IMG/VR virus record: IMGVR_UViG_3300020465_001298 | Location: 1-47,444 of that record | Strand: one strand, 5' to 3' | Length of the DNA: 47,444 nt | Source of the DNA: a virus | Shown here: positions 1 through 47,444 of the stretch, piece after piece | How the letters are laid out: every line of letters starts with the position of its first letter | Position numbering within the stretch: the first letter of the stretch is position 1 | Translations under genes and position numbers: made by a program | The notes under the pieces: model-generated | What the model saw: the letters and a program-made list of their open reading frames with translations, nothing else | Databases searched by the model: none | Told to the model about the DNA's origin: nothing

Positions 1-1
1 A

Positions 2-499
2 GATCCTGATTCCGAAGGAACAGAAGGAATGTCTGCATCAAAACAAAGAAAGGCAGCTGCCGAAGGTGACTATACTTCTTTCAGAAAAGGTGTTCCGACA
101 TCTATGAACGATAAACAGGCAAAGCAACTATACAATACTCTTCGTACTGCAATGGGTATTAAAGAAGGTTGGAGTCTTTGGCAAATTGCACCTAAGTTTG
201 ATTGGAAAAATCTTCGTGAAAATTTTGTAAAGAAAAACATTTACAGGGTTGGTGATATTGTAGAAAATCTCAATACTGGTCTGGTTGGTAAGATTATTCG
301 TAGAGGCACTAACTATCTTATCTGTGTCACCGAAGATGATATTATGTTTAAGTCTTGGATTAAAGATGTAACCGATGTGTCTGGTGTTCCTGCAAATCAA
401 AGAGAAGTTGGAACCGATGCTCTTCGTAAGTATGCAGAGACTATGGTGAAGGGTTCTAGTTGGGGCAGGCAATTCATAAATAAATATAAGAAAAAGTAA
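2..499 (+). CDS. Conserved cyanophage-type protein with KOW-like segment, 5' end probably outside window
   Basis: The frame is open to the left edge (residues DPDSEGTEG precede the first ATG), so this is probably the tail of a longer gene. An ATG at 29 with an AAGGA box nine bases upstream is an alternative start giving 156 aa. The protein is basic and hydrophilic. A stretch near the middle (VGDIVENLNTGLVGKI followed by alternating beta-type residues) resembles a KOW-like beta barrel turn. It ends in a lysine run. The next gene follows after 10 bases and looks structural. I do not recognise a specific function; a virion or assembly protein is an inference from context. Confidence 0.6.
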   Translation, partial: DPDSEGTEGMSASKQRKAAAEGDYTSFRKGVPTSMNDKQAKQLYNTLRTAMGIKEGWSLWQIAPKFDWKNLRENFVKKNIYRVGDIVENLNTGLVGKIIRRGTNYLICVTEDDIMFKSWIKDVTDVSGVPANQREVGTDALRKYAETMVKGSSWGRQFINKYKKK

Positions 500-509
500 T
501 TGTCTTCAG

Positions 510-1982
510 ATGGATAAACCTGCACAACAGGCACCTGGTGCTAATGATAAAGTAAGAAAGGCTGCTAGACAGTTAGCATACGATGTTCGATATAAAGTAA
601 AAGGTCAGTTTAAGGACGGACAAAAAACTGATCCTGCTTCACTGAAGCGTGCTTATATGCAGCAACTGGGTAAGTCTCCGGCACCTGGTCCTGTAAAGGC
701 ACTTGCTAAAAAGATGCTGATTGGCGAAGAATATGATTTTGTAAATCTTAATGATACTGCCAGTGATGCTGTTCTTAGTGTCTTTGAAAAAATCTTTGAA
801 GGGGCAGAAGGAAGTAAGTATACTGTAAGAGTTAAGGATAAGAAAACTGGTAAGTCTTATCTTAGAAAAGCAGATCGTGCTAAGATTGCAGAACTGAGAA
901 AGAATCCTAATATTGCTTCTGTAGAAATTGCCGGTAAGAGTGCTGCAGAACCTAGTACTTATGATAAGACTGGAAAGGGTAAGAAAGCTGCTAAAGATTA
1001 TGATGGTGATGGAAAAATTGAGTCTGGAACCGCAGAGTATATGGGTTCCAGAGATAAGGCCATTAAGAAGGCAATGGCAAAAGAAGAGTTTATTGGTGAA
1101 GTTGCCGAAGGTGAACAGAAGGAAAAGAAACTTGATATAATGAAGGGTAAGAATAAGGTTGTTGTAAATCCACCAATGAATGAGCAACAATCTGAGATGG
1201 ATAAATCCAAAACTGGACCTTCTCCAGAGGATAAGAAGCAACTTGACAATAAGAAGAAGATGCTTCAGAAAAAAATGATGATGCAGAGGCAGACAATGCA
1301 AATGCAAAGACAGGGAAGACTTCCTTTAAATTATAGTGAAGAAAATGAAGGAAATGGTGCATGTTTAAAATGTGGAGAGATTCATGAAGGATCATGTGAA
1401 CCCAAATCCAAAGAAATGAAGGATGCTCCTGATTCTAGAGGAAATTATGCCATGATGAACTTGATTAAAAATAAATTGAGAGCAAGAGGACTTAAGATGT
1501 CTTATGATATGGAGGGAGATTTAGTTGATGAAGCAATGCGTCCTGGTGAACGTCAAAAAAAAGTAGCAGCAAAAGTGCATGATCCATCTGCATCATCTAA
1601 AACTCGTGCAGTTGCCCATAATGTGGCAGTCCGTAATGATGGACCTGGAACTCCTGGTTATGAAAAAAAATCAACTGGCGGAAAGGGTGCTAGATTTGCA
1701 GGATATGGTGATCAAGGTGCTGGTAATAAAGCACGTCGTCGTGCAGGACAAGAACCACTGAGAGGTGATACTCGTAAGGAATCAACCGAAGATTCTTTAA
1801 GAGATCGTCGTATGGAACGTGGTGGTGTTGATGGAAACGTAAGATATGATAAATCTGCTAAGAATGTAGCAATTGGTTCTGCCAAGAAAAAATATGATGG
1901 AATGTCTGCACTTGAAAAAGTGAAGGCAGATATTCGTGCCAAGCACGGTAAAGGTGCTATTATGGACACCAAGAAGAAGTAA
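510..1982 (+). CDS. Putative virion structural protein, Lys/Gly-rich, EF-hand-like and Cys motifs
   Basis: 490 aa, strongly charged and low in complexity. Around residues 163-174 a DYDGDGKIESGT segment has the spacing of a calcium-binding DxDxDG loop. Near residue 283 a CLKCGEIHEGSC cluster could bind a metal. A VDEAM motif and a GAGNKARRRA motif recur in near-identical form in the protein at 8642-10024, suggesting the two share modules. The stop overlaps the next ATG (TAATG). It resembles large hypothetical structural proteins of marine T4-like phages, but no enzymatic domain is visible. Packaging in the capsid is an inference. Confidence 0.6.
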   Translation: MDKPAQQAPGANDKVRKAARQLAYDVRYKVKGQFKDGQKTDPASLKRAYMQQLGKSPAPGPVKALAKKMLIGEEYDFVNLNDTASDAVLSVFEKIFEGAEGSKYTVRVKDKKTGKSYLRKADRAKIAELRKNPNIASVEIAGKSAAEPSTYDKTGKGKKAAKDYDGDGKIESGTAEYMGSRDKAIKKAMAKEEFIGEVAEGEQKEKKLDIMKGKNKVVVNPPMNEQQSEMDKSKTGPSPEDKKQLDNKKKMLQKKMMMQRQTMQMQRQGRLPLNYSEENEGNGACLKCGEIHEGSCEPKSKEMKDAPDSRGNYAMMNLIKNKLRARGLKMSYDMEGDLVDEAMRPGERQKKVAAKVHDPSASSKTRAVAHNVAVRNDGPGTPGYEKKSTGGKGARFAGYGDQGAGNKARRRAGQEPLRGDTRKESTEDSLRDRRMERGGVDGNVRYDKSAKNVAIGSAKKKYDGMSALEKVKADIRAKHGKGAIMDTKKK

Positions 1983-2311
1983 TGCCTGCCGTATCTAAGG
2001 CACAACAAAGGTTTATGGGTATGGTGTATGCCGCCAAAAAAGGTGACATGCCCAACCCGTCACCTGAAGTTGCAAAGGCAGCAGAATCTATAAAGAAAAA
2101 AGACGCTAAAGATTTTGCATCAACAAAACATAAAGGTCTTCCAGAAAAGAAAGTTGCAAAAGAAGCAAAAGATTTTTCTCAGAGAGATAAAATTTTAAAG
2201 AGAGCAAAATCTCTCCATAAACATCTATATAAAAATCTTCATAAGAAAGATACTTCTGGTGATGTAAATGAAAGTAAAAAAACGTTTAAAGAGTTTATAG
2301 GCGATATATAG
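1982..2311 (+). CDS. DUF3008 family protein
   Basis: 109 aa. The N-terminus MPAVSKAQQRFMGMVYAAKK is the hallmark of the small DUF3008 family found in phages and bacteria; its function is unknown. The rest is Lys-rich and probably helical, ending in KTFKEFIGDI. The start ATG overlaps the upstream stop by one base (TAATG), so translation is probably coupled to the preceding putative structural gene. Family assignment is fairly safe; a virion role is inferred from the neighbourhood. Confidence 0.75.
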   Translation: MPAVSKAQQRFMGMVYAAKKGDMPNPSPEVAKAAESIKKKDAKDFASTKHKGLPEKKVAKEAKDFSQRDKILKRAKSLHKHLYKNLHKKDTSGDVNESKKTFKEFIGDI

Positions 2312-2332
2312 TTTAGATATTGGTATCGAACT

Positions 2333-2536
2333 ATGTTAACATTTCTTCTCCCACTTGCGTCCAAAATTATTTCTGATGCAGTTGCCAAGATTCCGGAAAA
2401 TGAAGAACTTGGTGAGAAACTTATTGAGATCTGTCTTGTTATTCTTGCTAAGGCAGTTAAGTTGACTAAAACAGATATGGATGATCAACTACTTGAAGTT
2501 GTGACAAAGGCAATCAAAACTAGAGAAGAGGAATAA
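2333..2536 (+). CDS. Small conserved hypothetical protein
   Basis: 67 aa. The N-terminal 20 residues are hydrophobic (MLTFLLPLASKIISDAVAKI) and the rest is an amphipathic, acidic helix-rich segment. No motif is recognised. The hydrophobic start could be a membrane anchor, or simply an amphipathic helix. It lies 21 bases after the DUF3008 gene and 3 bases before a late promoter, so it probably ends a transcription unit. Confidence 0.5.
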   Translation: MLTFLLPLASKIISDAVAKIPENEELGEKLIEICLVILAKAVKLTKTDMDDQLLEVVTKAIKTREEE

Positions 2537-2538
2537 AG

Positions 2539-2546
2539 TATAAATA
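2539..2546 (+). promoter_or_regulatory. T4-type late promoter TATAAATA
   Basis: Perfect match to the T4 late promoter -10 element TATAAATA, 38 bases before the ATG at 2577. A late gene (structural protein) directly follows, which fits. Confidence 0.75.
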
Positions 2547-2576
2547 TCATTATAAAGAATTATAGGGTAAGGAAAC

Positions 2577-3089
2577 ATGTCTCTTTGGGGCAATAAAGAT
2601 ACTGTCTATTCGACTGGAAAAGTAAACTGCACTACTGCTGGAGTACTTACGAAGCAGAGTGGTAGTATTGCTTGGACATCAGGTAATGGTGTAAAGGTTG
2701 GTCAAGTGGTAACATTAGCAACTGATGGTGCTGGTCCTGGTCAAGGTGTAATTTTGAGTATAGATTCTGCTACTCAATTAACACTTACCAATCTTGATCT
2801 TCCTGGTGCATTTACAGACGTTGATTATGAAATTCGTGAAACACCTGTGTCTGAAGTCAAAGGTGGAAGTTTTGCTATTAATGAAATATATGGTGTAGAT
2901 ACTACCGAGCAAAGTGTTGCTAATGCGGCATCAGGCGAGGCACGCAAATATGCACCTGCTCATGCCGGTTGGGTTGGTATTACAACTTATACAGATAATC
3001 ACGGAAATCTGAGAGTTAAGTCAGAAACATTAGTTGCCGGAAGCACCATCACCGGTGATGCGGAAGATACTAAGTTCCCAGATAGCTGA
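2577..3089 (+). CDS. Putative virion structural protein, beta-rich
   Basis: 170 aa beginning MSLWGNKDTVYSTGKV, rich in Gly, Thr, Val and Ser with alternating hydrophobic residues that suggest an all-beta fold. A GGAAACATG context (AAGGA box) precedes the start, and a perfect late promoter lies at 2539. This type of protein is common next to structural genes in marine T4-like phages. I do not assign a specific part of the virion. Confidence 0.65.
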   Translation: MSLWGNKDTVYSTGKVNCTTAGVLTKQSGSIAWTSGNGVKVGQVVTLATDGAGPGQGVILSIDSATQLTLTNLDLPGAFTDVDYEIRETPVSEVKGGSFAINEIYGVDTTEQSVANAASGEARKYAPAHAGWVGITTYTDNHGNLRVKSETLVAGSTITGDAEDTKFPDS

Positions 3090-3097
3090 TATGTGAT

Positions 3098-3469
3098 ATG
3101 AGATTTGATGAATTGAACGAGGGTAATTATTTACTCTTTGCTATAAAATTTTACGATAATCCCCAGGCAATAACTAAGGATGATTTTGAGGACGATTTAA
3201 AACGTATCAAATACATCAAAAGGTTATTGAAAAGATATAAAAATTCTGGGGAACTTAAAACACATCTCATATTAAATCATCTGACAGTTTTATTCAATGT
3301 CTTTAGTGATGCGGCAGTTCCTCTGTTGTTCTATAATTTAGAGCATGAATTGTGGCCATACATAAAAAGTTTTTTATTATTTTTGGATAGAATACCAGAA
3401 TACCCTAAAACAAAAATATCTGATATTGAAGAAGATTATTATTGTTTAGCACAATTAAGAGCACTCTGA
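3098..3469 (+). CDS. Conserved hypothetical protein (helical)
   Basis: 123 aa, mostly helical with many aromatic and charged residues (for example LLKRYKNSGELKTHLILNHL). No signal peptide and no recognised catalytic motif. Its stop TGA overlaps the next ATG (ATGA at 3469), so the two genes are translationally coupled. It lies between structural genes and the primase. Function unknown. Confidence 0.6.
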   Translation: MRFDELNEGNYLLFAIKFYDNPQAITKDDFEDDLKRIKYIKRLLKRYKNSGELKTHLILNHLTVLFNVFSDAAVPLLFYNLEHELWPYIKSFLLFLDRIPEYPKTKISDIEEDYYCLAQLRAL

Positions 3470-3660
3470 TGAATATAGATAAAATCTTAAATATTATTAG
3501 AAATCTTAATGAAGAAGGAATCCCAACAAATAATGCTAGTGGTGGAGCAATTGCAGGACTACCACCTGATGAACCTCCTGTGAAGAAAAAAAGAAAACAA
3601 ACTCCTGTAGGAAGGTATGGATCAAGAAGAATGTGGATACAGGATTTAAAAAATGGATAA
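3469..3660 (+). CDS. Small basic hypothetical protein
   Basis: 63 aa from the ATG at 3469, which overlaps the upstream stop; this start is preferred over in-frame codons further upstream because of the ATGA junction. The N-terminus is a short amphipathic helix, the middle has a GGAIAGLPPDEPPVKKKRKQ stretch, and the C-terminus is basic (GRYGSRRMWIQDLKNG). No family recognised. It overlaps the next gene by 8 bases. Confidence 0.55.
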   Translation: MNIDKILNIIRNLNEEGIPTNNASGGAIAGLPPDEPPVKKKRKQTPVGRYGSRRMWIQDLKNG

Positions 3661-4054
3661 CGATAACGTCAATATTAATAATAATGTTAATTCGGCAATA
3701 TTGGAAAGACTAGAACGTGTAGTTGAGTCTTTACAAGATAACTCTGTGAAGATGGGACAACTACTTGCTGTTCATAATGAAAAATTAGAGAAACAAGATA
3801 GAATTGATGCAGTTCTATTTGAGAAAGTAGAAAGTGTTCATCGTGAAGTTAATAGAAGAGCAGATGAGATAAAGGGAGGATGTGAGAGAGATATAAGAAA
3901 AATTGATGAACGTCTTCGTGTTATGGAAAAGAAGATGTGGACTATTGCCGGTTCTCTAATTGTAATATCATTCATAGTTAGTATGCCAGGTCAAAAACTG
4001 CTACAAAACTTCTTGACTCCACAGGCACAGCAGGTTATAATAGAGAGACAGTAG
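3653..4054 (+). CDS. Coiled-coil protein with C-terminal membrane segment
   Basis: 133 aa. An Asn-rich N-terminus is followed by about 80 residues of heptad-like helix (ILERLERVVESLQDNSVKMG onward). One membrane helix lies near residues 97-115 (WTIAGSLIVISFIVS). The layout resembles XhlA-type or other phage membrane proteins with a coiled-coil head, which often act in lysis; that role is only an inference. It overlaps the preceding gene by 8 bases. Confidence 0.6.
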   Translation: MDNDNVNINNNVNSAILERLERVVESLQDNSVKMGQLLAVHNEKLEKQDRIDAVLFEKVESVHREVNRRADEIKGGCERDIRKIDERLRVMEKKMWTIAGSLIVISFIVSMPGQKLLQNFLTPQAQQVIIERQ

Positions 4055-4066
4055 AAGTCTTTTGTA

Positions 4067-5038
4067 ATGGATTTGGTTGACTCCAAGTATATTGGTCTGA
4101 TTTCTTCTCGTCTGCAAAAATTTAAGAAAGTAAAAAACAATCTTTACAACTTTCGTTGCCCCGTCTGTGGGGATTCGCAGAAAAACAAAAATAAGACACG
4201 GGGGTATCTCTACCAGGTCAAGAATAACACTAACTTTAAGTGCCATAACTGTGGTGCCAGCATGTCATTAAATAATTTTATTAAGACTCTTGATGGCACA
4301 CTGCATAAGCAGTATACAATGGAGAAGTTTAAAGAGGGGCATACGGGTAAAAACTTTGTTGTTGAAGAACCAAAGTTGGTATTTAAAAAACCAGTATTTA
4401 AAAAATCAATCAATCTTCCTAAGGCATCTTCAAATTCCGTTGCCAGACAATATCTTGAGAACAGAAAAATTGATCCTGATAAGTTTTACTATGCAGACAG
4501 ATTTAAATCATGGACAAATACACAGAAAAAAACATTCGATAATGTAGGCAGAGACGAACCAAGAATCATTATACCCATGTATGATGAGACAAAAAATTTA
4601 ATAGGATTTCAGGGGAGAGCACTAGATAAATCTCCTAATAAATATATCACCATTATGATTCAGGAAGAGGCAGCAAAAGCATATGGAATCGAAAAAATTG
4701 ATAAGACCTCAGTCGTCTATATCACAGAAGGTCCTTTCGACTCAACATTTATACGCAACTCGATTGCTATGTGCGGAGCTGATGCTGATGTCCACGATTG
4801 GGGTATTAGCAATCCTGTTTGGGTTTACGACAACGAACCTCGAAACAAGGAAATTGTCCAACGAATTAATAGAACAATCGATAGTGGCGACTCCGTAATT
4901 ATTTGGCCATCAAATATAGGAGAAAAAGATATTAACGACATGGTTCTTGCTGGACATGACGTTATGTCTATGTTAGAATCAAACACATATAGTGGTCTAG
5001 AAGCAAAAATCAAATTCAACAATTGGAAAAAAATATGA
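4067..5038 (+). CDS. 61: DNA primase (T4 gp61-type)
   Basis: 323 aa. Makes RNA primers for lagging-strand synthesis with the gp41-type helicase. An N-terminal zinc ribbon has CPVCG at residues 31-35 and CHNCG at 59-63. A Toprim-like core follows, with the acidic VVYITEGPFDSTFI segment in the second half and a later ENDAD-type region (GEKDINDM). Size and order match the T4 gp61 primases of cyanophages. Its stop overlaps the nrdA ATG (ATGA at 5035), linking primer synthesis and dNTP supply in one transcript. Confidence 0.88.
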   Translation: MDLVDSKYIGLISSRLQKFKKVKNNLYNFRCPVCGDSQKNKNKTRGYLYQVKNNTNFKCHNCGASMSLNNFIKTLDGTLHKQYTMEKFKEGHTGKNFVVEEPKLVFKKPVFKKSINLPKASSNSVARQYLENRKIDPDKFYYADRFKSWTNTQKKTFDNVGRDEPRIIIPMYDETKNLIGFQGRALDKSPNKYITIMIQEEAAKAYGIEKIDKTSVVYITEGPFDSTFIRNSIAMCGADADVHDWGISNPVWVYDNEPRNKEIVQRINRTIDSGDSVIIWPSNIGEKDINDMVLAGHDVMSMLESNTYSGLEAKIKFNNWKKI

Positions 5039-7332
5039 GTAACGGTACAAAAGTAGTCAAGAGAAACGGAACAACAGAACCTCTTGATTTGAATAAACTC
5101 CATAAAATGGTGGATGAGGCATGTAAGGATCTTGCCGGAGTTTCTGCAAGTCAGGTTGAAATTCAATCTGGCATTCAATTTTATGATGGTGTTTCTACCG
5201 CAGAAATTCAACAAATTTTAATTCGTTCTGCTTCCGATCTCATTGATCTTGAGCATCCTAATTATCAATTTGTAGCTGCACGTCTTCTTTTATTTTCGTT
5301 GCGTAAGCAATTGTTTGGACGTATGCACCAGGCACCGACACTCAAAAGTCATGTCGATGATTGTATCGGAAGAGGTATATATGATGCAGAGATTATAAAT
5401 CTGTATGATAAAGACGAATTCGATAAACTTCAATCTTTTATCGATCATGATCGTGACTTCTTGTTTACGTATGCCGGATTACGGCAAGTCGTAGATAAAT
5501 ATCTTGTACAAGATAGGAGTACCGGAGAACTTTATGAAACTCCGCAGTTTATGTATCTGCTGATTGCTGCAACCATATTCTCCAAATATCCTAAAGAGAC
5601 AAGATTGGATTATGTCAAAAGATACTACGACGCAATCTCCAAACACAAAATCAACATTCCCACACCTATCATGGCAGGAGTGCGAACTCCACTTCGACAA
5701 TATGCTAGCTGTGTTCTTGTTGATGTTGATGACTCCCTCGATAGCATCTTTAGTTCTGATATGGCTATCGGCAGGTATGTTGCACAAAGGGCGGGAATCG
5801 GTATCAACGCAGGCAGAATCCGTGGCGTCAACAGTAAAATCAGAGGTGGAGAAGTTCAACACACAGGTGTTGTTCCTTTCCTTAAAAAGTTTGAATCTAC
5901 TGTCCGGTGTTGTACACAAAATGGAATACGAGGTGGCTCAGCAACTGTCCACTTCCCAATCTGGCACCAAGAAATCGAAGACATCATCGTCCTGAAGAAT
6001 AACAAAGGAACTGAAGATAATCGTGTCAGAAAACTTGATTACTCAATTCAGATTTCAAAACTTTTCTACGAACGTTTTATCCAGAATAGAGAGATTAGCC
6101 TCTTCTCACCGCATGACGTACCAGGTCTCAATGATGCTTTTGGTACTGATTTATTTGACGATCTCTATGTACGTTATGAATCAGATGAGTTTACTCCAAG
6201 AAAAACTATTGGAGCACAAGAACTTTTTCTAAACATCTTGAAAGAAAGAGCAGAAACTGGTAGACTGTATATCATGAATATTGATCACTGCAATAGTCAT
6301 TCATCTTTCCATGATAAAGTTGAGATGAGTAATTTGTGTCAGGAGATCACTCTTCCAACTAAACCACTGAACCACATTGACGATGAATCTGGAGAAATTG
6401 CTCTCTGTATCCTTTCTGCTATTAATATTGGTAAAATTAGGGGCAATGAGGATCTTGAAAGCCTCTGTGATCTTGCTGTTAGGGGTCTTGATGAACTTAT
6501 TGATTTTCAAGGATACCCCATCAGAGCAGCAGAAATTGCCACAAAGGCAAGGAGATCCCTTGGTATCGGTTACATTGGACTAGCACATTATCTTGCCAAG
6601 AATGGATTGTCTTATGACAATCCTGAGGCATGGAAACTGGTTCATGATCTTACAGAAGCATTCCAATATTATCTTATTCGTGCTACAATAGATCTTGCCA
6701 AAGAAAAAGGTGCCTGTGAATACAGTCATAGAACAAAGTATGGAAGTGGAATTCTTCCCATTGATACATATAAGAGTGATGTAGATGAAATAGTCCCGAA
6801 TGAGCTTAACTATGATTGGGAGAGTCTTCGGAACGACATCATTCAATATGGAGTACGGAACTCAACACTGTCGGCACAAATGCCTTCAGAGAGCAGTTCT
6901 GTTGTGTCAAATGCCACAAATGGAATCGAACCACCTAGAGCGTACTTGTCCACTAAAAAGAGTAAAAAGGGAACCCTTAAACAAGTTGTTCCACAATACA
7001 CAACTCTTAAAAACAATTATACGCTTCTTTGGGATATGGAGTCCAATAATGGTTATATTAATATTGTTGCTGTGATGCAAAAATTCTTTGATCAGGCAAT
7101 TTCTGGCAACTGGAGTTATAATCCACAACAATATGAAAATAATGAAGTTCCTGTTTCTGTGATGGCACAGGACTTACTTAAAACCTATAAGTATGGATGG
7201 AAGACTTCTTACTATCAAAATACATATGATAATAAAAATGATGAACTTGAAGAACAAAAATCCGAATTAGAAAGTTTAATCAATCAATTAGAAACCGCCG
7301 AGGAGGAAGACTGTGAGTCTTGTAAAATTTAA
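5035..7332 (+). CDS. nrdA: Ribonucleoside-diphosphate reductase, alpha subunit (class Ia)
   Basis: 765 aa from the ATG at 5035, which overlaps the primase stop; a TTG four codons upstream is less likely. It reduces ribonucleotides to deoxyribonucleotides with NrdB. An N-terminal ATP-cone begins VVKRNGTTEPLDLNKLH. Catalytic features are present: ASCVL cysteine near residue 226, the NLCQE active-site triad near 433-437, the second redox cysteine in ALCILSA near 458, and the tandem tyrosines in TSYYQNTYD that carry the radical. The C-terminus EEEDCESCKI gives a CxxC redox tail. It overlaps nrdB by 20 bases. Confidence 0.96.
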   Translation: MSNGTKVVKRNGTTEPLDLNKLHKMVDEACKDLAGVSASQVEIQSGIQFYDGVSTAEIQQILIRSASDLIDLEHPNYQFVAARLLLFSLRKQLFGRMHQAPTLKSHVDDCIGRGIYDAEIINLYDKDEFDKLQSFIDHDRDFLFTYAGLRQVVDKYLVQDRSTGELYETPQFMYLLIAATIFSKYPKETRLDYVKRYYDAISKHKINIPTPIMAGVRTPLRQYASCVLVDVDDSLDSIFSSDMAIGRYVAQRAGIGINAGRIRGVNSKIRGGEVQHTGVVPFLKKFESTVRCCTQNGIRGGSATVHFPIWHQEIEDIIVLKNNKGTEDNRVRKLDYSIQISKLFYERFIQNREISLFSPHDVPGLNDAFGTDLFDDLYVRYESDEFTPRKTIGAQELFLNILKERAETGRLYIMNIDHCNSHSSFHDKVEMSNLCQEITLPTKPLNHIDDESGEIALCILSAINIGKIRGNEDLESLCDLAVRGLDELIDFQGYPIRAAEIATKARRSLGIGYIGLAHYLAKNGLSYDNPEAWKLVHDLTEAFQYYLIRATIDLAKEKGACEYSHRTKYGSGILPIDTYKSDVDEIVPNELNYDWESLRNDIIQYGVRNSTLSAQMPSESSSVVSNATNGIEPPRAYLSTKKSKKGTLKQVVPQYTTLKNNYTLLWDMESNNGYINIVAVMQKFFDQAISGNWSYNPQQYENNEVPVSVMAQDLLKTYKYGWKTSYYQNTYDNKNDELEEQKSELESLINQLETAEEEDCESCKI

Positions 7333-8503
7333 ATCAGATTCTGTGGACAACAAAAATACAACGGTCACTCAAATGACCGTTTTTAATCCTGAACAAGTTG
7401 ATAGAAAAACACAACCAATGTTCTTTGGAAAACCTCTGGGTGTTCAGAGGTATGACTCTTATAAGTATCCGGTTTTTGATAAACTGACTACTCAACAACT
7501 TGGATACTTCTGGAGACCAGAAGAAGTCTCATTGCAAAAAGATCGTGCAGATTATCAGACATTACGTCCAGAACAAAAACATATTTTTACCAGCAATCTT
7601 AAGTATCAGATCATGCTGGATTCTGTACAAGGGCGTGGTCCTGGGATGGCTTTTATCCCTTACTGTTCATTACCTGAACTAGAAGCATGTATGGAAGTGT
7701 GGGGATTTATGGAGATGATCCATAGTCGTTCATACACATATCTGATTAAAAATGTTTATGCAGATCCTTCAGAAGTATTTGATACTATTTTAACAGACGA
7801 TAGAATTCTTGAACGTGCCACCAGTGTAACTGAGGCATATGATGATTTTATCAATTCGGCACATCATTATGATAGCACCAGTGATTGGCAGTACGCTTTA
7901 CAGGAAGTACCCTATGCAGTCGATTCAAGATATGAACTCAAACGTAAACTCTATAGAGCAGTTGCAAACGTTAATATTCTTGAAGGTATTCGCTTTTATG
8001 TCAGTTTCGCTTGTAGTTTTGCGTTTGGCGAACTCAAACTTATGGAAGGAAGTGCAAAAATCATCTCTTTGATTGCAAGAGATGAAAATCAGCACCTGGT
8101 AATTACTCAGAATATTCTAAATAAGTGGAGAAACGGTGACGATCCAGATATGCAAAAGATTGCCAAGGAAGAAGAACCTTGGTTAATTCGCGCATTTGAA
8201 AATGCAGTAAATCAAGAAAAACTTTGGGCAGAATATTTGTTTAAAGATGGTTCTATGATTGGTTTAAATGATAAACTACTGCAGCAATATGTTGAATGGA
8301 TTGCCAACCGTCGAATGAAGACAATTGGATTAAAACCGATCTATGACATTGCCGCAAAAAACAATCCACTTCCTTGGACAGAGCACTGGATATCTTCAAA
8401 AGGTCTTCAAGTTGCTCCGCAAGAAACCGAAGTCGAATCTTATATCGTCGGAGGAATCAAGCAAGATGTCAAAGGAGACACCTTCGCAGGATTTAGTTTA
8501 TGA
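7313..8503 (+). CDS. nrdB: Ribonucleoside-diphosphate reductase, beta subunit (radical subunit)
   Basis: 396 aa starting at a GTG with a very strong AGGAGG box six bases upstream, inside the end of nrdA. It carries the di-iron/tyrosyl radical centre. Visible ligands and radical site: Asp103 (MLDSVQGR), Glu134 and His137 with Tyr141 in MEMIHSRSYTYL, and the RDENQHL Glu/His pair. All key residues are intact, so this should be a working enzyme. The C-terminal tail ends DTFAGFSL, the usual docking tail for NrdA. Stop-start overlap points to balanced translation with nrdA. Confidence 0.96.
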   Translation: MSLVKFKSDSVDNKNTTVTQMTVFNPEQVDRKTQPMFFGKPLGVQRYDSYKYPVFDKLTTQQLGYFWRPEEVSLQKDRADYQTLRPEQKHIFTSNLKYQIMLDSVQGRGPGMAFIPYCSLPELEACMEVWGFMEMIHSRSYTYLIKNVYADPSEVFDTILTDDRILERATSVTEAYDDFINSAHHYDSTSDWQYALQEVPYAVDSRYELKRKLYRAVANVNILEGIRFYVSFACSFAFGELKLMEGSAKIISLIARDENQHLVITQNILNKWRNGDDPDMQKIAKEEEPWLIRAFENAVNQEKLWAEYLFKDGSMIGLNDKLLQQYVEWIANRRMKTIGLKPIYDIAAKNNPLPWTEHWISSKGLQVAPQETEVESYIVGGIKQDVKGDTFAGFSL

Positions 8504-8594
8504 TAGTATAAGAGCATATAAAGAAGCAGCACTATCTGATTCACATATGTTTGGTGAATATGATGGATATCAAGCATACAAGGGGGACGAGTAG
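8466..8594 (+). CDS. Small hypothetical protein overlapping nrdB end
   Basis: 42 aa, MSKETPSQDLVYDSIRAYKE onward, acidic and Tyr-rich. It starts inside nrdB (38-base overlap) and stops in the loop of the terminator hairpin at 8582. A GGAGG about 11 bases upstream could serve as ribosome binding site. The amino-acid make-up is protein-like, but the short length keeps this uncertain. Confidence 0.5.
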   Translation: MSKETPSQDLVYDSIRAYKEAALSDSHMFGEYDGYQAYKGDE

Positions 8595-8607
8595 TCCCTC
8601 TTTTTTT
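8582..8607 (+). terminator. Rho-independent terminator after nrdB
   Basis: Stem 8582-8588 with 8594-8600 (seven pairs, one G-U), five-base loop, then seven T. The last T is the first base of the next late promoter. Confidence 0.8.
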
Positions 8608-8614
8608 ATAAATA
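8607..8614 (+). promoter_or_regulatory. T4-type late promoter TATAAATA
   Basis: Perfect TATAAATA beginning in the T-run of the preceding terminator and 35 bases before the ATG at 8642. End of the early/middle nrd unit and start of a late unit are therefore fused. Confidence 0.75.
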
Positions 8615-8641
8615 TCCATATATGGATACAGAATAAGAAAA

Positions 8642-10024
8642 ATGTCCTTGTCTCAAAAACAATTTGCCGACTTCAGAAAAGTTTGTGAAGAATTTAATGA
8701 AGTAGAAGAAATTATCGAAGAAGAACTCGTTCATGAAATTTGTGATGAACTGATTGAAGAACTTATTGAAGAAGGATACTCCGAAGAAGAAGCAATTGAA
8801 GTTGTCGATGAGGCAACTGATCTTTATATTGATGAGACACTTTGTGAAGTAAGTGACTCATATTACGACAGTGCTGTTAGAGCATCGAAGAAATCTGCAA
8901 GTGGTATTGACAAGGCAGCAAGACAGAAGAGAAGAGCAGGTCAGGTTAGATATGCTAAGAGAAAGGCAGGGGATGCTCTCAAAGGTGCTGTCGGTGCTGT
9001 TAAAGGTGCTGTTGATAGTGTTAAGAAGAAAGCATCAGCTGCTAAAGCAGGTGTTCAGATTGCAGGATCAATTGCTAAAGATGAGGCAAGGAGAGCAGGA
9101 CGTAAAGCAGCATTATCTGTTAGTAAAGCACCAGAAAAGGCAAAGGCAGCAGCATCTGATGCTAAGAAAAAAGCAAAGAGTGGGATCAAAGGATTTATTA
9201 AACGTCAGGCACAGAAGGTTGTCAATCGTATGAGTGAAGAGATTGAAGCACTTAAGGCAACCGGTCTCTTTACTGCGAAGGAGATTAAAGCAATTGTAGA
9301 ATCAGAGAATGTTTATGAAGCAATCACCAGTGAAAAGGGTAAAGCAAAAATGAAATCTATGATTGATGCTCGCACCACTGATTCTGGTAGAGCAAAGTCA
9401 GGTAAAGGTCAAAACGTTAAAGACATTAAGCACATTGGTCGTGCTAATGTTGATGGTTATGGTGGAACACCTCCCAATCTAAAGGTTGCTAAGAATCCAG
9501 TAAAATCTAACTTTACTGGTCTCAATAGTGGAACCGGCAACAAAGCAAAAAGAAGAGCAGACGCCTTAACAAAGAATGAAGAACTTAAGGCAACTGGTAA
9601 GTTCTCTGATAAGGAGATTGAAGCAATCATGGAAGCAGACTCACTTGCAGCAATGCAAGCAAGAAGAGAAAAGCGTCTTGCCGCACAAAGAAAGCGTGAA
9701 GGCACTACTGCAACTGGAAGGGACTTTGGTCACGACTATTCCCTAACTCCTGCTCAACAAAAAACAAGAAGAGATGCTGAGTTTAAAGCAGGAATCGGAA
9801 CTAAGAAAGAAGAAGTTGAGGTTGATGAAGCAATGAGTTCTTATGATCGCAACCGTAAGAGAGCAGCACAGAGAGCAGCAGATAGAAATGCCGCCAGAGC
9901 TGCCGGAAAGACCGGTGTAGTTCCTGGAGTCGGTTATGTGTCTCCTAGAAAAGAAAGAGAAACATACGTTGATTCTGCGGGCACTACCCGTCATAAGTCT
10001 GGTGCAAAGATGCCAAAGGACTGA
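8642..10024 (+). CDS. Putative internal virion protein, acidic N-terminus and histone H1-like Lys/Ala middle
   Basis: 460 aa. Residues 1-75 are extremely acidic (EVEEIIEEELVHEICDELIE). Residues about 80-195 are Lys/Ala-rich and resemble histone H1 tails (APEKAKAAASDAKKKAKSG). A 19-residue unit occurs twice: ALKATGLFTAKEIKAIVES and ELKATGKFSDKEIEAIMEA. GTGNKAKRRADA and VDEAM are shared with the protein at 510-1982. IMEA and IVES sites fit the T4 gp21 prohead protease consensus (I/L-x-E before a small residue). A late promoter precedes it. A packaged DNA-binding or internal protein is inferred. Confidence 0.55.
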   Translation: MSLSQKQFADFRKVCEEFNEVEEIIEEELVHEICDELIEELIEEGYSEEEAIEVVDEATDLYIDETLCEVSDSYYDSAVRASKKSASGIDKAARQKRRAGQVRYAKRKAGDALKGAVGAVKGAVDSVKKKASAAKAGVQIAGSIAKDEARRAGRKAALSVSKAPEKAKAAASDAKKKAKSGIKGFIKRQAQKVVNRMSEEIEALKATGLFTAKEIKAIVESENVYEAITSEKGKAKMKSMIDARTTDSGRAKSGKGQNVKDIKHIGRANVDGYGGTPPNLKVAKNPVKSNFTGLNSGTGNKAKRRADALTKNEELKATGKFSDKEIEAIMEADSLAAMQARREKRLAAQRKREGTTATGRDFGHDYSLTPAQQKTRRDAEFKAGIGTKKEEVEVDEAMSSYDRNRKRAAQRAADRNAARAAGKTGVVPGVGYVSPRKERETYVDSAGTTRHKSGAKMPKD

Positions 10025-10046
10025 TATAAAATTGACATAATTCTTT

Positions 10047-10074
10047 GAGAGGGCTTGACACCCTCTCTTTTTTT
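10047..10074 (+). terminator. Rho-independent terminator
   Basis: Perfect seven-pair stem (GAGAGGG 10047-10053 with CCCTCTC 10061-10067), seven-base loop, then seven T. It ends the transcript of the 8642-10024 gene. The loop contains the -35 box of a promoter (see 10055). Confidence 0.88.
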
Positions 10075-10083
10075 GTTTAGAAT
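10055..10083 (+). promoter_or_regulatory. Sigma70-like promoter nested in terminator
   Basis: TTGACA at 10055-10060, 17-base spacer, TAGAAT at 10078-10083. The -35 lies in the terminator loop and the -10 just beyond the T-run. It would serve the GIY-YIG gene and followers with host RNA polymerase. Confidence 0.7.
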
Positions 10084-10131
10084 ATCTTTGCTAAGGTTGA
10101 TGGATATATAGTAAGCGCTTAAACAACATGA

Positions 10132-10587
10132 ATGAATTCATATGAAAATCCTTGGACTTACATGGAACGAACTTTTGATAGTAGTGATGTTGGGGATTAC
10201 TTTGGTTTTGTTTACTGTATTACCAATCTCATCAATGGACGACAATACATTGGGAGAAAGTATTTTTGGTCGTTCAGAACACCACCAGGAAAGAAACGAA
10301 AAGTAAAACAAGAATCTGATTGGAAAAAATATTATGGATCTTGTCCTGAATTAAAAGAAGATATAAAAAAGATTAACAATAAAATATTTTTTAAGAGAGA
10401 AATTCTTTCTCTACATAAATCCAAAGGTGATTGTAATTTTGAAGAGACAAAACAATTATTTTTAAATAATGTCTTATCTGAGTCTCTTGACAACGGAACT
10501 CCTGCATATTATAATAGTAACATTCTCGGACGCTATATGCGGAAAGATTATGGTAACTTTGGAAAAAACTCTGGAGATAGCTCATGA
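10132..10587 (+). CDS. GIY-YIG domain nuclease-like protein
   Basis: 151 aa. The N-terminal part contains FGFVYCITNLINGRQYIGRK, the paired (F/G)xVY and YIG motifs of the GIY-YIG nuclease fold, followed by the conserved Arg region (SFRTPPGKKRKVK). This compact family is widespread in T4-like cyanophages and is usually encoded free-standing. It may act as a homing or DNA-processing endonuclease; the actual substrate cannot be read from the sequence. It is preceded by a sigma70-like promoter and overlaps the next gene by 38 bases. Confidence 0.75.
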   Translation: MNSYENPWTYMERTFDSSDVGDYFGFVYCITNLINGRQYIGRKYFWSFRTPPGKKRKVKQESDWKKYYGSCPELKEDIKKINNKIFFKREILSLHKSKGDCNFEETKQLFLNNVLSESLDNGTPAYYNSNILGRYMRKDYGNFGKNSGDSS

Positions 10588-10753
10588 ATGGGCAGTTGAC
10601 AGAATGCACACTCTTTGTGATATGGAATCAAATGATGTGCTAGAATCAGTAGAGAATGCATATGCAATTCAAACAGAGTTTGCCGAATGGTTAGACCCTA
10701 CTATTAAAGATCATGAAATTTACTCACTCGAATATCTTGGAGACGATGATTAA
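10550..10753 (+). CDS. Small acidic conserved hypothetical protein
   Basis: 67 aa from the ATG at 10550, beginning MVTLEKTLEIAHEWAVDRMH. It is helical and acidic (SLEYLGDDD at the end). The start is inside the GIY-YIG gene and the end overlaps the next gene by 8 bases. The upstream in-frame extension is hydrophobic and unlike the rest, so the internal ATG is preferred. Function unknown. Confidence 0.6.
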   Translation: MVTLEKTLEIAHEWAVDRMHTLCDMESNDVLESVENAYAIQTEFAEWLDPTIKDHEIYSLEYLGDDD

Positions 10754-11324
10754 AACGTTTATTGGACTTGGAATTGTTTCAGCTACAGTTTCTTCTCAAA
10801 TTTCTGAACAACTATTAGTAACAAAACCAAATCCTGTTAAAACTTCGACAGTTAAATATAAATCAACTTGGAAATGTCCAAAATGCACACCAGAAGAACA
10901 ATATGTTCTTAAAAAATTACAAGAAAGCACTAAGATTACCGATAGAAATGCTCTTGCTACTATCTTAGGAAATATTAAACAGGAAAGTAAATTTGTTCCT
11001 AACATTTGTGAGGGTGGTGCTCGGGTTTCTTATAATGAATGTCGTGTTGGTGGATATGGTTTAATTCAATGGACTAGTATTGGTCGTTACAAAGGTCTTG
11101 GTAGATTTTGTAATAAGTATGCCTGTGATCCCAGTAGTCTGGAAGGTCAAACTCGTTATATGATTAATGAACCTATATTCCAAAAATATTTGCCTTCATT
11201 TGAAGGTAGTGGTCAAACTGTTCAACAATATATGATTCCGGCATACTATTGGTTAGGATGGGGTATCAAAGGTAAAAGAGAGTATTATTCTTATAACTAT
11301 AGTAAAAAACTGATATGGGCATAA
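10746..11324 (+). CDS. Lysozyme-like peptidoglycan hydrolase (phage tail lysozyme type)
   Basis: 192 aa. The N-terminus MIKTFIGLGIVSATVSSQIS could be a signal or signal-anchor sequence. The core from about residue 55 (NALATILGNIKQESKFVPNI, then GYGLIQWTSIGRYKGL) follows the pattern of the phage tail lysozyme family, with a Glu in KQES and the GLIQW active-site strand. A CPKC pair precedes it, and further cysteines could form disulfides in the periplasm. It would cut host cell-wall glycan, either at lysis or at entry. Overlaps both neighbours. Confidence 0.72.
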   Translation: MIKTFIGLGIVSATVSSQISEQLLVTKPNPVKTSTVKYKSTWKCPKCTPEEQYVLKKLQESTKITDRNALATILGNIKQESKFVPNICEGGARVSYNECRVGGYGLIQWTSIGRYKGLGRFCNKYACDPSSLEGQTRYMINEPIFQKYLPSFEGSGQTVQQYMIPAYYWLGWGIKGKREYYSYNYSKKLIWA

Positions 11325-11800
11325 TCAAAAAAGTCAAACAGTTGTTTAAAACACAAACTACTCTTCTCATGAAAAAAACTGGTACTTTTAAAGAAGAAGA
11401 TGTTGAATGTTCTATTGATGAAGAAAAAATTGAATGCTCCAAATTAGAAACACCAATATTTGAGTGTGGACCAGGACATTTTAGTCATGGATATAGTCCA
11501 TATGTTGGAATTCCTGCTCCAGTATATCTTAATGATGATTCGTGGTTTGGACCTGCTCCTGTTAGATCTCAAAACCAAATTGATTATATGCAACAAGAAT
11601 ACGAAATTAAACGACAGGAACGGGAAGAAAATTTTTCTGTAGAACCTAATGACATACATCAAAGAATGTATGAAATTGCCACTCAAAATAGTAATACCAC
11701 TATCGATATTAATCCTCCTGGTGGTTCAGAAAATTTTCTTGATGGAGGTTCTAATGGTTATGGATGGATGTCAGGAACTGGTAAGGAGCAATTTTTATGA
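11315..11800 (+). CDS. Hypothetical protein, Gly/Asn-rich C-terminus
   Basis: 161 aa. Basic N-terminal helix (MGIIKKVKQLFKTQTTLLMK), then several spaced cysteines (DVECSIDEEKIECS, PIFECGPGHF) and a Gly/Asn-rich tail (GGSENFLDGGSNGYGWMSG). No family recognised. It overlaps the lysozyme-like gene by 10 bases and the next start by 4 (ATGA). Membership of the same operon suggests a virion or lysis-related role, which is only inference. Confidence 0.55.
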   Translation: MGIIKKVKQLFKTQTTLLMKKTGTFKEEDVECSIDEEKIECSKLETPIFECGPGHFSHGYSPYVGIPAPVYLNDDSWFGPAPVRSQNQIDYMQQEYEIKRQEREENFSVEPNDIHQRMYEIATQNSNTTIDINPPGGSENFLDGGSNGYGWMSGTGKEQFL

Positions 11801-12006
11801 CTGAAGATTGGCGTTATAGTGAGCAAAAACTTGTTCTTCGTGAACAGGCATTAAAAGTTCTTCTTTCTAAATATGGTGGTCAGATGGAAGGATCTATTCC
11901 TAAGTATTCAACACAATCAATCTATGAGTGTGCTCACGATTGGATATCACAAGGAAATATTAATACATCAGGTATTGTTAGTTATTACAAGGCATATTAT
12001 TCATGA
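11797..12006 (+). CDS. Small hypothetical protein
   Basis: 69 aa, MTEDWRYSEQKLVLREQALK onward, helical and soluble. Starts at an ATGA junction with an AAGGAG box eight bases upstream, and ends in another ATGA junction. No motif recognised. Confidence 0.6.
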   Translation: MTEDWRYSEQKLVLREQALKVLLSKYGGQMEGSIPKYSTQSIYECAHDWISQGNINTSGIVSYYKAYYS

Positions 12007-12704
12007 AAAAAATTATTGCATCCCTGGTTGCTGCGGCAACGGTTGCCCTGCCTGTCCATTCAGACCCACTCCAAGAAAATGAGTACTATACTAGTCACTC
12101 TACGGGGTGTATGTTACTTCGGGAATGTACAGATGGAGTCGAACAAGTCTTTAGTCTTCTGGATATTTCTAGTCAGTATCCCAATACTGACGATTTTTAT
12201 TCTATTGCTAACGAATTCAACAACATGCTTGTCTCCCTTAGGAGGATCGGAGTTAAGGTGTTTCTAGCAGATGAAAAATATTTTCCTGTAGGACATCGTG
12301 GTGTTTATCATACAGTGGGAAATAATTTTTTCTTAAATAAAACATTTATGAAACGTCCGGGTGTATTAATGAGTGTAATGCGTCATGAAGGATGGCACGC
12401 CGCACAAGATTGTATGGCAGGAACTATTGAAAATAACATGATTGCTATTATTATGGATGAAGAAAAAGTTCCTGAGATATGGCAGGAAATGGCAAGAAGA
12501 ACATATAAACATATGCCTAGTGCTATTCCATGGGAAAAAGAAGCAACTTGGGCAGGTAGAACTGCCGGTATGACTCAGAAAGCACTTAAATCTTGTGCTC
12601 GTGGTGATATGTGGACTGATTATAAACCTACACCTCTGACTAAAGAATGGTTAGAAAAAAATGGTTATATTAAACTTGATGGAACTAGTTACGGCACTAA
12701 ATAA
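12003..12704 (+). CDS. Exported HExxH protein, putative zinc metallopeptidase
   Basis: 233 aa. Residues 1-20 form a signal peptide (MKKIIASLVAAATVALPVHS). The motif HEGWH at residues 128-132 within VMRHEGWHAAQDC fits the zinc-binding HExxH signature, and Glu180 in WEKEATWAGR is a candidate third ligand. Cysteines at 36, 42 and 137 fit an exported protein. The family is not one I recognise by name, so catalytic activity is inferred from the motif. It sits two genes downstream of a lysozyme-like hydrolase, which suggests envelope work. Confidence 0.62.
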   Translation: MKKIIASLVAAATVALPVHSDPLQENEYYTSHSTGCMLLRECTDGVEQVFSLLDISSQYPNTDDFYSIANEFNNMLVSLRRIGVKVFLADEKYFPVGHRGVYHTVGNNFFLNKTFMKRPGVLMSVMRHEGWHAAQDCMAGTIENNMIAIIMDEEKVPEIWQEMARRTYKHMPSAIPWEKEATWAGRTAGMTQKALKSCARGDMWTDYKPTPLTKEWLEKNGYIKLDGTSYGTK

Positions 12705-12724
12705 TTCTGCCTTACTCTTTTACC

Positions 12725-13195
12725 ATGCCAGAAGAAGTAAAGAAAGACGAAGTAAAGAAAGAAGAATTAAAAGGAGATAAGAAAAAAGGACCACTTGGAA
12801 AGTTAAAAGAAAAAGTTGAGGACTCTGAGGAACAACTTAATATTATTTCAACTTTTGTTCGTCTAGGTATTCTTGTTTGGTCTGGTGGAATTCTTACTCT
12901 TAATTATGTGACGATTCCTGGTTTTCCTCAAGGAAAAATTGATCCGACATTCATAGCCAGTGTTTTTACGGGGGTTTTAGCTACGTTCGGGGTTCAGACG
13001 GCAAAAAATAAAAATGGTAATGGTAATGGTAGTTCTTCTTCGGGTGCGATAAACAAATCTGATTTAGAAAAATTAATTAATGCAGCATCTCAAACTGCAC
13101 CTGCACAAACTATCCGGATTGAGCAAGCACCTCTTCAAATTGGAAATCAACCACCTCAAGGACCACCAAAATCTAACGATTCCTATAAGATGTAA
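12725..13195 (+). CDS. Membrane protein with two transmembrane segments (holin-like?)
   Basis: 156 aa. A highly charged N-terminus (MPEEVKKDEVKKEELKGDKK) is followed by two hydrophobic segments, about residues 44-62 and 74-91. Then come an NGNGNGSSSSG linker and a Pro/Gln-rich C-terminus. Two short membrane helices beside a lysozyme-like and a peptidase-like gene make a holin possible, but the long polar tails are not typical. A CTAAATAA late-promoter variant overlaps the preceding stop. Confidence 0.55.
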   Translation: MPEEVKKDEVKKEELKGDKKKGPLGKLKEKVEDSEEQLNIISTFVRLGILVWSGGILTLNYVTIPGFPQGKIDPTFIASVFTGVLATFGVQTAKNKNGNGNGSSSSGAINKSDLEKLINAASQTAPAQTIRIEQAPLQIGNQPPQGPPKSNDSYKM

Positions 13196-13220
13196 TACTG
13201 CCGAATTTAAAAAATAAATT

Positions 13221-13859
13221 ATGACTGATATTGTAAAACAGGTAAACCCCAAAGAAAAATTATCTAAACGCAGAAGATTTAGACGTAGAGGTCCATTTAA
13301 ATGGGTTCTTCTTGGTGTGGGTGGTTTAGTCGCAGTTGCACATATTGGTGCTCTTGGTCATCTAATGAAGATGACTGAGAAATATGCAGATAGACCACAG
13401 TATCCTTCTATCAATCTTCCTACCGGAGAGTATTCATCATATGATGTAAAGGTGGGAAAAGAAGGATATGAAATTAGATATAATGCTAATGATCCGAAAG
13501 TATTAGTTAGGGAAAGTAATTTAGATTTAAAAAGTAGTAAAAAAGGATTTTTTGGTAGTTCTCAAAGTTTAGATAAAAATGAATATATTCGGAAAGAATA
13601 TACAATGTATGGTGAGTCAAATGGAGGTAATGATCCTGAGGGAAAGTTGAGTGCCGAAAAGTTAACGTGTATCAAATCGGAAGGTTCTGGAGAGTCAACC
13701 GGTGCGATAGTGGGAGCTAGCATGACCAGTGGACTTGCTCCAGTATTAACTGGAATTCCTTATGTTGGATGGTTGGCTGCTGGATGGGCAACTATGTTAG
13801 GTCAAAATGTTGGAAGTAATCTTGGTGGTGAAATAGCAAAATCTGTTAGTGGTTGCTAA
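13221..13859 (+). CDS. Membrane-anchored protein with C-terminal glycine-zipper region
   Basis: 212 aa. A very basic N-terminus (KRRRFRRRGPFKW) leads into one membrane helix at about residues 29-47, giving an N-in, C-out layout. The last 50 residues are Gly/Ala-rich with small residues every fourth position (GAIVGASMTSGLAPVLTGIP), like glycine-zipper membrane segments. Function unknown; possibly inserts in the envelope together with the neighbouring membrane protein. Confidence 0.58.
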   Translation: MTDIVKQVNPKEKLSKRRRFRRRGPFKWVLLGVGGLVAVAHIGALGHLMKMTEKYADRPQYPSINLPTGEYSSYDVKVGKEGYEIRYNANDPKVLVRESNLDLKSSKKGFFGSSQSLDKNEYIRKEYTMYGESNGGNDPEGKLSAEKLTCIKSEGSGESTGAIVGASMTSGLAPVLTGIPYVGWLAAGWATMLGQNVGSNLGGEIAKSVSGC

Positions 13860-13918
13860 CAATTAATTAATTGGCATTGGTAAAAAATAACTAGATAGTG
13901 TAGTTAAATTTTTTAAAT

Positions 13919-14242
13919 ATGAAGTTCTTTTTTGTACTTCTAACAACTTTCTTTTTAGCAGCACCGGCATGGGCTGTAGATGTTATAATGAACTCTGATG
14001 GTAATCTTCAGTTTGAACCATCTGATATCACAATTACTAAAGGAGAAAGCATACACTTTGTAAATGGTATGTTACCACCTCATAATATTATTGTGAATGG
14101 TCGTCCTGATTTATCTAGAGAATCATTATTTTTTAGTCCTGGTCAAACTCAAGATATAAAATTTACTGAAGTAGGAGATTATGATATTTTTTGTGGGCAT
14201 CATCAAGGTGCGGGCATGATTGGAACAGTACACGTTAACTAA
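13919..14242 (+). CDS. petE: Plastocyanin
   Basis: 107 aa. Small copper protein carrying electrons from cytochrome b6f to photosystem I in the thylakoid lumen. A signal peptide of about 19 residues ends APAWA. Type-1 copper ligands are all present: His55 (PPHNI), Cys92, His95 and Met100 in FCGHHQGAGM, with the spacing of cyanobacterial plastocyanin. The mature protein is a little short. A host-derived photosynthesis gene typical of cyanophages. It is followed after 8 bases by petF, so both electron carriers are likely made together. Confidence 0.93.
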   Translation: MKFFFVLLTTFFLAAPAWAVDVIMNSDGNLQFEPSDITITKGESIHFVNGMLPPHNIIVNGRPDLSRESLFFSPGQTQDIKFTEVGDYDIFCGHHQGAGMIGTVHVN

Positions 14243-14250
14243 AAAAATAA

Positions 14251-14544
14251 ATGGAATATACGATTACATGGAAATCATCTGACGGAACGGAAACTACTTT
14301 TCAATGTGCAGATGACCAGTATCTATTAGAAGCTGCCGAAGATGTTGATATTGATGCACCGTCTTCATGCAAGGCAGGTGCTTGTTCTACATGTGCCGGT
14401 AAACTTGAAAGTGGAACGGTAAATCAGGAGGAGCAATCTTTTCTTGATGATGATCAAATAGAAGATGGATTTATCCTGACATGTGTATCATATCCAATAA
14501 GTGACTGTGTTGTATTGGCAGAACAGGAGGAATGTCTTTATTGA
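14251..14544 (+). CDS. petF: Ferredoxin, plant-type 2Fe-2S
   Basis: 97 aa. Cluster ligands follow the CxxxxCxxC...C pattern: [13 protein letters not shown] and a final Cys in ILTCVSYP. It accepts electrons from photosystem I and passes them to reductases, including ferredoxin-dependent enzymes that regenerate thioredoxin for ribonucleotide reductase. The C-terminus EQEECLY is usual for cyanobacterial ferredoxins. It follows petE closely and precedes gnd, so it belongs to the photosynthesis/carbon gene run. Confidence 0.94.
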
Positions 14545-14582
14545 TATAATTAAAATGAATTGAAAGAAATGGAGTTAATTAA

Positions 14583-15620
14583 ATGAAAGTTGGTATTATT
14601 GGTTTAGGTAGAATGGGCGAGGGTATGTCTCGTCGGATGATGAAAGCAGGTATTGAAACCTGGGGTTATAGGCGTAACTATGCAAAGGCTGAAGAAGCAT
14701 TTGAAAAAGGTTATGTCAGTGGAATTGCCACTGATTTAGAAAATCTTGTTAAAATAGTTCATCATGTAGATGGACAAGTTGGTAAATGTCCCGGAATTTT
14801 TCAACTTGTTATTCCAGCAGAATTAGTAGAGGACACACTCAATGAGTTATTACCATTACTTGGCGACGGAGATATTATTATTGATCATGGCAATAGCAAC
14901 TTTAAAGATTCTCGCAGGAGAGCAGAAAGGCTTTCTAAGTATGGTATCCAATATATTGACTGCGGTACTTCTGGTGGAGTTTACGGTCTGGAGCGTGGAT
15001 ACTGTCTTATGGTTGGTGGTGCAAGTGGCGCAGTATCTGCCTGTGCCCCTATTTTCAGGGCACTGGCACCTGGCATTGCCTCTGCACCCCGCACGGACCC
15101 TTACACAAACGCAACATCTGCTGAGTATGGTTGGTTACACTGTGGAGGTCCTGGAGCAGGTCATTTTGTAAAGATGGTTCACAACGGAGTCGAATATGGA
15201 ATCATGCAAGCGTATGCAGAAGGGTTTAATATTCTCCATCATGGTAATCTTGGTTCCCAATATGTTAAGGAAGGGGATGCTGAGATTGCTCCGATGGAAA
15301 ATCCGGCAGACTATCAATATGATATTGACACTGTTGAGGTGGCTGAGCTTTGGCGTCGTGGTAGCGTTGTTGGTAGTTGGTTACTTGATCTTACCGCTGA
15401 TGTACTACGGCATGATCCTAAACTTAGCAAGTTCGATGGGGGAGTATCAGACTCTGGTGAAGGTCGTTGGACTCTTCACGCTGCTGTGGATCTTGGTGTA
15501 CCCACACCTGTTATCTCTGCCGCACTATTTGAACGCTTTAATTCTAGAAGATTGGGCGAGTTCGGAAACAAAATCTTAAATGGTATGAGATATATGTTTG
15601 GAGGTCATAACGTAAGATGA
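14583..15620 (+). CDS. gnd: 6-phosphogluconate dehydrogenase (short form)
   Basis: 345 aa. Oxidatively decarboxylates 6-phosphogluconate to ribulose-5-phosphate, giving NADPH. The NAD(P)-binding GLGRMG motif lies at residues 7-12; GTSGGVYGLERGY and CGGPGAGHFVKMVHNGVEYG hold substrate- and catalysis-related residues (Lys and Asn of KMVHNG). The length is that of the short bacterial form, not the about 470-aa enzyme. Start has a GGAG box. The stop overlaps the next ATG. With zwf 0.7 kb downstream and talC at 22.4 kb, it forms a phage pentose-phosphate set. Confidence 0.93.
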   Translation: MKVGIIGLGRMGEGMSRRMMKAGIETWGYRRNYAKAEEAFEKGYVSGIATDLENLVKIVHHVDGQVGKCPGIFQLVIPAELVEDTLNELLPLLGDGDIIIDHGNSNFKDSRRRAERLSKYGIQYIDCGTSGGVYGLERGYCLMVGGASGAVSACAPIFRALAPGIASAPRTDPYTNATSAEYGWLHCGGPGAGHFVKMVHNGVEYGIMQAYAEGFNILHHGNLGSQYVKEGDAEIAPMENPADYQYDIDTVEVAELWRRGSVVGSWLLDLTADVLRHDPKLSKFDGGVSDSGEGRWTLHAAVDLGVPTPVISAALFERFNSRRLGEFGNKILNGMRYMFGGHNVR

Positions 15621-16087
15621 TTTGTATTGGAGCACAAACTATTACAACAACTCTCGCTACAATTGCTATTGGATCGATAACTCCGGAAGAGATTAGAACT
15701 TATGTTTCTATAAATGCGGATCCGTGGGACAATAATGAACAGATTAACTTTAAAGAACCTATGGGTTCTTTAGGTATTGAATATGATATTCATAAGAATA
15801 TGAAATTGTTTATGGAACATATTTCTTCTCCGATGCAGTGCAATGATTCTCCAGGTATTAATCATGCAGGTGTTAAATTTTATGCTCCACTTGGAGGCAC
15901 CACTCTTTATTCTGGAATCAGCATCAACAACTCTAATTTTGATACTAATGATAACTTTAGTGGACCATTGGCATCAATAGGTGTAGAATATGGTGACTCT
16001 TACAAATTTTATACTGAATATTTGACAAGTGTTGATGATATTGAAAATGGAAGAGCATCAATTGGATTTAAGGTATTTTTTAAATGA
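15617..16087 (+). CDS. Putative outer-membrane beta-barrel-like protein
   Basis: 156 aa. The N-terminus has a weak signal-like hydrophobic stretch (ITTTLATIAIGSI). The rest shows alternating patterns and recurring G(I/V)EYxxxxxxK/F-like strands (GSLGIEYDIHKNMKLFMEH, ASIGVEYGDSYKFYTEY) and ends GFKVFF, as small outer-membrane barrels do. Starts by an ATGA overlap with gnd and ends in an ATGA overlap. Function unknown. Confidence 0.55.
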   Translation: MICIGAQTITTTLATIAIGSITPEEIRTYVSINADPWDNNEQINFKEPMGSLGIEYDIHKNMKLFMEHISSPMQCNDSPGINHAGVKFYAPLGGTTLYSGISINNSNFDTNDNFSGPLASIGVEYGDSYKFYTEYLTSVDDIENGRASIGFKVFFK

Positions 16088-16266
16088 CTTTAGCAAACGT
16101 TTTACTTTGGGTCGCAATCCCATTCGTACTTATTACATTTTGTTTTGGATTTATCAAAGGTGATAATGACTATTACGATAGTGATGATTATACTGGAAAT
16201 GGGACAGCACATCCAGTTTTATTTGAGGAGACTGAATGTGATTTGCGTGTAAAAAATGTAAAATGA
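16084..16266 (+). CDS. Small membrane protein (intact copy of a duplicated gene)
   Basis: 60 aa. One membrane helix (LANVLLWVAIPFVLITFCFG) then an acidic Tyr/Asp-rich tail (KGDNDYYDSDDYTGNGTA). The frame starts and stops in ATGA junctions. A gapless but broken copy follows directly at 16263. Function unknown; small one-helix proteins of this kind recur near zwf in this window. Confidence 0.6.
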   Translation: MTLANVLLWVAIPFVLITFCFGFIKGDNDYYDSDDYTGNGTAHPVLFEETECDLRVKNVK

Positions 16267-16394
16267 CCCTAGCAAATGTCTTACTTTAGACAACAATCCC
16301 ATTTGTATTATCCACTATATATTTCGGGTTATGAAAAGGTGAAAATGTCTATTATGAATTATACAAATACGATGGAAACGGAACAGCACGTTAG
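16263..16394 (+). pseudogene. Decayed tandem copy of the 16084 small membrane protein gene
   Basis: Read in frame from the ATG at 16263, the codons align without gaps to the gene at 16084 over about 44 codons. Shared blocks are MTLANVLL, IPFVL, KG, YY and GNGTA. The tryptophan codon has become TAG (16287) and a later isoleucine position is TGA (16332), so it cannot be translated whole. The ATGA junction is duplicated as well. The 3' half now overlaps the start of zwf in another frame. Confidence 0.78.
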
Positions 16395-17718
16395 TAAACG
16401 CATAGTTATATTTGGTGCGGCAGGTGATCTTTGTAAAAGAAAACTCATCCCTTCTTTATATCAATTATGGTATAAAAAACTTTTACCTCAAGGACTACTA
16501 ATTGTAGGTTCTTCACGTAGAGAATTTTCTAGAGAGTGTTGGTTAAATTATTTGGGAGATTATCCTGAAGAATTTACTCATTGGTTGGATTTTGTTTCAT
16601 GTGATTTATCGTGTGAAAATAGTTTAAATCAATTACATGATGATAGTATGGATACCACATACTTTTTATCTGTACCACCTAGCACATATGCCGATGCAAT
16701 TACTAATTTAAAGAAAGGAGGATTTTTAAATGATCCAGAAAGATCGAGGGTGGTTATCGAGAAACCCTTTGGATACGATTATAAATCTGCTAATCATTTA
16801 CAGTCAGTGGTGGAGCGATATTTACGCGAAAAACAAGTTTATCGCATTGACCATTATCTTGGTAAAGATACTGTTAATAATATTCTTGCCACTCGTTTCA
16901 GTAACACACTACTTGAACCACTATGGAATAGGCAGTATATAGAAGAGGTTCAGATTTTTGCAACTGAGACTATTGGTTGTGAAGGTCGTTCACAATATTA
17001 TGATGGTTCTGGTGTTGTTAGAGACATGTTGCAAAATCATATGCTTCAAGTCCTTGCACTGATTGCTATGGAGGCACCATGCAAAATGAATGCTACTGAA
17101 ATTCGTAGAGAGAAAACAAAAGTACTTGCCGCAACTAGACTAGGACATAAAATTATTTTTGGGCAATATGACACTTACAAATCTGAAGAGGGTGTTGATC
17201 CTGTCAGTAACACTGCTACCTATGTTGCTGGTGACATTTATGTCGATAACTGGCGTTGGGAGGGAGTTCCTTTTCACTTCATGAGTGGAAAGAAAATGCC
17301 TTACCAATGTGTAGAAGTAGTTATTAAATTAAAAGCACCACCACAACAATTGTTTGATGGTCATGAATATAATGATCGTATTGTAATGAGGTTACAACCA
17401 CATCCTCATTTTGATATTAGAATTGATATGAAAGCACCTGGTTTTAAAAATGATGTCGAGACTGCAACCCTTACTCATAGGTATCCTGATTGGTTAGGAG
17501 TTGATGGTTATGAAAAACTTCTTTATGATGCACTTTATAATGACCAGTCACATTTTGTTCACTCTGAAGAAGTTCTAGAATCCTGGAGGATTGTCGATGA
17601 TTTACTTTGTACTGGGGATAATTGCCCCATACGTACTACTCCTTATATCTATATTGCTGGTTCCTGGGGACCATGGCACAAAACAGATGAAATAACTAAA
17701 TGGGATTATCCGGCATGA
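16345..17718 (+). CDS. zwf: Glucose-6-phosphate 1-dehydrogenase
   Basis: 457 aa from the ATG at 16345, which has an AAGG box six bases upstream. The frame is open further up, but that part lies over the decayed gene at 16263, so the longer version is not preferred. Oxidises glucose-6-phosphate to 6-phosphogluconolactone with NADPH formation. NADP-binding FGAAGDLCKRKL is at about residues 23-34; the substrate motif RIDHYLGKDTVNNI and FHFMSGKKM are intact. Slightly shorter than cyanobacterial Zwf. Feeds the gnd product path encoded upstream. Confidence 0.93.
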   Translation: MSIMNYTNTMETEQHVSKRIVIFGAAGDLCKRKLIPSLYQLWYKKLLPQGLLIVGSSRREFSRECWLNYLGDYPEEFTHWLDFVSCDLSCENSLNQLHDDSMDTTYFLSVPPSTYADAITNLKKGGFLNDPERSRVVIEKPFGYDYKSANHLQSVVERYLREKQVYRIDHYLGKDTVNNILATRFSNTLLEPLWNRQYIEEVQIFATETIGCEGRSQYYDGSGVVRDMLQNHMLQVLALIAMEAPCKMNATEIRREKTKVLAATRLGHKIIFGQYDTYKSEEGVDPVSNTATYVAGDIYVDNWRWEGVPFHFMSGKKMPYQCVEVVIKLKAPPQQLFDGHEYNDRIVMRLQPHPHFDIRIDMKAPGFKNDVETATLTHRYPDWLGVDGYEKLLYDALYNDQSHFVHSEEVLESWRIVDDLLCTGDNCPIRTTPYIYIAGSWGPWHKTDEITKWDYPA

Positions 17719-17792
17719 GTACTTTATTTGTATTTACATTTGTATTACTTCTTGTTTCCGTTATGGAATACACTTGGCCAGTTAAAAAATGA
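17715..17792 (+). CDS. 25-aa single-helix membrane peptide
   Basis: MSTLFVFTFVLLLVSVMEYT then WPVKK. Starts in an ATGA overlap with zwf and stops in an ATGA overlap with the next small gene. The whole peptide is one membrane helix. The double stop-start coupling supports it being translated; function unknown. Confidence 0.5.
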   Translation: MSTLFVFTFVLLLVSVMEYTWPVKK

Positions 17793-17935
17793 TATTATTT
17801 GTGAGAACAGTTATGCAGACTCCATGGTGTTTAGGACTTATGGGGTTTGTTTTGGTATTTGTTCCTGTTATAGGGATGTGGGCTATACATAATTATGGTT
17901 GGGAACATTGGGAACCATTTAGTAAACACAAATGA
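17789..17935 (+). CDS. 48-aa single-helix membrane protein
   Basis: Begins MILFVRTVMQTPWCLGLMGF and carries one long membrane helix to about residue 35, then an aromatic tail (NYGWEHWEPFSKHK). ATGA junctions at both ends tie it to its neighbours. No family recognised. Confidence 0.55.
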   Translation: MILFVRTVMQTPWCLGLMGFVLVFVPVIGMWAIHNYGWEHWEPFSKHK

Positions 17936-18144
17936 ACTATCAATTAACACTGTTACTTTGTTTTACACCACTTGTTATTATCTACATAGTGATGAAACTA
18001 GCAGTTTGGATTTCTGCCGTAAATACCGAATCAAATTATGTCAGAAAAGAACCTTTACGAAAACGAGGACCCTATCTGGAAAATCCATATGCAGACGTTG
18101 ATGAAGATGAAGAGGAATTTGGAGATCGCACAGATTATCGATAA
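17932..18144 (+). CDS. Small membrane protein with acidic tail
   Basis: 70 aa. N-terminal membrane helix (LTLLLCFTPLVIIYIVMKLA) and a charged C-terminus (DVDEDEEEFGDRTDYR). Starts in an ATGA overlap. Its last 107 bases are shared with the next gene in another frame; both readings look protein-like. Function unknown. Confidence 0.55.
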   Translation: MNYQLTLLLCFTPLVIIYIVMKLAVWISAVNTESNYVRKEPLRKRGPYLENPYADVDEDEEEFGDRTDYR

Positions 18145-18268
18145 TTCTTTATATCAATATTATACTGTAGAAAGAGATCTTCCTGTGCCTAATTGGAGAC
18201 AAATAAAAGATGCCGACTGGTGGATGCAATACTTAAAAGATATGGGAATTGATCCTAGAAATCCATGA
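18038..18268 (+). CDS. Conserved hypothetical protein overlapping its neighbour
   Basis: 76 aa from the ATG at 18038: MSEKNLYENEDPIWKIHMQT onward, with a Trp-rich C-terminus (PNWRQIKDADWWMQYLKDMG). The reading frame overlaps the preceding gene for 107 bases. Internal ATGs at 18089-18107 could shorten it, but the first 20 residues look like a genuine N-terminus. The stop overlaps the next ATG. Confidence 0.55.
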   Translation: MSEKNLYENEDPIWKIHMQTLMKMKRNLEIAQIIDNSLYQYYTVERDLPVPNWRQIKDADWWMQYLKDMGIDPRNP

Positions 18269-18579
18269 ATTTAATATTAAGACCTCATGAAAATTATAAT
18301 GATCCTGTATGGAGTGTAATAATTTCTATTATACTTCTTTTGATAGGAGTTGTTTATATTGTTGTCTATATACTGGGTATAGACGATAGGGAATCCCATG
18401 GGAGCAATGACACCCCCAAGCAGGAAGAGCTGCTACAACTTCAGAGTGGTGGAGATCAACAGAGTTCTGGACGGGGACACGATAGACGTGACGATAGATC
18501 TGGGGTTCGACCTTTACAAGAAGGAGAGAGTGAGAGTGGCGGGAGTGGACACTCCGGAAAAGAGAACAAGAAACCCTGA
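18265..18579 (+). CDS. Membrane-anchored protein with low-complexity polar tail
   Basis: 104 aa. One membrane helix at about residues 17-39 (VIISIILLLIGVVYIVVYIL), then a polar tail rich in Gly, Ser, Arg, Gln and Glu. From 18398 the tail shares its DNA with the nuclease gene in another frame (182 bases). The tail composition is what a frame-shifted reading of the nuclease would give, so selection probably acts mainly on the membrane part. Confidence 0.5.
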   Translation: MNLILRPHENYNDPVWSVIISIILLLIGVVYIVVYILGIDDRESHGSNDTPKQEELLQLQSGGDQQSSGRGHDRRDDRSGVRPLQEGESESGGSGHSGKENKKP

Positions 18580-18859
18580 AGAGAAAGAACTTGGAATCGA
18601 CGCAACCGAATGGCTCAAGGCGAAATTGGAAGGTGCTATATCTGGTGACGATGAGTTGTCTGTTAGGACTGAACTTGTTGGTGGTGTCGGGAAATATGGC
18701 CGTCTTCTTGGCTGGTTATACATTGGGGACGCAGAGTTGTCCCTTAATGAACAAATGATTACTGAGGGTTATGCCTGGGAATATGATGGAGGAACAAAAC
18801 AAAAAGATTTTGGACAACTACGTGAGATTCGTAAGGCACATGGGACATTAGTGGAATGA
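18398..18859 (+). CDS. Staphylococcal nuclease (thermonuclease) homologue
   Basis: 153 aa. SNase-fold, Ca2+-dependent phosphodiesterase. Motifs: VLDGDTIDV (metal-binding Asp region), RVRVAGVDTPE (the Arg35/Asp40/Glu43 block of SNase) and KYGRLLGWLY (Arg87 equivalent). All catalytic residues appear to be kept. No signal peptide at this start, so it should act in the cytoplasm on host or cellular nucleic acid unless anchored by the overlapping membrane gene. An AGGG box lies five bases before the ATG. Ends in an ATGA overlap. Confidence 0.85.
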   Translation: MGAMTPPSRKSCYNFRVVEINRVLDGDTIDVTIDLGFDLYKKERVRVAGVDTPEKRTRNPEEKELGIDATEWLKAKLEGAISGDDELSVRTELVGGVGKYGRLLGWLYIGDAELSLNEQMITEGYAWEYDGGTKQKDFGQLREIRKAHGTLVE

Positions 18860-19062
18860 CAAAAAATATAATTATCAATGCTCCAGAAGGAACAAATATT
18901 GAGGGATTACAAATAGAACAGACAATTTCTCAACCGGCAGATCTAGAAGTAGGTCCTGTAAAAGTTGGAGATTTTTCTGTTCTTACTTGGAGTAATATTT
19001 CTGCCGTAATTATTTTACTTGGAGTTCTTGCTATATTTTATAGATTCTTAAAAACTAAATAA
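18856..19062 (+). CDS. Small protein with C-terminal membrane anchor
   Basis: 68 aa. A beta-like polar N-terminus (NIIINAPEGTNIEGLQIEQT) and a single C-terminal helix (ISAVIILLGVLAIFYRFLKT), that is, a tail-anchored layout. Starts in an ATGA overlap with the nuclease gene. Function unknown. Confidence 0.6.
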   Translation: MTKNIIINAPEGTNIEGLQIEQTISQPADLEVGPVKVGDFSVLTWSNISAVIILLGVLAIFYRFLKTK

Positions 19063-19084
19063 AAATTATTTGGGAATTTAAACG

Positions 19085-19306
19085 ATGCAAAAAGTAATTA
19101 ACATCTTAGCAGTTCTATCATTTGTCGGCACGGCATCTATTATTGGTGGTGGTTTTTATCTCTATTCACAAAAAGATGCTCTTATAGAAGAAGCTAAAAA
19201 GAGAGCAACTGAAGAAGTAATGAAAGTTGTTCCAGATATGATTGGTAATTTAATGCCAGAAATTCCAGAAATTCCTTCTGCTACTGGTGGAGCAATTCCT
19301 TTTTAA
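19085..19306 (+). CDS. Small N-terminally anchored protein
   Basis: 73 aa. N-terminal membrane or signal segment (VINILAVLSFVGTASIIGGG) followed by an amphipathic helix and a Pro/Ile-containing tail (MPEIPEIPSATGGAIPF). The PEIP repeats echo the PEINI repeats at the start of the next protein, six bases downstream, so the two may interact or derive from one another. Confidence 0.6.
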   Translation: MQKVINILAVLSFVGTASIIGGGFYLYSQKDALIEEAKKRATEEVMKVVPDMIGNLMPEIPEIPSATGGAIPF

Positions 19307-19312
19307 TGATTA

Positions 19313-20032
19313 ATGCCTGAAATTAATATTCCTGAAATTAATATTAAAACACCTGAAATTAATATTAGGACATTAGATATTCCTAATGTTCCTAGGTGGT
19401 TAACTGATGCATCATTATCTTTACCATCTACTGCACCAGTTACTGTTGACATAGGAATTCCTGTTATTGATATGCCTGGTTGTGTAGAGGCACATAAAAC
19501 TAATAATAAGAAAAATAATCAAATTAAAACTGATGATGAAAGAGGTATAAAAACATTTTGTGATGCTGGTGTTCCTTCATATAATCCAATAGATTTTAAT
19601 GCTGCCGATCATTTACAAACACCAAAGGCACCCATTCCTCCTTACAAAGCACCAGAACCACCAAAAGATGTTCCGTTAAAATCTATTCCAAAAATTCCAC
19701 CAGTTGTAACTGCTACAGTGGAGCAAGTTGAAGAAGTTCCTCCACCCGAACCTGAAATTCCTTGGGTTGAAAAATATTTACCAGCACCAGAAGCAGCAAC
19801 TACAACTGCTGCTATTGCGTTAGTTGCCACAACTTCTGCTTTACTTGCAAAACCTCTTGCTGATATTTTATTGCGTGTTATAAAACCAACGATTAAAAAA
19901 GTTGTTAAAAAAATTGCTGATATTAGGGGGAAAGAGACAAAGGTCTTGAGCGCATCGGTCCGCCGAGCAGAGCAGCGGGATCGGAATCAGGCGATAAAGC
20001 AGATTCGTTCTGCTTTGAAACCGAAGGGATAG
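19313..20032 (+). CDS. Proline-rich protein with PEINI repeats and a C-terminal membrane helix
   Basis: 239 aa. Residues 2-18 hold three PEINI units (PEINIPEINIKTPEINIRT). The middle is Pro-rich (APIPPYKAPEPPKDVPLKSI) like periplasm-spanning TonB linkers. A membrane helix lies at about residues 161-182 (TTAAIALVATTSALLAKPLA), followed by a very basic C-terminus. No N-terminal signal is seen. The last 110 bases overlap the end of the convergent minus-strand gene. Function unknown; envelope location likely. Confidence 0.58.
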   Translation: MPEINIPEINIKTPEINIRTLDIPNVPRWLTDASLSLPSTAPVTVDIGIPVIDMPGCVEAHKTNNKKNNQIKTDDERGIKTFCDAGVPSYNPIDFNAADHLQTPKAPIPPYKAPEPPKDVPLKSIPKIPPVVTATVEQVEEVPPPEPEIPWVEKYLPAPEAATTTAAIALVATTSALLAKPLADILLRVIKPTIKKVVKKIADIRGKETKVLSASVRRAEQRDRNQAIKQIRSALKPKG

Positions 20033-20849
20033 AGTGTGCATGAGGACTAATGTAAGTCTTATCTCTTACTACGACATCAGCACATATTCTTGCATAACGA
20101 CTTCTGGGATGAAAACTAATTCCAGATTTAATCAATTCTCCACAATTTTTGAGACGAGCAATTTCAAAGTCTAATCTTTTGTTAGCAGCTTGTTGTTGCA
20201 TTAAAGAAATACTAGCAGCTGCCGCTTCTTTACATTGTTCTTGTAGTTTTTTATCTAATGGTGTACTCCAAGTCATGGAGAAACCCACACTTAAATTATA
20301 ATTATCTTTTTGACCTGTTCTAATAGGAATTCTGTATAATATGTCGCCAGGATTATCAGGAGCGCCATCACCAATTATATTTCCATCATCATCAAAATCA
20401 CCCGTAAGATCTCTCATATCATATACATTATCTAAGTAACTACCTTCAAATGGTTTTTGTGCCGATACTGCTCCTGTCACATATGGTGTAAAATTAACGG
20501 TTTCTCCTTGGCACTGGATACCTGAACCATAAGTGTTAGTGATATATGGTCCTTGTAAAACTTGAATAGCTTGATTGGTAACTGAGCCTGAACTATTGGC
20601 AATTGGAGCAGCAGTTGCACTGACTCCCCCTACAGTTTCCGCAACCGCAGGTGTCGCATTGGTTAGTTGTGTTAGACATAAAATTACTGGGAGAAAATAC
20701 TTGTTGTATCGGTGATACTGGTCACCTCTGTTGTTCTTTGAATAATTGTGTGATTTTGCAGTCCGGGTCCAGAATAAGTTTCTGTGAACTGAAATGCTCC
20801 CCCCTGTGTTGTTTGTCTGAATTGGGGAACGTCTGTTACTCCTGTCCAT
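19923..20849 (-). CDS. Exported protein with signal-like segment, start uncertain
   Basis: Up to 308 aa on the minus strand. A convincing signal segment (KYFLPVILCLTQLTNATPAVA, cleavage before ETV) begins only about 55 residues in, at about 20690. No ATG, GTG or TTG is found in frame between the ATG at 20849 and that segment, and the ATG at 20849 has no ribosome site. The mature part has a GDFDDDGNIIGDG loop and a helical C-terminal domain with spaced cysteines. The true start, a frameshift from the upstream gene, or a sequence error are all possible. Confidence 0.58.
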   Translation of the reverse strand: MDRSNRRSPIQTNNTGGSISVHRNLFWTRTAKSHNYSKNNRGDQYHRYNKYFLPVILCLTQLTNATPAVAETVGGVSATAAPIANSSGSVTNQAIQVLQGPYITNTYGSGIQCQGETVNFTPYVTGAVSAQKPFEGSYLDNVYDMRDLTGDFDDDGNIIGDGAPDNPGDILYRIPIRTGQKDNYNLSVGFSMTWSTPLDKKLQEQCKEAAAASISLMQQQAANKRLDFEIARLKNCGELIKSGISFHPRSRYARICADVVVRDKTYISPHAHSIPSVSKQNESALSPDSDPAALLGGPMRSRPLSLSP

Positions 20850-21133
20850 GATGATGTCACTCCATCTATAGTTACACTTGTGGAACCTGTTGTAGGACTT
20901 AAGGTTCCGTTTACTGGTTCAATTCCACTACCAGTTGAAGAATATTGGTATCCTGTATTGTAATCCATCGAATTGATGGTTTCAACAACTTTACTTGTTG
21001 TTTCCGTGTGGCTGGTCATTGAACCTTGTTGAAAATTTGGGACCACTGGGACCGCCAGGGCAGTTGCAGGTATGATACTTGCAACCACCACACACATCGC
21101 AGACCAAATTATCGTCCCTCCAAAACGGATCAT
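20684..21133 (-). CDS. Exported Thr/Ser-rich protein
   Basis: 149 aa. Start ATG at 21133 with an AGGAG box seven bases upstream, better than the TTG two codons earlier. Signal peptide MIRFGGTIIWSAMCVVVASI ending about ATALA. The mature part is Thr/Ser/Gly-rich and beta-like (TTGSTSVTIDGVTSSWTGVT). Middle gene of the three-gene minus-strand set; its end overlaps the next gene's frame. Function unknown. Confidence 0.65.
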   Translation of the reverse strand: MIRFGGTIIWSAMCVVVASIIPATALAVPVVPNFQQGSMTSHTETTSKVVETINSMDYNTGYQYSSTGSGIEPVNGTLSPTTGSTSVTIDGVTSSWTGVTDVPQFRQTTQGGAFQFTETYSGPGLQNHTIIQRTTEVTSITDTTSIFSQ

Positions 21134-21153
21134 TTTCAATCTCCTTTTGCAAT

Positions 21154-21648
21154 TTAGTCAATAACGGTGATCTCCGAGACAAATTGTCCGATTCCACTTG
21201 TACCAGCTCCTCCAGCAGTCACGGTAAGAACACCTGCAGAGGTTACAGTACCGGCAAGATCACCAGCAGCACCAGCAGTATAAGAAGTTAATGATGAAAA
21301 GTTTGGATTAGCACCTACTGTTGCGGCACTTGTCGGAACTGCATCAGCTTGGGTATAAGATTGACTGAAGGAAAATGCTGATCCGGCAGTGTCTTGTGTT
21401 GCTGCAATTGTTCCTGGATTATATACACCAGAAGTAATCGTTCCTGCAGAAACTGTTCCTGCCGTGCTTCCATCTGTAGTATCAATATTTGATCCAGAAA
21501 TACTGAATGATGAACCAATTCTAGTAGATGTCGCCCTTGCTGCATCAACAGTCAGTTGTACACTTGATGCATGTTTACTTACAATACCACCAGCATAAAC
21601 AGGTGATGTCATCAATATCATACCAATAGCAATAAATGCTTTTTTCAT
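21154..21648 (-). CDS. Exported Ala/Ser/Thr/Gly-rich protein
   Basis: 164 aa. Signal peptide MKKAFIAIGMILMTSPVYAG (cleavage after YAG or YA). The mature part is almost free of charge and made of short Gly/Ser/Thr/Ala strands (GSTAGTVSAGTITSGVYNPG), as in secreted fibrous or surface proteins. First gene of the minus-strand set, with a CTAAATAA late-type element on the same strand just upstream. Function unknown. Confidence 0.65.
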   Translation of the reverse strand: MKKAFIAIGMILMTSPVYAGGIVSKHASSVQLTVDAARATSTRIGSSFSISGSNIDTTDGSTAGTVSAGTITSGVYNPGTIAATQDTAGSAFSFSQSYTQADAVPTSAATVGANPNFSSLTSYTAGAAGDLAGTVTSAGVLTVTAGGAGTSGIGQFVSEITVID

Positions 21649-21669
21649 GGGTTTGAAGAAGATGTAAAA

Positions 21670-21698
21670 TTATTTAGTTTAAAAAAACGTCTAAATAA
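21670..21698. promoter_or_regulatory. Divergent late-promoter-like pair CTAAATAA
   Basis: CTAAATAA reads on the minus strand (21670-21677) toward the exported-protein genes and on the plus strand (21691-21698) toward the gene at 21732. Both are one-to-two-base variants of TATAAATA. This is the only divergent junction in the window, so paired promoters are needed here. Confidence 0.5.
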
Positions 21699-21731
21699 TG
21701 CGAATCATGTAATTAAAATTTTATTAGAATC

Positions 21732-21971
21732 ATGACTGAACAACAACAACATCTTGCAAATCTTATTGAACAGAGAGATGGATTGAGAAGTGATCTTGAA
21801 AAACTTCAAGAAACAACCGGAAATAGAAGAGAATTATTTTTTAAAGTGCAGGGTGCCATCGAATATTTGACACAGACTGGAGTTCAACTTCCAGAACCAG
21901 AACCAGAAGCAGAAGTGGCAGAGACGGAAGTGGTTGAAGAATCTGCTCCAAAAAAAGGAAAAAAGGGTTGA
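21732..21971 (+). CDS. Small coiled-coil protein with acidic tail
   Basis: 79 aa. An amphipathic helix (LANLIEQRDGLRSDLEKLQE) is followed by a TQTGVQL turn, then a Pro/Glu/Val-rich tail (PEPEPEAEVAETEVVEESAP) and a lysine end. Looks like the small structural or chaperone-like proteins common in cyanophages. Followed at once by a sigma70-like promoter for the tRNA gene. Confidence 0.6.
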   Translation: MTEQQQHLANLIEQRDGLRSDLEKLQETTGNRRELFFKVQGAIEYLTQTGVQLPEPEPEAEVAETEVVEESAPKKGKKG

Positions 21972-21996
21972 CGCACTAATTTAGATGCCCTATAAT
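21968..21996 (+). promoter_or_regulatory. Sigma70-like promoter for tRNA-Arg
   Basis: TTGACG at 21968-21973, 17-base spacer and a perfect TATAAT at 21991-21996. Start of transcription is expected near 22003. It overlaps the stop of the upstream gene. Confidence 0.82.
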
Positions 21997-22004
21997 AACT
22001 GAGT

Positions 22005-22053
22005 TGAGAGGCAAACACGGGTAAGAGGAACGACAAACTGTTCCCGCCTCTCA
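22005..22053 (+). ncRNA. Leader hairpin of the tRNA-Arg transcript
   Basis: TGAGAGGC (22005-22012) pairs perfectly with GCCTCTCA (22046-22053). Inside it GGAAC pairs with GTTCC around GACAAACT. The stem starts right after the expected +1 and ends three bases before the tRNA, so it is probably a folded 5' leader removed on processing. Confidence 0.5.
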
Positions 22054-22056
22054 CAT

Positions 22057-22130
22057 GACTCAGTAGCTCAGCTGGATAGAGCAACTGCCTTCTAAGCAGT
22101 CGGTCGTAGGTTCAAGTCCTACCTGAGTCG
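22057..22130 (+). tRNA. tRNA-Arg (anticodon UCU)
   Basis: Acceptor GACTCAG pairs with CTGAGTC; anticodon loop CTTCTAA between ACTGC and GCAGT gives TCT at 22091-22093; T arm GTAGG-TTCAAGT-CCTAC. No encoded CCA. Reads AGA, a codon common in these AT-rich phage genes but less so in many hosts. Confidence 0.95.
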
Positions 22131-22401
22131 TTGGAAATCGACGGATTTCCATAGGGTGTGACAGAACAACGCTTGTGGAGGCACGGCGTAATGTATAATA
22201 GGACAGGGGTGGTGCCCGCTGTGTTCGCACAGAACTCTTACCAGGAGGTCCGAAAGTCTGAGTGACCTATTATCACATCAGTGATTCCCACTCGGTGAAG
22301 GTATAATGTATTCCTTCCACCCACCACAACACAACCATGGGTAGACATCTCCCCAAAATTGCAGGTTGGTTCACCTGCATCTTTTCCATATTTTTGTTAA
22401 A
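22131..22401 (+). other. Non-coding stretch between tRNA-Arg and talC
   Basis: About 270 bases with no gene. It holds an eight-pair hairpin just after the tRNA (22132-22139 with 22144-22151), two TATAAT boxes (22194-22199, 22302-22307) with only weak -35 matches, the candidate RNA at 22195-22273, and a seven-pair hairpin (22360-22366 with 22373-22379) followed by TCTTTTCC just before talC. Confidence 0.5.
22195..22273 (+). ncRNA. Candidate structured RNA upstream of talC
   Basis: ATAATAGG (22195-22202) and CCTATTAT (22266-22273) pair perfectly and would close a domain of about 79 bases. Inside are CTGTG-TTCG-CACAG (22219-22232) and TGGT/ACCA pairing (22210-22213 with 22240-22243). It could be a cis-regulatory RNA for talC; the manA and wcaG motif classes are known from cyanophages, but I cannot confirm a match. 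Confidence 0.4.
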
Positions 22402-23046
22402 ATGAAAATTTTCCTGGATACTGCCGATACTGAAGTAATTAAAAAATATTATGAAACTGGATTGATTGATGGTATTACTACCAATCCTACTCTGATTATG
22501 AAGAGTGGTAAAAATCCTGATGATGTATATCAAGAACTAAAAGATCTTGGAGTCAATGACCTAAGTATGGAAGTTGTTGGTACTGCTGATGAAATGATTA
22601 AAGAAGGACTCAGACTTCAGGAAAAATTTGGTTTCTGCACAACTGTAAAAGTTCCAATGACAAAGGATGGTCTTACCGCCTGCCGAGAACTATCATATCA
22701 AAATATTAGAGTTAATGTAACTCTTATTTTCTCTGCTGCACAGGCAGTTCTTGCTGCTCGTGCCGGTGCTTTTTATGTGTCTCCTTTTGTGGGACGACTT
22801 GATGATCAGTCTGTGGCAGGACTTGAAGTGGTACGTTCTATTTCTGAACTGTATCGCATTCATGGATGTCCCACACAAGTTCTTTCTGCTTCTATCCGAA
22901 GTGTGCAAAGAGCAGTGAGGTCGTGGTATAATGGAGCTCAGGTGGTCACAATGCCACCTAAGGTCTTTGAAGATATGTACAATCACATTCTTACTGATAA
23001 AGGATTGGAAATATTTGACAAAGACTGGCAGTCTGTTGTAAAATAG
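22402..23046 (+). CDS. talC: Transaldolase (TalC-type)
   Basis: 214 aa from the ATG at 22402, where homology to TalC begins (MKIFLDTADTEVIKKYYETG). It interconverts sugar phosphates of the pentose phosphate pathway. Schiff-base lysine Lys83 sits in TTVKVPMT; TTNPT, NVTLIFSAAQ and SPFVGRLDD are the usual active-site strands. The short length is that of the phage/FSA-like subfamily, not the about 330-aa host TalB. A sigma70-like -35 for the following tRNA lies within its last codons. Works with zwf and gnd encoded upstream. Confidence 0.95.
   Translation: MKIFLDTADTEVIKKYYETGLIDGITTNPTLIMKSGKNPDDVYQELKDLGVNDLSMEVVGTADEMIKEGLRLQEKFGFCTTVKVPMTKDGLTACRELSYQNIRVNVTLIFSAAQAVLAARAGAFYVSPFVGRLDDQSVAGLEVVRSISELYRIHGCPTQVLSASIRSVQRAVRSWYNGAQVVTMPPKVFEDMYNHILTDKGLEIFDKDWQSVVK
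23015..23044 (+). promoter_or_regulatory. Sigma70-like promoter for tRNA-Gly
   Basis: TTGACA at 23015-23020 inside the end of talC, 18-base spacer, TAAAAT at 23039-23044. The tRNA begins 18 bases further on. Confidence 0.55.
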
Positions 23047-23061
23047 GCATATGCCTTTTCT

Positions 23062-23132
23062 GCGGGTGTGGTGTAGCGGTAACATGTGAGCCTTCCAAGC
23101 TTTTGTCACGAGTTCGATCCTCGTCACCCGCT
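23062..23132 (+). tRNA. tRNA-Gly (anticodon UCC)
   Basis: Acceptor GCGGGTG pairs with CACCCGC; anticodon loop CTTCCAA gives TCC at 23094-23096; T arm CGAG-TTCGATC-CTCG. The anticodon stem has a T-T and a G-U pair at its outer end, so it is slightly weak. Reads GGA. Confidence 0.9.
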
Positions 23133-23156
23133 TCGGATAACCGAATATCCGAATTT
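23132..23156 (+). terminator. Hairpin directly after tRNA-Gly
   Basis: TTCGGATA (23132-23139) pairs with TATCCGAA (23146-23153) over a six-base loop, followed by TTTATA. The first stem base is the tRNA discriminator base. Short T-run, so a weak terminator or processing signal. Confidence 0.5.
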
Positions 23157-23164
23157 ATACCTAG

Positions 23165-23172
23165 TATAAATA
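23165..23172 (+). promoter_or_regulatory. T4-type late promoter TATAAATA
   Basis: Perfect TATAAATA, 111 bases before the ATG at 23276, leaving a long structured leader. Confidence 0.72.
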
Positions 23173-23177
23173 ATACA

Positions 23178-23253
23178 CCTTTTATCAAACTGTATCAAAA
23201 GGTAACAACGGGACAAGTCGAGTCCCTATTCATCTGCGGGTAATCACTCCGCA
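23178..23253 (+). promoter_or_regulatory. Structured 5' leader with three stems
   Basis: Three successive helices: CCTTTT/AAAAGG (23178-23183, 23197-23202), GGGAC/GTCCC (23210-23214, 23222-23226) and TGCGG/CCGCA (23235-23239, 23249-23253). An AAAGAGG box follows at about 23260 before the ATG at 23276. May stabilise the message or control translation. Confidence 0.45.
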
Positions 23254-23275
23254 AGTAACTAAAGAGGTTTTAAAA

Positions 23276-23650
23276 ATGATTAAATCTGTATTCGCAGCAG
23301 TTGCTGCTCTGTCCATGTCTGCCGGTGCTGCCGTTGCAGGTCCCTATGTCAACGTAGAAACTAATGCCGGATGGGCTGCCGACGATTACACCGGGGCAAC
23401 GACGGACATCCACGTTGGCTATGAAGGTGCTCTGGGTGAGTCTGGTTCCTACTATGTTCAGGGTGGTCCCGCTGTCGTTGCTGTAGATGGTGAAGATTCT
23501 GAGACTGAGTTCTCTGGTAAGGCAGGTCTTGGTTTTGCTGTCTCTGATGCAGTTGGTGTATATGGTGAGGTTTCTTTCATCACTACCGAAATTGCCGGTG
23601 ATGACGAACTGAATGTCGGTGGTAAACTGGGTGTGAAGTACAACTTCTGA
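23276..23650 (+). CDS. Exported small beta-barrel-like protein, likely highly expressed
   Basis: 124 aa. Signal peptide MIKSVFAAVAALSMSAGAAV ending AVAG. The mature part alternates polar and hydrophobic residues in short strands (GYEGALGESGSYYVQGGPAV, GKAGLGFAVSDAVGVYGEVS) and ends VGGKLGVKYNF with a terminal Phe, typical of outer-membrane barrels. Codon use is richer in C and G at third positions than its neighbours. It has its own late promoter, long leader and strong terminator, so it is a single-gene unit made in quantity. Function unknown. Confidence 0.68.
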   Translation: MIKSVFAAVAALSMSAGAAVAGPYVNVETNAGWAADDYTGATTDIHVGYEGALGESGSYYVQGGPAVVAVDGEDSETEFSGKAGLGFAVSDAVGVYGEVSFITTEIAGDDELNVGGKLGVKYNF

Positions 23651-23675
23651 TTACTTGACATCCTGCTATAACACA

Positions 23676-23698
23676 GGGGTCTAACGACCCCTTTTTTT
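23676..23698 (+). terminator. Rho-independent terminator
   Basis: GGGGTC (23676-23681) and GACCCC (23686-23691) with a TAAC loop, then seven T. The next gene's ATG starts at 23699, directly on the T-run. Confidence 0.9.
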
Positions 23699-23887
23699 AT
23701 GCTTAAAGTATTATTTCATCCAGTCACAACTTTCAACCTATTATTAGTTGGTTTTATAGGTTTGGTTGAGATCGTTCACACTACAGCACACCACACTGTA
23801 GAATCTGACGTACATGGATATGTGCGTAAAACGTTTAGAGAAAATCCAGAATTAGTAAAATCTATATGTCGGGACTTAGATGAATGA
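23699..23887 (+). CDS. Small membrane protein
   Basis: 62 aa. N-terminal membrane helix (TTFNLLLVGFIGLVEIVHTT) and a soluble tail (RKTFRENPELVKSICRDLDE). Its ATG abuts the terminator T-run and there is no ribosome box, so expression depends on read-through or leaderless starts. Ends in an ATGA overlap. Confidence 0.55.
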   Translation: MLKVLFHPVTTFNLLLVGFIGLVEIVHTTAHHTVESDVHGYVRKTFRENPELVKSICRDLDE

Positions 23888-24102
23888 AAAAGAAAGTAAA
23901 GAAAATGATAGAATGGTTCTATGATAAATCTGATAGAGGAGAACAAAACATTGCAGAATGCAAAAGTCTTTATGATCTTGTAGAAAAACTGCAGTATCGT
24001 CTAGAAGATATGGAAAGTGAACATATGCAACTATTATGTGAAATGGGAAAAATTCAAAGTAAACTAGATATGTTAGAAACTGACCTATCTAATGAAGATT
24101 AA
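23884..24102 (+). CDS. Small coiled-coil protein
   Basis: 72 aa, basic start (MKKKVKKMIEWFYDKSDRGE) then a heptad-like helix (LVEKLQYRLEDMESEHMQLL) and an acidic end. Starts in an ATGA overlap and overlaps the next gene by 11 bases. No family recognised. Confidence 0.6.
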   Translation: MKKKVKKMIEWFYDKSDRGEQNIAECKSLYDLVEKLQYRLEDMESEHMQLLCEMGKIQSKLDMLETDLSNED

Positions 24103-24268
24103 TCTCTGGTATTCTAAGAGTATGGAAAAATGGAGATGGACTTTATCTGAAGAATTTAGAAATGGTACTACAAAACTAGAACAACACTCTGGTCAACAAC
24201 CTATGTTACGTGATGCAATGGAGGATGTTGCTAATACTGTTGAATATATTCTTGATAATAAAACATGA
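24092..24268 (+). CDS. Small hypothetical protein
   Basis: 58 aa: MKINLWYSKSMEKWRWTLSE onward, Trp-rich at the start and acidic after (LRDAMEDVANTVEYILDNKT). Starts inside the preceding gene and ends in an ATGA overlap with the next. The composition looks like a real soluble protein. Function unknown. Confidence 0.58.
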   Translation: MKINLWYSKSMEKWRWTLSEEFRNGTTKLEQHSGQQPMLRDAMEDVANTVEYILDNKT

Positions 24269-24468
24269 ATCCGTCATCATATTATAGAGAAGGTGGACTT
24301 CCAGTTGAACAAACTAATCTTCTAAGGTTAATTAGTGAACTGGAAGGATCATCTCAATTATGTAAATACATGGGATTTATAGATGATATGGAAACCCTTG
24401 ACAAAATAAAAAAGAAGTATTATAGTATGTACTTCAGACTCAAAAAAGAGCAACGTAATCCTCAGTAG
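24265..24468 (+). CDS. Small hypothetical protein running into tRNA-Asn
   Basis: 67 aa, helical (LLRLISELEGSSQLCKYMGF), starting in an ATGA overlap. The last 10 bases, including the stop, lie in the 5' end of the tRNA-Asn gene, and a sigma70-like promoter for the tRNA lies within its codons. Function unknown. Confidence 0.58.
   Translation: MNPSSYYREGGLPVEQTNLLRLISELEGSSQLCKYMGFIDDMETLDKIKKKYYSMYFRLKKEQRNPQ
24398..24426 (+). promoter_or_regulatory. Sigma70-like promoter for tRNA-Asn/tRNA-Val
   Basis: TTGACA at 24398-24403, 17-base spacer, TATAGT at 24421-24426, placed inside the small upstream gene and 32 bases before the tRNA pair. Confidence 0.72.
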
Positions 24469-24530
24469 CTCAGCGGCAGAGCCATCGACTGTTAATCGAT
24501 TGGTCGTAGGTTCAAATCCTACCTGGGGAG
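24459..24530 (+). tRNA. tRNA-Asn (anticodon GUU)
   Basis: Acceptor TCCTCAG pairs with CTGGGGA (one T-G); anticodon stem ATCGA/TCGAT around CTGTTAA gives GTT; T arm GTAGG-TTCAAAT-CCTAC. No CCA encoded. Confidence 0.95.
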
Positions 24531-24532
24531 TT

Positions 24533-24604
24533 GGGAGATTAACTCAGCGGTAGAGTGACTGCTTTACACGCAGTAGGTCACAGGTTCAAATCCTGTATCT
24601 CCCA
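24533..24604 (+). tRNA. tRNA-Val (anticodon UAC)
   Basis: Begins two bases after tRNA-Asn. Acceptor GGGAGAT pairs with ATCTCCC; anticodon stem ACTGC/GCAGT around TTTACAC gives TAC at 24565-24567; T arm ACAGG-TTCAAAT-CCTGT. Likely cotranscribed with tRNA-Asn. Confidence 0.95.
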
Positions 24605-24612
24605 TATAAATA
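24605..24612 (+). promoter_or_regulatory. T4-type late promoter abutting tRNA-Val
   Basis: Perfect TATAAATA whose first base follows the tRNA discriminator base. It would drive the gene at 24643 late in infection. Confidence 0.7.
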
Positions 24613-24642
24613 AGTGAAAACTGACGAAGTAATCACTATACA

Positions 24643-24900
24643 ATGGATAATATCCGAGTAAGATGTCGTTCCTGCAATAAGGAAATAGAAGGACATCTGA
24701 ACAAAACAATTTCTTGTGGATGTACAAACATGACAACAATTCGTGGAGATAAAATTTCTGCGGTTGATTTGTCATTGGTTGTTATGTTAAATTCCAAACA
24801 ATCTAAAAATACAAAAAGAGTCTTGTCAGATCAAGATATTCTTTGGCAAGAAGAAAGAAGGCAACGTAAAGTTCGTAAGTTAGACTTTGAAGTCCGTTGA
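24643..24900 (+). CDS. Small zinc-ribbon-like protein
   Basis: 85 aa. CRSC at residues 8-11 and SCGC at about 24-27 form a four-cysteine metal site in a short N-terminal ribbon; the C-terminal half is basic and helical (LSDQDILWQEERRQRKVRKL). May bind nucleic acid. Own late promoter at 24605. The stop overlaps a TTG start (TTGA). Confidence 0.6.
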   Translation: MDNIRVRCRSCNKEIEGHLNKTISCGCTNMTTIRGDKISAVDLSLVVMLNSKQSKNTKRVLSDQDILWQEERRQRKVRKLDFEVR

Positions 24901-25112
24901 AAAAACTTTGGGAAGTATGGAAGTATTCATTGGGAAGTTTTAGTGATTCTAAGACAAAACCATATGATAACTGGGTTGCTATTATTCGTACTTTTATATT
25001 TGTATCTTATATGATTACCAATGCTTTTATTGTATCTGGAGTTATTAGACACTGGAATAATGTACCTGGAGAGAGTCCGGTTGGTCGAGGACACCGCCTT
25101 GAAAGCGGCTGA
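24897..25112 (+). CDS. Small membrane protein, TTG start, overlaps tRNA-Ser
   Basis: 71 aa starting at TTG in a TTGA stop-start overlap: KKLWEVWKYSLGSFSDSKTK, then one membrane helix (VAIIRTFIFVSYMITNAFIV). The last 14 codons are read from the 5' half of the tRNA-Ser gene, so the C-terminus was probably set by chance when the tRNA was placed here. Confidence 0.58.
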   Translation: MKKLWEVWKYSLGSFSDSKTKPYDNWVAIIRTFIFVSYMITNAFIVSGVIRHWNNVPGESPVGRGHRLESG

Positions 25113-25150
25113 GGATAATACCTTCGCAGGTTCGATTCCTGTTCTCTCCG
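25068..25150 (+). tRNA. tRNA-Ser (anticodon UGA)
   Basis: 83 bases with a long variable arm. Acceptor GGAGAGA pairs with TCTCTCC; anticodon stem CCGC/GCGG around CTTGAAA gives TGA; T arm CAGG-TTCGATT-CCTG. Reads UCA. Confidence 0.94.
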
Positions 25151-25206
25151 TATTTCTGTAACTATTTGATACATTAAATAGTAGTGTAGACAGTCTTTCT
25201 ACTATT

Positions 25207-25362
25207 ATGCATCCCGACGATTTACAGAACTGGAAAACCATTAAAGAAAAGTTTGAAGAAAATGGTACGACAGATAATTTTTATTATAAAAGAGCTTGCG
25301 CTATTGTAAGAGGAGAACCTGACCCCATGGATAATTTGAAAAATGTCACACAGGATGGATGA
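25207..25362 (+). CDS. 51-aa hypothetical protein
   Basis: MHPDDLQNWKTIKEKFEENG onward, with a helical N-terminus and ACAIVRGEPDPMDNLKNVTQ at the end. It is a compact soluble protein between tRNA genes and overlaps the next gene by 20 bases. An ATTAAATA late-promoter-like element lies about 35 bases upstream. Function unknown. Confidence 0.55.
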   Translation: MHPDDLQNWKTIKEKFEENGTTDNFYYKRACAIVRGEPDPMDNLKNVTQDG

Positions 25363-25525
25363 GATTAAACCCAAGCACTACATTACCGAACAAAAGTGCC
25401 AGGAACTAATTGATAAGGCTATTGACAGACACAATAAAACTGCTACAATTATAAGTGCTATTCTCGGATCAATTCTCCTTGCATTCTATTCGCATGGAGT
25501 TCTATCACTAGTTGGTCGTGTGTAA
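25343..25525 (+). CDS. Small C-terminal membrane-helix protein
   Basis: 60 aa; a second possible ATG at 25355 would remove four residues. Soluble N-terminus (KPKHYITEQKCQELIDKAID) then one membrane helix (TATIISAILGSILLAFYSHG). A TTGACA-16-TACAAT match lies inside it (25422-25449) and could help transcribe tRNA-Pro. Function unknown. Confidence 0.55.
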   Translation: MSHRMDEIKPKHYITEQKCQELIDKAIDRHNKTATIISAILGSILLAFYSHGVLSLVGRV

Positions 25526-25545
25526 TAGCTGCGGTGATCCCCTTT

Positions 25546-25580
25546 GGTAGATTCAGGGTTAGCGGCGATAGGAATCTACC
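25546..25580 (+). repeat. Nine-pair inverted repeat before tRNA-Pro
   Basis: GGTAGATTC (25546-25554) and GAATCTACC (25572-25580) are perfect inverses, followed by TTTA. It ends four bases before the tRNA. Likely a terminator of the upstream gene without a long T-run, or a processing hairpin. Confidence 0.55.
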
Positions 25581-25584
25581 TTTA

Positions 25585-25656
25585 CGGGGTGTAGCGCAGA
25601 GGTAGCGCGGTGCTTTTGGGAAGCATAGGTCGGAGGTTCGATCCCTCTCACCCCGA
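25585..25656 (+). tRNA. tRNA-Pro (anticodon UGG)
   Basis: Acceptor CGGGGTG pairs with CACCCCG; anticodon stem GTGCT/AGCAT around TTTGGGA gives TGG; T arm GGAGG-TTCGATC-CCTCT. Reads CCA. Confidence 0.93.
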
Positions 25657-25679
25657 CTGTCAGTTTACTCACTGGCACC

Positions 25680-25708
25680 TTGACTACATAGTCACAATAC
25701 CTTATAAT
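25680..25708 (+). promoter_or_regulatory. Sigma70-like promoter
   Basis: TTGACT at 25680-25685, 17-base spacer, perfect TATAAT at 25703-25708. Drives the three-gene run beginning at 25731. Confidence 0.8.
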
Positions 25709-25730
25709 ATACAGGCAATCAAAACAGACA

Positions 25731-25952
25731 ATGGCACTGACCGAAAAATTCAAGTCTAAAGACATCAGCACTCTTCGTGCTGCGGCAAATGGAGAAATTT
25801 TTCTGGATGTAAAAAATCCAAAGTTGTTTAAAAAAGTTCGTCGTTTTTATGAATCTATCGGAGTAATTTTTTCTGGTGATCCCGGTGATGATTATGAAAT
25901 GTTGATGGATTACCTTTATTCCGATCTTGAAGTTGTAGAGGTTGTGCAGTGA
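25731..25952 (+). CDS. Small hypothetical protein (early unit)
   Basis: 73 aa: MALTEKFKSKDISTLRAAAN onward, mixed alpha/beta with an acidic end (YSDLEVVEVVQ). First gene after a strong sigma70-like promoter, so probably expressed early. The stop overlaps the next GTG (GTGA). Function unknown. Confidence 0.6.
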   Translation: MALTEKFKSKDISTLRAAANGEIFLDVKNPKLFKKVRRFYESIGVIFSGDPGDDYEMLMDYLYSDLEVVEVVQ

Positions 25953-26227
25953 ATGATTTAGATCCTAAATCTGTTGCTTCGACAAAGACCACTATTATTC
26001 ATGAACGATTTCCATATCGTTTTGTTCAAAAAGGTTACATTCAATTGAACGGAAATCCTGATTTCCGTATGCAAAAAGCACATGAGTATACTAAAAAGTA
26101 TTCTGATGTCTATTTGTTTGATAATGGAGATCAAATGCTTCTTGCAATTGAAGACCATGAATATTCCAAATGGTTAGATCCTGAAGGTGTGCCTTGCTAT
26201 ATAAAAGATAGTGTATCTGCCAGGTAA
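25949..26227 (+). CDS. Hypothetical protein, GTG start
   Basis: 92 aa starting at the GTG of a GTGA junction. Short alternating segments (YRFVQKGYIQLNGNPDFRMQ) and a C-terminal SKWLDPEGVPCYIKDS. No recognised family. The next gene's ATG follows the stop directly. Confidence 0.58.
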   Translation: MNDLDPKSVASTKTTIIHERFPYRFVQKGYIQLNGNPDFRMQKAHEYTKKYSDVYLFDNGDQMLLAIEDHEYSKWLDPEGVPCYIKDSVSAR

Positions 26228-26479
26228 ATGGAAAAAGATGCTATCAATCTCACTCTTATACATGAGTGGATGACAGTATCTGATGCTAAACTTTTACTTC
26301 ACTATCAATACATGAAAGTGAGGTCTCATAAAAAATATGGTGGATGGAAGACTGTTCAGACTCTCATGAATATTGCCTATGGCATTTATCAAAGAGAGTC
26401 TGAAGAATTCTTGAGAGCTAGATTAGATCTTATTAAGTCACGGATGGACTCTAACAGCACTGGTCGGGACAACCCCTAA
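26228..26479 (+). CDS. Hypothetical helical protein
   Basis: 83 aa, basic and helical (LIHEWMTVSDAKLLLHYQYM, then RARLDLIKSRMD). Begins directly after the upstream stop. Its own stop codon lies in the 5' arm of the RNA structure at 26473. Function unknown. Confidence 0.58.
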   Translation: MEKDAINLTLIHEWMTVSDAKLLLHYQYMKVRSHKKYGGWKTVQTLMNIAYGIYQRESEEFLRARLDLIKSRMDSNSTGRDNP

Positions 26480-26588
26480 GTTTCCTGCTTCTTTAAAAAG
26501 CAGGTGGTGCGGATGGAGGTAATACTCCCGCCCTGTTTCTTGCTTCAGGATAAAGAGTAAGTGGCGTGCATGGCAAAGACCTTAGGGG
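26473..26588 (+). ncRNA. Candidate structured RNA before the polysaccharide island
   Basis: CCCCTAAG (26473-26480) pairs with CTTAGGGG (26581-26588), closing about 116 bases. Inside is CCTGCTT/AAGCAGG (26484-26490, 26498-26504). The 3' arm shares bases with the terminator stem at 26587, so the two folds compete, as in attenuators and riboswitches. Lies upstream of a nucleotide-sugar epimerase gene; wcaG- or manA-type motif RNAs are an obvious comparison, unconfirmed. Confidence 0.42.
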
Positions 26589-26613
26589 GGAGTTGTAAAA
26601 ACTCTCCTTTTTT
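26587..26613 (+). terminator. Rho-independent terminator
   Basis: GGGGAGTT (26587-26594) with AACTCTCC (26600-26607), eight pairs including one G-U, loop GTAAA, then six T. Separates the early small genes from the sugar island. Confidence 0.75.
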
Positions 26614-26621
26614 AGTATAAT
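26593..26621 (+). promoter_or_regulatory. Sigma70-like promoter of the polysaccharide island
   Basis: TTGTAA at 26593-26598 (weak), 17-base spacer, perfect TATAAT at 26616-26621, followed by a second TATAAT-like repeat. The -35 lies inside the terminator hairpin, as at 10055. Confidence 0.55.
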
Positions 26622-26645
26622 ATATAATAGGAGTTTGAGTTTATT

Positions 26646-27725
26646 ATGTCTGATTGTAAGAAGACCGCACTTGTACTTGGTGCGGGTGGGTTTATTGGAA
26701 GTCATATGGTCAAGAGACTTCGTTCCGAAGGTTATTGGGTTCGTGGAGTTGACCTTAAATATCCAGAGTTTTCCAGTCATCAAGCTAATGAGTTCATAGT
26801 TGGTGACTTGAGAGATGTTAGTTTTGTAAAACGATGTGTTCGTTTTACCGGATATCTTGGAAATTTTTATAAAGATATTGTAGATAAGTTTGCCGAACCT
26901 TTTGATGAAATCTATCAGTTTGCTGCTGATATGGGTGGTGCAGGTTTTGTTTTTACTGGTGAGAACGATGCAGACATCATGCACAATTCTGTATCAATTA
27001 ATTTAAATGTTCTTGAAGAACAATGTAAATTGAATGAAGTTGTAGAACAAAATAAGACTAAAATTTTCTATTCTGGATCGGCATGTATGTATCCGGAGCA
27101 TAATCAACTAGACCCTAACAACCCAGATTGTCGTGAAGAATCAGCATATCCAGCAGACCCAGATTCGGAATATGGATGGGAGAAACTCTTTAGTGAGAGA
27201 CTCTACCTTGCATACAATCGCAATCATGATATCCCTGTTCGCATTGCTAGGTATCACAATATTTTTGGACCTGAAGGAACTTGGGAAGGAGGAAGAGAGA
27301 AAGCACCAGCTGCAATCTGCCGTAAAGTCGCTTATCTTCCGGAGGAAGGTGGATCTATCGAGGTGTGGGGAGATGGCCTACAGACTCGTTCCTTCCTGTT
27401 CATTGATGAATGCATCGAGGCAACTAAAAGAATGATGGACAGTGACTTTATGGGTCCTGTGAACATTGGTTCTGAAGAGATGGTTACTATTAATCAACTT
27501 GTAGATACTGCTGCAAAGGTTGCTGACAAGGAAGTTCAGAAAATTCATAAACTTGATGCACCTTTAGGTGTTCGTGGTCGAAATTCTAATAATGATTTAA
27601 TTCGCAGAGAATTGGGATGGGACTATTCACAAACTCTTGAAGAAGGTATCTCTAAAACTTATGCCTGGATCAAATCTCAGATTAAAAGTTCTGAAACATA
27701 TATTCCTTTTTATCATTCGATATGA
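26646..27725 (+). CDS. NAD-dependent epimerase, GDP-mannose 3,5-epimerase-like
   Basis: 359 aa, extended SDR fold. NAD-binding GAGGFIG at residues 12-18. Signature segments match GDP-mannose 3,5-epimerase, best known from plants: SGSACMYPE with Cys147, YGWEK with Tyr176 and Lys180, HNIFGPEGTWEGGREKAPAA with Lys219, WGDGLQTRSF, and PVNIGSEEMV. The catalytic Cys and Lys appear to be kept. The enzyme would turn GDP-D-mannose into GDP-L-galactose/gulose. First gene of the island; stop overlaps the next ATG. Another sugar-nucleotide substrate is possible. Confidence 0.85.
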   Translation: MSDCKKTALVLGAGGFIGSHMVKRLRSEGYWVRGVDLKYPEFSSHQANEFIVGDLRDVSFVKRCVRFTGYLGNFYKDIVDKFAEPFDEIYQFAADMGGAGFVFTGENDADIMHNSVSINLNVLEEQCKLNEVVEQNKTKIFYSGSACMYPEHNQLDPNNPDCREESAYPADPDSEYGWEKLFSERLYLAYNRNHDIPVRIARYHNIFGPEGTWEGGREKAPAAICRKVAYLPEEGGSIEVWGDGLQTRSFLFIDECIEATKRMMDSDFMGPVNIGSEEMVTINQLVDTAAKVADKEVQKIHKLDAPLGVRGRNSNNDLIRRELGWDYSQTLEEGISKTYAWIKSQIKSSETYIPFYHSI

Positions 27726-28516
27726 CAATAAGTTTTAATCACCTTGGTTTTTGGGGTCGTCTCGGAAATCAAATGTTTCAGTATTCGACGTTGAAGTCTA
27801 TTGCTAAAAAACATGGATATAATTTTACTATTCCTCCTAGTAATTTTAGTGATCCATATAAAGAACATCAGTTATTTGAGGCATTTGAACTAGCAAGTTT
27901 GCCTCAAGAAAACATCAGACTGAACAACATTGAGAATATTCTTAAGGAGACTCACTTTCATTTTGATGAAGAACTTTGTAACAAGTGTCCTGATAATATT
28001 GACTTGTTTGGTTACTTTCAATCAGAGAAATACTTTGTTGATATTAGAGATGAAATATTAGAGGACTTCACATTTCTTCCTCATATCTATGAACCAGCAA
28101 AGGAGATGAGGGATGAATTTGATGATGAGGTTATCTCTCTTCATATTCGTAGAGGAGATTATGTAGAGCAACCTTGGCATGGTCCACAGACCACTGATTA
28201 CTATGCCAAAGCACTGAAAATGATGCCAGAAAATCTACCTGTTATCATCTTTACTGATGATCCTACTTGGGCATTCCAACAAAAGTTATTTGAATCTGAT
28301 AGATTTGTAGTTTCAGAAAACAATAGTAATTTATTTGATATGTGTTTAATGACACTTTGTAATTATCATATCATTGCTAATTCATCTTTCTCTTGGTGGG
28401 GTGCTTGGTTGTCAGATAGTAAAAAAGTTATTGCCCCCAAAAGATGGTTTGGTCCTCCTTTAGATAAAAAAAATGATACTAAAGATTTAATCCCCTCTAG
28501 ATGGGAGAAAATATGA
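27722..28516 (+). CDS. GT11 family alpha-1,2-fucosyltransferase-like enzyme
   Basis: 264 aa. GT11 hallmarks: GRLGNQMFQYSTLKSIAKKH at the N-terminus, the nucleotide-binding SLHIRRGDYV motif (HxRRxDY) and SSFSWWGAWL near the end. Transfers fucose or a related 6-deoxysugar from a GDP-sugar. It starts in an ATGA overlap with the epimerase gene and ends in one with the next. A second GT11 gene is at 33319, so two such linkages may be made. Confidence 0.88.
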   Translation: MTISFNHLGFWGRLGNQMFQYSTLKSIAKKHGYNFTIPPSNFSDPYKEHQLFEAFELASLPQENIRLNNIENILKETHFHFDEELCNKCPDNIDLFGYFQSEKYFVDIRDEILEDFTFLPHIYEPAKEMRDEFDDEVISLHIRRGDYVEQPWHGPQTTDYYAKALKMMPENLPVIIFTDDPTWAFQQKLFESDRFVVSENNSNLFDMCLMTLCNYHIIANSSFSWWGAWLSDSKKVIAPKRWFGPPLDKKNDTKDLIPSRWEKI

Positions 28517-29382
28517 TTGATTTAAAAAACGTAACCTTTATTATTCCTCTAAGGATTGATACTGATGATAGATTGAGGAATATTATCCTCTCCACATCAT
28601 TTCTTCTGAATAACTTTGATTGTAAAGTTATTGTAAAAGAGTCAGATGAAATGAAGAAGTTTGAGATGTGGGCACTTCCCACTATCAAATCTATTGCTGA
28701 TACATGTAATTTGACTTATCAGTATGAAGAGAATCATGATGATCACTTTCATAGGACAAGACTTCTGAATGAGATGGTTCTGGATTCGGAGACAGATATT
28801 GTTGTTAACTATGACAGTGATATCATTCTTCCTATCAAATCTTATGTCACGGCAAAGGAAATGCTTGACAATAAAGAGGCAGATGTAGTCTATCCATACA
28901 AGTTTGGAGAGAAAGGAGAAAGAAAAGTTGTCCTAAACACTTCTATTGAAGATGTGGATGATCTCAATTCTCTACTTAAACAACCGATAGTACAGGAGTT
29001 TACTACCACTTGGAAACCAGAAGTACTAGACCAGTCATATGGATATGCACTTCATGGCAATGGTGAGGGATGGGCTGAGTATGGTATGGTTCAGTTCTTC
29101 AATAAACGAGTCTATATGGATGGGTACTTGGAGAATGAGAATTTTATGGCATATGCACCAGAAGATGTTGAGAGACATCATAGATGGTTGACATTGGGTT
29201 ACAAAATTGGTAGAGTTGAAAATTATGCTTATCATATGGAGCACAAAAGAACACCTAATTCATCATATAGTAATCCATTTATGATGAAAAACAATCAACT
29301 TTGGGATTATTTGAAAGGTTTATCTAAGGATGAATTGATTAAATACTACCAAAAACAAAATTATGTGAGACAAAAACTATGA
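28513..29382 (+). CDS. Glycosyltransferase, GT-A fold (family 2-like)
   Basis: 289 aa from the ATG at 28513 (ATGA overlap); an upstream ATG at 28501 would add four residues. N-terminal NVTFIIPLRIDTDDRLRNII and DIVVNYDSDIILP give the GT-A strand and DxD metal site. A C-terminal GYALHGNGEGWAEYGM and EDVERHHRWLTLGYKIGRVE region resembles galactosyltransferase C-terminal domains. Donor and acceptor unknown. Confidence 0.75.
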   Translation: MIDLKNVTFIIPLRIDTDDRLRNIILSTSFLLNNFDCKVIVKESDEMKKFEMWALPTIKSIADTCNLTYQYEENHDDHFHRTRLLNEMVLDSETDIVVNYDSDIILPIKSYVTAKEMLDNKEADVVYPYKFGEKGERKVVLNTSIEDVDDLNSLLKQPIVQEFTTTWKPEVLDQSYGYALHGNGEGWAEYGMVQFFNKRVYMDGYLENENFMAYAPEDVERHHRWLTLGYKIGRVENYAYHMEHKRTPNSSYSNPFMMKNNQLWDYLKGLSKDELIKYYQKQNYVRQKL

Positions 29383-29717
29383 ATAGATATTGTTTTGACC
29401 TAGATCATACACTTTGTGATCCACCATATCTTGAAGAAGAGAAGAGGTGGGATTACTTTGCATCTATTCCATATCGTGATAGAATTGAGGTAGTCAATAA
29501 GTTGTGGGAAGAAGGTCACTATATCATTATTGAAACTGGTAGAGGATGTGACTCTAAGATTAATCACTATGAAAAAACTTATGATCAACTGCGTTCATGG
29601 GGTTTGAAATTTCATATTCTCAGGACAGGTGTCAAGTTTTCCGCAACTTATTATATTGATGACAAAGCAGTAAATAGTGAGGATTTTTTCAATGGGAACC
29701 ATCAAAAGTATTGTTAA
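29379..29717 (+). CDS. HAD-like hydrolase/phosphatase
   Basis: 112 aa. N-terminal CFDLDHTLC is the DxDxT nucleophile motif of HAD phosphatases; IIIETGRG is motif II and YYIDDKAV the DD of motif IV. Very short, with only a small cap, like capsule-biosynthesis phosphatases. It could dephosphorylate a sugar phosphate. Begins in an ATGA overlap and overlaps the next gene by 26 bases. Confidence 0.8.
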   Translation: MNRYCFDLDHTLCDPPYLEEEKRWDYFASIPYRDRIEVVNKLWEEGHYIIIETGRGCDSKINHYEKTYDQLRSWGLKFHILRTGVKFSATYYIDDKAVNSEDFFNGNHQKYC

Positions 29718-31023
29718 GAAGTCTCCCAATATAATTAAAAGACTTTACTATAGTATAGTTCCTTTTAGTAAAAGATATGGTAAAGTGTATGAAGATACAC
29801 TTTCTTTTTTAACACAATCTGTTGATTGGTCAGAGTGGAGATTAAAAGAATATCAATTATTAGAGATGAAGGTGTTACTTCATCATTGTTATAACAATGT
29901 ACCCTATTATAGGCAGATATTCGTTGACAATAATTGGACTCCTGATGATTTTCAAAATGTTGATGACTTAAAAAAGTTTCCAGTTCTCACTAAGAAGATT
30001 ATCATGGAGAATAGGAATGATCTTATTGCCTCAAACTTATCACATCAAAAGGCATATCCTATTACAACTAGTGGTTCTAGTGGTGACAAGTTGAAGTTTT
30101 TTGTTACTGATGATGTCTTCAAGAAAGAGGCAGCGTTTAATATGCGTGCCTATCAACAACAGGGAGCACAGATGTATGATACTCCCAGTGTGTGGTTGAG
30201 GAGGTATGTACCTAAGAATAGTGATTCACCACTGTGGTATTATGACCACGAACTGAAACGTCTTTATATGTCAGCTTATCATCTAAATGATGATACTATC
30301 GATGAGTATATTAATAAGATTAATTCTGGTAACTATCAGACTATTTGTACTTATCCATCCTCAGCATACATCCTGGCTTGTCTGTGTGAGGAGAACAATC
30401 TAAATCTAACTCAGATTGAGAAAATTCATGTTACATCAGAAAAAATGTTGAATCAGTGGTATGATAAAGTTGTAGATATATTTGGTATCAGACCTTGTGG
30501 TCATTATGGTCAAATGGAAAAGGTATCATTCATGCATCAGACTGAAGAGTCAAGAGACTACCATCAAAACTATGAGTATGGTATTGATGAATTTTATGAT
30601 AATGGTGATGGTACACATGGATTAATTGCCACTGGATTTATTAACTACTATATGCCACTTATTAGGTATAGGACAGAGGATACTTTTGTCTTGAAGAATG
30701 GTAAGGTGAAAGAAATCAACGGACGTAGTAGTGATATTCTAGTATCAGATACTGGTGCTAGACTACCAGGTGTAAATTTCTATAGTTGGATTGATAAGAA
30801 AATGCCAGCTGTTAAGATGTTCCAGATTATTCAAAAGTCTAAGAAAGATATCACCTTCAAGTATGTTCAAAATGAGTCTTATGAAGGAGATATACATAGT
30901 GAAATTGTAAATGGTCTAAAGTCAAGACTTGGTGATATGAATTACGATATATTGAAGGTATCTGAAATACCTAGAGATAAGAACACACAAAAAATTAGAA
31001 GCATTATTAATGAGGTTAAGTGA
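29692..31023 (+). CDS. CapK/PaaK-like adenylate-forming ligase
   Basis: 443 aa from the ATG at 29692 (a GTG five codons upstream is possible). The ATP-binding loop ITTSGSSGDKLKFF and later segments (HYGQMEKVSF, LIATGFINYYMPLIRYRTED, INGRSSDIL) are those of phenylacetate-CoA ligase and the CapK proteins found in capsule clusters. It would activate a carboxylic acid as adenylate, perhaps to put an acyl or amino-acid group on a sugar. Actual substrate unknown. Confidence 0.8.
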   Translation: MGTIKSIVKKSPNIIKRLYYSIVPFSKRYGKVYEDTLSFLTQSVDWSEWRLKEYQLLEMKVLLHHCYNNVPYYRQIFVDNNWTPDDFQNVDDLKKFPVLTKKIIMENRNDLIASNLSHQKAYPITTSGSSGDKLKFFVTDDVFKKEAAFNMRAYQQQGAQMYDTPSVWLRRYVPKNSDSPLWYYDHELKRLYMSAYHLNDDTIDEYINKINSGNYQTICTYPSSAYILACLCEENNLNLTQIEKIHVTSEKMLNQWYDKVVDIFGIRPCGHYGQMEKVSFMHQTEESRDYHQNYEYGIDEFYDNGDGTHGLIATGFINYYMPLIRYRTEDTFVLKNGKVKEINGRSSDILVSDTGARLPGVNFYSWIDKKMPAVKMFQIIQKSKKDITFKYVQNESYEGDIHSEIVNGLKSRLGDMNYDILKVSEIPRDKNTQKIRSIINEVK

Positions 31024-32288
31024 TGAATGTAAGTTTTGTTGGTCTTGGCAAACTGGGTTTGCCTCTTGCTTGTTGTCTTGCAAAAGCAGGTAATAGAGTC
31101 CTGGGTGTAGATAAGAATGAATATGTTCTGGACAAACTAAACAATCAAGAACTACCGTTCTACGAACCAGGTTTGTCAGATATTTTTCCACATACAAACT
31201 TTATAGGATTTACTGACTCTTATAAAAGGGCTGTGGATGAGACCGACGCTACAATCATCCTGGTCAATACTCAATTGGGTGATACTGGATACTCGGCAGA
31301 GTTTGTAGAGTCTGCTCTTATCGATCTTGCAGTCAATTTGAAAAAAAGTGATAAGGATTATCATTGTATTATTCTGTCATCTACTGTTCTTCCAGGAACT
31401 ATTGCCAAACTTATTAGTCTTTTTGAAAAAATTTCGGGAAGAAAGTTTGAGGAAGGATTTGGTTTTGCATATGTTCCGGACTTTGTGAGACTGGGTAATG
31501 TAATCAAAGACTTTATGAACCCAGAATTTTTTCTTGTAGGTGCTAATAATTGGAATGATGTAAGTATTGTTACAAGAATTTTTGGTCACTTTCATAAAAA
31601 CAATCCACCTAAAAAGTATCTGACATTAGAAGAGACTGAGGTAGCAAAAGTTGCTCTTAATGCTTTTATTGTCAATAAAATTACTTTTGCAAACTTCCTT
31701 GGCGAGTGCTGTGAGGGTATGTATAATGTTGATGTTCATAAAATTACTGATACTATTGGTATTGATAAAAGAATCTCTCCATATTTCTTTGGGTATGGAA
31801 CTCCATTTGGTGGTACTTGTTTTCCTAGAGACACATCTGCTTTCATTAAGTTTGCCTCTGATAGAGGTAAAGAAGCAAAGCACCTTGAATTTGCTAATGA
31901 GGTTAATAAAAATGTATATAAAACTATTTTAAATAAATGTCGTGAACATCAAACGATTGGCATTGTCGGTGTATCATTTAAACCAAACTCTCCCGTCACA
32001 ATTGGATCTCCATCAGTAAAATTAATTGCAGATCTAGCAAAAATTAGTAAAACAATATATACTTTTGATGAATTGGATGAGACATTCAACAATCTTAATG
32101 GATTAAATGAATTTATTCATAAATGTGTATCACCACAAGAGGTAATTGATATGTCTTCTGTGTGTGTTTTCATGCATCCTACAAAAAAATATGCTACACT
32201 TAAAGTTGATGGAAAAGAATTAGTTGATAACTGGGGCATTTTTTCATCTGAAAAACTTTTTACAGTGGATACTTCGTTACCTGACTAA
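31023..32288 (+). CDS. UDP-glucose/GDP-mannose 6-dehydrogenase family protein
   Basis: 421 aa; ATG at 31023 overlaps the upstream stop (TGATG), with a GTG one codon before. Rossmann GLGKLGLPLA at residues 6-15, ILSSTVLPGT loop, and the active-site FGGTCFPRDTSAFIKFA with the catalytic Cys near residue 266. The third domain ends VCVFMHPTKKY. Makes a UDP- or GDP-uronic acid by two-step oxidation. Slightly divergent, so the substrate is open. Confidence 0.87.
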   Translation: MNVSFVGLGKLGLPLACCLAKAGNRVLGVDKNEYVLDKLNNQELPFYEPGLSDIFPHTNFIGFTDSYKRAVDETDATIILVNTQLGDTGYSAEFVESALIDLAVNLKKSDKDYHCIILSSTVLPGTIAKLISLFEKISGRKFEEGFGFAYVPDFVRLGNVIKDFMNPEFFLVGANNWNDVSIVTRIFGHFHKNNPPKKYLTLEETEVAKVALNAFIVNKITFANFLGECCEGMYNVDVHKITDTIGIDKRISPYFFGYGTPFGGTCFPRDTSAFIKFASDRGKEAKHLEFANEVNKNVYKTILNKCREHQTIGIVGVSFKPNSPVTIGSPSVKLIADLAKISKTIYTFDELDETFNNLNGLNEFIHKCVSPQEVIDMSSVCVFMHPTKKYATLKVDGKELVDNWGIFSSEKLFTVDTSLPD

Positions 32289-33319
32289 TGATTAAAAATA
32301 GAGAGAGTGTTGATTCTTTGAAACCTTACAATGTGGGAGGTAGGTCTAACCTATCTTATGATTGGGAGTGCTTTGATTGGAATGAGTCAGAGTTTCCACC
32401 ATCAAATGGAGTGTTTGAGGTGATGAAGAATTTTTATCGATATGAAAGATACCCTGATATCTGTGCTTCCAATTTGAAGCAGAAACTATCAGAGTATGTT
32501 TCTCTCCCATCAGACTTTATTGAGGTGTATAATGGATCTGATGATGGTTTAAGAGATATCTTTACTGTGTTTGTGGATAAGAATACAAAAGTATTAACCT
32601 ATGCTCCCTCATACACACAGGTAGATACATTTATTTCTATTAATACAGACCACTATGTAAAGGAACAAATTGTAGATCCTCTTGGTAGACATGAATATGA
32701 ATGGGACAAATGTATTGATAAAGATGTAGTTTATATTGTCAATCCCAATAATCCGACAGGTAAATTGATTGATGTATCTACTATTCAGGGATTGCTTCAA
32801 GAAAATCCAGATACATTATTTGTGGTAGATGAAGCGTATTATGAGTTTGCAAAACAATCTTGTGCTCACCTAGTAATAGGTTATAAGAATTTGATTGTTA
32901 CCAGAACATTCTCTAAGGCATTTGGACTGGCAGCAGTCAGACTTGGGTATGTATTGGCACATCCTGACCTTCTTTTTAATCTTAGAAAGATTAAAAATGG
33001 TAAGACAGTCAATGCCATGGCACAAATGTGTGGTGTAGCAGCACTCAATGATCTTCATTATCTGAATGCTAGAATTGATGAGATGAATGATGCTAAGAAG
33101 TTTTTTATCGACAATCTAGCAAACAAATATACTGCTATCAATAGCAATGCTAATTTTGTACTGGTAAAAACACCTGATGCAAAAAGTCTTCTAGATAAAA
33201 TGAAAAAAAACAAGATTCTTATCAGAGATAGAAGTTCCTTTATTAATCTTGAAAATTGTGTTAGAATTACAATAGGTTCTAAGAAGCAAATTATTAAAGT
33301 ACTTGGAGTAATGAATTAA
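32288..33319 (+). CDS. PLP-dependent aminotransferase, HisC-like
   Basis: 343 aa, fold-type I. PLP lysine in RTFSKAFGLAAVRLGY; VYIVNPNNPTGK and FVVDEAYYEF hold the usual Asn and Asp/Tyr cofactor contacts. Most like histidinol-phosphate aminotransferase or threonine-phosphate decarboxylase. Its place between a nucleotide-sugar dehydrogenase and a fucosyltransferase suggests an amino group or amino-alcohol being made for the polysaccharide rather than histidine. Stop-start overlaps on both sides. Confidence 0.83.
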   Translation: MIKNRESVDSLKPYNVGGRSNLSYDWECFDWNESEFPPSNGVFEVMKNFYRYERYPDICASNLKQKLSEYVSLPSDFIEVYNGSDDGLRDIFTVFVDKNTKVLTYAPSYTQVDTFISINTDHYVKEQIVDPLGRHEYEWDKCIDKDVVYIVNPNNPTGKLIDVSTIQGLLQENPDTLFVVDEAYYEFAKQSCAHLVIGYKNLIVTRTFSKAFGLAAVRLGYVLAHPDLLFNLRKIKNGKTVNAMAQMCGVAALNDLHYLNARIDEMNDAKKFFIDNLANKYTAINSNANFVLVKTPDAKSLLDKMKKNKILIRDRSSFINLENCVRITIGSKKQIIKVLGVMN

Positions 33320-34257
33320 TGATTGGATATGATCGTTTAGGTAGCAATGGACGAATGGGTAACCAACTCTTTCAGTATGCTGCTCTTAGAGGTATTGCAG
33401 AACATCATGGATATGATTGGTGTATTCCTCCCGAAAATACACCCAATCAATCCAACTATGGTATACACGAGGCATTTAATATTCCTCAAGAGCATATAGG
33501 ATACATTAATCCTAACATTTCAATGCAGACAATTTATAGTGATCAGACAATTCAGATGATGAATCCTGATGTAAAAACTGTGCAAGAGAAGTCATATGGA
33601 TTTGATAAGGAGTTATTTGATAATTTCCAAGATAATACAAATCTTGATGGATATTTGCAATCATACAAATATTTTGAAAATATTAGAGAGCAACTTCTGG
33701 GAGAACTTACATTTAAAGATGATATTCTAGAACCCTGTAAAGAGTTTTTATCTGGATTTGATAAGATTATCTTTCTACATGTTAGGAGAGGTGATGCCAC
33801 TAGAACTAAAAAACATAGAGAAATTTTTCCTATGCCCACCTGGGAATATTATAAAGAAGCACTATCACATTTTGATGATGATATACCTGTTTTTGTATCT
33901 AGTGATGATGCTGAATGGTGTCAAAAACAAGATTTCTTTTCCGATGATAAATTTTTAATTAGAGAATCAGTTGATTTATATGACCATGTTCATAGAGACG
34001 GTGATGGTGAACATCATCAATCCTGTGTTCCACATACTGATATGTGTCTGATGTCCCTATGTAATGGTGGTATTCTATCCAGAAGCACATTCTCCTGGTG
34101 GGGTGCTTATCTGATTAAGAATCCTACACAACCTATTGTGGCTCCCAAACCATTTCAATATTATAAACCTGCTTATGATATTGAGTCACATACTGTTGAT
34201 GAGTCTTTCCTCATCCCTGACAATTGGATCACTGTAAGTAAAGGTATTAGAGGTTAA
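33319..34257 (+). CDS. Second GT11 family fucosyltransferase-like enzyme
   Basis: 312 aa. GRMGNQLFQYAALRGIAEHH, FLHVRRGDATRTK and STFSWWGAYL are the GT11 motifs. It is longer than the GT11 at 27722 because of an insert rich in His and Asp (HVHRDGDGEHHQSCVPHTDM). Sequence is clearly diverged from the first, so different acceptors are likely. Overlaps the upstream stop by one base. Confidence 0.87.
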   Translation: MIGYDRLGSNGRMGNQLFQYAALRGIAEHHGYDWCIPPENTPNQSNYGIHEAFNIPQEHIGYINPNISMQTIYSDQTIQMMNPDVKTVQEKSYGFDKELFDNFQDNTNLDGYLQSYKYFENIREQLLGELTFKDDILEPCKEFLSGFDKIIFLHVRRGDATRTKKHREIFPMPTWEYYKEALSHFDDDIPVFVSSDDAEWCQKQDFFSDDKFLIRESVDLYDHVHRDGDGEHHQSCVPHTDMCLMSLCNGGILSRSTFSWWGAYLIKNPTQPIVAPKPFQYYKPAYDIESHTVDESFLIPDNWITVSKGIRG

Positions 34258-34259
34258 TC

Positions 34260-34880
34260 ATGACTTATTCTAAGAGATTTAGTAGTAAATTCTATGCAAG
34301 ATTACTGAAACCTGCTGGTAGTAATCCAGTAAGAGATAGAGCATCCTCCTTTGAGATTATCTTTGAACTGCTGGACCAGAAAGAAGATAAGAATTTTTTG
34401 ATTGTAGAGACTGGTTGCATGAGAAGAGACCATGGCAATCTTGCTTTTGGTGATGATGGTGCTAGTACGTATATTTTTGATGACTTCATTAACTTCTATG
34501 ATGGAGAAGTTCATTCAGTAGATATTTGTGAGGATAATGTAAACTATGCAAATGAATTAACCTCTGATAAGACGACAGTGCATTGTCAAGACTCTGTTGA
34601 TTTTCTATGGAACTTGCCAAAGAAACAGATTGATTTCTTGTATCTTGATTCCTTTGATATTATTAAGGAGGACCCTCATCCATCTCAACTACATCATGTG
34701 AAAGAGATGTGCGCTGCTATTGATAAGTTAGGTAAGGGTTCTATTGTCTGTATTGATGACCATAATGCATTTTTTACCAATGATGGGAAGATTGCTAAGG
34801 GAACATATGTAAAAGATTTTATGGATGATATAGGAATGAAACCTATACATGAAGGATATCAAATTGTTTGGGTAATATAA
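34260..34880 (+). CDS. Class I SAM-dependent methyltransferase-like protein
   Basis: 206 aa. FLIVETGCMRRDHGN resembles the glycine-loop strand (motif I), EVHSVDICEDNVNYANEL the acidic motif after beta2, and DFLYLDSFD the motif at beta4. The fold is that of cephalosporin-hydroxylase/methyltransferase-like proteins common in sugar clusters. Could methylate a sugar; catalysis not proven. Confidence 0.65.
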   Translation: MTYSKRFSSKFYARLLKPAGSNPVRDRASSFEIIFELLDQKEDKNFLIVETGCMRRDHGNLAFGDDGASTYIFDDFINFYDGEVHSVDICEDNVNYANELTSDKTTVHCQDSVDFLWNLPKKQIDFLYLDSFDIIKEDPHPSQLHHVKEMCAAIDKLGKGSIVCIDDHNAFFTNDGKIAKGTYVKDFMDDIGMKPIHEGYQIVWVI

Positions 34881-35618
34881 ATGAGTGATGTATTTCTAAA
34901 AGCATGGCACGGTGGACTTGGTGATTCATTACAGTTCTCTACTCTCCCAGAGGAGTTTCATAAACAGCAGAACAGAAAGACATATATCTTAGAGGATGCA
35001 CTTTTTAGAAATTCAGAAATATATGATCTGGTGTGGAATAAGAATCCATATGTAGAAGGAAAGAAAGCAGGAACTTGGAATGCAGGTGACCTACCAGACA
35101 TCCCATATCAAGAACTGTGTATGGATGGTAAGGGCACTGGTAATATGATTTCCAATTGGGAATTGTTTCATGGATTGGAACCAGTGAATAGTCATCCTAA
35201 AATTTATTATGAACCAGAAATTCATGATGGATATAAGGATGTCTTTATTGTTGATTTCACTTCTACAACCATAAGTTATAATGAAAACAAGTTAAAAAAT
35301 ATTCTTGAGGATATGAAAAAAGAATATTCAGACAAGAGGTTTCTTTCTATTGATTTTGTAAAGTCAGTATCTAGTAATTCATATGATATTGAGTATGATG
35401 GATGTATTGAAGTGGAAAGTATTTTTAGGTACTGTGATCTTATGGCATCATCATATGGATTACTTACAGTAAGCAGTGGTGCTAGTCATATGAGTTCTGC
35501 TGTAAAAGATTATGCTCCAGATCTTGACAGTATTTGTGTTATGCCAGAAAAGTGGTATAATTATCATAAGGAAAGGGGACTGTTCTTCTTTGACAATGTT
35601 AACTATGTAATTTATTAG
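34881..35618 (+). CDS. Glycosyltransferase family 9 (heptosyltransferase)-like protein
   Basis: 245 aa. N-terminal KAWHGGLGDSLQFSTLPEEF resembles the GLGD loop of GT9 ADP-heptose transferases, and the C-terminal YGLLTVSSGASHMSSAVKDY resembles their donor-site SGxxHxA region. It is shorter than typical GT9 (about 330 aa). A heptose or similar transfer would match the HldE-like genes downstream. Directly follows the methyltransferase-like gene. Confidence 0.62.
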   Translation: MSDVFLKAWHGGLGDSLQFSTLPEEFHKQQNRKTYILEDALFRNSEIYDLVWNKNPYVEGKKAGTWNAGDLPDIPYQELCMDGKGTGNMISNWELFHGLEPVNSHPKIYYEPEIHDGYKDVFIVDFTSTTISYNENKLKNILEDMKKEYSDKRFLSIDFVKSVSSNSYDIEYDGCIEVESIFRYCDLMASSYGLLTVSSGASHMSSAVKDYAPDLDSICVMPEKWYNYHKERGLFFFDNVNYVIY

Positions 35619-35619
35619 T

Positions 35620-36600
35620 ATGGCAAAATTTTTAATTACTGGTATTTCGGGATTTGCTGGTGCTCACCTAGCAAATCTTCTTCATCGTGAGGGACATAAA
35701 GTATTTGGTCTCATTCGTCGTACCAATGGTATGGAAAGTGACATTCGTGATGTTGTTCCTGATGATGCTTATAACTCTATCACTTTCCTGTACGGAGATC
35801 TGACCAACTATCGCTCCATGCGTAAGGTCTTTGAGGAGAATGAGTTTGATGGTGTATTTCACCTAGCAGCACAGTCTCATCCACCCACTAGTTTTCGTGA
35901 TCCTATTGGCACAATGGAAACTAATGTTATGGGTAGTGCCAATCTTATCCAGGTCCTTCAAGATCATCAACCCGATTGTAAGGTGATGTTCTGCTCTACA
36001 TCAGAGGTGTATGGCAATGTGGGGCAGGATGGACGTAAGATTCACTGGACTGATGCCATTGTTCCTTCCAACCCTTATGGTGCCTCTAAGGCAGCAACTG
36101 ATGTATATCTTCAAGAGAGATTCAACAATGGATTTCTGAAAGGATTCATTACTAGGGCATTCTCTCACACTGGACCACGCAGAGGACGTATCTTCTCCAT
36201 CTCATCTGATGCATATCAGATTGCTAGGATGATGAAGGGTTATCAAACCAAAGAACTTTTGATTGGTAACCTTAGCACAACAAGAGTTGTGATGGATGTA
36301 CGTGATACTGTCCGAGCGTACTATCTTGCCATGATGAATGAAGATGTGACTAACCATGTGTTCAATATCTGTGGTGATACACCCAGACAGATGCAGTATT
36401 TTACTGACAAATTGATTGAAATTTCAGGTTTGAATGATGTAGTACAGAGGATCCATGAACCCTTCTGGCGTCCACATGAGATTCACTATCAACATGGTGA
36501 CTCTTCTAATCTGGTTGAAATGACTGGATTCAAGGAAGAGTATGATATTGACACTACACTTGGTGATTTGTTGAAGTATTGGTATGACAAAATCTCATGA
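35620..36600 (+). CDS. gmd: GDP-mannose 4,6-dehydratase
   Basis: 326 aa, extended SDR. NADP-binding ITGISGFAGAHLA at residues 6-18; FCSTSEVYG holds the Ser/Thr-Glu pair and NPYGASKAATDVY the Tyr-xxx-Lys. TRAFSHTGPRRGRIF fits the GDP-mannose pocket. Makes GDP-4-keto-6-deoxy-mannose, the precursor of GDP-fucose and GDP-rhamnose. No clear GDP-fucose synthase is seen in the window, so the next step may use a host enzyme or another phage gene. Overlaps the next ATG. Confidence 0.88.
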   Translation: MAKFLITGISGFAGAHLANLLHREGHKVFGLIRRTNGMESDIRDVVPDDAYNSITFLYGDLTNYRSMRKVFEENEFDGVFHLAAQSHPPTSFRDPIGTMETNVMGSANLIQVLQDHQPDCKVMFCSTSEVYGNVGQDGRKIHWTDAIVPSNPYGASKAATDVYLQERFNNGFLKGFITRAFSHTGPRRGRIFSISSDAYQIARMMKGYQTKELLIGNLSTTRVVMDVRDTVRAYYLAMMNEDVTNHVFNICGDTPRQMQYFTDKLIEISGLNDVVQRIHEPFWRPHEIHYQHGDSSNLVEMTGFKEEYDIDTTLGDLLKYWYDKIS

Positions 36601-36992
36601 TTGTTTTTGTCAATGGTTGCTTTGATGTGCTTCATAGAGGGCACTTTGAGTTAATCAAGTATGCTGCTTCTCTTGGTGATACACTAATTGTGGCACTTGA
36701 CTCAGACAATAAGGTATCTCAAGATAAGGGATACCTTAGACCAATATACCCCCTTGAGGATAGAGTTTTTCAGATGATGTCTATCAAGGGTGTAAACGTG
36801 GTGCATACATTTGATAGTAGATATGAGTTGGAATCATTGATAGATTCCATACGACCTGATATACTGATAGTGGGTTCTGATTGGAAAGGAAAAGATGTTG
36901 TAGGTGCAGAGTATGCAAAAGAAGTTAGGTACTTTAAAAGGATTGGAAGTTACTCAACAACAAAAACAATTCAAGGTTCTACTTATAGGTGA
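36597..36992 (+). CDS. HldE-type nucleotidyltransferase domain, free-standing
   Basis: 131 aa. FVNGCFDVLHRGHFELI has the HxGH motif of cytidylyltransferases, and SYSTTKTIQGS the closing ST motif. Matches the C-terminal (RfaE2) domain of the bifunctional HldE, which puts a nucleotide on heptose-1-phosphate. Here it is a separate gene placed before the kinase, the reverse of the fused order. ATGA overlap with gmd; overlaps the kinase by 80 bases. Confidence 0.82.
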   Translation: MIVFVNGCFDVLHRGHFELIKYAASLGDTLIVALDSDNKVSQDKGYLRPIYPLEDRVFQMMSIKGVNVVHTFDSRYELESLIDSIRPDILIVGSDWKGKDVVGAEYAKEVRYFKRIGSYSTTKTIQGSTYR

Positions 36993-37713
36993 CTCTTGTA
37001 TAGACAGATATGTGTATGGTGTTGTTGATAGGATCAGTCCCGAAGCACCTGTACCTGTTCTGAAATGGGAGAGAGAGGAGACAACTGGTGGTATGGCATG
37101 GAATGTTTATTACAATCTCCTCTCATTTGGTATAAATGTAAGTATCATTACCAATGAAGAAAAACCCATCAAGACTAGATATGTTGATCTTAAATCAAAT
37201 CAACAGATTATGAGACTTGATGAGAAAGATGAGGTGAGTGACTTTGGTTATGCCCTACCAGATAATGAGTATGATGCTCTTGTTATCTCTGACTATAACA
37301 AAGGATTCATCTCATCTGAGATGCTTAATCGACTTGTAAATTGGTTTGATGGTCCAGTGTTTGTGGACACAAAGAAACCAATGGTTCCTCCTGCCAAGGC
37401 ATTCATCAAGATCAATGAGTATGAACATGCCAAAGTGGGTGAGACTACAGACAAAATGATTATCACAAGAGGATCAAAAGGTGCTGAGTATCAGGGAAAA
37501 CTATATCCTGGTGTTAAAGTAAATACATTTGATGTTTGTGGTGCTGGTGATACATTCTTGTCAGCCCTTGTGTATTATTACCTGATACATGATAAAATTG
37601 AAAAGGCAATACCTTTTGCTAATAGGGCAGCTGCCATTGCAGTGCAAAACCAAGGTACTTATATACTTTCACAAAGAGACATAAATGAATTGGCACCTGA
37701 TATCATATGCTGA
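36913..37713 (+). CDS. HldE-type sugar kinase domain (PfkB family), free-standing
   Basis: 266 aa from the ATG at 36913; in-frame GTG and TTG starts nearby make this uncertain. VLLIGDSCIDRYVYGVVDRI, then TTGGMAWNVYYNLLSFG and the catalytic DVCGAGDTFLSALVYYYL are those of the RfaE1 kinase that phosphorylates heptose-7-phosphate. About 50 residues shorter than the bacterial domain, with a gap before MIITRGSKGAE. The catalytic Asp in GAGDTF is kept. Confidence 0.82.
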   Translation: MQKKLGTLKGLEVTQQQKQFKVLLIGDSCIDRYVYGVVDRISPEAPVPVLKWEREETTGGMAWNVYYNLLSFGINVSIITNEEKPIKTRYVDLKSNQQIMRLDEKDEVSDFGYALPDNEYDALVISDYNKGFISSEMLNRLVNWFDGPVFVDTKKPMVPPAKAFIKINEYEHAKVGETTDKMIITRGSKGAEYQGKLYPGVKVNTFDVCGAGDTFLSALVYYYLIHDKIEKAIPFANRAAAIAVQNQGTYILSQRDINELAPDIIC

Positions 37714-38437
37714 TGAAACCTTTGCAAAGCAGCAAAGGTTCTTGCATCAAATACATAAGCAAAAATTTGTACATCATCCCTTTACAAGAAAGGATTTAGT
37801 ACAAACAAAATTCTATCAAGAAAATAAAAAAATACTAGACCAAGAAACTGGTGCTGGGTATTGGTTGTGGAAACCATATTATATTCTTGAGATTCTTAAA
37901 TCTGCTGAGGAGAATGACTTTGTAATCTATGCTGACTGTGGAGACATGTTCTCTAAAGGTTTAGTTGATTATGTAGAACAAATTCTAGAAGACGAGGACA
38001 TTTCATTTTTACTATTGACTAGTACAAAAAACAGTAATTCCACAAAAAGAGATTGTTTTATTAAAATGAATTGTGATGAAATGATATATTATGAATCAAA
38101 TCATTTAGAAGCAGGTTTCCAAATATGGAGAGTATGTGATAAGTCCATTAAAGCAATCGAAGAATACTTAGAGTATTGTAAAGATGAGGTCATCATTAAC
38201 AATGATCCAAGTACATTGGGTGAAGAATTGCCTGGATTTTTGGAACATCGTAATGATCAAAGTATCCTAACTAATCTTGCAATTAAAAATGGTTACACTG
38301 TAGGTGGAACAGAGTATAGAAATTTTGTAGAATGCAATTATGAATATTGGTATGAAAGGGATAATGCAGGATATGGTCGTGAGATTGATTTATTTTTGAA
38401 CGAAATCAAGGAGGAGTGGAAATGCACAGTATTATAG
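37685..38437 (+). CDS. Putative glycosyltransferase
   Basis: 250 aa. ETGAGYWLWKPYYILEILKS followed by DFVIYADCGDMF (DxGD) is typical of small sugar transferases that sit in surface-glycan clusters; a later EAGFQIWRVC and EHRNDQSILTNLAIKNGY also fit. No confident family number. It overlaps the kinase by 29 bases and the next gene by 16. Confidence 0.65.
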   Translation: MNWHLISYADETFAKQQRFLHQIHKQKFVHHPFTRKDLVQTKFYQENKKILDQETGAGYWLWKPYYILEILKSAEENDFVIYADCGDMFSKGLVDYVEQILEDEDISFLLLTSTKNSNSTKRDCFIKMNCDEMIYYESNHLEAGFQIWRVCDKSIKAIEEYLEYCKDEVIINNDPSTLGEELPGFLEHRNDQSILTNLAIKNGYTVGGTEYRNFVECNYEYWYERDNAGYGREIDLFLNEIKEEWKCTVL

Positions 38438-39249
38438 TTACAATACACAATAGTGCTAGACAAATTCCAACAGGAGAGATTCTTTTGGAGAAAGTTTTAG
38501 ATGGTATCGTTAATAATACCACTGGTGACTATGAACTTCTTTGTATGCTTGATGGATGCACTGATGATTCTGACAAAATTGTAGACAAATACACTGATAG
38601 AGCTAATGTAAGATCAATAGTTCTTCCAGATATATTTGAAGTTAGAACAAACAATGCTGCATTCAAAGAATCAAAAGGAGAGTTTGTAATTGTAGTGCAG
38701 GATGACCAGGTTGTTGCTGAAAAGGGTTGGAATGAAAGGATGCAGAAACCCTTTGATAATTTTTATGATGTGTTTGCTGTGACTGCAATGTGCTCTCACA
38801 ATTGGGAAGTTAATCCTCACTCAATTCATCTTCATAATCCCAACATACCAGTAACAGGGTGGTGTGATATTTTAAATCATGTAGATCATGCCTCAGTAAA
38901 TCATGGTTTGTCTAGGGATGTCTTTGCTGTAAGGTCTTCTGCTAACAGGGGACCTTTGATGATGAACTTAGATGATTTGAAAAAATTAAATTACCTTGAT
39001 GATTCATTTGCCCCATGTGATATGGATGATCATGACCTTATGTACAGGGCATTTCTTGAACTTGGTAAAGTTTGTGGTGCTTATACTATTAATATGGAAC
39101 CAATGTCCTGGTCTAGTGGAGCAAGAGTTGGTGGTGATCTGCCCCTCTGGGCATACGAATCACAGCATAAAAATACCAGAACTTTTTATGAGAGATATCA
39201 TAATGTGTTAGCATCTCATAGAATCATTGATAATAGAGTGTTAAAGTGA
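38422..39249 (+). CDS. Glycosyltransferase family 2
   Basis: 275 aa from the ATG at 38422, which has a strong GGAGGAG box seven bases upstream; the GTG at 38416 lies inside that box. SIIVTIHNSARQ, ELLCMLDGCTDDS and FVIVVQDDQVV are the GT2 nucleotide-binding strand and DxD region. Transfers an unknown sugar. Last of the main overlapping run; a late promoter follows. Confidence 0.82.
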   Translation: MHSIIVTIHNSARQIPTGEILLEKVLDGIVNNTTGDYELLCMLDGCTDDSDKIVDKYTDRANVRSIVLPDIFEVRTNNAAFKESKGEFVIVVQDDQVVAEKGWNERMQKPFDNFYDVFAVTAMCSHNWEVNPHSIHLHNPNIPVTGWCDILNHVDHASVNHGLSRDVFAVRSSANRGPLMMNLDDLKKLNYLDDSFAPCDMDDHDLMYRAFLELGKVCGAYTINMEPMSWSSGARVGGDLPLWAYESQHKNTRTFYERYHNVLASHRIIDNRVLK

Positions 39250-39251
39250 CC

Positions 39252-39259
39252 TATAAATA
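39252..39259 (+). promoter_or_regulatory. T4-type late promoter TATAAATA inside the island
   Basis: Perfect TATAAATA directly after the GT2 stop, 27 bases before the ATG of the remnant at 39279 and 103 before the cupin gene. The last genes of the island may therefore be made late. Confidence 0.65.
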
Positions 39260-39278
39260 TTAGTAAATTAATTTTAAC

Positions 39279-39374
39279 ATGAGCTTACCTGATTCTTATT
39301 ATTTAAAGTTTGCTAAAAATATCTATACTCAGTGTGGTGAGGATGGAATTAAATATGAACTCGCCAAAGGATGA
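39279..39374 (+). pseudogene. 31-codon remnant of a YSQ-GEDGI-type protein
   Basis: Reads MSLPDSYYLKFAKNIYTQCG then EDGIKYELAKG and stops. YTQCGEDGI resembles the (Y/F)SQ-GEDGI opening of a large family of methyltransferase-like proteins in sugar clusters, after which the match ends. Probably the left-over 5' end of a deleted gene, now overlapping the cupin start. Confidence 0.4.
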
Positions 39375-39717
39375 AATTAAGTTTGTTCCCAAAGGTTGGG
39401 GATATGAAAAATGGATTACCAACGGACCTTTATATTGCGGAAAAATTCTCTGGTTTTGTAAAGGAAAAAAATGTTCTTGGCATTATCATAAAAAGAAAGA
39501 TGAAGTATTTTATGTTCACAGTGGCAAGTTAGAAGTTTATTGGAGTTGGCATGATGATTTTCATGAGGCATACATTAAAATATTGAGTCCTGGAGAAAAA
39601 TTTTATGTTCCTGTGGGCATGAGACACAGGATGATTGCATTAGAAGATACTGAAATGTTTGAATTTTCAACCGAACATTTTGATGAGGATAGTATTCGTA
39701 TTGAAAAAGGAGATTAA
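39355..39717 (+). CDS. Cupin-fold protein (mannose-6-phosphate isomerase C-terminal-like)
   Basis: 120 aa from the ATG at 39355; the ATG at 39343 would add four. SWHYHKKKDEVFYVHSGKLE is cupin motif 1 (HxHxxxxE) and KFYVPVGMRHRMIALED is motif 2. Single-domain cupins of this kind act as isomerases or epimerases on sugar nucleotides or bind their products. It could be a sugar isomerase feeding the mannose pool. The TAATG junction couples it to the next gene. Confidence 0.75.
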   Translation: MNSPKDEIKFVPKGWGYEKWITNGPLYCGKILWFCKGKKCSWHYHKKKDEVFYVHSGKLEVYWSWHDDFHEAYIKILSPGEKFYVPVGMRHRMIALEDTEMFEFSTEHFDEDSIRIEKGD

Positions 39718-40517
39718 TGGACAAAAATAAATCAGCATATAAACTTAAAGGACTTCCTCCAATTTATTATATCAATCTTGATGGTGAACCAGAAAGAAAA
39801 ATTTATATGGAGGCACAACTAAAATACTGGGAGATAGAAAACTACACTCGTATTAGTGCCTATGATGGTCGTGAGGACGACCTAAGTGATATTATTAAAG
39901 GGAAGTATCCGGACATGGTTTCGTCCGGTGAGATTGGATGTGTGACCTCTCATCTTAAGGCAATTAAACACTGGTACGATACTAGTGATACTTCTTATGC
40001 AATTATTATGGAAGATGACTGTAGTTTAGATACTGCAAAGTGTTGGAACTTTACATGGAAAGATTTTATTGCAAAAGTTCCTTATGCCTGGGATGTAATT
40101 CAACTCGCAATTATTTCTACTGGTGATGTGCATGTACCTATTCATAATAGATTTGTAAATGATTTTTCGACAGCTTGTTATATCATTACAAGACACCATG
40201 CGAAGAAATTAATTGACTTCCATATTCGAGGTGACAAATATAAACTTGATTGTGGAGTTAAACCACGTCCTGTTGCCGATGATTTAATTTACAACTCTGG
40301 ACTAACATTTGCCACACCACTTTTGTTGTATCGTATCCAACTAGGGTCATCTATTCATCCAGAACATGTTGATATTTTTCATAAAAATAGTCATGACGGA
40401 ATTTTAAATTTTTGGCAGCAGCACGGATCTGATATTACTGTTGATGACATTACCAATTTTGATCCTTACTTTAACAAAATCAGTAATCCGTCAGGAAATT
40501 CCGGTCAAGGGGCTTGA
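39717..40517 (+). CDS. Glycosyltransferase family 25 (LPS-type)
   Basis: 266 aa. PIYYINLDGEPERKIYMEAQ at the N-terminus, SSGEIGCVTSHLKAIKHW and YAIIMEDDCSLD (EDD) are hallmarks of the LPS glycosyltransferase family 25. It would add galactose or a similar sugar to lipopolysaccharide. Closes the island. The C-terminus overlaps the -35 of the hli promoter. Confidence 0.87.
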   Translation: MDKNKSAYKLKGLPPIYYINLDGEPERKIYMEAQLKYWEIENYTRISAYDGREDDLSDIIKGKYPDMVSSGEIGCVTSHLKAIKHWYDTSDTSYAIIMEDDCSLDTAKCWNFTWKDFIAKVPYAWDVIQLAIISTGDVHVPIHNRFVNDFSTACYIITRHHAKKLIDFHIRGDKYKLDCGVKPRPVADDLIYNSGLTFATPLLLYRIQLGSSIHPEHVDIFHKNSHDGILNFWQQHGSDITVDDITNFDPYFNKISNPSGNSGQGA

Positions 40518-40542
40518 CAAAATCTTTACATTACTATATACT
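40514..40542 (+). promoter_or_regulatory. Sigma70-like promoter of hli
   Basis: TTGACA at 40514-40519 over the stop of the GT25 gene, 17-base spacer, TATACT at 40537-40542. ATG of hli is 28 bases downstream. Early expression by the host polymerase is expected. Confidence 0.82.
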
Positions 40543-40569
40543 TATGTAAAGTTATACAACACAAAGTAA

Positions 40570-40779
40570 ATGACCGTAACGACTAATGACCGTGGACAGC
40601 AAAATCTCTTTGCTAAAGAACCACGCATGTACATCTCACAGACAGACGCTGAGCGTTATGGTTACGAGAGCTATGCAGAAAAGGCAGAGAAACTGAATGG
40701 TCGCACTGCGATGATCGGATTCTTCTTTGCCGTATTTTCTTATGCTCTAACTGGTAATCTTTTCTTCGGTCTTTACTGA
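40570..40779 (+). CDS. hli: High-light-inducible protein
   Basis: 69 aa. One chlorophyll-binding type helix with the signature AEKLNGRTAMIGFFFAVFSY (ExxNGRxAMIGF). Protects photosystem II by binding pigments in the thylakoid membrane during light stress and infection. The N-terminal part is polar. It has its own sigma70-like promoter. A second, shorter hli follows at 41037. Confidence 0.95.
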   Translation: MTVTTNDRGQQNLFAKEPRMYISQTDAERYGYESYAEKAEKLNGRTAMIGFFFAVFSYALTGNLFFGLY

Positions 40780-40833
40780 TATCGTAGAAGTTTTTACTAT
40801 TACTAGTATTGTATTTCTTGTCTAATGGCATAC

Positions 40834-40862
40834 TTGAAATTTCCGAATTACCATAGTAATAT
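40834..40862 (+). promoter_or_regulatory. Weak sigma70-like promoter
   Basis: TTGAAA at 40834-40839, 17-base spacer, TAATAT at 40857-40862, upstream of the gene at 40889. Moderate match only. Confidence 0.4.
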
Positions 40863-40888
40863 ATACGGAGAGAGTAAATTTATTTTAT

Positions 40889-41062
40889 ATGCCAAATCCC
40901 AATGGTCTTTACGAAGACATGGAGAAACTAAATGCCCTTTACGAAGAACTTTGTTGGGGGCATGACGACGAACTAATCTTTACCCATGATGGTGAAGAAA
41001 TCATTATCTACAACAAAACACAACAGGAGAAAAACAATGAACGAAACAGCAGAACGCATTAA
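40889..41062 (+). CDS. Small acidic conserved hypothetical protein
   Basis: 57 aa: MPNPNGLYEDMEKLNALYEE then LCWGHDDELIFTHDGEEIII. Compact, acidic, with good start but a distant ribosome box. Overlaps the next hli by 26 bases. Its location between two hli genes suggests a role in light response, but no function is known to me. Confidence 0.6.
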   Translation: MPNPNGLYEDMEKLNALYEELCWGHDDELIFTHDGEEIIIYNKTQQEKNNERNSRTH

Positions 41063-41144
41063 TGGTTGGGCAGCAATGATCGGTGTCGTTGCAGCAATGG
41101 GATCTTATGCCGCAACAGGACAACTTATTCCTGGTATTTGGTGA
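41037..41144 (+). CDS. hli: Short high-light-inducible protein
   Basis: 35 aa: MNETAERINGWAAMIGVVAA then MGSYAATGQLIPGIW. The ERINGWAAMIG core is the hli signature, reduced to the helix alone as in many phage hli genes. A GGAG box lies eight bases before the ATG. Stop overlaps the next small gene (TGATG). Confidence 0.9.
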   Translation: MNETAERINGWAAMIGVVAAMGSYAATGQLIPGIW

Positions 41145-41209
41145 TGGGATTTGTAGTGGCAGCAGTGCTGCTGCTAATTCCACTTGCCGCAGCAGTAAAA
41201 AACTCATGA
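41144..41209 (+). CDS. 21-aa membrane peptide
   Basis: MGFVVAAVLLLIPLAAAVKN-S. A single hydrophobic helix translated from a TGATG junction after hli and ending in an ATGA junction. Too short for any family call. Confidence 0.42.
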   Translation: MGFVVAAVLLLIPLAAAVKNS

Positions 41210-41352
41210 CCTACGACTGGACTATACTTCAGACATTAATCTTTATCATCACACCTTTTTTTCTAATGCTTGCTATAAGTAGTGGAGATGAAGATGATGA
41301 TGGTTCAGATGGTGGAATGCTGACACCAGCATATGCACCATCTCCAAGTTGA
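41206..41352 (+). CDS. Small membrane protein with acidic tail
   Basis: 48 aa from the ATG at 41206 (ATGA overlap). Starts MTYDWTILQTLIFIITPFFL, one membrane helix, then an acidic tail (SSGDEDDDGSDGGMLT) and Pro-rich end. Upstream in-frame sequence belongs to other genes. Ends just before a terminator. Confidence 0.52.
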   Translation: MTYDWTILQTLIFIITPFFLMLAISSGDEDDDGSDGGMLTPAYAPSPS

Positions 41353-41355
41353 TGT

Positions 41356-41389
41356 TAGACTCTCTACATAAGGTAGAGGGTCTATTTTT
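41356..41389 (+). terminator. Rho-independent terminator
   Basis: TAGACTCTCTAC (41356-41367) with GTAGAGGGTCTA (41373-41384), twelve pairs including one G-U, loop ATAAG, then five T. Ends the hli unit. The next ATG begins at 41390, on the T-run. Confidence 0.88.
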
Positions 41390-41539
41390 ATGCCTAAAAA
41401 TCAGGTTAGTGTTGAAGAACTGAGAGTTCGTATAATGAGATTAAAACATGATTTAGGTTGGGAACCAAAAAATCAAAAAGAATTAACACAGAGATACCTG
41501 AGATATGTTCTTGATATTTTAGATGAATATAGATATTAG
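41390..41539 (+). CDS. 49-aa hypothetical protein
   Basis: MPKNQVSVEELRVRIMRLKH onward, helical and basic with a Tyr-rich end (YLRYVLDILDEYRY). Begins directly on the terminator T-run without a ribosome box, as does the gene at 23699. Function unknown. Confidence 0.5.
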   Translation: MPKNQVSVEELRVRIMRLKHDLGWEPKNQKELTQRYLRYVLDILDEYRY

Positions 41540-41544
41540 AACAT

Positions 41545-41552
41545 AATAAATA
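41545..41552 (+). promoter_or_regulatory. Late-promoter-like element AATAAATA
   Basis: Seven of eight bases of TATAAATA, 32 bases before the ATG at 41584, fitting a late fibre gene. Confidence 0.5.
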
Positions 41553-41583
41553 CTATTATAAGAAAGGTATAGAGAATTATACG

Positions 41584-44433
41584 ATGTCTAGAGCAAGAAG
41601 TGTAGCTGATCTAGGTAATCAATCATTTAATTTCAGTGTTTCGGATGGTGCATTAAAAGTTGGTGCTGGCGTCACTATTGAAAGTACTGGTCAATCACAA
41701 TTTGCCGGAATTATTACTGCAACCAAATTTATTGGAGATGGGTCTGGACTTATTGATGTAACAGGAACTGGTTCTGGAGTCGTAGTTAAGAATAGTGGTT
41801 CTCCTGTAGGAACGGCTGCAACAATAGATTTTGGTGCAAATTTGTCAGTTAGTGCCGCATCTGCTGGCATTGTTACTATTACTGGTGAGGCAGGTGGTGG
41901 GGATACTGTATCCATAAATGCTACTGCAGATGATATTCTTTCAGCATCATCTGGATCTATTTCTGCCGATGATGCAGGTGCAGATAAGTTAGTATTCTGG
42001 GATGATTCTGCAGGTAAGTTAACTTACCTTACTGTAGGATCAAATTTAACGGTTAGTGATACAACAATAACGGCCTCTGGTAGTGGGGGTAGTGGAGCTC
42101 AAGGTGCTCAAGGTGTTCAAGGTGCTGCCGGTGCAGCCGGTGCTCAAGGTGCTGCCGGCGCTCAAGGTGCTACCGGAGCTGCTGGTGCTCAAGGTGCAGC
42201 CGGAGCTGTCGGTGCTCAAGGTGCAGCCGGAGCTGCCGGTGCTCAAGGTGCTGCCGGTGCTCAAGGTGCTGCCGGTGCTCAAGGTGCTGCTGGTGCCGTT
42301 GGTGCTCAAGGTGCTGCTGGAGATATTGTCACGACAAGATCAACTAGTCGTTTTGTTGCAACAGCAGCACAATCAGCATTCTCTACATCATATACTGTTG
42401 GTTATGTTGATGTATTTTTAAATGGTAGTAAACTTGATGGAACTGAGTATGCTGCAACGAATGGAAGTTCTGTTAGTTTAACAACTGCTGCAGCTGCCGA
42501 TGATATTGTTGAAATCATTGCTTATGAAACTGTTGGTATAACTTCTATATCATCTGCAACACAAGGATTAAATGTTACTGGTATTATAACTGCTACTGGT
42601 GGTATTGATGCCATAGGAATCCAATCGGGTGGTGTAAATATTTCTACAGGAATTGTTACTGCTCTTAATTTTATTGGTACTGGTAATACTTTTGCTGTTA
42701 ATGGAAACGTAGTTGATATTAGTATTGCTGGTGGTGGTGGAGATACTGTATCTATAGAATCTAGTGCAACTGATATTCTTTCAGTATCATCCGGAGATAT
42801 TTCTGCCGATGATGCAGGTGCAGATAAGTTGGTATTCTGGGATGATTCTGCATCAAAGTTAACTTACCTTACTGTAGGATCAAATTTAACGGTTACGGAT
42901 ACAACAATAGCAGCTTCCGGTGGTAGTAGTGGTATATCTAGTGTTTTTGAAGATACGACACCACGACTTAGTGGAGATTTGGATGCTAATTCTAAAAACA
43001 TAACAGGAATCAGTAGTATAGATTCTGGTAGTGGAGAACTATTTGTTAAATCTGATATAATTACATTTAAAAAATACGATGACACTGAGAGTATTGCTGT
43101 ATTTAATTCTGATGGTCCTGTCAACCTATTCTTTAACGGCAGTAAGAAATTTGAAACCACAAGTACTGGTGCTGAAATAACTGGTGATTTAACTGCAACA
43201 TCATTCAGTGGTTCTGGTGCTTCTCTAACTGGTGTTGTAACTTCTATTGTTGCCGGATCTAATATTACATTAACTGGTGGACCAACTGGAGCTATTACTA
43301 TTGCAGCCTCAGGAGGAGGTGGTATTGATGCCATAGGAATTCAATCTGCCGGAACACTTGTCGGAACTGCAACAACTATAAACTTTGTTTCTGGAGCAAC
43401 CATTACAAACAATGTTGCATCAGTTTCTGTTGGATCTACTATTAGATTTGTTGGTGCCAGAATATATTTCAATGATATGACTCCTGCAGGATCGGGTTCT
43501 TATTATAATGTAGATCAAAATGATTATGATGGTATTACTATAGATACAAATTCCTTCTATAATTCCACTAATGGTAGATTTGTTATACCAGCAGGTGTAT
43601 CAAAAGTTAGATTTACAATAACTCTTAGTAAAGATACAGGTGCTATTAATAATGCTTGGCTTGTAAGGAAAAATGGAACCCAAATCTATACTAGCGAGGG
43701 TGGTATATTTCATGAATTTGAGAGTTCTGGATATACTAATGTTGGAAGTGGTGCTATCACTGGTATATTATCATGTGAAGAAAATGATTATTTTCAACTT
43801 TCATATAATGTTGCTGCTACTACAGCAGATTGGTCTGGTTCTTTCCAAATAGAGGTTGTCGAGGGAGATATTCTTGGAACTTATTTTTCTGCTAATAATA
43901 TTGTAGATGATACAACTCCACAACTTGGCGGAAATTTAGATCTTAATGGTAAAAATATAACCGGAACTGGTAATGCCAATATCACAGGTATTATAACTGC
44001 AACAACATTTAGTGGTTCTGGCGCATCATTAACATCAATCCCTGCCGGACAATTGACAGGAACACTTCCAGCAATTAGTGGTGTTAATCTGACTGGTGTT
44101 GTAACTTCTATTACTGCTGGATCTAATATTACATTAACTGGTGGACCAACTGGAGCTATTACTATTGCAGCATCTGGTGGAGGAGGTGGTGGAGATACTG
44201 TATCCATAGAATCTAGTGCAACTGATATTCTTTCAGTATCATCTGGAGCTATTTCTGCTGATGATGCAGGTGCAGATAAGTTGGTGTTCTGGGATGATTC
44301 TGCAGGTAAATTAACTTACCTTACTGTAGGATCAAATTTAACAGTTACGAATACAACAATAACGGCCTCTGGAGGAGGTGGAGGTGGAGGTGGATCGAAT
44401 GGATTTGCCGTAATTGCTGGAATGATATTCTAA
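41584..44433 (+). CDS. Tail-fibre-like protein with collagen-like repeats and C1q-like domain
   Basis: 949 aa. Start MSRARSVADLGNQSFNFSVS. Residues about 170-247 are Gly-x-y triplets (GAQGAAGA type), a collagen-like trimer stalk. A module of about 60 residues containing ISADDAGADKLVFWDDSA occurs three times (about residues 104-165, 384-445, 868-929). Residues about 620-765 look like a C1q/TNF jelly roll (FVIPAGVSKVRFTITLSKDT). No lysozyme or peptidase motif is visible. Likely a trimeric fibre that touches the host surface. Confidence 0.82.
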   Translation: MSRARSVADLGNQSFNFSVSDGALKVGAGVTIESTGQSQFAGIITATKFIGDGSGLIDVTGTGSGVVVKNSGSPVGTAATIDFGANLSVSAASAGIVTITGEAGGGDTVSINATADDILSASSGSISADDAGADKLVFWDDSAGKLTYLTVGSNLTVSDTTITASGSGGSGAQGAQGVQGAAGAAGAQGAAGAQGATGAAGAQGAAGAVGAQGAAGAAGAQGAAGAQGAAGAQGAAGAVGAQGAAGDIVTTRSTSRFVATAAQSAFSTSYTVGYVDVFLNGSKLDGTEYAATNGSSVSLTTAAAADDIVEIIAYETVGITSISSATQGLNVTGIITATGGIDAIGIQSGGVNISTGIVTALNFIGTGNTFAVNGNVVDISIAGGGGDTVSIESSATDILSVSSGDISADDAGADKLVFWDDSASKLTYLTVGSNLTVTDTTIAASGGSSGISSVFEDTTPRLSGDLDANSKNITGISSIDSGSGELFVKSDIITFKKYDDTESIAVFNSDGPVNLFFNGSKKFETTSTGAEITGDLTATSFSGSGASLTGVVTSIVAGSNITLTGGPTGAITIAASGGGGIDAIGIQSAGTLVGTATTINFVSGATITNNVASVSVGSTIRFVGARIYFNDMTPAGSGSYYNVDQNDYDGITIDTNSFYNSTNGRFVIPAGVSKVRFTITLSKDTGAINNAWLVRKNGTQIYTSEGGIFHEFESSGYTNVGSGAITGILSCEENDYFQLSYNVAATTADWSGSFQIEVVEGDILGTYFSANNIVDDTTPQLGGNLDLNGKNITGTGNANITGIITATTFSGSGASLTSIPAGQLTGTLPAISGVNLTGVVTSITAGSNITLTGGPTGAITIAASGGGGGGDTVSIESSATDILSVSSGAISADDAGADKLVFWDDSAGKLTYLTVGSNLTVTNTTITASGGGGGGGGSNGFAVIAGMIF
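41895..44370 (+). repeat. Three copies of a ~180-base module in the fibre gene
   Basis: Copies at about 41895-42078, 42735-42918 and 44186-44370 are almost identical in DNA (shared run includes GCCGATGATGCAGGTGCAGA or a one-base variant). A second repeated block (GGTGGACCAACTGGAGCTAT) lies near 43273 and 44139. Internal duplication of a fibre segment. Confidence 0.75.
42094..42327 (+). repeat. Collagen-like GGTGCTCAAGGTGC repeat
   Basis: About 26 tandem 9-base units coding for Gly-Ala-Gln-Gly-Ala-Ala triplets. The same DNA unit recurs at 46834-46971 and 47290-47444 in the next fibre gene. Confidence 0.85.
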
Positions 44434-44455
44434 ATATAACTAAGGAGATAAAAAC

Positions 44456-44818
44456 ATGAGCGCACCAAATTTAGCAAGTCCAACAACAATTAATGGCAAA
44501 ACTGCAAGGGTAGGAATAACAACCACAGCAATTGTTGGTGTTATTACTAATGCTAGTTCTAGTGGTAAAGTATTAAAAATAAATTCAATATTTGCAGCAA
44601 ATGTTGATCCAACAACTGCTGTAGATGTAAGTGTATCTGTATATGATGGAACTAATGACTATTATATTGCATCAACAATTTCTGTTCCTATAAAGGCAAC
44701 CCAAATAATTTCTCAAAAAGATTCATACTTTTACTTAGAGGAAGGAGATCAATTAAGAATCACTGCAGGTGCTGCTGGTGATCTTAATATTATTGTTGGT
44801 TATGAGGATATTTCATAA
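44456..44818 (+). CDS. Putative virion structural protein
   Basis: 120 aa, MSAPNLASPTTINGKTARVG onward, Val/Thr/Ala-rich and beta-like (INSIFAANVDPTTAVDVSVS). AAGGAG box seven bases upstream; CTAAATATA element at about 44432 may be a late promoter. The start resembles small structural proteins beside fibre genes in T4-like cyanophages. The stop overlaps the next ATG (TAATG). No specific role assigned. Confidence 0.65.
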   Translation: MSAPNLASPTTINGKTARVGITTTAIVGVITNASSSGKVLKINSIFAANVDPTTAVDVSVSVYDGTNDYYIASTISVPIKATQIISQKDSYFYLEEGDQLRITAGAAGDLNIIVGYEDIS

Positions 44819-46614
44819 TGTCTAAATCGAGAGGACTTATATCTGGATCGACAACGGTTCGATCAAGAACTTCGGGAATGTATGATAATGATGATAATGT
44901 AAGACTTTCTAATATTTCAACTAACGGTCTAGATAGTTTGGGTTTTGGACGGTCAATTTTAGCAGAGAATATTGCTAGTAGTGCATATGATTTTGAATGG
45001 TCTCCAGACGGATTGCATTTATATATTGCAGAAAGTGGGGACTATATAAAACATTATACTGTTACTAAACCATTTACTACAACTGGTAAAACTCAAGTAG
45101 AATCTTTCAATATTTCAACTTATGATAGTTCCAACTATGGTTTTACAATGAGTCCTGATGGAAAATATTTTTATGGTTCTGGACCAAATAGAGACGGTAT
45201 ATTCATGTTTACATCGAATGTTCCATATTATCTTACAAATGGAGGTGCGCTTATAACTCCTAGTAGAACCACTTTTGCCTATGGATACAATCAAATAAAT
45301 CATTACTTAGATAATATTTTTGGTATTGGTTCTGCAGATGGTGGAATAAGAGGGATTGAATTTAATGGTGATGGCACGAAAATGTATTTGATTGGATTTA
45401 GTGATGATAATATTCAACAATTTTCATTATCGACACCATATGAAATTGGAGATGCATATGATGCTTCGGCATATGATGGTGCTTACAATATTGGTGGAGA
45501 TGGTATTACTTCTCCACAAGGTATGAGGTGGAATGATGATGGATCTAAGTTTTTTGTCGTAGATTCTTCTTTAGATTCGGTAATTGAGTATAGTGTATCA
45601 AATGCATATGATGTAACAACTGGAACAATAACTGAGGGAACAAATTTTTCTGTCAATTCATATGAAAACAATCCATATGATGTTGCATTTAATGCTGATG
45701 GAACAAAGATGTTTGTTATTGGAACTAGTAGTGATAAAATTCATGAATGGACTTTAAGCACTGGATTTGATTTATCATCAACAGTAACCTATGTTTCAGG
45801 AACATCATTAGGATTAACAAATCCTGCAGCATTTGATTTTAGTCCTGATGGAACATTCATGGCAGTTGTTGATTGGTATAGTGATATCTTAAAGGGATAT
45901 ACTTTGAGTACTGGATTTGATTCATCAACAATTTCTGCAACACAGACACATGATTTGACTACTATAGAAGGTAGTTCTTATGGTGCTACAACTATAAAAA
46001 ATCATTTCACTACTCCATATGGATGTAGATTTAATGGTGATGGAACTAAAATTACAATAATGGATGGTTATAGTTCCTCTTATGATAAAGCAGCATCCAT
46101 GCCATTATTAATACCATATGATGTAAGAGGTCTTGCTGATGGTTATCTTAATACTATAGCACAAGGAATGGATAATCCCTGGACAATAAGGTTTAGTCGT
46201 GATGGAAAAAAACTTTATATTTTAGATGGAAGTGATAGTAAAATATATCAATGGGCTTTACATACACCATATGCTCTGGGAAGAGGATCAAGTATTGTTA
46301 CTTTTGAGGGTAAGTCATCATCTATTAATGGAGGTGATCCTAGTCCTAGAGGTTTTGATTGGACACACGATGGAAAAGGTATGTTTTTTATGGGTGCTAG
46401 TAATGATACAATTTATTTTTATACAGTCTCAACACCATTTGATGTCACTAGTACATTAACATATAAAAGTAGTTATGATATATCATATTTTGAAGCATAT
46501 CCATACGTAATTCGTGTAGTTAACTGTCATAGTAGAGATGATGGTGGTGGATATAAACTTCAGCTTCTTGGAGTAGATAAAGATGATATATTTGAATATG
46601 ATATAAATTTCTAA
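44818..46614 (+). CDS. Fibre/receptor-binding-like beta-propeller protein
   Basis: 598 aa. About nine repeats of the kind FxxDGTKMxxxxxxSDxIxxx (for example FNGDGTKMYLIGFSDDNIQQ, FNADGTKMFVIGTSSDKIHE, FSRDGKKLYILDGSDSKIYQ), each followed by a STPY/STGFD strand. This is the pattern of a WD40/NHL-type beta-propeller, spaced roughly 55-65 residues. Such propellers bind ligands and suit a receptor-binding role. No signal peptide. Translationally coupled to the 120-aa protein. Confidence 0.72.
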   Translation: MSKSRGLISGSTTVRSRTSGMYDNDDNVRLSNISTNGLDSLGFGRSILAENIASSAYDFEWSPDGLHLYIAESGDYIKHYTVTKPFTTTGKTQVESFNISTYDSSNYGFTMSPDGKYFYGSGPNRDGIFMFTSNVPYYLTNGGALITPSRTTFAYGYNQINHYLDNIFGIGSADGGIRGIEFNGDGTKMYLIGFSDDNIQQFSLSTPYEIGDAYDASAYDGAYNIGGDGITSPQGMRWNDDGSKFFVVDSSLDSVIEYSVSNAYDVTTGTITEGTNFSVNSYENNPYDVAFNADGTKMFVIGTSSDKIHEWTLSTGFDLSSTVTYVSGTSLGLTNPAAFDFSPDGTFMAVVDWYSDILKGYTLSTGFDSSTISATQTHDLTTIEGSSYGATTIKNHFTTPYGCRFNGDGTKITIMDGYSSSYDKAASMPLLIPYDVRGLADGYLNTIAQGMDNPWTIRFSRDGKKLYILDGSDSKIYQWALHTPYALGRGSSIVTFEGKSSSINGGDPSPRGFDWTHDGKGMFFMGASNDTIYFYTVSTPFDVTSTLTYKSSYDISYFEAYPYVIRVVNCHSRDDGGGYKLQLLGVDKDDIFEYDINF

Positions 46615-46629
46615 ATACTTAAAAACCTC

Positions 46630-47444
46630 ATGGGAAAGACTAGAGAATCTGGGGAATTACTTTCTAACAATTTACTTTCTGCGGATCATTCATCGCAAAC
46701 AGTTAATGTTGGGTCTGCAATTACATTTTATGGTGGCACTACAGGAATAATAAGTGCCACATCCTTTAGTGGTTCTGGTGCTTCCCTTACTGGTATTACA
46801 ACGTCTCAAATTGTAGACTACTCTAGTTCTTCTGGTGCAACCGGCGCTCAAGGTGCCGCTGGTGCTCAAGGTTCTCAAGGTGTTCAAGGTGCTGCCGGTG
46901 CAGCCGGCGCTCAAGGTGCTGCCGGAGCTGCTGGTGCTCAAGGTGCTGCCGGTGCTCAAGGTGCAACTGGATTGCAAGTAACAGCAAAAACATACACATT
47001 TACTGCTAGTAGTGGTGTATATTATGTTGATAGTGTTCAACAAGATACTATTCATTTAATAAGAGGTCAAAAGTATATTTTTGATGGTTCTGCCGCAACA
47101 AGTCATCCTATAAGATTATCTACTGATTCTAATAATTCTACTTCTTATACCTCTGGTTATACAATTGGATCTAATAACACTCATACTTTTATAGTTCCTT
47201 ATGATGCACCAGATACACTTTATTATTATTGCAACATTCACTCAAACATGGGTGGTTCGATCTCCATTAAAGATTTAACATCTTCTGATTTGCAAGGTGC
47301 TCAAGGTGCCGCAGGAGCTGTTGGTGCTCAAGGTTCTCAAGGTGTTCAAGGTGCCGCAGGAGCAGCCGGCGCTCAAGGTGCTACCGGAGCTGCTGGTGCT
47401 CAAGGTGCTGCAGGAGCAGCCGGCGCTCAAGGTGCTACCGGAGC
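46630..47444 (+). CDS. Tail-fibre-like protein with collagen-like repeats and cupredoxin-like domain (3' end outside window)
   Basis: At least 271 aa and still open at the right edge. Start MGKTRESGELLSNNLLSADH. Residues about 69-114 and 221 onward are Gly-x-y collagen-like triplets. Between them, about 118-214, is a beta domain with His159 (ATSHPIRL) and Cys201, His204 and Met207 in YYYCNIHSNMGG. The Cys-x2-His-x2-Met spacing is that of amicyanin-like type-1 copper proteins. CTAAATACT at about 46611 may be the promoter. A copper site in a fibre is unusual; a purely structural role for the fold is also possible. Confidence 0.72.
   Translation, partial: MGKTRESGELLSNNLLSADHSSQTVNVGSAITFYGGTTGIISATSFSGSGASLTGITTSQIVDYSSSSGATGAQGAAGAQGSQGVQGAAGAAGAQGAAGAAGAQGAAGAQGATGLQVTAKTYTFTASSGVYYVDSVQQDTIHLIRGQKYIFDGSAATSHPIRLSTDSNNSTSYTSGYTIGSNNTHTFIVPYDAPDTLYYYCNIHSNMGGSISIKDLTSSDLQGAQGAAGAVGAQGSQGVQGAAGAAGAQGATGAAGAQGAAGAAGAQGATG
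46834..46971 (+). repeat. Collagen-like repeat, first block of last fibre gene
   Basis: About 15 units of GGTGCTCAAGGTGC-type 9-mers, near-identical in DNA to 42094-42327. Confidence 0.82.
47290..47444 (+). repeat. Collagen-like repeat, second block, continues past window
   Basis: Same 9-base unit, running into the right edge of the window; full length not visible. Confidence 0.8.

Follow-up and report, generated by a model that had tools for sequence, protein, structure and literature searches.

The last open reading frame (ORF) of the viral contig IMGVR_UViG_3300020465_001298 (positions 1–47,444 of the IMG/VR record; this whole stretch of 47,444 nucleotides is referred to below as the window) contains a segment best read as a cupredoxin domain with a complete type-1 copper site maintained by selection, a domain that recurs as a module in virion proteins of T4-like cyanophages. 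The probability of this reading is put at about 0.72. Both the fold and the site are known ones; their place is new.

The ORF is tail-fibre-like and is located at positions 46630–47442 of the plus strand. It begins with an ATG start codon and encodes 271 residues with no stop before the contig end, the gene being truncated at its 3′ end. The first collagen-like block occupies residues 69–114 (46834–46971; PF01391, E = 2.1e-16 for the protein). The second occupies residues 222–271 (47293–47442), where PF01391 and PHROG tail-fibre families match in two stretches, and is cut by the contig end. The sequence between the blocks, TAKTYTFTASSGVYYVDSVQQDTIHLIRGQKYIFDGSAATSHPIRLSTDSNNSTSYTSGYTIGSNNTHTFIVPYDAPDTLYYYCNIHSNMGGSISIKDLT, comprises about 103 residues (115–217; 46972–47280) and is assigned to the predicted cupredoxin-fold domain by AlphaFold2 modelling, Foldseek, PHROG 677 and profile matches. 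The original prediction, made from the sequence alone, had placed a beta-rich domain between two collagen-like blocks of the last gene, at 46981–47271; the PF01391 matches do flank residues 115–217, and the coordinates are correct, the folded unit being slightly longer. The same layout is found in fuller homologues of 760–1828 residues from viral contigs (L002, L025, L026, L030 and L032), and the collagen-flanked form recurs in at least five viral contigs other than the window; the 1828-residue protein of L025 contains two copies of the domain.

Four putative copper ligands are encoded on the plus strand of this segment: His159 of an HP motif, the first ligand (47104–47106); Cys201, the thiolate ligand (47230–47232); His204, the second histidine ligand (47239–47241); and Met207, the axial ligand (47248–47250). 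They align with His55, Cys92, His95 and Met100 of the phage plastocyanin, respectively. All four had been named in the original prediction, and their positions match those of the ligands of type-1 copper proteins. The predicted Cys-x2-His-x2-Met spacing is likewise found, the segment reading CNIHSNM with Met at Cys+6. Composition-shuffled copies of the domain contain a C-x2-H-x2-M motif in 0.03% of cases, and since all four positions are also conserved in distant homologues, the motif, as a feature of the sequence, lies far beyond chance. A fortuitous motif in an unrelated beta-rich domain might be suspected from the window domain taken alone, which has no Pfam match and weak PDB sequence matches; conservation, fold and profile results all speak against it, the homologue set refutes it, and its probability is practically nil.

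AlphaFold2 was run on the window domain with 34 homologues from viral contigs and one bacterial contig as supporting sequences. The window domain was modelled as a compact beta-sandwich of eight strands (mean pLDDT 94.9, pTM 0.85). All 50 PDB fold matches listed by Foldseek for this model are copper-protein (cupredoxin-fold) structures, as the fold proposed at the outset implied; they include multicopper oxidases, CuA domains, three-domain nitrite reductase, nitrous oxide reductase, plastocyanin, AcoP, rusticyanin and amicyanin, and are individually weak (E values of 1e-3 to 1e-2, best 1.4e-3; TM 0.3–0.64). As a fold control, a homologue lacking three of the four ligands was modelled separately. 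Its model (pLDDT 96.8) gave 105 PDB matches at E ≤ 0.001, of which the best 50 are almost all copper proteins, with AcoP at the top (E = 1e-5). Since this ligand-poor homologue matches the same fold, the fold assignment is independent of the ligand motif. According to the models, the domain almost certainly has a cupredoxin fold. A search of the BFVD with the model also returned small beta-sandwich proteins from giant viruses resembling Pithovirus and Marseillevirus (A0A481Z6J5, A0A481Z7Q7 and A0A481YVH3; E about 1e-6 to 1e-5).

Sequence profiles lead to the same group of proteins. A 14-sequence profile compared with all PDB chains matched copper nitrite reductase first (E = 3e-4), followed by plastocyanin (E = 0.005) and further copper proteins, and the Cys, His and Met columns are in register; with an 18-sequence profile, copper nitrite reductase leads at E = 2e-5. 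Weak antibody and unrelated matches stand lower in both lists. The best PDB profile match is the C-terminal cupredoxin domain of copper nitrite reductase (9cck, 6hbe), with its Cx2Hx2M in register; that domain is part of an enzyme, whereas the phage proteins show no catalytic copper partner. Curated families were approached below their cut-offs. The Copper-bind family (PF00127) did not match the window domain and listed 12 of 35 relatives at E ≤ 1 (best 0.0029). Amicyanin (TIGR02657), the NCBIfam model most often approached, listed 11 of the 35 (best E = 0.017), the window domain not among them. The At5g54830-like domain (PF25489) is matched by 19 of the 35 relatives (best E = 2.5e-5) and not by the window domain; a search of genomes with this family returned no matches, controls included. 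As no curated family threshold was reached, the domain lies outside the named copper-protein families and is a cupredoxin by fold and site. Amicyanin, plastocyanin, AcoP and rusticyanin share with it the fold, the ligand set and the ligand order, and amicyanin has the same C-x2-H-x2-M loop. In contrast to these single-domain proteins, which are free electron carriers, the phage domain is embedded in virion proteins; it falls below all family cut-offs, and the identity is about 10–20%.

The window also carries petE (13919–14242), a true plastocyanin-family gene (PF00127, E = 2e-16). Its product is a cupredoxin like the fibre domain, and the ligand columns of the two align; however, it is a free protein with a signal-like N-terminus, and its ligand loop reads C-GHHQGAG-M, with Met at Cys+8 instead of Cys+6, the very contrast in spacing noted in the original prediction. 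The fibre-domain profile aligns with the phage plastocyanin alignment weakly (P = 0.01), with all four ligands aligned and a score of 18.6–18.9, where 60 column shuffles gave 14.5 at best. Since the profile similarity is weak, the fibre domain and petE are not recent relatives. Origin of the domain as a recent copy of petE, already doubted on the spacing, was rejected on both grounds.

Homologues were collected in two scans, one with patterns that contain ligand residues (A3) and one with patterns that contain none (A2). The full ligand set is present in 237 of 255 full-length domains (179 loci). Reduction of the full-length domains at 75% identity gave 75 representatives: four ligands are kept in 65 of them, none or one in 10, and two or three in none. 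Independent column shuffling, which ignores the relatedness of the copies, leads one to expect a mean of 29 such intermediates (minimum 19); on the tree, at least three changes are needed, two of them forced by well-supported branches. As the A3 patterns favour intact copies, the coupling was rechecked on the A2 scan alone, in which 23 copies keep four ligands and nine keep none or one. Partial sites do occur outside the set of 75, and the claim that intermediates are strictly absent was given up: the L038 copy (domain at about 4001–4297) keeps His-Cys-His and has no axial Met, and in the copy of phage S-PM2 the second His and the Met are missing from their usual places. Loss of the axial Met alone is tolerated in known cupredoxins, and L038 may, judging by its residues, represent a Met-free copper site.

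Among the 28 intact representatives that share up to 60% identity, conservation of the four ligands is 100%, His159 and its counterparts included, and no scaffold residue reaches this level. In an alignment of 18 diverged intact copies (mean column identity 35%), the sole invariant columns are His, Tyr, Cys, His and Met; since these copies were hand-picked as intact, the alignment shows what else varies more than it tests the ligands. The homologues thus do not substitute the ligands freely, as the original prediction required: the ligands stay together or, in a minority lineage, disappear almost together. On the sequence evidence, a type-1 copper site is predicted, with His, Cys, His and axial Met in canonical order, conserved and in register with copper proteins, and it is very likely under selection for metal binding.

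Several viral contigs carry ligand-less copies, whose predicted fold is unchanged. Modular fibre proteins, in which the domain also sits, often contain beta-sandwich decoration domains, and the segment could accordingly be seen as a metal-free adhesive or spacer beta-sandwich with an Ig-like decoration role and a ligand set inherited as a relic. A relic, however, would decay residue by residue; the retention of the four positions in 28 of 28 intact representatives, above all scaffold residues, and the lack of two- or three-ligand states in the aligned set of 75 make this explanation very unlikely. Because the ligand-less copies keep the predicted fold, metal appears unnecessary for folding, and a purely stabilising role is weakened thereby; in the intact majority, selection must then act on something about the bound metal itself. 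The ligand-less copies of L087–L103 belong to proteins of up to about 1657 aa, and their cupredoxin domain is interrupted by a segment of about 60 aa (RSYAQGSLVVYDSKLWRAVRD...), which reads like a carbohydrate-binding module.

Of 50,697 phage records searched, 323 have a match at E ≤ 1, 96 of them at E ≤ 1e-5; the matching records are almost all from marine cyanophages, with a few Pelagibacter and marine records. The commonest home of the domain is the C-terminus of gp9, annotated as a baseplate wedge tail fibre connector, in many cyanomyoviruses. Other homes are gp7 and gp7-like proteins, a putative gp10-like fibre or wedge protein, and long and collagen-like fibre proteins. The C-terminal domain of gp9 (PHROG 677) is the same domain, with the four ligands conserved, and is matched at positions 317–410 of 412 (E = 2.7e-20). 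The N-terminal region of gp9 (PHROG 677 positions 1–300) is absent from the window ORF, which has a fibre-like and collagen-like region instead and carries its domain between collagen blocks. When 20 cyanomyovirus genomes were searched whole, a strong match was found in 19, with one to five matches each; P-HM2 has five, of which two or more carry all four ligands, and S-PM2 (NC_006820, about 50.5–50.9 kb, L225) stands out with only a degenerate copy. Whole-genome searches of T4 and of the podoviruses P-SSP7 and Syn5 gave no match, nor did a search for plasmid carriage of the domain. The original description, a domain inside a tail-fibre protein, suits the fibre-like ORF of the window but is too narrow: this is not one odd fibre, the domain being widespread in cyanomyovirus virion proteins. 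It is a modular unit carried in virion proteins of T4-like cyanophages.

The domain is not confined to viruses, because intact copies are also carried by 4 of 289 Alphaproteobacteria genomes, in secreted-looking proteins (L186, L190 and L193–L195). These proteins possess the same domain with the full ligand set, and are cellular and apparently extracellular. Three of the four bacteria have 1.4-Mb genomes, and the copies are tandem in three; in L193, L194 and L195, tandem intact copies are found in proteins of 427–442 aa encoded in 1.4-Mb genomes.

The ligand set argues strongly that the predicted domain binds copper, and copper is probably the metal on the virion. Met as the fourth ligand disfavours zinc. 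Cupredoxin scaffolds do accept zinc, nickel, silver or mercury in vitro, and the site might bind another soft metal, or copper merely incidentally in vitro; however, a His2-Cys-Met set spaced as in amicyanin is that of type-1 copper, and the leading PDB sequence relatives are copper proteins, so that this is unlikely.

The cytosol of the cyanobacterial host is nearly free of available copper. For this reason, virions with a copper-binding domain would be assembled in the host in the apo form and would acquire the metal after lysis, when the domain would take up copper from seawater. On the simplest account, the Cys thiolate would be capped by the bound copper and so protected from oxidation, the ligand loop, which lies at the exposed end of the beta-sandwich, would be locked in place, and the result would be a rigid, oxidation-resistant module at the baseplate or fibre tips. 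A mainly stabilising role, or a role in apo-to-holo maturation, is a tentative suggestion at somewhat below even odds. A redox or host-contact role may exist in addition; redox sensing and host contact are speculation here, and the data give no indication of either. A wider proposal, that most T4-like marine cyanophage virions are copper metalloparticles, whose apo baseplate and fibre cupredoxins load copper in seawater and whose apo/holo or Cu(I)/Cu(II) change tunes maturation or adsorption, is regarded as doubtful. The window domain contains a single Cys, and subunits might conceivably be joined through it by a disulphide.

Fibre-borne metal with a proposed seawater role has been described for the iron-binding HxH tail fibres of T4 gp37 and Alteromonas phage R22Y (PMC11705849). 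Those fibres hold iron by histidine pairs along the fibre, whereas the phage domain is a folded domain for which copper is predicted. A Trojan-horse idea has been put forward for phage tails with iron-binding HxH motifs, cyanophage tails reportedly among them (PMC11705849), and by analogy with this precedent a virion might present copper as a lure to a copper-uptake receptor on the host surface. The location of the domain in the baseplate and fibres, and the presence of at least a remnant in every sampled cyanomyovirus, would fit such a lure. However, there is no known receptor, gp9 joins the fibres to the baseplate and need not contact the host first, and T4, the sole non-cyanophage T4-like relative examined, lacks the domain; the lure is highly improbable.

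A redox or light-linked sensor, in which the oxidation state of copper would shift near an illuminated host and aid adsorption, would bear on light-dependent adsorption. If adsorption of S-PM2 depends on light, its degenerate copy weakens such a link. P-HM2 was reported not to adsorb in the dark, and P-SSP7 to infect in the dark (PMC7112961); this agrees with the five matches in the former and their absence from the latter, but two phages from different families are no proof. With P-HM2 and P-SSP7 fitting and S-PM2 carrying only a degenerate copy, the link to light-dependent adsorption was set aside as unsupported, and the chance that the domain is such a sensor is slight.

In the open-access literature, no report of a phage virion with a cupredoxin was found, subscription journals and preprints lying outside the search, and the public annotations of gp9 and PHROG 677 examined make no mention of a cupredoxin. 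T4-like cyanophages are among the most abundant viruses of the sunlit ocean. If their baseplates and fibres carry type-1 copper, the virions would be overlooked copper-binding particles in seawater, and copper status would become a testable variable in virion stability and adsorption. In the annotations examined, no function is given for the C-terminal domain of gp9, a structural protein conserved in cyanophages, and the reading would also put a name to it.

Several other features of the window were recorded. The heptamer CTAAATA, a possible though weak T4-like late promoter, occurs as an exact match at 46611–46617 (plus strand), 12 bases 5′ of the ATG of the fibre-like ORF, and again at 44430–44436; both copies lie shortly before fibre gene starts and overlap the stop of the preceding gene. 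CTAAATA shows no overall enrichment in the window, and in five of the seven cases on the plus strand an ORF start is no more than about 35 bases away; going by sequence and position, the copies at 44430–44436 and 46611–46617 are possible late promoters. The neighbouring tail-region ORF (44818–46614, 598 residues) has beta-propeller matches (SMP-30/lactonase-like, PF08450, E = 5e-10), which is unusual for a virion protein. The ORF at 41584–44433 encodes a large, collagen-containing, fibre-like protein of 949 aa with repeated VSIESSATDILSVSSG-type modules. A long run of sugar-nucleotide and glycosyltransferase-like genes (26646–40517; named by eye, one epimerase being matched) precedes the fibre genes. 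At 13919–17718, petE is followed directly by a ferredoxin-like ORF and then by 6-phosphogluconate dehydrogenase- and glucose-6-phosphate dehydrogenase-like ORFs, all except petE named by eye, and a transaldolase-like ORF, also named by eye, is found at 22366–23046.
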